From Desulfobacteraceae bacterium (lineage in GTDB: Bacteria; Desulfobacterota; Desulfobacteria; Desulfobacterales; JAABRJ01): DNA of 42,892 bases. The notes under the pieces were generated by a model, which saw only the letters and a program-made list of their open reading frames with translations, made no database searches and was not told the origin of the DNA. The translations under genes were made by a program, and so were the position numbers. The stretch's first letter is position 1; the number at the start of each line of letters is the position of its first letter. Positions 1 through 42,892 of the stretch are shown here, one piece after another. The stretch is taken from the NCBI GenBank assembly GCA_022340425.1, contig JAJDNY010000062.1, forward strand, positions 1 to 42,892. The letters run 5' to 3'.

Positions 1-1
1 C

Positions 2-367
2 TGGGGCCGCTGGACCGGCGAGACCCTGGCAGCCCTGAGGGCCCGCGACCCCGTGAGCCTGGCCGCCGCCGAAGCCCGCGGCTGGGACTTCCGCCCGCCC
101 GGCGGCGAATCCCGGCGCGAGGTCTGGCGCCGCGGCCGCGCAGCCCTGACGGCGGCCGCGCAGCGCTGGCCCGGGGAAACCTTGCTGGTGATCACCCACG
201 AGGGGGTGATCAAGTGCCTGGCCTACGGCCTCAGCGGCCGCCGCTTCCTGCCGAACGAAGGGCCCCTGCTGCGGCCCCGCCACCTGCACCGGCTGTGCGC
301 CGCGGGCGGCCGCCTGACGGCCACAGCCCTCAACCGCCTGGCCCTCGACCCAGGCACGCAACCCTGA
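2..367 (+). CDS. Histidine phosphatase family protein, C-terminal part
   Basis: The open frame enters from the left edge, so the start and the N-terminal RHG catalytic motif lie outside the window. What remains resembles the C-terminal half of the phosphoglycerate-mutase-like histidine phosphatases: a WTGETL stretch, a PGGES motif followed by an arginine-rich helix, and VITHEGVIK, where the second catalytic histidine sits. Most relatives have HGG at that spot; here it reads HEG. Members remove phosphate from small metabolites or proteins, and the substrate cannot be told from this fragment. It stops at 365-367, just before a structured repeat. The glycosyltransferase and deacetylase genes follow in the same direction, so a role in sugar or envelope metabolism is possible but unproven. 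Confidence 0.8.
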   Translation, partial: WGRWTGETLAALRARDPVSLAAAEARGWDFRPPGGESRREVWRRGRAALTAAAQRWPGETLLVITHEGVIKCLAYGLSGRRFLPNEGPLLRPRHLHRLCAAGGRLTATALNRLALDPGTQP

Positions 368-368
368 A

Positions 369-473
369 GGTTTCGCAAAAAGGCCAATTTTGGCGCTTCG
401 CTGCATCTCGAAGTCGCTGCAGCGAACATAAGTACGCCTCACTTCTCGAAATTTGCGCGCCGTAACTTGAACT
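369..473 (+). repeat. Dispersed structured repeat A, copy 1
   Basis: This stretch aligns along its length with 2022-2145. The two share the core GCTGCATCTCGAAGTCGCTG, then ACATAAGTAC, CCTCACT and ATTTGCGCGCC. Copy 1 keeps the left arm (TTTCGCAAAAAGGCC) but its right arm has decayed, so the outer palindrome seen in copy 2 is not closed here. The core contains a further inverted pair. It starts two bases after the phosphatase stop codon. Such structured intergenic repeats are usually REP- or MITE-like and non-coding. Copy number across the genome is unknown. Confidence 0.7.
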
Positions 474-661
474 TACTATACCACCATCCCCAATATTAAC
501 TTACTGCTTCATCTTGTTTCACGCGCAGCAGTAAGGCTTTTTTAAGTGATTCATGGTTTGCATCCGAATCATCCGGAAATCGGAGATTCTATTTTTGACT
601 GAAATATCATTCCATTGGGGTGACCAAGAAAGCTAAAATCAGATGAGCCTTGCATCCCATC
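474..661. other. AT-rich gene-free segment
   Basis: No gene, RNA or clear promoter is recognised here. The stretch is visibly much richer in A and T than the coding DNA around it and has no long open frame. It lies between repeat A copy 1 and repeat B copy 1. It may be a decayed insertion or the upstream control region of the glycosyltransferase gene. Confidence 0.5.
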
Positions 662-830
662 GTCCCGGGCCGAGCATCGCAGCAGCCGGCGAAAAAGGCC
701 CTGTGGCTGTCTGAGCGCCAGCGAATTCCACAGGGCCCGCCGGCTGCGAGAAGCGCAGGGCAGCCCGAAGGGCCCCGGGGCGCGGGCGGTTTCTTTTGGT
801 TACTTTTCTTGTCCGCACAAGAAAAGTAAC
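662..830 (+). repeat. Dispersed structured repeat B, copy 1
   Basis: This stretch is repeated in inverted orientation at 2286-2455. Shared blocks in order are CCCGGGCCGAGCATCGCAGCA, read with a small change in the other copy, then GGCGAAAAAGGCCCTGTGG, TTCCACAGGGCCCG, GGCTGCGAGAAGCGCAGGG, GGGCCCCGGG, GCGGTTTCTTTTGGTT and a terminal TTCTTGT/ACAAGAA palindrome. Inner palindromes (CCCTGTGG with CCACAGGG) would fold into hairpins. Reading frames run through it but differ between copies, which points to a non-coding element. Confidence 0.75.
799..830 (+). promoter_or_regulatory. Perfect 14-bp hairpin upstream of the glycosyltransferase
   Basis: GTTACTTTTCTTGT (799-812) and ACAAGAAAAGTAAC (817-830) are perfect inverted repeats around a four-base loop. 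The hairpin forms the right end of repeat B copy 1 and lies 32 bases upstream of the start codon at 863, so it would sit in the 5' leader of any transcript coming from upstream. No run of T follows, so a classic terminator is unlikely. The matching end of copy 2 forms a shorter version. Confidence 0.6.
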
Positions 831-862
831 AACAATGAAAAAAAGGCGAAAACTTCCAAATT

Positions 863-2017
863 ATGAAAATCCCCTTCTACTGCCAGCACGTGCTGGGAAT
901 CGGCCACCTCTTCCGCAGCCTGGCGATCTGCCGGGCCCTGGCGCCCCACCCGGTGACGCTGGTCACCGGCGGCAGCCGGGTGGACGCCCCCCTGCCGCCC
1001 AATGTGCGGGAGGCGGCCCTGCCGCCGCTGATGATGGACGCCGACTTCAGCCGGCTCTACGATGCCGCCGGCGAGGTTTCCCCGGACGAGGTAAAGGCCC
1101 GACGCCGGCGGCTGCTCTTCGACCTGGTGGACCAGGCCGCCCCGGAGACCGTCGTCATCGAGCTTTACCCCTTCGGCCGCAAGGCCTTCGGCTTCGAACT
1201 GGATCCTGTCCTGCAGGCCATCCGCGCCGGCGACCTGCCCCCGGCGCGGGTGGTCTGCAGCCTGCGCGACATCCTGGTGGAAAAGGCGGACTCCGCGGCC
1301 TACGAGGCCCGCGTCCTGGACCGCCTGGGGCGTTTCTTCGACGCCCTCCTGATCCATGCCGACCCAACCGTGGTGCGCCTGGAGGAAACCTTCGGGCGCA
1401 GCGCCGAGATTCCCGTCCCGCAGGTCTACACCGGCTTTGTGGCCCCCCGCCCGGACCCCGGCGCACGCCGGCGGGTGCGGCGGCGGCTGGGTCTGGGGCC
1501 GGAAGAGCGGCTGATCGTGGCCAGCGCCGGCGGCGGCAGCGTCGGCGGGGAGCTGCTGGAGGCTGTGGCGGCGGCCTTTGGGCGGCTGCCGCGCCGGGCG
1601 GGCTGCCGCCTGCAGATTTTTTCCGGGCCGTTTCTGGCGGCCGAGGCCTATGAAAGGCTGCGCCGCTTTGCCGGCGATTCCTGCCGGGTCGCGCGCTTCA
1701 GCCCCGATTTCCTCTCCTACCTGGCCGCCGCCGACCTATCGGTGAGCATGGCGGGGTACAACACCAGCATGAACATCCTCGCCACCGGGGTCCCGGCCCT
1801 GGTCTGGCCCTTTGCCCAGAACCGCGAACAGGGGCTGCGGGCTGCGCGCCTGGCAGGCCGCGGCGCCCTGGAGGTCCTCACGACCGCGGACCTGCGGCCC
1901 GAAGTCCTGGCCGGGCGCATGCGCCGGCGCCTGGCGGCCGGACCGGCGCAGGCCGGCGACATCGACCTCGACGGCGCCGCCGCCACGGCCACCTGGCTGA
2001 CCTCCGGCGCTTCGTAA
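863..2017 (+). CDS. MurG-like glycosyltransferase (COG4671 type)
   Basis: This 384-residue protein has the GT-B layout of MurG-like glycosyltransferases. The N-terminal half opens with a GIGHLFRSLAICRAL stretch, typical of the first Rossmann fold where a nucleotide-sugar transferase starts (GxGHxxR). The C-terminal half has an ASAGGGSVGGELL turn near residue 215 and a donor-site region, DLSVSMAGYNTSMNILATGVPALVWPF near residues 290-320, resembling the AGxNTxxE region of MurG. No signal peptide or membrane segment is seen, so it probably acts at the cytoplasmic membrane face. The start at 863 has only a weak Shine-Dalgarno sequence (AAGGCG). Repeats A and B flank the gene on both sides. Donor and acceptor sugars are unknown. 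The downstream deacetylase suggests a joint role in making or editing a glycan. Confidence 0.75.
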   Translation: MKIPFYCQHVLGIGHLFRSLAICRALAPHPVTLVTGGSRVDAPLPPNVREAALPPLMMDADFSRLYDAAGEVSPDEVKARRRRLLFDLVDQAAPETVVIELYPFGRKAFGFELDPVLQAIRAGDLPPARVVCSLRDILVEKADSAAYEARVLDRLGRFFDALLIHADPTVVRLEETFGRSAEIPVPQVYTGFVAPRPDPGARRRVRRRLGLGPEERLIVASAGGGSVGGELLEAVAAAFGRLPRRAGCRLQIFSGPFLAAEAYERLRRFAGDSCRVARFSPDFLSYLAAADLSVSMAGYNTSMNILATGVPALVWPFAQNREQGLRAARLAGRGALEVLTTADLRPEVLAGRMRRRLAAGPAQAGDIDLDGAAATATWLTSGAS

Positions 2018-2021
2018 TTTT

Positions 2022-2145
2022 GACAGTTCCGTAAAAAACCCAATTTCCGCGTTGCGCTGCATCTCGAAGTCGCTGCGGCGTACATAAGTACCCCTCACTC
2101 CTCGAGATTTGCGCGCCATGAACTTGGGCTTTTTACGAAACTGTC
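2022..2145 (+). repeat. Dispersed structured repeat A, copy 2 (palindromic ends)
   Basis: The ends form an inverted repeat of about 21 bases with two mismatches: the left arm, GACAGTTCCGTAAAAAACCC, starts at 2022, and the right arm, GGGCTTTTTACGAAACTGTC, ends at 2145. The core matches copy 1 at 369-473 and carries an inner inverted pair (GCATCTCGAAG with CTCGAGATTTGC). The element begins five bases after the glycosyltransferase stop codon, so it could act as a transcript 3' structure. No coding function is apparent. The following 140 bases up to repeat B copy 2 hold nothing recognisable. Confidence 0.75.
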
Positions 2146-2285
2146 TGATTTTCTACTTTTTACCGGTCCATCAATTTTGATGGCGGTGTAGAAAGCATTT
2201 TACCCCGCAGTACGGTGTTTGTCAGAAAGGAACTTTGGTGGGCACTTTGGGAATGGACTGGATTTAGCATTCCCATGGGTCTTAT

Positions 2286-2455
2286 GTTCATTTTCTTGTA
2301 CGGACAAGAAAACGAACCAAAAGAAACCGCCCGCGTCCCGGGGCCCTTCGGGCTGCCCTGCGCTTCTCGCAGCCGGCGGGCCCTGTGGAACTCGCTTACG
2401 CTCAAACAACCACAGGGCCTTTTTCGCCAGCTGCTGCGATGCTCGGCCCGGGACA
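2286..2455 (-). repeat. Dispersed structured repeat B, copy 2 (inverted)
   Basis: This is the reverse complement of repeat B at 662-830, with scattered substitutions. The TTTTCTTGT/ACAAGAAAA palindrome is now at the left end, followed by AACCAAAAGAAACCGCCCG, CCCTTCGGGCTGCCCTGCGC, CAGGGCCTTTTTCGCC and CTGCTGCGATGCTCGGCCCG. The two B copies face each other across the glycosyltransferase. The bases from 2456 to 2632 contain a TATATA stretch near 2560 that might be a -10 element, but no matching -35 is convincing. Confidence 0.75.
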
Positions 2456-2632
2456 ACGGGACATAAAACACCGGTTGCATCAGGCGAGGAAAACGACACT
2501 GTTTTCTCGGCCTACTTTGCGTCTCGAGCGCAGCGGGCGGTGTGGAGATTCTTTTGATCTATATATTCCCCCCGATCCCCAGTTTGTGCTATGGGTTTGG
2601 TAACCGGCCCCACGGCCCAGGATGAATGCCCC

Positions 2633-3460
2633 ATGCCCGAGACCACCCCTTCACCCCTGTGGCGCGCACCCCTGCCGCCCGATCTGGACGCCCGCCTGAC
2701 GCGCTGGCTGACCGACGGCCTGGCCGCTGCCAAGGCCTTCCGGCGCGTGACGGTCTTTTGCCGCGCGGACGACGTCGGCGTTCCGGGCCGGCGCTTCGAG
2801 CGCCTGGTGGGGCTCTTCCAGCGGCACCGGGCGCCCCTGGGGCTGGCGGTGGTGCCCGCCTGGCTGACCACGGCCCGCTGGGAACGATTGGCCGCCCTGA
2901 CCGGCGGTGGAAACGGGTTGTGGTGCTGGCATCAACACGGCTGGCGGCATGTCAACCACGAACCGGCGGGCAAGAAGCAGGAATTCGGCCCCGCACGCCC
3001 CCGGTCCCAATTGGCGGCGGACCTGCGGCGGGGGCGGGAGCGGCTGGAGGCCCTGATGGGGCCGGCCTTCTACCCGGCGTTCACCCCGCCCTGGAACCGC
3101 TGCAGCGCGGAGGCCCTGGAGTTGATCCGGGAGGCCGACTACCGCGCCGTTTCGCGCAGCAGCGGCAGCCGGCCGCAGGCACCGCCGGGCATGCCGGAGC
3201 TGGCGGTCAACCTCGACCTGCACACCCGCCGGGAGCCCACTGCCGAGCGCGCCTGGCAGGGGCTGGGGGAGGAACTGCAGGCGGCCGTGGCCACCGGCCG
3301 TTGCGGGATCATGATCCACCACCAAAGGATGAACGCCGCCGGCGCCGCTTTTCTGGACGCCCTTCTGGCGGCCCTGAAGGCCCACCGGGGATTTCAGCTG
3401 ACGGGAATGCCGGCGCTGGCCGAAAACGGAGGGCGGACGGAAAACTGGAGGACGGGCTGA
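2633..3460 (+). CDS. Polysaccharide deacetylase-like (NodB-type) protein
   Basis: This 275-residue protein keeps the outline of carbohydrate esterase family 4. CRADDVG holds a paired aspartate (residues 46-47), matching the DD of NodB motif 1. WHQHGWRHVNHE (histidines near 100, 102 and 106) matches the metal-binding HxxxH of motif 2, and FTPPWNRC matches the motif 3 region. The family removes acetyl groups from N-acetylated sugars using a divalent metal. No signal peptide is visible, so it may act in the cytoplasm on a precursor. I chose the ATG at 2633 because AGGA lies about nine bases upstream; an earlier in-frame ATG at 2591 has no ribosome site. The stop codon overlaps the start of the next gene (TGATG at 3458-3462), so the two are probably translationally coupled. 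Confidence 0.7.
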   Translation: MPETTPSPLWRAPLPPDLDARLTRWLTDGLAAAKAFRRVTVFCRADDVGVPGRRFERLVGLFQRHRAPLGLAVVPAWLTTARWERLAALTGGGNGLWCWHQHGWRHVNHEPAGKKQEFGPARPRSQLAADLRRGRERLEALMGPAFYPAFTPPWNRCSAEALELIREADYRAVSRSSGSRPQAPPGMPELAVNLDLHTRREPTAERAWQGLGEELQAAVATGRCGIMIHHQRMNAAGAAFLDALLAALKAHRGFQLTGMPALAENGGRTENWRTG

Positions 3461-4161
3461 TGGCCGGCGATCGACCCACTGCGGCGCAGCCCGGCTTGCG
3501 GGGCGGGTCGGTTGCCCGGCAGGTGGTTCTGCCCTTCAAGAAATCGGTGGAAATCGCCTTCAAGAGCATCCGGGCGCGCTTCTTCCGCTCCATGATCACG
3601 ACCCTCAGCCTGGTGCTTGCGGTTTCCTTCCTGAGCTTCGTCAATGTCGGCACGGATATGGCCAACGGGCTGCTGGCGAGCGGCGACCCCGTCGTGCGCC
3701 AGGACCTGAGCCAGGCCGGCTACGACTTCGGCCCGCGGGACACCAGCGTCGGCAGCAGCCCCAAACAGCGCTGGATCGTGATCCTGTCGCTGTTGGTGTG
3801 CGTGGTGGGCATCGTCAACGCCCAGTTGATGGCGGTCACCGAGCGCTTCCGCGAAATCGGCACGATGAAGTGCCTGGGTGCCCTGGACCGCTTCATCCTG
3901 CGGCTGTTCGTCCTGGAGGCCGGCATGCAGGGGCTGGCCGGGGCCGCCATCGGGGCTGCGGCCGGCGGCCTGTTCGCAGTGCTCAACGCCTGGATCGCCT
4001 TCGGCGGCCTGGCCCTGCGGGTGCTGCCGGCCGGGGAGGTGCTGGCCTCGATCCTGTGGGCCACCCTGGTGGGCATCGCCCTCAGCTTGCTGGGGGTCCT
4101 CTACCCGGCGGCGGTGGCCGCCCGCATGCAGCCGGTGGAGGCCATGCGCGTGGAGCAGTAG
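3460..4161 (+). CDS. Short FtsX-like ABC transporter permease
   Basis: This 233-residue membrane protein has an FtsX/MacB-type fold with about four transmembrane segments. Segment 1 follows the FKSIRARFFRSMITTLSLVL stretch. After a loop of only about 45 residues come three further segments, with the family hallmark ERFREIGTMKCLGA after segment 2 and the YPAAVAARMQPVEAMRVEQ ending. Typical MacB or LolC permeases carry a periplasmic domain of 200 or more residues between segments 1 and 2, so this is a minimal version. A strong GGAGGA site at 3445-3450 supports the ATG at 3460, which overlaps the previous stop. The ATPase gene follows after 56 bases and a much larger FtsX-type protein follows that, suggesting a heteromeric transporter of one ATPase with one short and one long permease. 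Confidence 0.8.
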   Translation: MAGDRPTAAQPGLRGGSVARQVVLPFKKSVEIAFKSIRARFFRSMITTLSLVLAVSFLSFVNVGTDMANGLLASGDPVVRQDLSQAGYDFGPRDTSVGSSPKQRWIVILSLLVCVVGIVNAQLMAVTERFREIGTMKCLGALDRFILRLFVLEAGMQGLAGAAIGAAAGGLFAVLNAWIAFGGLALRVLPAGEVLASILWATLVGIALSLLGVLYPAAVAARMQPVEAMRVEQ

Positions 4162-4217
4162 CCTGCACCAGCGGGGTGTTCCTTCTTTTTAACTGACCCG
4201 CATCAGCCGGGGGAACC

Positions 4218-4955
4218 ATGACCGAAACCCGCAACATCGTCCGCGTCTCCGGGGTCATCAAGACCTTCAAGCTCGGCAAGGTGTTGGTGGAGGCCCTCAA
4301 AGGCATCGACCTGGAAATCGCCGCCGGCAACTACATTTCCATCATGGGCCCCTCGGGGTCGGGCAAGAGTACGCTCTTCAACATGATCGGCGGCCTGGAC
4401 AAGCCTTCGGCCGGCAAGGTCTTCATCGACGAGGTGGACATCGCCCAGCTGGACGCCTACGAGCTCGCCTGGCTGCGCTGCCGCAAGATCGGCTACATCT
4501 TTCAGACCTTCAACATCATCCCGGTCATGACCGCTCTTGAAAACGTCACCCTGCCGATGACCTTCGCAGGCATGAACAGCGACGAGGCGGTGGAGAAGGG
4601 CATCGGGCTGCTGCAGCTGGTGGGGCTCGGGGACCGCTTCGAACACAAACCCAGCGAGCTTTCCGGCGGCCAACAGCAGCGCGTGGCCATCGCCCGGGCG
4701 CTGGCCAACGACCCGGCCATCATCCTGGCCGACGAACCCACCGGCAACCTGGACCTCACCACCGGCGAGGAGATCATCGCCCTGCTCAAGCAGATGAGCC
4801 AAGACCGGGGGGTGACGGTGATCTCGGCCACCCACGATTTCAAGATGCTCAACGTCTCGGATCAGGTGGTCTGGATCCGCGACGGGCTGGTGGACAAAAT
4901 CGAGGACCGCGAAGAGCTCTCCATTTCGGTGGGCACGATCGGCTCCCGGGAATAG
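4218..4955 (+). CDS. ABC transporter ATP-binding protein (LolD/MacB type)
   Basis: This 245-residue ATPase has all catalytic motifs: Walker A GPSGSGKST (44-52), the Q-loop in IFQTFNIIP (about 95), the signature LSGGQQQRVAIARA (148 onward), Walker B IILADEPTGNLD with the catalytic glutamate at 173, and a switch histidine in SATHDF. The sequence is of the LolD/MacB/FtsE class, which powers FtsX-type permeases by mechanotransmission instead of substrate translocation through the ATPase side. It lies between the short permease and the M28-like/FtsX fusion and presumably serves both. A GGGGGAA site precedes the ATG. The substrate cannot be inferred from the ATPase. Confidence 0.92.
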   Translation: MTETRNIVRVSGVIKTFKLGKVLVEALKGIDLEIAAGNYISIMGPSGSGKSTLFNMIGGLDKPSAGKVFIDEVDIAQLDAYELAWLRCRKIGYIFQTFNIIPVMTALENVTLPMTFAGMNSDEAVEKGIGLLQLVGLGDRFEHKPSELSGGQQQRVAIARALANDPAIILADEPTGNLDLTTGEEIIALLKQMSQDRGVTVISATHDFKMLNVSDQVVWIRDGLVDKIEDREELSISVGTIGSRE

Positions 4956-5059
4956 CCCCGCAGGCAGCGGCGGGCGCGCCCACCGAACCAAACGAAACCG
5001 AACGCCACAACCGTGGCGCCATTTTGAGAGCCGGCCCAGGCGCCGGCAGGTGACCGCAG

Positions 5060-8000
5060 ATGGCAAAACCGGCCGAACCATCCCGCCAGATCCGCTTCCC
5101 GCTCCGCTGGGGCTGCGCCCTGGCGCTGCTGGCGATCCTGGCCGCCGCGGGACCCCCGGCGGCCGCCGTGGAACCCGGCGATTTTGCCGCAAACCTGAAA
5201 GCCCTCAGCGCTTGGGATGATCGCAGCAGCGGCACCCCTGGCCACCGCGCTGCCGCCGAGGCCATTCGGGGCCGTTTCACGGCCCTGGGGTTCGAGGACG
5301 TCGGCGTGCACCGCTTCGCCCTGCCGCTGCGCCGCCACACCCAAAGCCGCATCGCCCTGCCGGCCCAAGGCCGGCGCACGCCCCTCAACCCCATCAACGG
5401 CAACGCCATCTCACCCGGCACCATCGCCCCCGAAGGCCTCGACGGGCCGCTGGTCTACGTCGGCCCGGGGGACCTGCCGAATTTCAACGGCACCCCGACT
5501 GCCGGCGCCATCGTTCTGATGGACCTGACCTCCGGCCGCAACTGGCTGCACGCGGCCAACCTCGGCGCCAAGGCCCTGATCTACGTCGACCGCGGGGACT
5601 CCCCGCGAACCCTGTTCGAGGAGAAACACGAGCTTTCCCCCATCCGCTTCCCGCGCTTCTGGCTGCCGCTGGAGGTCGCGCACAGCCTCCTGGGCGATTT
5701 CGAAGGCACTGTCGGCAGCGTGCTGGCCGAAAACGTGCGGCTGACCTCGGACCTGCGCTGGGAGCCGGCGGTGGGCGAAAACATCTACTGTTTGGTGCCG
5801 GGAACCGACCCGGACCTGAAAGAGCAGCTGCTGCTGGTGGAGGCCTTCTACGACAGCACCCCGCTGGTCTTCGGGCGCGCCCCGGGAAGCGACGAGGCCT
5901 GCGGCATCGCCAGCCTGCTGACACTGGCGGCCGAGCTGCGCGACCACCCGCCGGCGCGCTCGATCCTGCTGGTGGCCACCGACGGCCATGCCACCGAGCT
6001 GGCCGGGATGCGCGAGCTGGTCTGGAGCATCAGCGCCCGAACCAGGGAGCTGCGTGAGACCCGCAGCGAACTGCAGCGGGTGGTCAAAACCGCCCGGCAG
6101 ATGGCGGACCTCCTGGGGCAGGCTGCGGTCTCGGGTTTCGACGGCCAAGAGACAGCCGGCGGCGATCTCAGGGAGGCGCTGGCCGAGGAGATCAAAACCG
6201 AGGTCGACCGGATTTCGCGCGAGCTCATCCAGCTGCGCCTGGACGGCAGCGATAATGCCAGCCGCGGGCGGATCAACACCCTCGCCCAGGAGCGCCAGGT
6301 GCTGCGCGGCCTGCTGTGGCGCAGCGGCTTTGCCGGTCTGAACGCCGCCGAGCGGGCCGCGGCCAAGATGCTCCTGCCCGAGGCGATCCGCCGCCAGGAG
6401 ATGCTGCTGGCCGACGCCCGCCACCAGCTGGAACTGCTGGAGAGCGCCAACCGCCTGCGGGGCATCGTCAGGGCCCACGACCTGGCAGCGGCGGTCTCGC
6501 TGCATCTTTCCAGCCACGGCGACGGGCTCGGGGCCTTCAACCGCGGCTGGCTTTACCCGCTCAAGCCCAGCGTCAACCGGGTGGCCCCTTACAGCACCTT
6601 AAACGAGGTGCTCAACGCCGGCGCGGCGGCCATGGCCTCCGCCGGGGAGCTGCCCTATGCTTTCCGCGACACCCTGCGCCCCAGCCGGGTGCGCCCGTGG
6701 CAGAGCCACTTCATCGACCAGCCCCATCTGGGCGGCGAGGTCAGCGCGCTGGCCGGCTATCTCGGCTTCACCCTGGCCACCGTCAATGACGCCCGGACCC
6801 GCTGGGGCACCCCCGGCGACCGGCCCCAGGCGGTGGATACCGTCCAGGCCGCACGGCAATGCGCGCTGGTCTGCGGCCTCGTTCAGGCCCTCGCCCGGGC
6901 GCCCCGCCTGGACAGCGGCATCGCACCCTCCGAGGGCTTCGCCACGGTTTCCGGGCACGCCAAGCGTCTGCGCCACGGCGAGCTGTTTCCCGACCAGGCC
7001 GCACCGGGGGCGGTTCTGCTGGCCTTTCAGGGACCGGCCCGGCATCACGCCATCGTCGACGCCCGCGGCCGCTTCCAGCTCAAGGGCGTGGCCGAAAAGC
7101 GGCACGTGCTGGACAAGGTGATCATCGAGGGCTATCGTTTCGACCCCGAAAGCGGGGAGACCCTCTGGGCCATCGACAAAAAGCAGACCGGCAAGGAAGC
7201 CTACCGGCTGAAAATGCAGCGCCGGAACATGGAAACCGACCTGGTGATGTTCAGCTGCCGCCAGACCACCATCTTCGACCTGCTCGAGCCGCGCAGCTTC
7301 CGTTACCTCACCAAGATCCAGGTCCTCGACGGCCGCCGCGAGGCCCTGCCGCTGCGTTACTGGTACAGCCGGATCGACACCCGCAGCTCGGTGATCGCCT
7401 CGATCTTCCTGGAGCCGGGGACCCGCATGAAGCTGACCCTCTCGGACACCGTCCTGCGCAACAAGATGCTCTTGCTCAACGCCACCCCGGACCATCCCGA
7501 GGGCACCGGTTTCCCGGTGGACGACTATCCCAGCATCCCCCAGACGGCCTTCCACGTCGCCCGCGACATGTGGACCCTGCTGACCCCCCGGATCGCGGCC
7601 CTGGAGACCCACGGCATCCACGACGAGCGTATCCGCCAGCTCCGGGAGGAGGGGGTGTCCGCCCTGCGGCAGGCGGAAGCCGACCTGGACGGCCGCCGCT
7701 TCGACCGCGCCGCCGCCGCCGCCGCCCGCTCCTGGGCGTTGGCCAGCCGGGTCTACAACCATGTTCAGAAGACCCAGAAGGACGTCCTCTTCGGCGTCCT
7801 CTTCTACATCGCCCTGTTCGTCCCCTTCGCCTTCTGCCTGGAGCGGCTGCTGTTCTCGTACGCCAACATCCACAAGCGGATCGTGGCCTTCGTGGCGATC
7901 CTGGCGGTCCTGATCGCCGTCATTTTCCAGGTCCACCCGGCCTTTCAGCTGGCCTACAGCCCGTTGGTGGTGGTGCTGGCCTTTTTCATCATGGGGCTCT

Positions 8001-9877
8001 CGCTGGTGGTCACGCTGATCATCTTCTTCCGCTTCGAAAACGAGATGGTGCGCCTGCAGCGGCGCGCCAGCCGCCTGCCGGCCGGCGAGATCAGCCGCTG
8101 GAAAGCCTTTGTGGCGGCTTTTTTCCTGGGGGTCAACAACCTGCGGCGGCGGCGGCTGCGGACGGTTTTGACCTGCCTGACCCTGATCATCCTGACCTTC
8201 ACCATCATGAGTTTCACCTCGGTCAAGACCAACCGCCAGCACGCCCGCATGCTCTACCAGGACCGCGCCCCCTACCCGGCCATCCTGATGAAGAACGTCA
8301 ACTGGCAGGACCTGCCGCCCGAGGCCCTGGGCATCATCACCAACGAGTTTCACGACAGCGGCCTGGTGGCGCCGCGGGTCTGGCTGGAAGACGCCGACCG
8401 GACGCGGTCCACGCGCATCCCGCTGCGCTTTGGCGACCGGCGCTACGAGGCCCAGGGGATGATCGGGCTGGCCAGCAACGAGCCCGCGGTGACGGGGCTG
8501 GACCAGGTGCTGGTGGGCGGGCGCTGGTTCCGCGAGGATGAGGAAAAGGCCGTCCTGATCTCCGAGCGCATGGCCCGGGAGCTGGGCATCGGAACCGATC
8601 CACCGGCCGGCACCCAGGTGCTGCTCTGGGGGCTGCCCTTCGAGATTGCCGGCGTTTTCTCCGGCGAACGCCTCCAGGGGCGCCCCGACCTGGACGGCGA
8701 GATCCTGACGCCGGTCACCTTTCCCAGCGACATCGCCGTGGAGTTGACCGAGGTGGAGATGGACGCCCTGGAGTCCGGCGACGAGGTCCTCGAGCTGCAG
8801 GGCGCGTACCAGCACATCCCTGCCGATCTGACGGTAATCGTGCCGGCGGACACCCTCCTCGCCCTGGGCGGCCGGCTGAAGGCCGCCGCCCTGCGGCCGG
8901 ACGCGTCCGAGGATTTGCAGGCCCTCTCCGCGCAGCTGGCCGACCGCTTCGGGCTGACGCTTTTCAGCGGGGAGCCGGACGGCACCTTCATCTACCACGC
9001 CAGCGAGACGATCCGCTACAGCGGTGTGCCCAACATCCTGATCCCGCTGGTGATCTCGGTCTTCATCGTGCTCAACACGATGATCGGCAGCGTCTACGAG
9101 CGCAAGCGCGAAATCGGGATCTACACCTCAGTGGGGCTGGCGCCCTCCCACGTGGGGTTTCTGTTCGTCGCCGAGGCCATGGCCTTCGCCGTGCTGAGCG
9201 TCGTGCTGGGCTATCTGCTGGCCCAGAGCTCCGCCAAGCTCTTTGCCGGAACGACCCTGTGGGCCGGCATCACGGTCAACTACTCCTCCCTGGCGGGGGT
9301 GGCCGCGATGCTGCTGGTGATCCTGGTGGTGCTGGTGTCGGTCATCTACCCGGCGCGAGTGGCCGCCGAGATCGCCATCCCGGACGTCAACCGCTCCTGG
9401 CGCCTGCCCGACGCCCAGAGCAGCACCATCGAAATCACCCTGCCCTTCCTGATGAAATATCACGAACACCTCAGCATCGGCGGCTTCGTGATCGACCACT
9501 TCCGCGGCCACCAGGACGTCTCCCACGGCCTGTTCTCCAGCGGCGAGATCGACTTCGGCTTCGAGGACCAGCCGTCAGCCCCGGACGGGGCGACCTGCCT
9601 CTTCCTGCGGGCCAAGGTCTGGTTGGCGCCGTTTGACTTCGGCATCATGCAGACGGTGACGGTGACCTTCTGCCCGTCGCAGGACAAACCGGACCTCTAC
9701 GAAATCCGGCTGCGGCTGGTGCGCCAGACCGGCGAGGCCAACGTCTGGGGCCGGGTGAACCGTGTGTTCGTCAACGACCTGCGCAAACAACTGCTGGTCT
9801 GGCGGTCCCTGCCGGCCGAGACCCAGGAGTTTTACCGCGGGCGGCTGGAGACGGCCGGGCCCGCCCCGACTGTCTGA
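5060..9877 (+). CDS. Giant fusion: degenerate M28-peptidase-like ectodomain plus FtsX-type permease
   Basis: This is a 1605-residue protein. Residues about 15-37 form a signal or anchor segment. About 40-330 resemble an M28 aminopeptidase with a PA-like insert (GAIVLMDL, GAKALIYVD). The metal sites look degraded: the usual HxD is FYD (263-265), the usual GADDN is GSDEA (276-280), and the usual EE position reads DGH (308-310). Residues about 330-470 are rich in heptad-like charged helices, and a large soluble part follows. Three membrane segments lie at about 909-990. A full FtsX module follows: first segment after NLRRRRLRT (1027), a periplasmic domain, then VPNILIPLVISV (from 1323) with YERKREIGIYTSVG and a YPARVAAEIAI ending. 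A tail of about 120 residues closes the protein. I infer a permease with a ligand-binding pseudo-enzyme sensor, powered by the 4218-4955 ATPase. A GCAGGTGA site precedes the ATG. Confidence 0.8.
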   Translation: MAKPAEPSRQIRFPLRWGCALALLAILAAAGPPAAAVEPGDFAANLKALSAWDDRSSGTPGHRAAAEAIRGRFTALGFEDVGVHRFALPLRRHTQSRIALPAQGRRTPLNPINGNAISPGTIAPEGLDGPLVYVGPGDLPNFNGTPTAGAIVLMDLTSGRNWLHAANLGAKALIYVDRGDSPRTLFEEKHELSPIRFPRFWLPLEVAHSLLGDFEGTVGSVLAENVRLTSDLRWEPAVGENIYCLVPGTDPDLKEQLLLVEAFYDSTPLVFGRAPGSDEACGIASLLTLAAELRDHPPARSILLVATDGHATELAGMRELVWSISARTRELRETRSELQRVVKTARQMADLLGQAAVSGFDGQETAGGDLREALAEEIKTEVDRISRELIQLRLDGSDNASRGRINTLAQERQVLRGLLWRSGFAGLNAAERAAAKMLLPEAIRRQEMLLADARHQLELLESANRLRGIVRAHDLAAAVSLHLSSHGDGLGAFNRGWLYPLKPSVNRVAPYSTLNEVLNAGAAAMASAGELPYAFRDTLRPSRVRPWQSHFIDQPHLGGEVSALAGYLGFTLATVNDARTRWGTPGDRPQAVDTVQAARQCALVCGLVQALARAPRLDSGIAPSEGFATVSGHAKRLRHGELFPDQAAPGAVLLAFQGPARHHAIVDARGRFQLKGVAEKRHVLDKVIIEGYRFDPESGETLWAIDKKQTGKEAYRLKMQRRNMETDLVMFSCRQTTIFDLLEPRSFRYLTKIQVLDGRREALPLRYWYSRIDTRSSVIASIFLEPGTRMKLTLSDTVLRNKMLLLNATPDHPEGTGFPVDDYPSIPQTAFHVARDMWTLLTPRIAALETHGIHDERIRQLREEGVSALRQAEADLDGRRFDRAAAAAARSWALASRVYNHVQKTQKDVLFGVLFYIALFVPFAFCLERLLFSYANIHKRIVAFVAILAVLIAVIFQVHPAFQLAYSPLVVVLAFFIMGLSLVVTLIIFFRFENEMVRLQRRASRLPAGEISRWKAFVAAFFLGVNNLRRRRLRTVLTCLTLIILTFTIMSFTSVKTNRQHARMLYQDRAPYPAILMKNVNWQDLPPEALGIITNEFHDSGLVAPRVWLEDADRTRSTRIPLRFGDRRYEAQGMIGLASNEPAVTGLDQVLVGGRWFREDEEKAVLISERMARELGIGTDPPAGTQVLLWGLPFEIAGVFSGERLQGRPDLDGEILTPVTFPSDIAVELTEVEMDALESGDEVLELQGAYQHIPADLTVIVPADTLLALGGRLKAAALRPDASEDLQALSAQLADRFGLTLFSGEPDGTFIYHASETIRYSGVPNILIPLVISVFIVLNTMIGSVYERKREIGIYTSVGLAPSHVGFLFVAEAMAFAVLSVVLGYLLAQSSAKLFAGTTLWAGITVNYSSLAGVAAMLLVILVVLVSVIYPARVAAEIAIPDVNRSWRLPDAQSSTIEITLPFLMKYHEHLSIGGFVIDHFRGHQDVSHGLFSSGEIDFGFEDQPSAPDGATCLFLRAKVWLAPFDFGIMQTVTVTFCPSQDKPDLYEIRLRLVRQTGEANVWGRVNRVFVNDLRKQLLVWRSLPAETQEFYRGRLETAGPAPTV

Positions 9878-9919
9878 AAGGCACCCAAACCAATACCTTT
9901 AAAGGAGGACACCCCGCCC

Positions 9920-9961
9920 ATGGGCCTCTTTTCAAGCGCAAGCAGCAGCACCGGCACATGA
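9920..9961 (+). CDS. Possible 13-codon leader peptide
   Basis: The best ribosome-binding site in this gap, AAAGGAGG at 9901-9908, serves an ATG at 9920, not the downstream membrane gene. The 13-residue frame (MGLFSSASSSTGT) ends in a TGA at 9959-9961 that overlaps the ATG at 9958-9960 of the next gene. That layout allows translational coupling. No good ribosome site lies just before 9958. The CCTTTAAAGG palindrome around the site could pair in RNA. It could also be chance. Confidence 0.35.
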   Translation: MGLFSSASSSTGT

Positions 9962-11988
9962 GCACGCCGCCCGCACCCGCCACCCCGCCCCCCGGGGAAC
10001 CGGAGCAGTCGGCGGCGATCGCCATCCGCCCGCGTGCCGTTCTGATCGGCCTGCTGCTGGCGACGGTGATCTGCGCCCTGACCCCCTTCAACAACGTCTA
10101 CCGCCAGGCCACGCCGCTGGGGGGCGGTCATTTCCCGCTGGCGCCGTTTTTCATCCTCTTCTGGCTGACGCTGCTGGTGGCCGCCGCCGGCCGGCTGGCG
10201 GGCCGCCGGCCGTGGCTGAACGGTCGCGAGCTGCTGGTGGTCTGGATCCTGATGGTGCTCGTCTCCGGCATCGCCTACACGGGGCTGGCGCGCACCTTTT
10301 TCATCAACCTGACCGCCCCGTACCACTTTGCCAACGTCGAAAACCGCTGGGAAACGGTGCTGCAGCCGCTGCTGCCCCAGGCCCTCTTCCCCCAGCAGGC
10401 CGAGGCGGTGGCCACCCTCTACAACGGGCTGATCGGCGGGCGCCAGATGGGCTGGCTGACGGTCGTGCGCCAGATCCCCTGGCAGGCCTGGATCGTGCCG
10501 CTGGCCAGCTGGGGCGGCTTCATCCTCTTGTGCTACCTGGTGATGCTCTGCCTGGTGAACATTCTCAGCCGTCAGGCCCTGGCCAACGAGCGCATGAACT
10601 TCCCGCTGCTGCGGGTGCCGCAGTTGATGGAGGACGCTCTTGACGCGGGGCGCCTGGGCGACTTTTTGACCGACCGCTTCCTGCTCTGCGGGATGCTCCT
10701 GCCGGTGGCGCTGCACCTGTTAAACGGCCTGCATTTCTACCTGCCGGCGGTGCCCCAGCTGCCGACCCTGATCCTGGTGGGCCCCTATTTCCCCAAAACC
10801 GGCCTGTTTTCAGGGTTTTACAAGCTGAAAATCTACATCTACCCCGCCTTCATCGGCTTCGCCTTCCTGACCTCGCGCCAGATCTCCTTTTCCTTCTGGC
10901 TCTTTTTCATCCTGGGCGGCCTGCTCTCCGGCCTGCTGGGTGTCCTGGGCTACAACATCCCGGCGGCGGCTTTAGGGGTGACCTTCGGGCCGACCCTTTC
11001 CCACCCCGAGGAGATGCAGATGCTGGGCGCCTACGGGGTCTTTTTTCTCTTCCTAATGTGGCTGGCGCGTTTTCACCTGGCCGACACCCTGCGCGAGGCC
11101 CTGTGGCTCAAAAAGGCGGCCCCGGCCGAATCGGAATGGTTCTCCACCCGTCTGGCCTTCTGGGGGGTGGTGCTCGGCGGGGGCGGCCTGGTGGCCTGGT
11201 GCCGCTACTTCGGCGTTCCGCTGACGGCCTCGCTGCTCTTCATCGGGGCCTCGTTCATGGTGCTGCTGGTGGCCAGCCGGATCATCTGCCAGGGGGGGAT
11301 CGCCTACTTCACCCTCACCACAGCCCCCATCGACGGCCTGCTGACCTTCTTCGGCCCGGGGTTCTTCAGCCACATGGGCCTCTTGGTCGCGGCCGTGGTG
11401 CAGAAGGTCATGTTCGTGGACCTGCGCGAGTCGCTGATGCCCTCACTCCTGCACGCCAGCAAGATCAGCGCACCGCTAAAAAACCGGCGCCTGGTGGCCG
11501 GCGGCATCGTGGTCACGCTGCTGGCCGGGATCGTCGTCTCGCTGGTAGCCATGCTGGCGCTGTGCTACAAATTCGGGGTACGCGAACTGCAGTTCGACTG
11601 GGCAACCCAAACCACCCTGACGGTCTACGACAACGTTTTCGCCCTGATCGAAAGCCCCCTGGAAAGCGGCCACTGGGTGGTTCTCTTCGGCCTGCTGGGG
11701 GCGGCGTTGATGCTGGTCCTGGTGATCTGCTACCACCGCTTCTACTGGTGGCCGATCCACCCGCTGGGCTACCTCGCCGCCTATAGCTCGGCCATGCGCA
11801 TCCTGTGGTTCAGCTTTTTCGTGGGCTGGCTGTGCAACGCGCTGTGCATGCGCTACGGCGGGGTGGTCCTGTTCAAGCGCCTGCGGCTGTTCTTCGTGGG
11901 CCTGATCCTGGGGGATTTTTTGATGGGGGGCATCTGGGCCGTGGTGGGGCTTTTCGCCGGCGCCAGCTACCTGGTGCTGCCCGACTGA
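9958..11988 (+). CDS. Large polytopic membrane protein, OPT-like (DUF6785/DUF6784-like)
   Basis: This 676-residue protein has about a dozen or more hydrophobic segments spread over its length, after a proline-rich cytoplasmic start of about 25 residues. Recognisable stretches are LTPFNNVYRQATPLGGGHFPL after segment 1, LARTFFINLTAPYHFANVENRW in a loop, and RIICQGGIAYFTLTTAPIDGLL in the second half. The layout resembles oligopeptide-transporter-superfamily proteins and the DUF6785/DUF6784 families as I remember them; I could not check the assignment. The next gene encodes a second protein of the same size class, so the two may form a pair. No ATPase domain is present. The start has no close ribosome site and may depend on the 13-codon frame upstream. 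The substrate is unknown. Confidence 0.65.
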   Translation: MSTPPAPATPPPGEPEQSAAIAIRPRAVLIGLLLATVICALTPFNNVYRQATPLGGGHFPLAPFFILFWLTLLVAAAGRLAGRRPWLNGRELLVVWILMVLVSGIAYTGLARTFFINLTAPYHFANVENRWETVLQPLLPQALFPQQAEAVATLYNGLIGGRQMGWLTVVRQIPWQAWIVPLASWGGFILLCYLVMLCLVNILSRQALANERMNFPLLRVPQLMEDALDAGRLGDFLTDRFLLCGMLLPVALHLLNGLHFYLPAVPQLPTLILVGPYFPKTGLFSGFYKLKIYIYPAFIGFAFLTSRQISFSFWLFFILGGLLSGLLGVLGYNIPAAALGVTFGPTLSHPEEMQMLGAYGVFFLFLMWLARFHLADTLREALWLKKAAPAESEWFSTRLAFWGVVLGGGGLVAWCRYFGVPLTASLLFIGASFMVLLVASRIICQGGIAYFTLTTAPIDGLLTFFGPGFFSHMGLLVAAVVQKVMFVDLRESLMPSLLHASKISAPLKNRRLVAGGIVVTLLAGIVVSLVAMLALCYKFGVRELQFDWATQTTLTVYDNVFALIESPLESGHWVVLFGLLGAALMLVLVICYHRFYWWPIHPLGYLAAYSSAMRILWFSFFVGWLCNALCMRYGGVVLFKRLRLFFVGLILGDFLMGGIWAVVGLFAGASYLVLPD

Positions 11989-12047
11989 AGGCGGCCGGCC
12001 GTCCGACGGCCGTCTCAAACCGCAACCGGCATTGGGAATCCGTGGGC

Positions 12048-14009
12048 ATGTATATCGACAAAGAACTCGCCGAATACCGCGACCTGCTCAAAACGCCCAC
12101 CCATTTCGAGGAGGGCTTCGACTGGAAGACCGTGGTGGGGGCGGTTTTCATCGGATTTCTGATGATGCCGGGCAGCATGTACCTGCAGCTGGTGATCGGC
12201 ACCGGCATCGGCCCGGCGGCCCGCTGGGTGACCATCATTCTGTTTGCCGAGATCGCCAAACGCTCCTACACCGAACTGAAGCAGCAGGAGATTTTCCTGC
12301 TCTACTACATGGCCGGAGCCGCCCTTTCCTCGCCCTTCCAGGGCCTGCTGTGGAGCCAGTACCTGGTCCAGTCGGATGCGGCCCGCATGCTGGGGGTGAC
12401 CGAGTTCATTCCCTCCTGGGTGGCGCCGGGGCCCGATTCGGCTTCCCTGGTGGAGCGCACCTTCTTCCACCGCGACTGGCTGATCCCGATCCTGCTGCTG
12501 GTGGGCTCCCAGGTGATCCAGCGCATCGACCACTTCGGCCTGGGCTACGCCCTTTTCCGGATCACCTCGGACGTCGAAAAGTTGCCCTTTCCCATGGCGC
12601 CCGTGGGCGCCCTGGGCACCATGGCCCTGGCCGAGTCCACCGAGGACAAACAGAAAAGCTGGAAATGGCGGGTGTTTTCCATTGGCGGGGTGATCGGCCT
12701 GGCCTTCGGCGGGATCTATGTGCTGCTGCCCACCGTCTCGGGGCTGATCTTCACCGAGCCCATCCGGCTGATCCCGATCCCCTGGATCGAGCTCACCCGC
12801 CACACCGAGGGCGTGCTGCCGGCGGTGGCCACCGGCCTGCAGCTGGACCTCGGGCTGATCTTCATCGGCATGGTGCTGCCCTTCTGGGCGGTCATCGGCG
12901 GTCTGGTGGGGCTGGTGATCACCGTGGTGGCCAACCCGATCCTCTACCGCCACGGCATTCTCAACCGCTGGCACCCGGGCATGGAAACCGTGGACACGGT
13001 CTTTGCCAACAACTTCGACTTTTACATGAGCTTCGGCATCGGCCTGGGGCTGGCCATCGGCTGCGTGGGGGTCTGGCACGTGGCGCGCTCCTTCGGCAAA
13101 AGCGGCCCCGGCCGCCAGGGCAGTTTCAAGGCGCTTTTCCGTCCGCCGCCGGGGCGCGGCGATTTCAATTTTTGGATCTCCATCGCCATCTATGTCTTTT
13201 CGACCCTGGCCTACGTGCTGCTGTGCCGCTGGCTGGTGCCCAATTTCCCGTGGGTTTTTTTCCTGGCCTACGGCTTCGTCTACACGCCGGTGATCTCCTA
13301 CATCACCGCCCGCATGGAGGGCATCGCCGGCCAGTTCGTCAACCTGCCGCTGGTGCGCGAGGCGAGCTTCATCGCCGGTGCCAAGTTCTTCGGCTACCGC
13401 GGCATCGAGATCTGGTACGCCCCGATACCCATCCACAACTACGGCGAGGCCACCGTCCACTTCCGCGAGATCGAGCTCACTGGCACCAGCATCCGGGGCA
13501 TCATCAAGGCCGAGCTGGTGGTCTTCCCGGTAGTCATGGTGGCCAGCCTGCTGTTCTCGCAGTTCATCTGGCGTCTGGCGCCGATCCCCTCCAGCAACTA
13601 CCCCTACGCCCAGGAGCTGTGGCACCTGCAGGCGCTCAACACCCTGCTGATGCAGACCTCCACCCTGGAGGGCAATTCGCTCTTTTTCCAGGCCCTCAGG
13701 GCCAGTTACGTGCTCTCGGGGCTGGGCTTCGGCCTGGTGGTCTACGCCGTCCTGTCGGTCCTGGGGCTGCCGGTGCTGCTGATCTACGGCGTGGTCCGGG
13801 GCCTCGGCCAGAGCACCCCCCACGGCATGATCCTGGAGGTGGCCGGCGCTTTCCTGGGGCGCTTCTTTTTTCTGAAGCGCTACGGCGCCATGTGGCGCCA
13901 GTACGCGCCGGTGCTGCTGGCCGGCTTCTCCTGCGGTATGGGCCTGACCGGCATGTTCGCCATGGGCTTTGCGCTGATTCTCAAATCGCTGGGGCGCCTG
14001 GCCTACTGA
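12048..14009 (+). CDS. Second large OPT-like polytopic membrane protein
   Basis: This 653-residue protein starts with a soluble segment (MYIDKELAEYRDLLKTPTHF) and then has a dozen or so membrane segments. Features like those of OPT-superfamily transporters are the VGAVFIGFLMMPGSMYLQLVIG first segment, a soluble GLGYALFRITSDVEKLPFPMA region, and a late AGFSCGMGLTGMFAMGFALI segment. The ATG at 12048 is preceded only by a weak GGGAA; an in-frame GTG two codons earlier is possible. It lies 59 bases after its neighbour and 38 bases before an ABC exporter gene on the same strand. A hetero-oligomeric transporter with the 9958-11988 product is an attractive guess, but the substrate is unknown. Confidence 0.65.
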   Translation: MYIDKELAEYRDLLKTPTHFEEGFDWKTVVGAVFIGFLMMPGSMYLQLVIGTGIGPAARWVTIILFAEIAKRSYTELKQQEIFLLYYMAGAALSSPFQGLLWSQYLVQSDAARMLGVTEFIPSWVAPGPDSASLVERTFFHRDWLIPILLLVGSQVIQRIDHFGLGYALFRITSDVEKLPFPMAPVGALGTMALAESTEDKQKSWKWRVFSIGGVIGLAFGGIYVLLPTVSGLIFTEPIRLIPIPWIELTRHTEGVLPAVATGLQLDLGLIFIGMVLPFWAVIGGLVGLVITVVANPILYRHGILNRWHPGMETVDTVFANNFDFYMSFGIGLGLAIGCVGVWHVARSFGKSGPGRQGSFKALFRPPPGRGDFNFWISIAIYVFSTLAYVLLCRWLVPNFPWVFFLAYGFVYTPVISYITARMEGIAGQFVNLPLVREASFIAGAKFFGYRGIEIWYAPIPIHNYGEATVHFREIELTGTSIRGIIKAELVVFPVVMVASLLFSQFIWRLAPIPSSNYPYAQELWHLQALNTLLMQTSTLEGNSLFFQALRASYVLSGLGFGLVVYAVLSVLGLPVLLIYGVVRGLGQSTPHGMILEVAGAFLGRFFFLKRYGAMWRQYAPVLLAGFSCGMGLTGMFAMGFALILKSLGRLAY

Positions 14010-14047
14010 CGCCGCCGGTTAAGGCTGCCCCCACGGACCCTTCGGCC

Positions 14048-16627
14048 ATGATCACCCAAAGATCGCTCTTCTACTGGATCCGGCAGCGCCACCGCCTGCT
14101 GCAACTGCTGATCCTGGCGCTGATTCTGGTCAGCATCGGCCTGCGGCTGCTGCCTCTGGAGCTCCAGAAGCGGATCATCAACAGCGCCATCGAGCTCAAG
14201 CAAGTCGATCTCCTGCTGCTCTACTGCGGCCTTTTCCTGACGGCGGTGCTGCTGGCCTCGCTCTTCAAGTACGCCATCAACGTCCTGCAGAAGTACGTGG
14301 GGCAGAAAATCCTGCTGGAAATGCGGGAGACGCTCTACACCCACATGCTGCAGCTGCCCCTGCAGTTCTTTCGCCGGACCCCCCAGGGTACGGTCATCAG
14401 CCTCCTGAGCGCGGAACTCAACGCCGTCGGCCACTTCATCGGCGGCGCCCTGGCCGTTCCGGTCACCAGCCTGCTGATGCTGCTGAGCTTCGCGGCCTAC
14501 ATGATCTACCTGGACCCCCTGCTGGCGCTGATCAGCCTGGCGATCTACCCCCTGGAGATCGTTCTGATCCCGATCCTGCAACGGCGCTACAATCGCCTCA
14601 ACGCCCGCCGGGTGGACGCCGTGCGCGAGATGAGCAACGTCGTCGGCGAGGCCGTCGGGGGCATCCTCGAAATCCAGGGCAATGCCAGCTTCGCCCTCGA
14701 AAAGGCCAAGTTCAGCGACATCGCGCGGCGGCTCTTCGACCTGGTAAACCGCTTATTTCTATACAAATTCGGCACCAAGACACTCAACAACCTCTTCCAG
14801 AACCTGGGGCCCTTTTTTCTCTTCCTGCTGGGCGGCTACCTGGTGATCCAGGGCCGCTTCACCCTCGGGGCGCTGGTGGCCTTTCTCTCGGCCTACGAGA
14901 AGGTCTACGAGCCGTGGAAGGAGCTGATCGAATACTATCAGGACCTCCAGGATGCGCGCGTGCGCTACGAGCGGGTGATGGGCTACTTCGATGAGGCCCC
15001 CGAGTTCGCCCTCTTTCCGGAGGGCCGGCCGGCCCACCGCCTGAGCGGCAGCATCGCGGTCAGCGACCTCAGCCTGACGGTCCAGGAACAGATCCAGCTC
15101 CTGGACGGGGTCGGCCTGGATCTCGCCGCCGGCCAGCAGATGGCCCTGGTGGGATTTTCCGGCAGCGGCAAAAGCACCCTGGCCATGCTGCTGGGGCAGC
15201 TCTACAGCTACCGCCGGGGCCACATCCGGCTGGACGGGCATGAACTGCGGGAGCTGACCAAGCTGGACGTCAGCCGCAACATCGGGTTCGTGGCCCAGCA
15301 CCCCTTCATCTTCAGCGGCACGGTGCGCGACAACTTGCTCTACGGCTGCCGCGCGCTGGCCGCCGCGGCCACGGCCAAAGGACCGCCCCCGGCGCTGCCG
15401 GACACCCGCCGGCTGCTGGAGATGACCGCCGCCGTGGGGTTTGCCGAGGACATCGTGCGCTTCGGCTTAAACGCCGTCCTGGACCGCGAGCGCTGCCAGC
15501 CCCTGCGGGCGGACCTGCTGCGGATGCGCAACCGGCTGCACCGCCAGCTGTCGGAGAAACTCGGTCAAGCGGTGGAGTTCTACAACGTCAACCGGTTTCT
15601 CGAGCATTTGCGGATCTACGACAATCTGTTTTTCGGCGACGTCCACGACCCCGCCTGGGCGCTTTCCAACCTGCCGCGGAATCCGGCCTTTACCGCTTTT
15701 CTGGAAGCCAACGACCTCGACAGCCCCCTGCTGGAGCTGGGCGCCAAGCTGGCGGCGGAAACCGTCGCCCTGCTGGGAAAGATCGGCGACGATGCCTTTT
15801 TCTTCGCTGCCAGCCCGATGGCCCCGGAGGAGTTCGAAACCTACGCCCGGATCGTGGGGCGGGCGGCCAAAACCAGCCCGAGCGGGCTGCCAGCGGCCGA
15901 CCGGGCCCAGCTGCAGCTCCTGGCGCTGCGCTTCATCCCCGCCCGGCACAAGTTGGCCGCGATCCCCGGGTCCCTGGCGGCCGCGATCGTGGCCGCCCGC
16001 CAGCGGTTCATCCAGAATGTCGGCCACCTTCAGCTGCGGCGCTGCCAGCTGGCCACCGAGCACTTCATGCGCGGCGAGGACCCCGGGCCGGCCGAGGAGA
16101 CCGGCGGCAACCGCGACTTTTCGATCTACTGTCCCACCGAGTACCTCTACTCGCGCAGCCTGCTGGACAACCTCGTCTTCGGCACCCTCAAAGCCGAGCA
16201 GGACACCGCCCAGGCCGAGCTGCGCGAACGGGTGACCAAGGCGCTGGAGGAAAACGGGCTGCTGGACACCGTGATGGAAATCGGCCTGGATTTCGCCGTG
16301 GGCAGCAAGGGCGACCGCCTCTCCGGCGGCCAGCGCCAGAAAATCGCCATCGCCCGCGCGCTGCTCAAGGAAACCCCGATTCTCATCCTGGATGAGGCCA
16401 CCGCCAGCCTGGACAACACCTCCCAGGCCAGGATCCAGCAGTATATCGAGACCCGTCTCAAGGGCCGTCAAACGGTGGTGGCGGTGATTCATCGCCTGGA
16501 CACGGCCCGGGCCTACGACCGGATCCTGGTGCTGCGGGCCGGGCGGGTGATGGAGGCCGGTACCTACGACAACCTGATGGAGCGACAGGGGAGCTTCTAC
16601 GACCTTGTCAGGGGAGCGACGACCTGA
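14048..16627 (+). CDS. ABC exporter with enlarged nucleotide-binding domain, paralog 1
   Basis: This 859-residue protein fuses a six-segment exporter membrane domain (about 15-310) to an ATPase domain. Walker A GFSGSGKST is at 369-377, the Q-loop in GFVAQHPFIF has Q at 417, the signature LSGGQRQ starts at 758, Walker B is ILILDEATASLD, and the switch histidine is in AVIHRLD. Normally about 110 residues separate Walker A from the signature; here about 390 do. The excess contains two more copies of the post-Q-loop motif: DNLLYG (428-433), DNLFFG (525-530) and DNLVFG (707-712). The third copy keeps the usual 46-residue distance to the signature. Catalytic residues look intact. The next gene, a cNMP-domain protein, starts two bases after the stop codon. 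The cargo is unknown; lipid- or peptide-exporting type I exporters are the closest frame of reference. Confidence 0.88.
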   Translation: MITQRSLFYWIRQRHRLLQLLILALILVSIGLRLLPLELQKRIINSAIELKQVDLLLLYCGLFLTAVLLASLFKYAINVLQKYVGQKILLEMRETLYTHMLQLPLQFFRRTPQGTVISLLSAELNAVGHFIGGALAVPVTSLLMLLSFAAYMIYLDPLLALISLAIYPLEIVLIPILQRRYNRLNARRVDAVREMSNVVGEAVGGILEIQGNASFALEKAKFSDIARRLFDLVNRLFLYKFGTKTLNNLFQNLGPFFLFLLGGYLVIQGRFTLGALVAFLSAYEKVYEPWKELIEYYQDLQDARVRYERVMGYFDEAPEFALFPEGRPAHRLSGSIAVSDLSLTVQEQIQLLDGVGLDLAAGQQMALVGFSGSGKSTLAMLLGQLYSYRRGHIRLDGHELRELTKLDVSRNIGFVAQHPFIFSGTVRDNLLYGCRALAAAATAKGPPPALPDTRRLLEMTAAVGFAEDIVRFGLNAVLDRERCQPLRADLLRMRNRLHRQLSEKLGQAVEFYNVNRFLEHLRIYDNLFFGDVHDPAWALSNLPRNPAFTAFLEANDLDSPLLELGAKLAAETVALLGKIGDDAFFFAASPMAPEEFETYARIVGRAAKTSPSGLPAADRAQLQLLALRFIPARHKLAAIPGSLAAAIVAARQRFIQNVGHLQLRRCQLATEHFMRGEDPGPAEETGGNRDFSIYCPTEYLYSRSLLDNLVFGTLKAEQDTAQAELRERVTKALEENGLLDTVMEIGLDFAVGSKGDRLSGGQRQKIAIARALLKETPILILDEATASLDNTSQARIQQYIETRLKGRQTVVAVIHRLDTARAYDRILVLRAGRVMEAGTYDNLMERQGSFYDLVRGATT

Positions 16628-16628
16628 A

Positions 16629-17153
16629 ATGACCGCCGAGGCACGTCAAAACCGCAGCGAACTGGCCCAGAACATGGACTACCTGAGACAGCTGGGCCCT
16701 TTTGAGCGCACCCCCTTTGAAATCCTGCGGCTCTATGCTTACATTGCTCGTAGACGGCGTTTCCGTCAGGGGGATTTTATCTTCCGCCAGAACCAGCAGG
16801 CCGACCGGGCCCACCTCATCCTGAGCGGCGAGGTGACGTTGTCGGTGGAGAAGTCGGGACGGACGCTCCCGCTGCAGGTCCTTGGGCCGATGGAATTTTT
16901 CGGCTACATGGCGCTGTTGGCACGCTACGACTGGCCGCTGAGCGCCCGGGCCACGGCCGCCGGCGAAACCCTGAGCGTGGACCGTGAGAGTTTTCGCAAG
17001 ATTCTGATCCGCTTTCCGGATCAGTGCATCGAGGTGGTGGACAGCCTGGTGCGCCTACGCATGCAGCGCATGCGCGAGCACATGGACACCCTGATGAAAA
17101 ACATCAAAGACCCGGGCGGCGGCGCCGAGCTGGCGCGTGAAATCGGCGTATAA
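16629..17153 (+). CDS. Stand-alone cyclic-nucleotide-binding-domain protein, partner of exporter 1
   Basis: This 174-residue protein contains one cNMP-binding fold (about residues 20-140): FRQGDFIFRQNQQADRAHLI for the first beta strands, LSGEVTLSV, and a binding-cassette-like FFGYMALL...SARAT near residues 90-110. There is no DNA-binding domain, so it is not a CRP-type regulator. A C-terminal helix (RLRMQRMREHMDTLM) could mediate contacts. The ATG at 16629 has GGGGAG about 12 bases upstream and follows the exporter stop codon by one base, so tight co-translation is likely. The paralogous exporter at 20609-23125 is also followed by such a gene. I infer that it gates or regulates the exporter in response to a nucleotide or simply through its fold. 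An earlier in-frame TTG at 16605 is a less likely start. Confidence 0.82.
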   Translation: MTAEARQNRSELAQNMDYLRQLGPFERTPFEILRLYAYIARRRRFRQGDFIFRQNQQADRAHLILSGEVTLSVEKSGRTLPLQVLGPMEFFGYMALLARYDWPLSARATAAGETLSVDRESFRKILIRFPDQCIEVVDSLVRLRMQRMREHMDTLMKNIKDPGGGAELAREIGV

Positions 17154-17204
17154 CCCGCGCGGCGGACGGACCTGGCGACCGTATCGCCGGAAGAGGAAAC
17201 CGAA

Positions 17205-17813
17205 ATGCTCAGATGGATGGTTTTCGCGATGGTAGCCGGCCTGCTGGTGGGTCGGGGCTGGTGTGAGGCCAAGGCCCCGCTCGAAGTGGGCGGGTTTGTC
17301 CTGGGCGCGCCGGTCCAGGCGGTGGAGGATCGCGTGCGCATGGCAAGCGCGCTGCCGGTGCGCCACATGGAGTTCCTGCAGGAGGTGGAAATCATCGATT
17401 TGCCGCAGTTTAAAAGCGGCTACATCGCCTTCGGGACCTGCGACCAGCCGGGGCAGATCGTACGCATCAAGCTGAAGTATGCCGAGTCCTCGCGCAAATT
17501 CTACGACGCGCTGCTGAAGCGCTTCAAACAGCGCTTCGGCAACCCCAGCGAGTGGCGCGGCGACCCGTTTCACGTGGTGATCGCTTGGAAATGGCAATTC
17601 ACCGAGCCCGACGGCACCTGCATCAGCCTGATTCTCCAGCACAACACCCGCGACGAGGACGAGAAAATGGGCAACGCGGTCAAACTGACGGCCAGCCACC
17701 TGATCGAGGCCGAACGCCGCTGCTTCGAAAAGCGGCAGCCAAAGTCGGCGGCCCCGGGGGAGCCGCCGGCTGCCCGCGGCCCGGTGGACTGGGATTTGCT
17801 AGTTCCGCGATGA
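17205..17813 (+). CDS. Secreted protein of unknown function
   Basis: This 202-residue protein begins with a hydrophobic signal-like segment (MLRWMVFAMVAGLLVGRGWCEA), so it is probably exported. I do not recognise a family. The mature part has a G-F-x-LG-x-P-V-x-x-V-E-D pattern, often seen in proteins comparing calculated and stored values but not diagnostic here. A KLKYAESSRKFYDALLKRFKQRFG helix follows, then a beta-rich IAWKWQF...ISLILQHN part and a charged, low-complexity end. AGAGGAAAC precedes the ATG. It lies 51 bases after the cNMP-domain gene and 25 bases before an unknown gene, so it is probably in the same operon. It may be a periplasmic accessory protein of the transport genes. Confidence 0.65.
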   Translation: MLRWMVFAMVAGLLVGRGWCEAKAPLEVGGFVLGAPVQAVEDRVRMASALPVRHMEFLQEVEIIDLPQFKSGYIAFGTCDQPGQIVRIKLKYAESSRKFYDALLKRFKQRFGNPSEWRGDPFHVVIAWKWQFTEPDGTCISLILQHNTRDEDEKMGNAVKLTASHLIEAERRCFEKRQPKSAAPGEPPAARGPVDWDLLVPR

Positions 17814-17838
17814 GCCCCACAGCCCGCGTGATGCCGGC

Positions 17839-18741
17839 ATGACCCCTGTGGACTCCACGCCCGCAGACGACTGGCGTGAGACCGCCTGGAACGGCGTACG
17901 CTTGCGGGTCCCGGCCAGGTGGGAGCCCCGCGAGATCGGCCGCCGCTATCTGCTGCTGGCCTCGCCGGACGGGCCGGCGATGGAGCTGCGATGGGGCCCG
18001 GCCGCCGGCAGGCACGCCGACCCCGCCGACTATCTGCGCCGCCTGCAGCCCCGCAAAGGCCCCCGCAGGCTCATCCGCCCCATTCCACTGCCGGCCGCCT
18101 GGCAAAAGGCGCTGACGGGGTTCGCCTGCCAGGGGTTTTCCTGGTCCGCCGGCGGACAGGCCGCCAGCGGTGCGGTGCTCTGCTGCCCGGTCTGCCGTCA
18201 GGCCACCCTGGTCCAGTTTTTCCACCCCCCCGGGGCCGGCGCCGGACCGACCGCCGCCGGGGTCCTCTCCGCCTTCCGGGATCACGGTCCGGCCCCCACC
18301 GTGGTCTACGCCCTCTTCGACATCCGGGCCGAAGTCCCGGCGATTTTCCAGCTGGCCGGCCAGCGCTTCGAAGCGGGCTATTTCGAGCTGGTCTTCAAAG
18401 GCCCGCGCCAGCGGCTGGTGCTGCACCGCTGGGGGCCGGCCGGGGTGCTGCTGCAACAAACAGCCCTGGCGACCCTGGGCCGGCGCCTGCTGCCCGGGAG
18501 CGACGGCCGGCCGGAAGACCTGGCGATCGGCCCCCATCAGGGTCTGGAATGGTCCCAGGACCCGCCGCAGCGGGGCTGGCAGCGCTGGTGGGGCAGACTC
18601 ACCCCCGGCGAGCGCTACCGGCGCTACCGGATCTGGCATCTGCCGCAGCGCAACCGTCTCCTGGGGGTCAGTCTGGAAGGCCGCCTGGCGCCCCCCTATC
18701 CATGGCTGGACGCCCTCTGCCAAGCCTATGAAAGTTTTTAA
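17839..18741 (+). CDS. Unknown 300-residue protein next to pqqD-like gene
   Basis: I do not recognise this 300-residue protein. It has no signal peptide and no membrane segment. The N-terminal part (WNGVRLRVPARWEPREIGRRYLLLASPDGPAMELRW) has a beta-rich look, repeated in character near residues 195-215 and at the C-terminus (RYRIWHLPQRNRLLGVSLEG). Two cysteine pairs occur near residue 115 (CCPVC). It overlaps the following PqqD-like gene by 14 bases, so the two are likely translated together and may act together. Codon use matches the surrounding GC-rich genes. The arrangement suggests a dedicated partner of the PqqD-like protein. Confidence 0.6.
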   Translation: MTPVDSTPADDWRETAWNGVRLRVPARWEPREIGRRYLLLASPDGPAMELRWGPAAGRHADPADYLRRLQPRKGPRRLIRPIPLPAAWQKALTGFACQGFSWSAGGQAASGAVLCCPVCRQATLVQFFHPPGAGAGPTAAGVLSAFRDHGPAPTVVYALFDIRAEVPAIFQLAGQRFEAGYFELVFKGPRQRLVLHRWGPAGVLLQQTALATLGRRLLPGSDGRPEDLAIGPHQGLEWSQDPPQRGWQRWWGRLTPGERYRRYRIWHLPQRNRLLGVSLEGRLAPPYPWLDALCQAYESF

Positions 18742-19150
18742 ACGCCGCAAAACCGCCGAGACCGACGCCGCCCGCGCGGCGTCGCTGGCCTGCCGGCCCA
18801 CCAAAAACCCGGAGGTCCAGGAAAGCCCGCTGGATTCAGGCGAGCTGCTGCTGGTCTACCCGGTCAGGGTCCGCCCGTGGTTCGGGTCCCTGGCACGCCG
18901 CCTGGGCGCCCCGGCCGCCGAGGTTCAGACCCGCCGGCTGCAGCTGGACACGCTGGGGACGGCGGCCTGGCGCCTTCTGGACGGTCGGCGGACGGTGGCC
19001 GGGGTGGTGCGGGCCTTTGCGCACGAGTTTCAGCTGCATCCGCGCGAAGCGGAGGTGTCCGTCACGCGCTTCCTGAAGGAATTGGGCAAGCGGGGGTTGA
19101 TCGGACTCAAGGCCCCGCCGGGGGAGCTCAAGGGCCTCGGCAAGAAATAA
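18728..19150 (+). CDS. PqqD-like peptide-recognition protein
   Basis: This 140-residue protein has a PqqD-type domain in its second half: LDTLGTAAWRLLDGRRTV, then VVRAFAHEF, LHPREAEVSVTRFLKELGKRGLIGL. That is the winged-helix fold known as the RiPP recognition element. In PQQ synthesis and other peptide-maturation systems it binds a leader peptide and presents it to a radical SAM enzyme. The first 45 residues are basic and lack a family match. I placed the start at the ATG at 18728, inside the end of the previous gene. No radical SAM gene, PqqA-like precursor or maturase is visible nearby, so this may be a member recruited for another protein-binding job in the exporter locus. Confidence 0.75.
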   Translation: MKVFKRRKTAETDAARAASLACRPTKNPEVQESPLDSGELLLVYPVRVRPWFGSLARRLGAPAAEVQTRRLQLDTLGTAAWRLLDGRRTVAGVVRAFAHEFQLHPREAEVSVTRFLKELGKRGLIGLKAPPGELKGLGKK

Positions 19151-19270
19151 TTCCACATCTGGCTTGTCTTTTGGCACGTCACCGGCGTTACATCCGCCGG
19201 CACGTATCCCGATATGCACCGGCGAATGTGCCTGGGTGACAAACCAAAATCCGGCGCCATAATGTGGAAT
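19150..19270. repeat. Inverted-repeat-bounded spacer between convergent operons
   Basis: ATTCCACAT (19150-19158) and ATGTGGAAT (19262-19270) are a perfect nine-base inverted pair. Between them are nested weaker pairs (CTTGTC with GACAA, GTCACC with GGTGAC, CGCCGGCACGTAT with ATATGCACCGGCG). The stretch lies exactly between the plus-strand PqqD-like gene and the minus-strand STAS gene, where a two-way terminator is expected. The long arms could also mark a small palindromic mobile repeat. It has no T-run of terminator type. Confidence 0.5.
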
Positions 19271-19287
19271 TGTTGATTGCCGCGACC

Positions 19288-19620
19288 CTAAAACTGCTGC
19301 AGGGCGTCCTCCAGGGAGGTAAAGATCGGCAGGAAGGTGTCAAAACCCGCGATTTCGAAAACTTCGCGGACGTAGTCTTTCATGGCGCAGAGGACAAAGC
19401 TGCCTTCGGCGCGCTTGATGTCCTTGGTGGCTTTCAGAATGACCCGCAGCCCCGCGCTGGAAATATAATCCAGCGCGCCGAAGTCCACCACCAGACACCG
19501 GGTCCCCTGGCGGATCACATCGGAAAGCCGCTTTTCGAAGTCCGGCGAAGTATTGGAATCCAGCCGCCCGGAGAGGCTGAAGATCAAGATATCGTCTTGT
19601 TGTCGCTCGGTTATTTCCAT
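19288..19620 (-). CDS. STAS-domain anti-sigma-factor antagonist-like protein (RsbV/SpoIIAA type)
   Basis: This 110-residue protein is a single STAS domain. The motif LDYISSAGLRVIL carries the serine (residue 55) that partner kinases phosphorylate in RsbV and SpoIIAA. SGRLDSNTSPDFEKRL at the start and VREVFEIAGFDTFLPIF at the end are also typical. The family works as a phosphorylation-controlled switch that sequesters an RsbW-type kinase. The kinase-like gene lies 37 bases upstream in the same operon, after the cNMP-domain gene and exporter. AAGGT precedes the ATG. No sigma factor or PP2C phosphatase is seen here, so the pair may control something other than transcription, perhaps the exporters. 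Confidence 0.9.
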   Translation of the reverse strand: MEITERQQDDILIFSLSGRLDSNTSPDFEKRLSDVIRQGTRCLVVDFGALDYISSAGLRVILKATKDIKRAEGSFVLCAMKDYVREVFEIAGFDTFLPIFTSLEDALQQF

Positions 19621-19657
19621 GGAGAAATTACCTTTCAGATGCGGCCGGCGGCGGCCC

Positions 19658-20080
19658 TCAGCGCCGGATCTGTTTTTTGAGGGTCAGGACGTTGGTGTCC
19701 CGCCGCCGTTCGTAGACGATCCGGTCCATGAATTTGCGGATGAAGAATATCCCCAGCCCCCCGATCGAGCGCTTCTCCAGCGGGCAGTGGATCTCCGGCG
19801 GCTGGACCTGGGACAGGTTGAAGTGGCGCCCGTCGTCCTTGACCCGGATGGTCAGGGTCTCGCCCTCCAGCCGAAGGCGCACGGTGATCCAGTGCTCTTT
19901 GTCATCGCAGAAGCCGTAGGAAATGATGTTGCTCAGGATTTCCTCCAGGGTGAAGTTGATTTCAAATACGCATCTTGGCGGCAGCCCGTGGCGCTCGCCG
20001 AAGTCCTGCAGATGCCGGCTCAGACGCCTGAGTTCGGAGAGGCGGTTTTGCAGTTTGAGTTCTAGTGTGTCTGCACCCAT
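19658..20080 (-). CDS. RsbW/SpoIIAB-like ATP-binding serine kinase
   Basis: This 140-residue protein is a GHKL-type HATPase_c_2 domain. The N-box is EEILSNIISYG (46-56), the G1 box VKDDGRHF (80-87) and the G2 box SIGGLGIFFIRKFMD (105-119). Members phosphorylate the serine of STAS antagonists and often bind a sigma factor. It sits between the cNMP-domain gene (26-base gap) and the STAS gene (37-base gap) on the minus strand. The ribosome site is weak (GGATGATTCC). The natural partner is the adjacent STAS protein. Some members pair with GAF/PP2C phosphatases, and none is seen in the window. Confidence 0.88.
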   Translation of the reverse strand: MGADTLELKLQNRLSELRRLSRHLQDFGERHGLPPRCVFEINFTLEEILSNIISYGFCDDKEHWITVRLRLEGETLTIRVKDDGRHFNLSQVQPPEIHCPLEKRSIGGLGIFFIRKFMDRIVYERRRDTNVLTLKKQIRR

Positions 20081-20106
20081 GGAATCATCCGGGATGGCTG
20101 CAAGGC

Positions 20107-20634
20107 TCAGATCAGACTGACCCCCGATTTCTTTTGGCAGCTGTCGGCGCCCAGGAATGCATCCGACATGAAGCGCTCCTCCCAGGCGCTGATGCTCTCC
20201 ACCAGCCCCTTGAGGACCTTGGGCATCATGTCGGGAAACTGCTCCAGCACGCGCGAGAATTTTTCGCGCGTCAGCACCAGGCAGACCACATCGGTCACCG
20301 CCACCAGGGAAAACAGACGCCGCATCCCGCCCAGTAGCGTGATCCCGCCCAAAAAAGCGCCGGCCTCGAAAACGCGCATCTCGTGCTCGCGACCGTTTGT
20401 CTCGCGCAACAGGCGTGCCTGACCGGAGACCAGGAAAAAGGCCTGACCGTCGTCCTCCCCCTGGGTGAAGAGGCGCTCCCCCGCCTTAAAGCTCTCCCGC
20501 GCGCAAAGGTACGCCAGCAGCTTGAGGGCCTCGGGCGACAGCCCGGCAAAAAACCGCACCTCGCGCAGGATGTCCAGATTCTGCTGGAACTCGCAGGCCG
20601 CGTCCGTCCTATTTTCTTCCGGTGACCAGCTCAT
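20107..20634 (-). CDS. Stand-alone cyclic-nucleotide-binding-domain protein, partner of exporter 2
   Basis: This 175-residue protein has one cNMP-binding fold and no DNA-binding domain. Its order matches the other copy at 16629-17153: an opening helix (NLDILREVRFFAGLSPEALKLLAYL against NMDYLRQLGPF...ILRLYAYI), FKAGERLFTQGEDDGQAFFLVSG, and a C-terminal helix after FSRVLEQFPDM. The cassette region (FLGGITLLGGMRRLFSLVA) lacks an obvious phosphate-contacting arginine, so nucleotide binding may be lost or altered. The start codon lies inside the exporter gene and overlaps it by 26 bases, with AAAGGAAC upstream, so translation is coupled. I infer an exporter-linked regulator. Confidence 0.82.
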   Translation of the reverse strand: MSWSPEENRTDAACEFQQNLDILREVRFFAGLSPEALKLLAYLCARESFKAGERLFTQGEDDGQAFFLVSGQARLLRETNGREHEMRVFEAGAFLGGITLLGGMRRLFSLVAVTDVVCLVLTREKFSRVLEQFPDMMPKVLKGLVESISAWEERFMSDAFLGADSCQKKSGVSLI

Positions 20635-23125
20635 AAAAGGTTCCTTTCCGATTCATCAGCTCTTCGTAAGGTCCCAACTCGAGAATCTTGCCGGCCTTCA
20701 TCACCGCGATCTTGTCGAAATTTTTGACGATGTCCAGGCGGTGCAACACGGCGATCAGGGTGGTACGACCCTTGAAGCGGGCCTCCAGCAGGCGCTGGAT
20801 GCGGGCCTGGGACTTGTTGTCCAGGGCCGAGGTGGCCTCGTCCATGATCAGGATTTCCGGGTTCTTCAGAAACGCCCGGGCGATCGCCACTTTCTGGCGC
20901 TGGCCGCCGGAGAGCCGGTCACCCTTGCTGCCGACGTCGAACGTCATCCCGATCTCGATGATCCTCTCCAGCAGGTCCTCCTCGATGAGCACCTGGACGA
21001 TGCTCTGGTTTATTTTTTCCTCGGCCTGGGAGCCGCTGCTTTTGGGTTTGCCGAAGAGAATATTGTTGAGAATGGTCTCGGAATGAATGTAAACGGCCGT
21101 TTGGTAAAAGGCAAGCGCATCGGGAAAATCCCGTTCAATCCCCGCCTTGAAAAGCGCCCGGCCGGCCATGACCCGCTTTTCCAGCAAACCGGAGAGGGCC
21201 ACGGTCTTGTGCCGCGCGGGGGTGAAGCGCAGCCCCAGGATCAGAAGCTTTTCGCGCTCGCCAGCGGGTAGGTCCGCCAACGGCTGTTTTTCCAGCCGCT
21301 GCACGATCTGCTTGTAATCCTCCAGCTCCTCGGGTTGGATCGGGCTTTCGCGGAAGAAGATGTCCTGGGGCGGGAGATTGCCCAGGATATCCACGGTCTG
21401 CCGGGCCAGCTCCGCCCCGAGCTTCAGCAGCGGCCCGGTGAGCTCGGCGCGCTCCAGAAATTCCAGGAAATAGGGGTTGTGGTAGAGGTTGGGGGCTTCG
21501 AAGGCGGGGTCGTTGGCCGTACCGAAAATCAGGTTCTCGGCGATGCTGGCGTGGTGGAGAAAGTTCTGCACATTGAAAAACTCCACGCTGTCGGCCAGGG
21601 CCTCGCCAAAATCCCGCCGGAAATTGGCCCGCACCCGCACCAGCACCGCCATCAGGTCGCCGTCGCGCTGGGGCGAGACCCGCGCATTGAGGCCAAATCG
21701 CAGCACGTCCACGAAAATGCCGGTCTGCTGAAGCACCTCGATGATTTGGTCGAGGGTCGGCATCGGCGGGGTGCTTTCCGCCCCGGCCGCCTGTTTGCGG
21801 GCCTCGCAGCCATAGAGCAGGTTGCTCTGGATGGTGCCGCCGAAGATGAAGGGGCTCTGGGAGACGAAGCCGACGTTGTTGACGATGTCGCTTTTGGTCA
21901 TCTCCGCCACCTCGCGTCCGTCCATCAGCACGTGGCCGCCAGTGTAGCGGTAGAGCTGACCGACGCACAGCGCCAGGGTGCTCTTGCCGCTGCCGGAGAA
22001 GCCCACCAGGGCCAAGTGCTCGCCCGGGGCCAGGGAGAGGTTGATGTCCTGCAGCAAGAGGATGCCGCCCTCGGTGGCGAAGGACAGGTGCTGAACCTGA
22101 AGGTCGCCGCGCAGGTGATAGGGCGCACGGTCCACGGGCGCCAGCTGGTACTCGGGGGCGGCATCGAAGTACTCCATGGTGCGGCGATAGCGCACGATTG
22201 CGTCTTGATAGGACTGATAGAACTCGATCAGCTCCTTCCAGGGGTCGTAAAGCTTTTCCTGGGCCGAGAGAAAGGCCACCAGCGCACCCAGTTCCAGCCG
22301 GCCGTGGATGGTGAGGTAGCCGCCGATGATGAACACCAGGAAAGGGCTCAGGTTGGTGAAAAAATTGTTGGCGGTTTTGATTCCGAAGCGCAGCAAATTC
22401 CAGCGCACCCGTATCTTGCGCAGGTCTTCGACCTCCTGGTCGTGGCGCAGGTTTTCGATCTCGTAGGAGCCGTTGCCCTGGACCTCGTGGATCCCTGAAA
22501 CCGACTCGACGATGATATCCGAGTAGTGGCGGGTGATGTCCACGCGCTTTTTGTTGGCTTGGTTGGCCTTTTGCTGCAGCAGCGGGATGATGAGCAGCAC
22601 CACGGGGTAAATCGAGAGCGAGACGGCCGCCAGGATCGGGTTGAGCCACGCCAGGTAGACGGCGAAGACCAGCAGAGTCAGGAGGCTGGTGATGGGCACG
22701 GCCAGCGCCTCGCCGGCGAAATCCCCGGCTGCGACGAGTTCGTTGACCAAAGAGGCGACCACCAACCCCGGCTGGGTTTTGCGGAAGAAGGAAAGCGGCA
22801 GGGTCAGGAGATGGTGGTAGAGGGCCTTGCGCATCTCGGCCAGGGCGCGCTGGCCGATGAGGGTCTGCAGAATATTGATCAGGTACTTGAGGCCGCTGGC
22901 GGCCAGGACCGACACGAGGTAGATGCCGCAGTAAAGCATCAGCAGGTCCACGTCGCGCAGCTTGATGGCCTCGTTGACCACCCGCTTCTGCATCTCCAGG
23001 GGAAGCACCCGGGCAAAGACCGTGATGATGATGACCGCCAGCAGAAGCGCCTGCAGATGCAGGTTGTAGGCGAAGACCCACGAAAAAAGCGACCGTTTGG
23101 TCACGGAGACATCCGGAGAACGCAT
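20609..23125 (-). CDS. ABC exporter with enlarged nucleotide-binding domain, paralog 2
   Basis: This 838-residue protein is a paralog of the exporter at 14048-16627, on the opposite strand. The membrane domain comes first, then Walker A GFSGSGKST (375-383), the Q-loop in GFVSQSPFIF, the signature LSGGQRQ at 738, Walker B ILIMDEATSALD and the switch histidine in AVLHRLD. Walker A to signature is about 363 residues. The extra region has SNLLYG (ending 439), ENLIFG (ending 535) and NNILFG (ending 692); the last is 46 residues before the signature, exactly as in paralog 1. Both share LRFxPARHK in the insert. I chose the ATG at 23125 because AAGGAG lies eight bases upstream; the ATG ten codons earlier has none. 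The two are diverged but collinear, so this is an old duplication. Confidence 0.88.
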   Translation of the reverse strand: MRSPDVSVTKRSLFSWVFAYNLHLQALLLAVIIITVFARVLPLEMQKRVVNEAIKLRDVDLLMLYCGIYLVSVLAASGLKYLINILQTLIGQRALAEMRKALYHHLLTLPLSFFRKTQPGLVVASLVNELVAAGDFAGEALAVPITSLLTLLVFAVYLAWLNPILAAVSLSIYPVVLLIIPLLQQKANQANKKRVDITRHYSDIIVESVSGIHEVQGNGSYEIENLRHDQEVEDLRKIRVRWNLLRFGIKTANNFFTNLSPFLVFIIGGYLTIHGRLELGALVAFLSAQEKLYDPWKELIEFYQSYQDAIVRYRRTMEYFDAAPEYQLAPVDRAPYHLRGDLQVQHLSFATEGGILLLQDINLSLAPGEHLALVGFSGSGKSTLALCVGQLYRYTGGHVLMDGREVAEMTKSDIVNNVGFVSQSPFIFGGTIQSNLLYGCEARKQAAGAESTPPMPTLDQIIEVLQQTGIFVDVLRFGLNARVSPQRDGDLMAVLVRVRANFRRDFGEALADSVEFFNVQNFLHHASIAENLIFGTANDPAFEAPNLYHNPYFLEFLERAELTGPLLKLGAELARQTVDILGNLPPQDIFFRESPIQPEELEDYKQIVQRLEKQPLADLPAGEREKLLILGLRFTPARHKTVALSGLLEKRVMAGRALFKAGIERDFPDALAFYQTAVYIHSETILNNILFGKPKSSGSQAEEKINQSIVQVLIEEDLLERIIEIGMTFDVGSKGDRLSGGQRQKVAIARAFLKNPEILIMDEATSALDNKSQARIQRLLEARFKGRTTLIAVLHRLDIVKNFDKIAVMKAGKILELGPYEELMNRKGTFYELVTGRK

Positions 23126-23167
23126 CGGGTATGCTCCTTGGTTTTGGGCGTGCATCCCACCCCACCC

Positions 23168-23194
23168 ATAGTATCAATGGCGCCTTTTTGACAA
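23168..23194 (-). promoter_or_regulatory. Possible promoter for exporter 2 operon
   Basis: On the minus strand TTGTCA (23189-23194) and TACTAT (23168-23173) lie 15 bases apart, about 40 bases upstream of the exporter 2 start. The spacer is shorter than the ideal 17, so the call is tentative. It overlaps the divergent intergenic region that also holds the promoter at 23234-23262. Confidence 0.3.
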
Positions 23195-23233
23195 GCCCCT
23201 TTTTGCCCGGCTGCGGCGGGCGCCGAATTGATT

Positions 23234-23262
23234 TTGACAAGAGCGGTGCGGCGGGCTACAAA
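23234..23262 (+). promoter_or_regulatory. Sigma70-type promoter for DUF2065-queA-tgt
   Basis: TTGACA (23234-23239) is a perfect -35, followed by exactly 17 bases and TACAAA (23257-23262), which matches four of six -10 positions. It reads toward the gene at 23403, leaving a leader of about 130 bases. It is the best promoter-like match I found in the window. The rest of 23126-23402 holds no gene. Confidence 0.55.
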
Positions 23263-23402
23263 GATCAATTTCAGGCCGCCGGCAGAGGGCTAATCCACCA
23301 TGACCCACCCGGCGGGCCGCGGCTGCGCCACGGCAGCCGCTGAACCAAAAGAGACGCGGGGAATCGGGCATCCGGGAGCACGGCAACCCGCGGGAGAGTC
23401 TA

Positions 23403-23588
23403 ATGGAATTTTTCCTCTGTGTGCTGGGAATGGTGATGATCATCGAGGGACTGCCGTATTTCGCCTTTCCGGAGCAAATGAAATCCTGGGTCGGCAAGAT
23501 CAGGGAGATGTCCGCCGGCGCGTTGCGGCGCTTCGGGTTGATCCTGATGCTGCTGGGCCTTTTTCTGGTCTACCTGGGTAGAACCTGA
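23403..23588 (+). CDS. DUF2065 family small membrane protein
   Basis: This 61-residue protein matches the YjeT/DUF2065 pattern: a first hydrophobic helix (FFLCVLGMVMIIEGLPYFAFP), a short loop with a basic helix (KSWVGKIREM), and a second hydrophobic helix (FGLILMLLGLFLVYLGRT). Two membrane segments fill almost all of it. The function of the family is unknown. GGGAGAG lies just upstream of the ATG. The queA gene follows after seven bases, so they are probably co-transcribed from the promoter at 23234. Confidence 0.85.
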   Translation: MEFFLCVLGMVMIIEGLPYFAFPEQMKSWVGKIREMSAGALRRFGLILMLLGLFLVYLGRT

Positions 23589-23595
23589 GCGCGTC

Positions 23596-25867
<2,272 letters not shown>

Positions 25868-25912
25868 CGCCCCCGCCGGCAGCGACTGCAACCCCAACCA
25901 AGGAGACCCCTG

Positions 25913-26134
25913 ATGGAAGCCAAAGTCAAAGAGATGCTCGCCAAGATCCGCCCGATGCTGCAGGCCGACGGCGGCGACGTGGAGTTCGTGGCCATTGAGG
26001 AGGGCGTGGTCAAGGTGCGCCTCAAGGGCGCCTGCGCCGGCTGCCCCATGTCCCAGATGACCCTCAAACAGGGCATCGAAAAATTGTTGAAAAAGGAGAT
26101 CCCCGGGGTTAAATCAGTGGAGTCGGCGGACTAA
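25913..26134 (+). CDS. NifU C-terminal-domain (Nfu-type) iron-sulfur protein
   Basis: This 73-residue protein is a single NifU C-terminal domain. It contains LQADGGDVEFVAIEEG and the CxxC motif KGACAGCPMS (C41, C44), which binds a cluster between two protein copies in relatives. Nfu proteins carry iron-sulfur clusters to client enzymes. AAGGAG sits just upstream of the ATG. The gene lies 45 bases after tgt and 53 before the aminotransferase, so it could belong to either group. It is shorter than NfuA, which adds an A-type domain. Confidence 0.93.
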   Translation: MEAKVKEMLAKIRPMLQADGGDVEFVAIEEGVVKVRLKGACAGCPMSQMTLKQGIEKLLKKEIPGVKSVESAD

Positions 26135-26187
26135 GGGCCCCGGCCGGGCGTGGATGCGAATTGGGGTAACCCCAGCGGGAGAGATTC

Positions 26188-27369
26188 ATGACGATTTCCA
26201 GAAAGGTGGCGGAGGTCCTGACGCGGTCCTCCTGGATCCGCAAGATGTTCGAGGAAGGCGCGCGCCTCAAGGCGCACCACGGCGCCGACCGGGTTTTCGA
26301 TTTCAGCCTGGGCAACCCCAACCTCAGCCCGCCGGCCGCCTTCCGCCAGGTGGCCCGCGCCATCATCGATCAGGCCGGCGACCACGACCACGTCTACATG
26401 CCCAACGCCGGCTACCCCTTCGTGCGCCAGCGGGTGGCCGAGACCGTGGCCCGCCAGGAGAAGCTATCGGTGACCGCCGAGGAGATCATCATGACCTGCG
26501 GGGCCGCCGGCGCCTTGAACGTCATTTTCAAGGCCCTGCTGGACCCGGGGGATGAGGTCATCACCCCGGCGCCCTATTTCGTGGAGTACACCTTCTACGC
26601 CGACAACCACGGCGGCGTGCTGAAAACCGTGCCGACGCGGGCGGACTTCACCCTGGATCTGGACGGCCTCGCCGCCGCCATCACCCCCCGCACGCGCGCG
26701 GTGTTGATCAACTCGCCCAACAACCCCACCGGCCAGGTCTATTCGGCCGAAAGCCTCCAGGCCCTGGGGGCGCTGCTGGAGACCCGCGGCCGGGAGCTGG
26801 GCCGCAGCCTGTACCTGATCTCCGACGAACCCTACCGCCGCATCGTTTTTGACGGCGTCACGGTGCCGGGCATCTTCGACTGCTGCGCCAACAGCCTGAT
26901 CGCCAACTCCTACTCCAAGGATCTCTCCCTGGCCGGCGAGCGCATCGGCTACGTGGCGGTCAGCCCGCGCGCCGAGTTCCGGGCGGACCTGGTGGCGGGC
27001 ATGACCCTGGCCAACCGCATTTTGGGCTTTGTCAACGCCCCGGCCCTGATGCAGCGGGTGGTGGCCGAGCTGCAGGATGTCAGCGTGGATGTGGCCGCCT
27101 ACCAGCGCAAGCGCGACCTGTTGTGCGACGGTCTGGCCGCCTGCGGCTACGATTTTGTCACACCCAAGGGCGCCCTTTACGCCTTTCCCCGAACCCCGCT
27201 GGCCGATGACGTGAAATTCGTGCAGGCCCTGCAGGAGGAGCTGATCCTGACGGTCCCGGGCAGCGGCTTCGGCCGCCCGGGTCATTTTCGAATCGCGTTT
27301 TGCGTCTCCGATGAGACCATCGTCAACGCCCTGCCGGGCTTCCGGCGGGTCATGGCCCGCTTCCGGTAG
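26188..27369 (+). CDS. Pyridoxal-phosphate aminotransferase, class I/II
   Basis: This 393-residue protein is a fold-type I aminotransferase of the aspartate aminotransferase group. It has NPNLSPP near the start, YMPNAGYPFVRQRVAETVA, the INSPNNPTGQVYSAESLQAL segment contacting the cofactor, ISDEPYRRIVFDG with the pyridine-nitrogen aspartate, and SYSKDLSLAGERIGY with the Schiff-base lysine K244. The C-terminal RIAFC holds the substrate-carboxylate arginine. The exact amino donor is not clear. GGGAGAG precedes the ATG. It sits upstream of the methylmalonyl-CoA genes; an oxaloacetate/aspartate or pyruvate/alanine exchange would fit next to the transcarboxylase, but that is inference. Confidence 0.9.
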   Translation: MTISRKVAEVLTRSSWIRKMFEEGARLKAHHGADRVFDFSLGNPNLSPPAAFRQVARAIIDQAGDHDHVYMPNAGYPFVRQRVAETVARQEKLSVTAEEIIMTCGAAGALNVIFKALLDPGDEVITPAPYFVEYTFYADNHGGVLKTVPTRADFTLDLDGLAAAITPRTRAVLINSPNNPTGQVYSAESLQALGALLETRGRELGRSLYLISDEPYRRIVFDGVTVPGIFDCCANSLIANSYSKDLSLAGERIGYVAVSPRAEFRADLVAGMTLANRILGFVNAPALMQRVVAELQDVSVDVAAYQRKRDLLCDGLAACGYDFVTPKGALYAFPRTPLADDVKFVQALQEELILTVPGSGFGRPGHFRIAFCVSDETIVNALPGFRRVMARFR

Positions 27370-27395
27370 CCGGCCTGGAGTCCCCAGCGTTTTCA

Positions 27396-27420
27396 CCCCC
27401 ATTGCGGGGGCAACCCGCAA
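27396..27420 (+). promoter_or_regulatory. Mutually exclusive hairpins before mce
   Basis: CCCCC (27396-27400) can pair with GGGGG (27406-27410). Alternatively TTGCGGG (27402-27408) can pair with CCCGCAA (27414-27420), and the two stems share bases. They lie between the aminotransferase stop and the epimerase ribosome site AAGGAG (27430-27435). No T-run follows. A switch is possible, but simple chance in GC-rich DNA is as likely. Confidence 0.3.
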
Positions 27421-27440
27421 CATTACTAAGGAGATAAGAA

Positions 27441-27842
27441 ATGAAAATTCTGAAAATCGACCACCTCGGCATCGCGGTCAACAGCATCGAGGAGGGCCAA
27501 CGCTTCTGGCAGGAGGTCCTGGGCTTGAATTTCGAGGGCACCGAGACGGTCGCCGAACAGAAGGTGACCACCGCTTTTTTCCCGGTGGGGGAAAGCGAAG
27601 TCGAACTGCTGATGTCCACCGCCCCCGACGGGCCGGTGGCCAAATACATCGAAAAGAAGGGCCAGGGCATCCAGCACGTGGCCTTTCGGGTGGAGAACAT
27701 CGAGGCGGCCCTGGAAGAGCTCAAGGCCAAGGGCGTCCAGCTGATCGATCAGACCCCCCGCAAGGGGGCCGGCGGGGCCAAAATCGCCTTTCTGCACCCC
27801 AAGGCCACCAACGGGGTCCTGGTCGAGCTCTGCGAACGGTAG
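27441..27842 (+). CDS. mce: Methylmalonyl-CoA epimerase
   Basis: This 133-residue protein belongs to the glyoxalase/VOC metal-enzyme family and interconverts (S)- and (R)-methylmalonyl-CoA. KIDHLGIAV carries the first metal ligand (H8). [36 protein letters not shown] with the second histidine, and the C-terminal GVLVELCER with the glutamate ligand complete the site. Two VOC repeats are visible. Length is normal for the family. AAGGAG precedes the ATG. The mutase gene lies 206 bases downstream, with the carboxyltransferase genes further on. Confidence 0.95.
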
Positions 27843-27873
27843 GCAGCGGCCCACACCCCGTACGCCAAACATA

Positions 27874-27902
27874 TTGACCTGTCAGCGATTTTTAGGTAAG
27901 GT
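27874..27902 (+). promoter_or_regulatory. Weak promoter candidate upstream of the mutase gene
   Basis: TTGACC (27874-27879) and TAAGGT (27897-27902) are 17 bases apart. The -35 matches five of six consensus positions, but the -10 matches only three. A small hairpin (ATCGTT/AACGAT) follows at about 27903-27918. The gap of 206 bases between mce and the mutase holds no gene and could house this control site. Confidence 0.3.
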
Positions 27903-28048
27903 AATCGTTGCCGAACGATCGCTCAGTTTCTTTTTCCGCCTCCGGCACCCGCCGTCCAACGCACTGCAAGCCCCGAAGCGCTCGGGTTGCCCCCCCGGAC
28001 GCTTGCCTCTTTTTTGAATTGTGGCCGCAACGAACAAGGAGAGTGAAC

Positions 28049-30178
<2,130 letters not shown>

Positions 30179-30188
30179 TCGTAGCGCG

Positions 30189-31181
30189 ATGCTATCCGCC
30201 GAAGCCGAAGACTACGTCAAAGGGGTCCTGGAGCGCAACCAGCGCATCCTCGCCAAGACCATCACCCTGGTGGAAAGCGTCCTGCCGAGCCGCCAGCAGC
30301 TGGCCCGCGAGATCGTCGAGCACCTTCTGCCCCGGCGCTGCAAGGCGGTGCGGGTGGGCATCACGGGGGTGCCCGGAGTGGGCAAGAGCACCTTCATCGA
30401 GAGTCTCGGCATGTATCTGGTGGGCCGGGGCCACCGCTTGGCGGTTCTGGCGGTGGACCCCAGCAGCGCGCGCAGCGGCGGCAGCATCCTGGCGGACAAG
30501 ACCCGCATGGAGCGCCTCTCGGCCGAGGAGAACGCCTTTATCCGGCCCTCGCCCTCGGGGGGCACCCTGGGCGGGGTGGCCAGCCGGACGCGCGAGACCA
30601 TGGTGGTCTGCGAAGCCGCGGGCTTTGATGTCATCATCGTCGAAACCGTGGGGGTCGGACAGTCGGAAACGGCGGTGGCCTCCATGGTCGACTTTTTCCT
30701 GGTCCTGATGCTGGCCGGCGCCGGCGACGAGCTCCAGGGGATCAAGAAGGGCATCTTGGAGCTGGCCGATGCCATCGCCATCAACAAGGCCGACGGCGAC
30801 AACCTCGAAAAGGCGCGGCGGGCCCGCCGGGAGTATGAAAACGCCCTGCACTACCTCAGCCCGGCCTCTCCCCACTGGAACCCGCCGGTGCTGACCTGCA
30901 GCGCCCTGAACACCGTCGGCATCGAGGAGGTCTGGTCGACCGTGATGGCGCATCACCGCAAACTGGAGGCCGTCGGCGAACTGCAGGCCAAACGCCGCCA
31001 GCAGTCCCTGGCCTGGATGTGGACCCTGCTGGAGGAGGGCCTCAAGGAGCGCTTCCACCAGCATCCGGCCGTCCAGCGCCGGCTGCCCGAGGTGATCGCC
31101 GCCGTTCAGCGGGGCGAGTGCGCGCCCACCCGGGCCGCCAGCGACCTCCTCTTTTTGCTTGACAAGGATTCGGATATATAA
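30189..31181 (+). CDS. meaB: Methylmalonyl-CoA mutase-associated GTPase (MeaB/ArgK family)
   Basis: This 330-residue P-loop GTPase protects and reloads methylmalonyl-CoA mutase with its cobalamin cofactor. Walker A is GVPGVGKS (60-67), preceded by VRVGITG. LAVDPSSARSGGSILADKTRM and IVETVGVGQSE, the switch III-like region and Walker B neighbourhood, are family signatures, and NKADGDN is the guanine-specific motif. It starts 11 bases after the mutase stop, which is the normal pairing. A C-terminal helix around WMWTLLEEGLKERF mediates dimerisation in relatives. Confidence 0.95.
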   Translation: MLSAEAEDYVKGVLERNQRILAKTITLVESVLPSRQQLAREIVEHLLPRRCKAVRVGITGVPGVGKSTFIESLGMYLVGRGHRLAVLAVDPSSARSGGSILADKTRMERLSAEENAFIRPSPSGGTLGGVASRTRETMVVCEAAGFDVIIVETVGVGQSETAVASMVDFFLVLMLAGAGDELQGIKKGILELADAIAINKADGDNLEKARRARREYENALHYLSPASPHWNPPVLTCSALNTVGIEEVWSTVMAHHRKLEAVGELQAKRRQQSLAWMWTLLEEGLKERFHQHPAVQRRLPEVIAAVQRGECAPTRAASDLLFLLDKDSDI

Positions 31182-31224
31182 TGTTTTCCAATCATAAAAT
31201 CTGGCGAGATGAAAGGAAGAAACG

Positions 31225-32778
31225 ATGGGTGTCGTTGATGACAAGTTGAAGGATCTCAAGGAACGCGAGCAAAAGGTCCTGCAGATGGGCGGCGAGAAGG
31301 CGGTCGCGAAGCACAAGGAATCGGGCAAGCTCAGCGCCCGTGAGCGGCTGGACTTGCTTTTCGACCCGGGAACTTTCCGCGAAATCGACATGTTCGTCCA
31401 GCACCGCTGCGTCAACTTCGGGATGGAGAAGGTCGAGGTGCCCTCCGACGGCGTGGTCACCGGCCACGGGATGGTGGACGGCCGCCCGGTGTTCGCCTTC
31501 TCCCAGGACTTCACTTCGCGCGCCGGCAGCCTGGGGGAAATGCACGCCAAGAAAATCTGCAAGGTCATGGACCTGGCCCTCAAAGCCGGCGTGCCCTTCG
31601 TGGGCATCAACGATTCCGGCGGGGCGCGCATCCAGGAAGGGGTCGATGCCCTGTCGGGCTTCGGTCAGATTTTCTACCGCAACTCGCTGGCCTCGGGGGT
31701 CATCCCCCAGATTTCGGCCATCATGGGCACCACCGCCGGCGGCGCCGTCTACTCGCCGGCCATGACCGACTGGATTTTCATGGTCAAAAACACCAGCTTC
31801 ATGTTCATCACCGGGCCCCAGGTCATCAAGGCCGTCACCGGCGAGGAGATCAGCTTCGAGGACCTGGGTGGGGCCATGACCCACAGCGAAAAGAGCGGCG
31901 TCTCGCATTTCGCCTGTGAAAACGACGAGGACGCCATCGCGCAGATCAAACGCCTGCTCTCCTATCTGCCGGCCAACAACATGGAGGACCCGCCGCGGGT
32001 GGACACCGGCGACTCCCCCAGGCGCAGCGCGCCGGAGCTCAACACGATCATTCCCGACAACCCGAATACGGCCTACGACGTGAAGGACGTGATCGCCGCG
32101 ATCGTCGACAACGGCGAATTCTTCGAGCCGCACCAGTTCTTCGCGCCCAACATTCTCGTCTGCTTTGCGCGCCTGAACGGCCGGACCATCGGCATCATCG
32201 CCAATCAGCCCAAGAACCTGGCCGGCTGCCTGGACATCAACGCTTCGGACAAGGCCACGCGCTTCATCCGCTTCTGCGACGCCTTCAACATCCCGATGCT
32301 GACCATCGCCGATGTCCCCGGCTACCTGCCCGGCAGCCAGCAGGAATGGGGCGGCATCATCCGCCACGGCGCCAAGCTGCTGTGGTGCTACTCCGAGGCC
32401 ACCGTGCCCAAGCTGCTGCTGGTGACCCGCAAGGACTACGGCGGCTCCTACCTGGCGATGTGCTCCAAGGACCTGGGGGCCGACATGGCCTTTGCCTGGC
32501 CCACCGCCGAGATCGCCGTGATGGGCGCCGAGGGTGCGGCCAACATCATCCACCGCCGCGAGATCAAGGAGGCCGAAGAACCGGTGGCCAAGCGCAAGGA
32601 AAAAATCGAGGAGTACAAGGCGCTTTTCTCCAACCCATACTGCGCCGCCAGCCGTGGCTACATCGACGCGGTGATCGAACCCAGCGAGACCCGGCCGCGG
32701 CTCATCGAGGCCCTGGAGATCCTATGCACCAAGCGGGAGCTGCGGCCGCCGAAAAAGCACGGCAACATCCCGATGTGA
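31225..32778 (+). CDS. mmdA: Acyl-CoA carboxyltransferase beta subunit (methylmalonyl-CoA carboxyltransferase 12S type)
   Basis: This 517-residue protein is a crotonase-fold carboxyltransferase that exchanges a carboxyl group between acyl-CoA and biotin. GKLSARERLDLLFDPGTF, FSQDFTSRAGSLGEMHAKKI, FVGINDSGGARIQEGVDAL, IMGTTAGGAVYSPAMTDW and the second-half DVPGYLPGSQQEWGGIIRHGAKLL are family hallmarks. It could be propionyl-CoA carboxylase beta, methylmalonyl-CoA decarboxylase alpha or the transcarboxylase 12S subunit. The neighbouring 5S/biotin fusion and lack of a membrane subunit favour transcarboxylase. GAAAGGAAG precedes the ATG. It follows meaB by 43 bases, and a 78-codon gene follows it. 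Confidence 0.92.
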   Translation: MGVVDDKLKDLKEREQKVLQMGGEKAVAKHKESGKLSARERLDLLFDPGTFREIDMFVQHRCVNFGMEKVEVPSDGVVTGHGMVDGRPVFAFSQDFTSRAGSLGEMHAKKICKVMDLALKAGVPFVGINDSGGARIQEGVDALSGFGQIFYRNSLASGVIPQISAIMGTTAGGAVYSPAMTDWIFMVKNTSFMFITGPQVIKAVTGEEISFEDLGGAMTHSEKSGVSHFACENDEDAIAQIKRLLSYLPANNMEDPPRVDTGDSPRRSAPELNTIIPDNPNTAYDVKDVIAAIVDNGEFFEPHQFFAPNILVCFARLNGRTIGIIANQPKNLAGCLDINASDKATRFIRFCDAFNIPMLTIADVPGYLPGSQQEWGGIIRHGAKLLWCYSEATVPKLLLVTRKDYGGSYLAMCSKDLGADMAFAWPTAEIAVMGAEGAANIIHRREIKEAEEPVAKRKEKIEEYKALFSNPYCAASRGYIDAVIEPSETRPRLIEALEILCTKRELRPPKKHGNIPM

Positions 32779-32830
32779 GCCGGGCCGCTTTTCCGCCCAT
32801 CTTCGCCAACGTCTAACCCAGGGAGACCCC

Positions 32831-33067
32831 ATGGAAGCCGACAAAAAAAGGGCCGCCATCGCCTCGGCGGTAATCGCCTACATCCAGACCGAAGAAGAAG
32901 CCCTGTGCCTCCAGCGCCTCCAGGCCGGCACAGCCGAAATCGCCCCGGCACCTGCCCCGGCGCCGGCCGCCGCCTACAAGCCGTGGGGCTTCAGCGGCCG
33001 CCAGGAGCAGATGCAGCTGCGGGGGCTGATGCAGCTCAAAGCGTTTCAGGGATGGAAAATGCGATAG
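32831..33067 (+). CDS. Small soluble OadG/MmdD-like carboxyltransferase accessory subunit
   Basis: This 78-residue protein has an N-terminal helix (KKRAAIASAVIAYIQTEEEA), an Ala-Pro linker (IAPAPAPAPAPAAA) and a C-terminal YKPWGFSGRQEQMQLRG end. The helix and the PWGxxGRxxxMxxR end recall the soluble tail of OadG (gamma) or MmdD/MmdE (delta/epsilon) in sodium-pumping decarboxylases, but no membrane segment is present. Such tails hold the complex together. GGGAGACC precedes the ATG. It sits between the carboxyltransferase and the 5S/biotin fusion, so I infer a structural subunit linking them. The match is by eye and should be tested. Confidence 0.55.
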   Translation: MEADKKRAAIASAVIAYIQTEEEALCLQRLQAGTAEIAPAPAPAPAAAYKPWGFSGRQEQMQLRGLMQLKAFQGWKMR

Positions 33068-33152
33068 CCCGCCGGCCCCGAACCGGTCCCGACACCACCC
33101 AATACCGCAATTTTAACTCGCGCCAGCTATCTTTTGAGAGGAGAAGTCTAAG

Positions 33153-35234
33153 ATGAGCGATCACAGCCAAGTAGCAATGACGGAAATGAACTATGCCAAG
33201 GACCGTCCCCAGGCGGCAAATCCGGTCAAGATCGAGGATTTGAGTCTGCGCGACGGTCACCAGTCGCTTTTCGCCACCCGCGGGCGCACCGAGGACATGC
33301 TGCCGGTGGCCGAAATGATGGACCAGGTGGGCTTCTGGGCCATGGAGGTCTGGGGCGGCGCCACCTTCGACACCATGCACCGCTTTCTCAACGAAGACCC
33401 CTGGGAGCGCATCCGCACCCTCAAGCGCTACATCAAAAAAACGCCCTTCTCGATGCTGCTGCGCGGCCAGAACCTGGTCGGCTACCGCAACTACGCCGAT
33501 GACGTGGCCAAAGCCTTCGTCCAGCGCGCCGCCGAAAACGGGATGGACATCTTCCGGACCTTCGACGCCCTCAACGACTACCGCAACTTCGAGACCGTCG
33601 TGCCGGTGATCAAGTCCTGCGGCAAGCACTTCCAGGGCTGTATCTGCTACACCCTGACCGAACCGCGCCTGGGCGGCGAGGTCTACAACCTGGAGTACTA
33701 TCTCAACAAGGCCAAGGCGCTGGAGGCCATGGGCGCCGACAGCATCTGCATCAAGGACATGGCCGGGCTGATCGCCCCCTACGATGCCTACGCCATCGTC
33801 AAGACGCTCAAAGCCGCGGTCAAACCGCCCATCCATCTCCACAGCCACTTCACCTCGGGGATGTCCGCCATGAGCCACCTCAAGGCCATCGAGGCCGGCG
33901 TGGACATCATCGACGCGGTCATGGCGCCTTACGCCTACCGCACCTCGCATGCCGCCATCGAGCCGCTGGTGATGGCCCTGATAGGGACCAACCGCGACAC
34001 CGGCTTCGACATCCGCCTGCTGGGTCAGATCAACGAAATCCTCGAAAAGGAGGTCATGCCCAAGTACCGCCACCTGCTGGACGACACCAAAATGTCGATC
34101 ATCGACATCAACGTCCTCTTGCACCAGACCCCGGGCGGGATGCTCTCCAACCTGGTCAACCAGCTGCGCGAAATGGACGCCCTGGACAAAATCGATCAGG
34201 TTTACGCCGAACTGCCGCGGGTGCGCAAGGATCTCGGCCAGATCCCGCTGGTGACCCCCACCAGCCAGATCGTCGGTGTGCAGACGGTCAACAACGTCCT
34301 CTTCGACGATGAAAACGAGCGCTACAAGCGCATCACCGGCCAGGTCAAAGACCTCTGCTACGGGCTCTACGGCAAGACCGCGGTGCCCATCAACCCGGAA
34401 GTCCAGAAGAAAGCCCTCAAGGGCTACCCGCGCGGCGAGGAACCGATCACCTGCCGGCCGGCCGAGGTCCTGGAGCCCGAGCTGAAGAAGGCCCAGGAGG
34501 AGATCAAGGGCCTGGCGGTGGACCTGGACGATGAAATTCTCTACGCCCTCTACCCGGTGACCGGCAAACGCTTCCTCAAATGGAAATACGGCAAGGAGGA
34601 GGCGCCCCCGGAAGTCCGCCCCAAAACGCTGGAGCAGGCCCTCAAGGAGCGCGAGCTGGTCAAGAAAGCCCTGGCCGGCGAACTGGTGGAAAAGGCCAAG
34701 AAGGAGGCCGCCCCGGCCAAGAGCGAAAACGCCCGCACCTTCAACGTGTTCATGGATGACGAGTTCTTCGAGGTCGGCGTGGACGAGGTCGGCGGCTCGC
34801 CGGTGATCAGCTACCTGCAGCAGCTGCCGGCGGCACCCGCAGCGCCCGGCACGCCGGCCGCCGCCGCCGCGGCGCCCGCGGCGACATTCATTCCACCGCT
34901 GCGTCCGGCCGCCCCCGCGCCCGCAGCACCCAAGGCGCCGGCAGCCCCGGCGGCGCCCAAACCGGCAGCGCCCCCGAAGCCGGCCGCCGCCCCCAAACCG
35001 GCCGCGGCCGCCGTCGCCGACGGGACCCCGCTGGTGGCCCCGATGCCCGGCATGATCGTCTCCTACAGCAAACAGGTGGGCGACACCGTCGCCGAGGGGG
35101 AAACCGTGCTGGTCCTGGAGGCCATGAAAATGGAAAATGCCCTGCCGGCCCCGGTGGCCGGCACCATCAAGGCCATCACACGCAAGAGCGGCGACTCGGT
35201 GGCCAAAAACGACGTGCTGGCCGTCATCGGTTAG
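33153..35234 (+). CDS. Transcarboxylase 5S-type subunit fused to biotin carrier (PycB/OadA-like)
   Basis: This 693-residue protein has an HMGL-like carboxyltransferase barrel at about 25-290, a conserved C-terminal PYC domain to about 470, a linker of Ala-Pro repeats (about 560-620) and a biotinyl domain at the end. [14 protein letters not shown] holds the metal aspartate. K201 in IKDMAG is the lysine carbamylated in relatives, and HLHSH (228-232) supplies metal histidines. EAMKMEN carries the biotin lysine K659. It decarboxylates oxaloacetate or carboxylates pyruvate via biotin. Paired with MmdA it makes a methylmalonyl-CoA:pyruvate transcarboxylase, with 5S and 1.3S parts in one chain. GAGAGGAGA precedes the ATG. 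Confidence 0.93.
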
Positions 35235-35257
35235 CCCAGCGTCATCCGCAAAAACGG

Positions 35258-35284
35258 GCGAACGCCGGCTTGTCCGGCGTTTGC
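35258..35284 (+). promoter_or_regulatory. Intercistronic hairpin between the 5S gene and sucC
   Basis: GCGAACGCCGG (35258-35268) pairs with CCGGCGTTTGC (35274-35284) around a five-base loop, with one G-T wobble. No T-run follows, so it is probably a processing or mRNA-stability structure, or a weak attenuator, between the transcarboxylase and succinyl-CoA synthetase genes. Both gene groups lie on the same strand. Confidence 0.5.
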
Positions 35285-35325
35285 CGCGTCACTATCCCGC
35301 AGCACACAGGGAGGGGGTTGCAGCA

Positions 35326-36495
35326 ATGAAAATCCACGAGTACCAGGCAAAGGAACTGTTCCGCAAATACGGCGTCCCGGTGCCGGACGGCGGCGTCGCC
35401 TTCACCCCCGAGGAGGCCAGGGGCGTGGCCCAGAAGCTGGGCGGGTTTCCGGTGGTGGTCAAAGCCCAGATCCACGCCGGGGGGCGCGGCAAAGGCGGCG
35501 GGGTCAAGCTGGCTCAGTCCCTGGACGAGGTGGGAACTCTCGCCGGCCAGATCATCGGCATGACCCTGGTCACGCCCCAGACCGGGCCCCAGGGCCGGCT
35601 GGTCAAGAAGGTCCTGGTGGAGCAGGGCCTCAACATCGCCAAGGAACTCTACCTGAGCGTCCTGCCCGATCGCGCCAGCGCCCAGAACATCATCATGGCC
35701 AGCGAGGCCGGCGGCATGGACATCGAAACCGTTGCGGCCGAGACGCCGGAGAAAATCGTCAAGGTCTACGTCGACCCGCTGCTGGGCATCCAGCCCTACC
35801 ACATCCGCGAGGCGGCCTTCCGGCTCAACATCCCGGCGGCGGCGATGAAGCCCTTTTCGGCCCTGCTGGGCAGCCTCTACCGGGTTTTCACCACCTGCGA
35901 CTGCTCGCTGGTGGAGATCAACCCCCTGGTGCTGACGGCGGAAAACAGCGTCATCGCGCTGGACGCCAAGGTGGACGTGGACAGCAACGCCCTCTTCCGG
36001 CACAAGGACATCCTGGCCTACCGCGATACGGACGAAGAGGACCCGCTGGAGCTGGAAGCCTCCAAGTACAATCTCAACTACATCAATCTCGGCGGCGGGG
36101 GCAATGTCGGCAACATGGTCAACGGCGCGGGGCTGGCCATGGCCACGATGGACATCATCAAGCTGGCCGGTGCGGAGCCCGCCAACTTTCTGGACGTGGG
36201 CGGCGGCGCCAACGCCGAAATGGTGGAAAACGGCTTTCGGATCATCCTCAGCGACAAGAACGTCAAGGGCATCCTGATCAACATCTTCGGGGGCATCCTG
36301 CGCTGCGACGTCCTGGCCCAGGGCGTGGTGACGGCCGCGACCAAAGCCGGCTTGAACGTGCCCGTGGTGGTCCGCATGGAGGGTACCAACGTGGAGGAGG
36401 GGCGCAGGATCCTGTCGGAATCCGGCCTGAACCTGATCACCGCGGTGGACCTCAAGGACGCGGCCGGCAAGGTGGCCGCGATCGTCAACGCCTGA
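35326..36495 (+). CDS. sucC: Succinyl-CoA synthetase (ADP-forming) beta subunit
   Basis: This 389-residue protein has the normal SucC length. It opens with [23 protein letters not shown], the ATP-grasp start, and has [54 protein letters not shown] and [20 protein letters not shown] complete the pattern. SucC binds the nucleotide and couples succinyl-CoA cleavage to ATP or GTP formation with SucD. GAGGGGGT precedes the ATG at 35326. In this pathway it delivers substrate-level phosphorylation. sucD follows after 41 bases. Confidence 0.96.
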
Positions 36496-36536
36496 CACCG
36501 TTTCGACCTGCAGGTGGGTCTGAAGAGGGAGAAAAG

Positions 36537-37406
36537 ATGAGCATTTTCGTCGACAAGAACACCAAGGTTCTGGTTCAGGGAATTACCGGACGCGAGGGGC
36601 AGTTTCACACCCGCCAGTGCGCGGCCTACGGCACCCAGGTGGTGGCCGGGGTGACCCCCGGGAAGGGCGGCCAGGAGATGGACGGCATCCCGGTTTTCAA
36701 CCGCGCCAAGGAGGCCGTTGCCGAAACCGGGGCCAACTGCAGCCTGATCTTCGTGCCGCCGGCCTTTGCCGCCGACGCGATCCTGGAGGCCGCCGACAGT
36801 GGGGTGGACCTGATCGTGGCCATCACCGAGGGCATTCCGGTGATGGACATGATGCGCGTCAAAAATTACCTCCGAAACAAGGCCTGCCGTCTGATCGGCC
36901 CCAACTGCCCGGGCATCATCACCCCCGGTGCGTGCAAGGTCGGCATCATGCCGGGCCCGATCCACAAACCCGGCGGCCCCATCGGGGTGGTGTCGCGCTC
37001 CGGCACCCTGACCTACGAGGTCGTTCATCAGTTGACCCAGCAGGGAATCGGCCAGACCACATGCATCGGAATCGGCGGCGACCCGGTCAACGGCACCAAC
37101 TTCATCGACTGCCTGACGGCCTTTCAGAACGACCCCGAAACCACCGGGATCGTGATGGTGGGAGAAATCGGCGGGAGCGCCGAGGAGGACGCCGCCGATT
37201 TCATCACCCGGGAGGTGACCAAGCCCGTGGTGGGCTTCATCGCCGGCTTGACGGCCCCGCCGGGCCGCCGCATGGGGCATGCCGGCGCCATCATCAGCGG
37301 CGCCAGCGGTACCGCCCAGGGCAAGATCGCCGCCATGAAGGCCAGTGGGATCCACGTCTGCGAGAACCTGGGGACCCTGGGCGAACTCTGCGCCAAGGCT
37401 TTTTGA
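36537..37406 (+). CDS. sucD: Succinyl-CoA synthetase alpha subunit
   Basis: This 289-residue protein is SucD, which binds CoA and carries the phosphohistidine. [60 protein letters not shown], and the phosphorylated H248 in [19 protein letters not shown] are typical. [13 protein letters not shown]-like residues near position 43 are also normal. The partner sucC lies directly upstream. AGAGGGAG precedes the ATG. hypA starts 67 bases after the stop, on the same strand. Confidence 0.96.
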
Positions 37407-37473
37407 CACCGCTCGCCGGGCCGCGCGCCGCCGGACGGGGATGAACCTTTTTTTCGCAACAGGCCCACGGATC

Positions 37474-37824
37474 ATGCACGAAATGGGGTTGGCGCTCCAG
37501 ATTGTCGAAATCGCCAAAGCCTCCCTGCCCCCCGAGCTTGCCGGGGCCCGCATCCAGCGGGTCAACCTGAAGGTCGGCAAAATGGCGGCGGTGGTGCCGG
37601 AGAGTCTGCGCTTCTGTTTTGCGGCGATCACCCGCAACACCCCCATGGAGGGGGCGGAGCTCTTCATGCAAGAGGTGGCGGTGGTGGCCCGCTGCGGCGC
37701 CTGCGGCCACGAATGGACCTTAGACGGGCCGGCCTTTCGCTGTCCGGCCTGTGACAGCGGGGATGTCCGGATGCTCTCGGGCCGGGAACTGGACATCGTG
37801 TCCATCGAAGTCGAAAAAGACTGA
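37474..37824 (+). CDS. hypA: Hydrogenase nickel-insertion protein HypA
   Basis: This 116-residue protein is a HypA/HybF. It starts MHEMGLALQIVEIA, where H2 and E3 belong to the nickel site, and carries the zinc motifs CGACGHE (C74, C77) and CPACDSG (C90, C93). HypA hands nickel to [NiFe]-hydrogenase precursors together with HypB. I chose the ATG at 37474 because MHE must be the true N-terminus for nickel binding; a longer frame begins upstream. hypB follows. No hydrogenase structural or other hyp gene is in the window. Confidence 0.93.
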   Translation: MHEMGLALQIVEIAKASLPPELAGARIQRVNLKVGKMAAVVPESLRFCFAAITRNTPMEGAELFMQEVAVVARCGACGHEWTLDGPAFRCPACDSGDVRMLSGRELDIVSIEVEKD

Positions 37825-37865
37825 GCCCACCGGCCTTCGGTGGTGCCCGCCGGAAGGAAAATTTG

Positions 37866-38531
37866 ATGGAAATCAAAGTGGTCCGCAAGGTCCTGGACGT
37901 CAATGACACCATGGCCGCCCGCAACCGGGAGCTGTTCAGCAGCAAAAAGGTGTTTGTCCTCAACATGATGAGTTCGCCGGGTTCGGGCAAGACCACCACC
38001 CTGGAGAAGACCCTCGCGCTCCTGGCACCGGCGCTGCATTGCGCGGTCATCGTCGGCGACGTCTGCACCACCAACGACGCGGACCGCCTGGCGCGCACGG
38101 GTGTGCCGGTGATCCAAGTCAACACCGACGCCTTCGGCGGCGACTGCCACCTGGCGGCCCACGTCATCGAAAAAGCGGCCATGGACCTGGATCTGGACCA
38201 GACGGAGCTGCTGATCGTTGAAAACGTGGGCAACCTCGTCTGCCCGGCGGAATTCGACATTGGCGAAGACGCCCGCGTGGTCGTGCTCAGCGTCACCGAA
38301 GGTGAGGACAAACCCCTCAAGTACCCCCTGATGTTCCGGGTCTGCGACGCCGCCCTGCTCAACAAGACCGACCTGCTGCCGCACCTGGACTACGACAAGG
38401 CCGCGGTGCTGGCCAATATCCGCCAGATCCACCCGCAGATGCCGATCTTTGAAATCTCGGCGCACAGCGGCGACGGGCTGGCCCCCTGGGTCGACTGGCT
38501 CAAGGAGCAGGTCGGGCGCAAGCTGCGGTAG
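37866..38531 (+). CDS. hypB: Hydrogenase nickel-incorporation GTPase HypB
   Basis: This 221-residue P-loop GTPase supplies energy for nickel delivery. Walker A is MSSPGSGKTTTLE (about 35-47), VGDVCTTNDADRL holds a metal-binding cysteine, ENVGNLVCPAEFDIGED is the switch region and NKTDLL the guanine motif. The N-terminal histidine-rich nickel store found in some homologs is absent, as in many anaerobes. The ATG at 37866 has AAGGAAA upstream; a TTG one codon earlier is also in frame. It is 41 bases downstream of hypA, so the pair is an operon. Confidence 0.94.
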   Translation: MEIKVVRKVLDVNDTMAARNRELFSSKKVFVLNMMSSPGSGKTTTLEKTLALLAPALHCAVIVGDVCTTNDADRLARTGVPVIQVNTDAFGGDCHLAAHVIEKAAMDLDLDQTELLIVENVGNLVCPAEFDIGEDARVVVLSVTEGEDKPLKYPLMFRVCDAALLNKTDLLPHLDYDKAAVLANIRQIHPQMPIFEISAHSGDGLAPWVDWLKEQVGRKLR

Positions 38532-38561
38532 CCGGCGGCGTAAGCATGCAGCCGCAACCCC

Positions 38562-38608
38562 AAAAAATGCTAAGAGGGCGAACCGTTTATTTGGTTCGCC
38601 CTCTTAGC
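38562..38608 (-). terminator. Rho-independent terminator of serA, possibly shared with hypB
   Basis: GCTAAGAGGGCGAACC (38569-38584) and GGTTCGCCCTCTTAGC (38593-38608) form a perfect 16-bp stem with an eight-base loop. On the minus strand the stem is followed by a T-run (complement of the six A at 38562-38567), the right order for serA, whose coding region ends at 38640. On the plus strand no T-run follows, but the stem may still help end hypB transcripts. Confidence 0.85.
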
Positions 38609-38639
38609 TTGTGTCGGATCGGAAAAGCCGGCCGCCGGG

Positions 38640-40232
38640 TCAGCCGAGATTCACCTGGCGGGCCGAAATGATGTTGGGCAGCGCGCGCAGCTCTTCGATC
38701 ACCGCTTCCTCAGCCGGGGAATCGACGTTGATCATGCACAGCGCGCGGTCCTCCAGCCGCCCCAGCTGGAAACGGCCGATATTGATGTTGTGGCGCCCCA
38801 GGGTTGTCCCCAGGTTGCCGATCACCCCGGGCCGGTCGAAGTTCTGGATGACGATCATGGCGCCCTCGGGAATGGCGTCCAGGTAGATTTTGCCCAGGCG
38901 GACGATGCGGGGGTGCTTCTCGGCGAAGATCGTGCCCCAGATTTCGCCCGGCCCCTCTTCGACGTCTTCCAGTTTCAGCCGGATGACCCCCGAAAAATTG
39001 GCCTTTTTCTGGGTGGTGACCTCCTTGACCGAGATGCCTTTTTCCTTGGCAATCTCGGGGGCGCTGACAAAGTTGACCGGTTTGTCGGTGAAGGCGCCCA
39101 GCAGGCCTTTGAGCAGGGCGTGGGTCAGCGGCTGGGTGGCCAGGTTGGCCATCTCGCCCTCGTAGGTGATTGTGATATCATGCACGCCCTTGGCCAGCTG
39201 CCCCATGAGCGAGCCCATCTTCTCGCTCAGATCCAGGTAGGGACGCAGCTGATCCATGCTCTCCTTGGAGAGCGACGGAAAATTGACCGCATTGGTGATG
39301 ACGTCGTTGATCAGGTAATTGGCGATCTGGTGCGCGATCATGTCGGCGACCTTTTCCTGGGCCTCGCCGGTGCTGGCCCCCAGGTGCGGCGTGAGAATCA
39401 CGTGGGGGTGCTGCAGGATCGGCCAGGTGGGATCGGGCGGTTCCTGGGGCAGCACGTCCAGGGCGGCCCCGGCCACCCGGCCGCTGACCAGCGCATCGTA
39501 GAGATCGTCGATGTTGACCACCTCGCCCCGGGAGCAGTTGATCAGCCGCACCCCGGGCTTCATTTTGACGATGGTTCCGGCGTTGATCAGGTTGACGGTC
39601 TCCTTCATGCGCGGCACATGCAGGGAGATAAAATCGGACCCGGCCAAGAGCTCGTCAAAACTCACCAGGGTAACCCCCAGCGCCCGGGCGGCCTCTGGGC
39701 TCACAAAGGGGTCGCTGGCGATCACCCGCATTTTCAGCCCCTGGGCCCGCTCGGCCACCACCCGCCCGATGTGCCCGAGACCGATGATCCCCAAAGTCTT
39801 GCCGGTGATCTCGACGCCGGTCAAGGTTTTCTTTTCCCACTTGCCGTGGCGCAACGACCAGGTCCCCTGGGGGATGTTGCGGGCGAGCGCGAACATCATC
39901 GAGATTGTGTGCTCGGCGGTGGTGATGGTATTGCCGCCGGGGGCGTTCATGACCACGATGCCCTTGCGGGTGGCGGCCTGCACGTCGATATTGTCGACCC
40001 CGATGCCGGCCCGGCCGATAACCTTCAGCCTGGGGGCCTTGTCCAGCACCGCCGCGGTAACGCGGGTGCCGCTGCGAATGGCCAGTCCGTCGAAATCGGC
40101 TATGATTTCAGCCAGCCGGTCCGGTTCGGAGGTGGTTTTGTCGTTGTCCACGACCACCTCGATCTGGCCCGTGGCCTCAAGAATTTGTCTGGCAAGCGGG
40201 GACATGCCGTCCCGGATCATGACTTTGAACAT
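38640..40232 (-). CDS. serA: D-3-phosphoglycerate dehydrogenase (long form with ACT domain)
   Basis: This 530-residue protein is the first serine-biosynthesis enzyme, oxidising 3-phosphoglycerate with NAD. RAGIGVDNIDV precedes the NAD motif GLGHIGR (151-157). The active site residues are R235 in NCSRG, E264 and H283 in PHLGAST. Residues about 320-450 form the allosteric-substrate-binding domain of the long form, and the last 80 residues are an ACT domain (IVIQNFDRPGVIGNLGTTLGR) where serine may inhibit. I chose the ATG at 40232, which has AGAGAGG upstream; a longer frame adds residues without match. It is on the strand opposite its neighbours and has its own terminator. Confidence 0.96.
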   Translation of the reverse strand: MFKVMIRDGMSPLARQILEATGQIEVVVDNDKTTSEPDRLAEIIADFDGLAIRSGTRVTAAVLDKAPRLKVIGRAGIGVDNIDVQAATRKGIVVMNAPGGNTITTAEHTISMMFALARNIPQGTWSLRHGKWEKKTLTGVEITGKTLGIIGLGHIGRVVAERAQGLKMRVIASDPFVSPEAARALGVTLVSFDELLAGSDFISLHVPRMKETVNLINAGTIVKMKPGVRLINCSRGEVVNIDDLYDALVSGRVAGAALDVLPQEPPDPTWPILQHPHVILTPHLGASTGEAQEKVADMIAHQIANYLINDVITNAVNFPSLSKESMDQLRPYLDLSEKMGSLMGQLAKGVHDITITYEGEMANLATQPLTHALLKGLLGAFTDKPVNFVSAPEIAKEKGISVKEVTTQKKANFSGVIRLKLEDVEEGPGEIWGTIFAEKHPRIVRLGKIYLDAIPEGAMIVIQNFDRPGVIGNLGTTLGRHNINIGRFQLGRLEDRALCMINVDSPAEEAVIEELRALPNIISARQVNLG

Positions 40233-40325
40233 AAGGCCTCTCTGAATGCCGCGTGCGTGGGTTCTCGGCGGTTTGCGGCGGCCGGGGAGGAAGCGCGCCG
40301 GCGCCGGCCGCCAAAAAGTTGTCTG

Positions 40326-40354
40326 CACATAGCACATTGGCGGGCGAATGTTAA
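40326..40354 (-). promoter_or_regulatory. Possible serA promoter
   Basis: On the minus strand TTAACA (40349-40354) and TATGTG (40326-40331) are 17 bases apart, about 95 bases upstream of the serA start codon. The -35 matches five of six positions, the -10 three. It lies in the 339-base divergent gap to the MEMO gene, where no other gene is seen. Confidence 0.4.
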
Positions 40355-40424
40355 GGATTTTGGCGCCGGCCAGGAGGGCTGCAGACGGATAGGTGGACTG
40401 CGGCGACACGGGTCTAAAAGTCCA

Positions 40425-40453
40425 TGGACAAGGCGGGCGGGGTGTGGCAAAAT
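40425..40453 (+). promoter_or_regulatory. Possible promoter for the MEMO-family gene
   Basis: TGGACA (40425-40430) and CAAAAT (40448-40453) are 17 bases apart and match five and four of the six consensus positions. The start codon at 40572 lies about 120 bases downstream and has a perfect AAAGGAGGTG ribosome site. Confidence 0.4.
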
Positions 40454-40571
40454 GAAATTCTTTACCCATCAGGGTCGCCGGGAGATCCACCGCCACGCCC
40501 CGCGCTCGCCCACAATCCTCCGCCGGCCTTTTCTCCCGCCACCTTCAGCCGCTTCAGAAAGGAGGTGCCCA

Positions 40572-41423
40572 ATGACGCTCCGCAAATCGGTCTTTGCCGG
40601 CAGCTGGTATCCCGACACCGCCGCCGGGTGTCAAAGCGCCATCAAAGGGTTCCTGAAAGAGGACGGTTTTCAGCCCCCCCCGGACCGCGTCCTGGTGGGC
40701 GGCATCGTGCCCCATGCCGGCTGGTTCTTTTCCGGCAGCATCGCCTGCCGCGTGATCCACGCCCTGCGGCAGGACCCCCCGCCGGACGTCTTCGTGCTCT
40801 TCGGCATGCACCTGCACCCCGCCTCGGCCCACCACATCATGACCGCCGGGGCTTGGGAAACACCTCTCGGCAGCCTGCCGGTGGAAGAGCGGCTGGCGGC
40901 CGCCCTGGCGCGACGGTTCGCATTCACCATTGAAAAGCCGGGGCGCTACTCCCAGGACAACACCATCGAGCTGCAGCTGCCGTTTATCAAATACTTTTTC
41001 AGGGGGGTCAAAATCGTTCCGATCGGCGCCGCACCGTCCCCCGAGGCCATCGAAATCGGGGCCGCCGCGGTGGACATCGGCCGTGAGCTGGGGTTGCGCA
41101 TCAAGATCCTGGGATCCACCGATTTGACCCATTACGGGGCCAACTACGGCTTTTCACCGGAGGGCAGCGGGCCGCAGGCCGTGCGCTGGGTGCGGGATCA
41201 AAACGACCGCGAAATAATCGAGACGATGCTGGCGCTGGACCCCCAGGCGGTGATCCGAAAAGCCCTGGCGCATCAGAATGCCTGCTGCGCCGGCGCGGCG
41301 GCGGCGGCACTGGCGGCCGGCCTGCAGCTTGGCGCCCGGCGAGCCGAGACCGTCGCCTATGCCACGAGCTACGACAAACACCCCGGAGACAGCTTTGTGG
41401 GCTATGTGGGCATCATTTTTTAG
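40572..41423 (+). CDS. MEMO family protein (AmmeMemoRadiSam system protein B)
   Basis: This 283-residue protein belongs to the MEMO/AMMECR2 family. It has KSVFAGSWYPD at the start, VGGIVPHAGWFFSG with a conserved histidine, DVFVLFGMHL, DNTIELQLPFIKYFF and ILGSTDLTHYGANYGF with another conserved histidine near the middle. Relatives share a fold with extradiol dioxygenases. The reaction is unknown. Such genes often go with an AMMECR1 gene and a radical SAM gene; neither is in the window. AAAGGAGGTG precedes the ATG, a very strong site. Confidence 0.88.
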   Translation: MTLRKSVFAGSWYPDTAAGCQSAIKGFLKEDGFQPPPDRVLVGGIVPHAGWFFSGSIACRVIHALRQDPPPDVFVLFGMHLHPASAHHIMTAGAWETPLGSLPVEERLAAALARRFAFTIEKPGRYSQDNTIELQLPFIKYFFRGVKIVPIGAAPSPEAIEIGAAAVDIGRELGLRIKILGSTDLTHYGANYGFSPEGSGPQAVRWVRDQNDREIIETMLALDPQAVIRKALAHQNACCAGAAAAALAAGLQLGARRAETVAYATSYDKHPGDSFVGYVGIIF

Positions 41424-41425
41424 CG

Positions 41426-41627
41426 CGTGTCCAAAAAGGTTGAACCGGTCATTTCCATGTGCTTCCACGCCGGTGGGTTGTGGAGCGGTTCTCCGGATGG
41501 CTGGGTCGTCACCGGAGGCTACCCAAGGACTACGAGAAGTTGCCCGAAACCACGAAAGCATAATACGCATCGCCGTGATCACACTGACGGCCCGTCGTCT
41601 TGCGGTCAAATGACTTTTTGGGACACG
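41426..41627. repeat. Inverted-repeat-bounded spacer element
   Basis: CGTGTCCAAAAAG (41426-41438) and CTTTTTGGGACACG (41614-41627) form near-perfect inverted ends, differing by one C. The inside has no convincing gene; an open frame of about 75 codons at 41427-41654 has no signal, motif or good ribosome site. The element sits two bases after the MEMO stop. It could be a small MITE-like repeat or a long terminator. Confidence 0.5.
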
Positions 41628-41691
41628 GTCTCAGAAAAAAGGTGTTGCGGATGAACGGGCGCACCAGACTGAAATCCATAAGGAGGTAACG

Positions 41692-42201
41692 ATGAAAAAA
41701 CGCACACCGTTATGGCTTGTGATGCTGCTGTCGATTGTCGTGGCAGGACCCGCGGTTGCCCAGGACCTTGTCATCTACCCGGCCAAGGGTCAGAGCCAGC
41801 AGCAGATGGAAAAGGACAAATTCGAATGCTACTCCTGGGCCAAAGGGCAAACCGGTTTTGATCCCATGCAAACGCCGACCGCCAGCAGTGCGCCGCCACC
41901 CCAGCAAGCCCAGGGGAGCGTGGCCGGCAGTGCTGTAAGGGGTGGTGTCGGGGGTGGGTTGCTGGGTGCCGGAGTGGGCGCCATCGCCAGCGGCAAAAAA
42001 GGTGCCAAAAAGGGGGCGGGCATCGGTGCTCTTACCGGTGGGGTTTTAGGCGGTGCGCGCACCCATCGGCAGCAGCAGCAGGACCAGCAGGCGCAGCAGC
42101 AGTGGGCCAACCAGCAAGCCGGACAGTATGCGCAGCAGCGCAATGCCTACAACCGTGCCTATGGTGCCTGCCTGGAAGGAAGAGGCTATTCCGTTAAATA
42201 G
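41692..42201 (+). CDS. Exported glycine-zipper protein
   Basis: This 169-residue protein has a signal peptide (MKKRTPLWLVMLLSIVVAGPAVAQ). A glycine-zipper region follows near residues 80-125 (VRGGVGGGLLGAGVGAIASG, then GAGIGALTGGVLGGA), a pattern found in outer-membrane-associated proteins that pack helices in membranes. Then comes a glutamine-rich stretch (HRQQQQDQQAQQQWANQQAG) and a CLEGRGYSVK end. Tyr-pattern ECYSWAKGQTGFDP occurs in many relatives. AAGGAGG precedes the ATG. The function is unknown, and the region after it to 42365 holds no recognised gene. Confidence 0.8.
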   Translation: MKKRTPLWLVMLLSIVVAGPAVAQDLVIYPAKGQSQQQMEKDKFECYSWAKGQTGFDPMQTPTASSAPPPQQAQGSVAGSAVRGGVGGGLLGAGVGAIASGKKGAKKGAGIGALTGGVLGGARTHRQQQQDQQAQQQWANQQAGQYAQQRNAYNRAYGACLEGRGYSVK

Positions 42202-42365
42202 CGTTCATCCCTGAATGACTCAGCTGCGCGGTTGCTATGCTGACCACTGTGATTTGAATTCTCGCAATATGTTGATGTTCCGCTTTTCAAATCGGGTTTC
42301 CGCTTTGGCCCGAAGCAAATAACGTCATCGGTTGGTGGACCCTGAAAAAACGTCTGGAGGGCATT

Positions 42366-42800
42366 ATGAACAAGCGAATCCTTACCGGTCTGATTTTTTT
42401 ATGCCTTTGCCTGATTCCCCTTGCAGCCGCCGGCGAAGACTTTGACGGCTCGAAAGCACTGCTGCTATCGGTCATAAAGGTGATCGAATGCACACCCGAC
42501 GGTGAGTGCTTCGAAACGCCGGCAGAGGAAATCGACGTGCCCCAGTTTTTTAAAATCGACTTCGAGAAAAAAAATATCGCATCCGCCGTGCCGGGTGACG
42601 ACAGGCCGCCCTCACCCATAGAACGCATGGAAAATGTGGACGGCAAACTGATCCTGCAGGGAGCGGAGGACGGTTATGAGAAGTCGCGGGACGGATTTGG
42701 CTGGACGCTGGCCATTTCAAAAGAAACCGGCAGGGCTGTTTACACCGCCTCCGGAGAGGAAGATGCCCTGGTGATTTTCGGTGCGACGGTTCCATTCTGA
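42366..42800 (+). CDS. Secreted protein of unknown function
   Basis: This 144-residue protein begins with a signal peptide (MNKRILTGLIFLCLCLIPLAAA, cleavage near residue 22) and has GGAGGG just upstream of the ATG. The mature part is acidic and has two cysteines (ECTPDGECFE), which could form a disulfide. WTLAISKETGRAVYTASGEEDALVIFGA near the end looks like a small beta-rich domain. I do not recognise a family. Its stop codon touches a truncated MlaA-like fragment on the other strand, which hints at a rearrangement here. Confidence 0.75.
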   Translation: MNKRILTGLIFLCLCLIPLAAAGEDFDGSKALLLSVIKVIECTPDGECFETPAEEIDVPQFFKIDFEKKNIASAVPGDDRPPSPIERMENVDGKLILQGAEDGYEKSRDGFGWTLAISKETGRAVYTASGEEDALVIFGATVPF

Positions 42801-42892
42801 CCGGGCCGGTTTCCACGAAATCCGGCGTGATGAATTCATAGGCACTCGCCACAGGCAGAAAGACGTACTTGTCGAAGTAATAGTTGAAGCGG
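42801..42892 (-). pseudogene. MlaA/VacJ-like lipoprotein fragment, broken at 42801
   Basis: Read from the right edge on the minus strand, the first 28 codons give RFNYYFDKYVFLPVASAYEF and then ITPDFVETG. This matches the MlaA/VacJ core, where FN, DxYV, PxAxxY and TPxxVxxG are spaced the same way. In relatives a SNFFxNL motif follows the glycine. Here it does not appear in any minus-strand frame; the frame stays open but runs antisense through the secreted-protein gene. The 5' part of the gene would lie outside the window. MlaA works in outer-membrane lipid transport. I read this as a 3'-truncated gene. Confidence 0.45.

Follow-up and report, generated by a model that had tools for sequence, protein, structure and literature searches.

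The ATPase domain of an ABC exporter from a Desulfobacteraceae bacterium, encoded at 14048..16627 of a 42,892-nucleotide contig (JAJDNY010000062.1; the whole contig is referred to as the window), holds three versions of a motif that follows the Q-loop. This raises two questions: whether the additional units are copies of the Q-loop/helical subdomain, and what such copies might do. This subdomain serves as the transmission that links ATP hydrolysis to the membrane domain, and its architecture is, to our knowledge, considered invariable among exporters. Ordinary exporters contain a single one, with approximately 110 residues between Walker A and the signature, an arrangement that is usual and not superfamily-defining. 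The exporter, designated member A, has the following features.

14048..16627, + strand, ABC exporter half-transporter (member A, 859 aa) matching PF00664 and, in two stretches, PF00005; its NBD matches that of TAP1
14114..14890, + strand, transmembrane domain (TMD), residues 23-281 (PF00664, E 7.5e-28)
15152..15178, + strand, Walker A GFSGSGKST, residues 369-377, near-invariant in 89 members
16319..16333, + strand, ABC signature LSGGQ, residues 758-762, from the translation and family alignment
16379..16402, + strand, Walker B and catalytic Glu, ILILDEAT, residues 778-785, with D782 and E783 invariant
16490-16492, + strand, H-loop His815, invariant

Member A is a complete ABC-exporter half-transporter of the type IV fold. 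As in type IV (ABCB/MsbA-like) exporters, the PF00664 TMD and the NBD occur in one chain with all catalytic motifs, the Pfam ABC_tran match being split into two stretches. The catalytic set of Walker A, Q-loop Gln, LSGGQ, Walker B Glu and H-loop His is intact. Moreover, Q417, LSGGQ, D782-E783 and H815 are invariant across the 89 family members, and Walker A is nearly so. Based on the known ABC mechanism, ATP hydrolysis is expected because these motifs are invariant. The AlphaFold model of member A had a mean pLDDT of 77, with the catalytic parts of the NBD mostly at 85-95. Superposition of the modelled NBD on that of TAP1 (2ixe_A), a standard exporter ATPase, gave a Z of 28.7 at 2.1 Å with 246/251 residues aligned. 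In this model, the standard exporter NBD fold is kept despite the insert.

The exporter is thus a member of the ABC superfamily in all features tested except the usual single-copy helical subdomain, for which three units were counted. Compared with type IV exporters, the helical subdomain of the family is approximately 280 residues longer and has two extra Q-loop/helical units. Member A also scored far below the NCBIfam equivalogue cut-offs tested: 333.8 bits for the MsbA lipid A exporter (TIGR02203; curated cut-off, 602) and 233.9 bits for NHLM_micro_ABC2 (TIGR03797; curated cut-off, 709.4). The span from Walker A (369) to the signature (758) is 390-394 residues in member A, in agreement with the roughly 390 given in a preliminary description of this DNA, and has a median of 368 in the family. 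The enlarged region is laid out as follows.

15281..15481, + strand, repeat unit 1, residues 412-478: the true Q-loop with invariant Q417 and DNLLYG at 428-433 (alignment, profiles, predicted structure)
15485..15562, + strand, long helix before unit 2, residues 480-505, with invariant R494; aligns with the helix before unit 3 in an 84-column match
15572..15784, + strand, repeat unit 2, residues 509-579: VEFF-type strand, no Gln, DNLFFG at 525-530 (alignment, profiles, shuffles)
15785..15967, + strand, helical linker between units 2 and 3, residues 580-640, with invariant P590 and H634; no NBD match
15968..16018, + strand, helix before unit 3, residues 641-657, with invariant R651 (alignment, predicted structure)
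16118..16318, + strand, repeat unit 3, residues 691-757: DNLVFG at 707-712, continuing into the signature (alignment, profiles, shuffles)

The repeat unit comprises a strand, the Q-loop, the NLxFG helix and two further helices, with the two extra copies located between the Q-loop and the signature. The positions that the preliminary description had read from the translation were all correct: those of the three motifs, of the relatives of the Q-loop strand (FYNVNRFLEH, 511-520, and YCPTEYLYSR, 694-703), and of the third motif, 46 residues before LSGGQ. Asn429, Asn526 and Asn708 are conserved in 100% of the 89-member alignment. The Q-loop Gln, Q417 (100%), is confined to copy 1 and was lost from copies 2 and 3. 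The conserved Gly at the unit end follows the invariant Asn by 44, 39 and 38 residues in copies 1, 2 and 3, respectively. The linker of about 60 residues (580-640) matched no part of the NBD in profile comparisons.

The relationship of the units was evaluated using profile segments cut from the 89 members, corresponding to residues 405-480 (c1), 481-600 (c2) and 640-757 (c3). HH profile comparison yielded E values of 7e-6 for c1-c2, 3e-6 for c1-c3 and 2e-11, over 84 columns, for c2-c3. Every comparison with control segments from elsewhere in the protein had E >0.01, and with 100 column shuffles for each pair the observed scores were never reached. Ungapped windows of 22 columns starting at 412, 509 and 691 were mutual best matches in the protein with scores of 14-32; the next-best windows in the whole protein scored 0.6 or less. 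An N[LI]x[FYML]G-type motif was present at all three positions in 88/89 members. As the preliminary description had supposed, this motif is normally single: among 26 ordinary exporters from the same order or related genomes, a strict pattern found it once in 20 and not at all in 6. Finally, each copy alone matched ordinary exporters in their Q-loop/NIxYG region (c1, 1.6e-11; c2, 3.8e-6; c3, 1.6e-5), while the linker, TMD and pre-helix controls gave E >0.02 and did not land on the Q-loop region.

The predicted secondary structure repeats in the same order. Units 1, 2 and 3 have predicted strands at 412-415, 509-511 and ~692-693, motif helices at 426-430, 523-528 and 705-710, next helices at 453-462, 546-554 and 719-735, and last helices at 466-474, 558-579 and 739-747. 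Relative to the invariant Asn, these elements are in register, the strand lying at about -17 and the motif helix starting at -3; at the unit ends, one helix stops 11 residues before the conserved Gly and another spans it. The insert was modelled at pLDDT 60-90, and the model was poor over residues 658-694. When copy 2 and the linker were folded alone, the best PDB results were an E of 4.2 with Foldseek and a Z of 2.2 with VIA-align, neither counting as a match, and no Pfam family matched. The matches listed in this search included no ABC chain, the unit being too small for the search to exclude anything. The equivalence of the three units rests on sequence and predicted secondary structure.

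Together, the profiles and the register make it very probable that internal duplication lies behind the two extra units. The preliminary description had proposed duplication of the Q-loop and the start of the helical subdomain; the duplication held up, but its extent needed revision, as the unit runs from the strand through the last helix of that subdomain. An insert that is an unrelated helical domain, with NLxFG motifs scattered by chance or convergence, would agree with the absence of PDB and Pfam matches for isolated unit 2 and linker. This alternative is nevertheless very improbable given the copy-copy and copy-exporter profile matches, the shuffle controls and the predicted register, and scattered matches of this kind were not seen.

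The copies c2 and c3 resemble each other more than either resembles c1. They also share an extra preceding long helix with an invariant Arg (R494/R651), which suggests two rounds of duplication: c1 would have given rise to c1 and an ancestor of c2 and c3, and the latter would then have been duplicated. Other derivations were considered. Alignment of 336-475 to 606-748, with unit 3 as a whole decayed N-terminal half of an NBD, retained only the Q-loop part at confident positions. For unit 2, a decayed signature helix was suggested at low alignment confidence only. Pfam matches of the insert to YfhO and Peptidase_M3_N occurred in few members, with E down to 7e-4, and were judged to be due to chance. 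No report of a repeated Q-loop/helical unit was found in the literature searched, which was largely open-access.

Extra structure in the ABC domain is also carried by ABCF proteins (the Arm of EttA), UvrA and Rad50/SMC. The ABCF Arm, the UvrA modules and the SMC/Rad50 coils are located between the Q-loop and the signature, and are foreign elements. The ABCF Arm is variable (PMC6723617). In contrast, the insert of the present family contains copies of the host subdomain itself, in a membrane exporter.

The window encodes a second member of the family.

20609..23155, - strand, member B, 50% identical to member A over its full length and carrying the same triplicated insert

The family was present in 18/58 relatives searched and in 28/395 genomes spread across the phylum. 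A scan of GTDB species genomes yielded 143 loci, of which the best 80 were kept. Except for one Aminicenantes contig, these 80 were from Desulfobacterota or from MAGs bearing the older label Deltaproteobacteria, and included Desulfobacterales, Desulfobulbaceae, Desulfovibrio, Solidesulfovibrio and Syntrophobacteraceae. The triplicated pump occurs across sulfate-reducing bacteria, and with 63 weaker loci outside this set its distribution may be wider. The Aminicenantes contig (L057; SOIA01000361.1) was probably mis-binned, since its member is identical in the tree to that of a Desulfobacteraceae MAG (L059). In this tree, for which the insert was removed from the protein, the family formed one clade on a long stem with a support of 100, and member A fell in a four-member A-type group. 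A single origin of the family is possible because there is one clade on a long stem.

In L036 (G036 C3), the copy-1 loop that follows the first motif contains approximately 11 tandem hexapeptides, LGNCVD or near variants, and the linker between units 2 and 3 has another low-complexity stretch. L037 (G055) carries, on the - strand at ~1100-2580, a second copy of the family gene that has decayed: frame breaks interrupt its membrane domain and parts of the insert are lost.

Conservation of the added region bears on whether it has a specific function. R494, E510, N526, P590, H634, R651, N708 and G712 are invariant or nearly so despite deep divergence, and the length of the insert is nearly constant (span of 394 in member A; family median, 368). 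Both observations argue against the expansion being a structural elaboration of little specific function, fixed in the family ancestor by constructive neutral growth. Tolerance of insertions by the loops around the units, as with the hexapeptide repeats, fits that explanation, which we consider improbable overall.

The genes encoded beside the exporter suggest what this function could be. The first of them encodes a protein with a cyclic-nucleotide-binding fold (CNBD).

16629..17153, + strand, CNBD protein, 174 aa (PF00027, E 6e-18)
17205..17813, + strand, conserved neighbour, 202 aa, with a signal-peptide-like start (neighbourhood conservation)
17839..18741, + strand, conserved neighbour, 300 aa (neighbourhood conservation)
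18938..19102, + strand, PqqD domain protein, conserved neighbour (PF05402, E 2e-9)
19288..19620, - strand, RsbV-like STAS protein with a conserved YISSAGL phosphosite context (PF01740, E 5e-25)
19658..20080, - strand, RsbW-like kinase, HATPase_c_2 (PF13581, E 6e-25)
20107..20634, - strand, CNBD protein, partner of member B; its gene overlaps the B gene at its end (PF00027, E 1e-19)
In other genomes, SpoIIE-type sensor phosphatases (dCache/HAMP or MASE10) adjoining the exporter: L054 6123-8258, L065 6255-8399, L098 6273-8420 and L074 5841-7289

A CNBD frame of ~175 residues opens at most 250 nt after the ABC stop in 72/73 loci, and a CNBD gene likewise follows members A and B as well as the three remaining A-type members. 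At 16625-16631, the junction reads TGA-A-ATG, placing the CNBD start one base past the ABC stop. Translational coupling of the ABC and CNBD genes is likely because of this junction in the A pair and the overlap in the B pair. The cAMP-type CNBD has a phosphate-binding cassette with a conserved Glu, that of FGE[LI]. The consensus of the present CNBD family is FxGglxL, with Gly replacing the cassette Glu. Classical cAMP binding is unlikely because of this replacement, and the ligand is probably not cAMP. A Pfam search of the CNBD protein detected no DNA-binding domain. PADLOC matches reflected general ATPase or CNBD similarity only.

RsbW-like HATPase and RsbV-like STAS genes occur downstream of the ABC gene in 51/67 loci; in the window, the HATPase_c_2 kinase and its STAS antagonist are in one operon. 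A SpoIIE-type phosphatase lies within the locus in 25 of the 57 loci having enough upstream sequence. The window has none adjacent, and four are present elsewhere in the genome. In the four SpoIIE phosphatases examined, the sensor part is of the Cache/HAMP or MASE10/HAMP type, and such enzymes apparently supply the RsbU component that the module otherwise lacks.

The neighbours at 17205-19150 (202 aa, 300 aa and PqqD) recur with the exporter in many genomes and are encoded on the opposite strand to the B-type gene. Immediately upstream of the exporter, two large membrane proteins are encoded next to each other (9958-11988 and 11805-14009), one matching DUF6785/DUF6784 and the second without any Pfam family match. 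Farther upstream, a 1605-residue M28 peptidase region fused to MacB/FtsX permease domains (5060-9877) lies beside an ATPase gene (4218-4955); a similar pair adjoins the family exporter in L115.

Several known systems combine related parts. NHLM transporters (NHLM_micro_ABC2) contain a CNBD. HetC, an ABC exporter of Nostoc, needs its CNBD in vivo (PMC10986499); as in the present family, a CNBD is linked to an ABC exporter, but in HetC it is fused N-terminally along with a C39 peptidase, while here a separate gene downstream encodes it and the peptidase is absent. In MlaFEDB, the STAS protein MlaB binds and controls the NBD (PMC7367683), and the present family has a STAS protein encoded beside the exporter. 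However, MlaF is a separate ATPase that works with the MlaE permease, while the family TMD is PF00664, and the universal neighbour of the family is a CNBD rather than a STAS protein.

Based on these data, we propose that the exporter hydrolyses ATP, probably as a homodimer, and that two rounds of Q-loop-to-signature duplication, the number of rounds being our estimate, expanded the helical subdomain of its NBD. Copy 1, with the Q-loop Gln, would perform ordinary coupling, and copy 3 would join the signature. The ATP site and normal coupling were presumably kept, because copy 1 retains the 100% conserved Gln and copy 3 still runs into the signature. Copies 2 and 3 should be unable to serve as Q-loops because they have lost the Gln. 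Together with the linker, they would enlarge the helical subdomain laterally, and this added body may serve the co-encoded CNBD protein as a docking site or clutch. The CNBD protein would itself be under partner switching by an RsbU-like sensor phosphatase, an RsbW-like kinase and an RsbV-like STAS protein, such that a signal would shift the position of the helical subdomain and turn transport on or off.

We assign this overall explanation, an expanded exporter with a regulatory clutch for a CNBD under partner switching, a probability of approximately 0.5. That the co-encoded signalling proteins switch the pump on and off is probable. A regulatory role of the extra copies themselves is a hypothesis that falls a little short of even odds. 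The complete version, with a coupling subdomain duplicated twice, spare copies acting as a clutch read by the CNBD under partner switching, and the exporter gated by a signal, is more tentative, and we regard it as doubtful. The repeat homology and register, the invariant catalytic residues, the standard NBD fold, the single clade on a long stem, the linkage of CNBD (72/73), HATPase/STAS (51/67) and SpoIIE (25/57) genes, and, by analogy, the precedents of STAS action on an NBD in MlaB and CNBD requirement in HetC were counted in favour of the overall explanation. Counted against it were a mirror-tree analysis, in which the distance correlation of the CNBD was no stronger with the insert than with the TMD or NBD, the absence of a structural match for copy 2 alone, and the absence of HATPase/STAS and phosphatase genes beside many members.

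The mirror-tree result bears on where the CNBD acts. The insert could face the coupling helices of the TMD: the extra copies would then extend the coupling interface to the exporter's own membrane domain, altering the stroke or dimer stability, and the CNBD would act elsewhere, for example on the TMD N-terminus. The copies derive from the part that normally touches the coupling helices and retain the NLxFG helix, which is adjacent to this interface. Nevertheless, only copy 1 kept the Q-loop Gln, and a long unique linker separates copies 2 and 3; we judge this joint reading rather unlikely.

Incomplete linkage of the kinase and STAS genes, missing beside 16/67 members, would also be compatible with a role of the partner-switching genes in operon transcription only, the insert binding a substrate or an accessory protein from outside the operon. 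Sigma factors are the classical targets of RsbW/RsbV/RsbU modules, and the HATPase/STAS pair and phosphatase could act on an unrelated sigma factor. Linkage of the CNBD gene in 72/73 loci and the lack of a DNA-binding domain in its product by Pfam speak against this possibility, which we consider unlikely.

What is new here is the genetic setting: a CNBD gene with a frequent RsbW/RsbV-like pair, and an RsbU-like phosphatase nearby. The authors of the MlaFB study raised post-translational control as a possibility for ABC transporters broadly (PMC7367683), and the constant CNBD with a frequent Rsb-type set provides a concrete, testable case of such control of an exporter. The triplicated unit with an intact catalytic core is also a natural experiment on coupling, in which contacts needed once may be distinguished from those that can be copied. 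If the proposed clutch is correct, these bacteria would possess a signal-gated ABC exporter assembled from repeated copies of the part that serves as its transmission.
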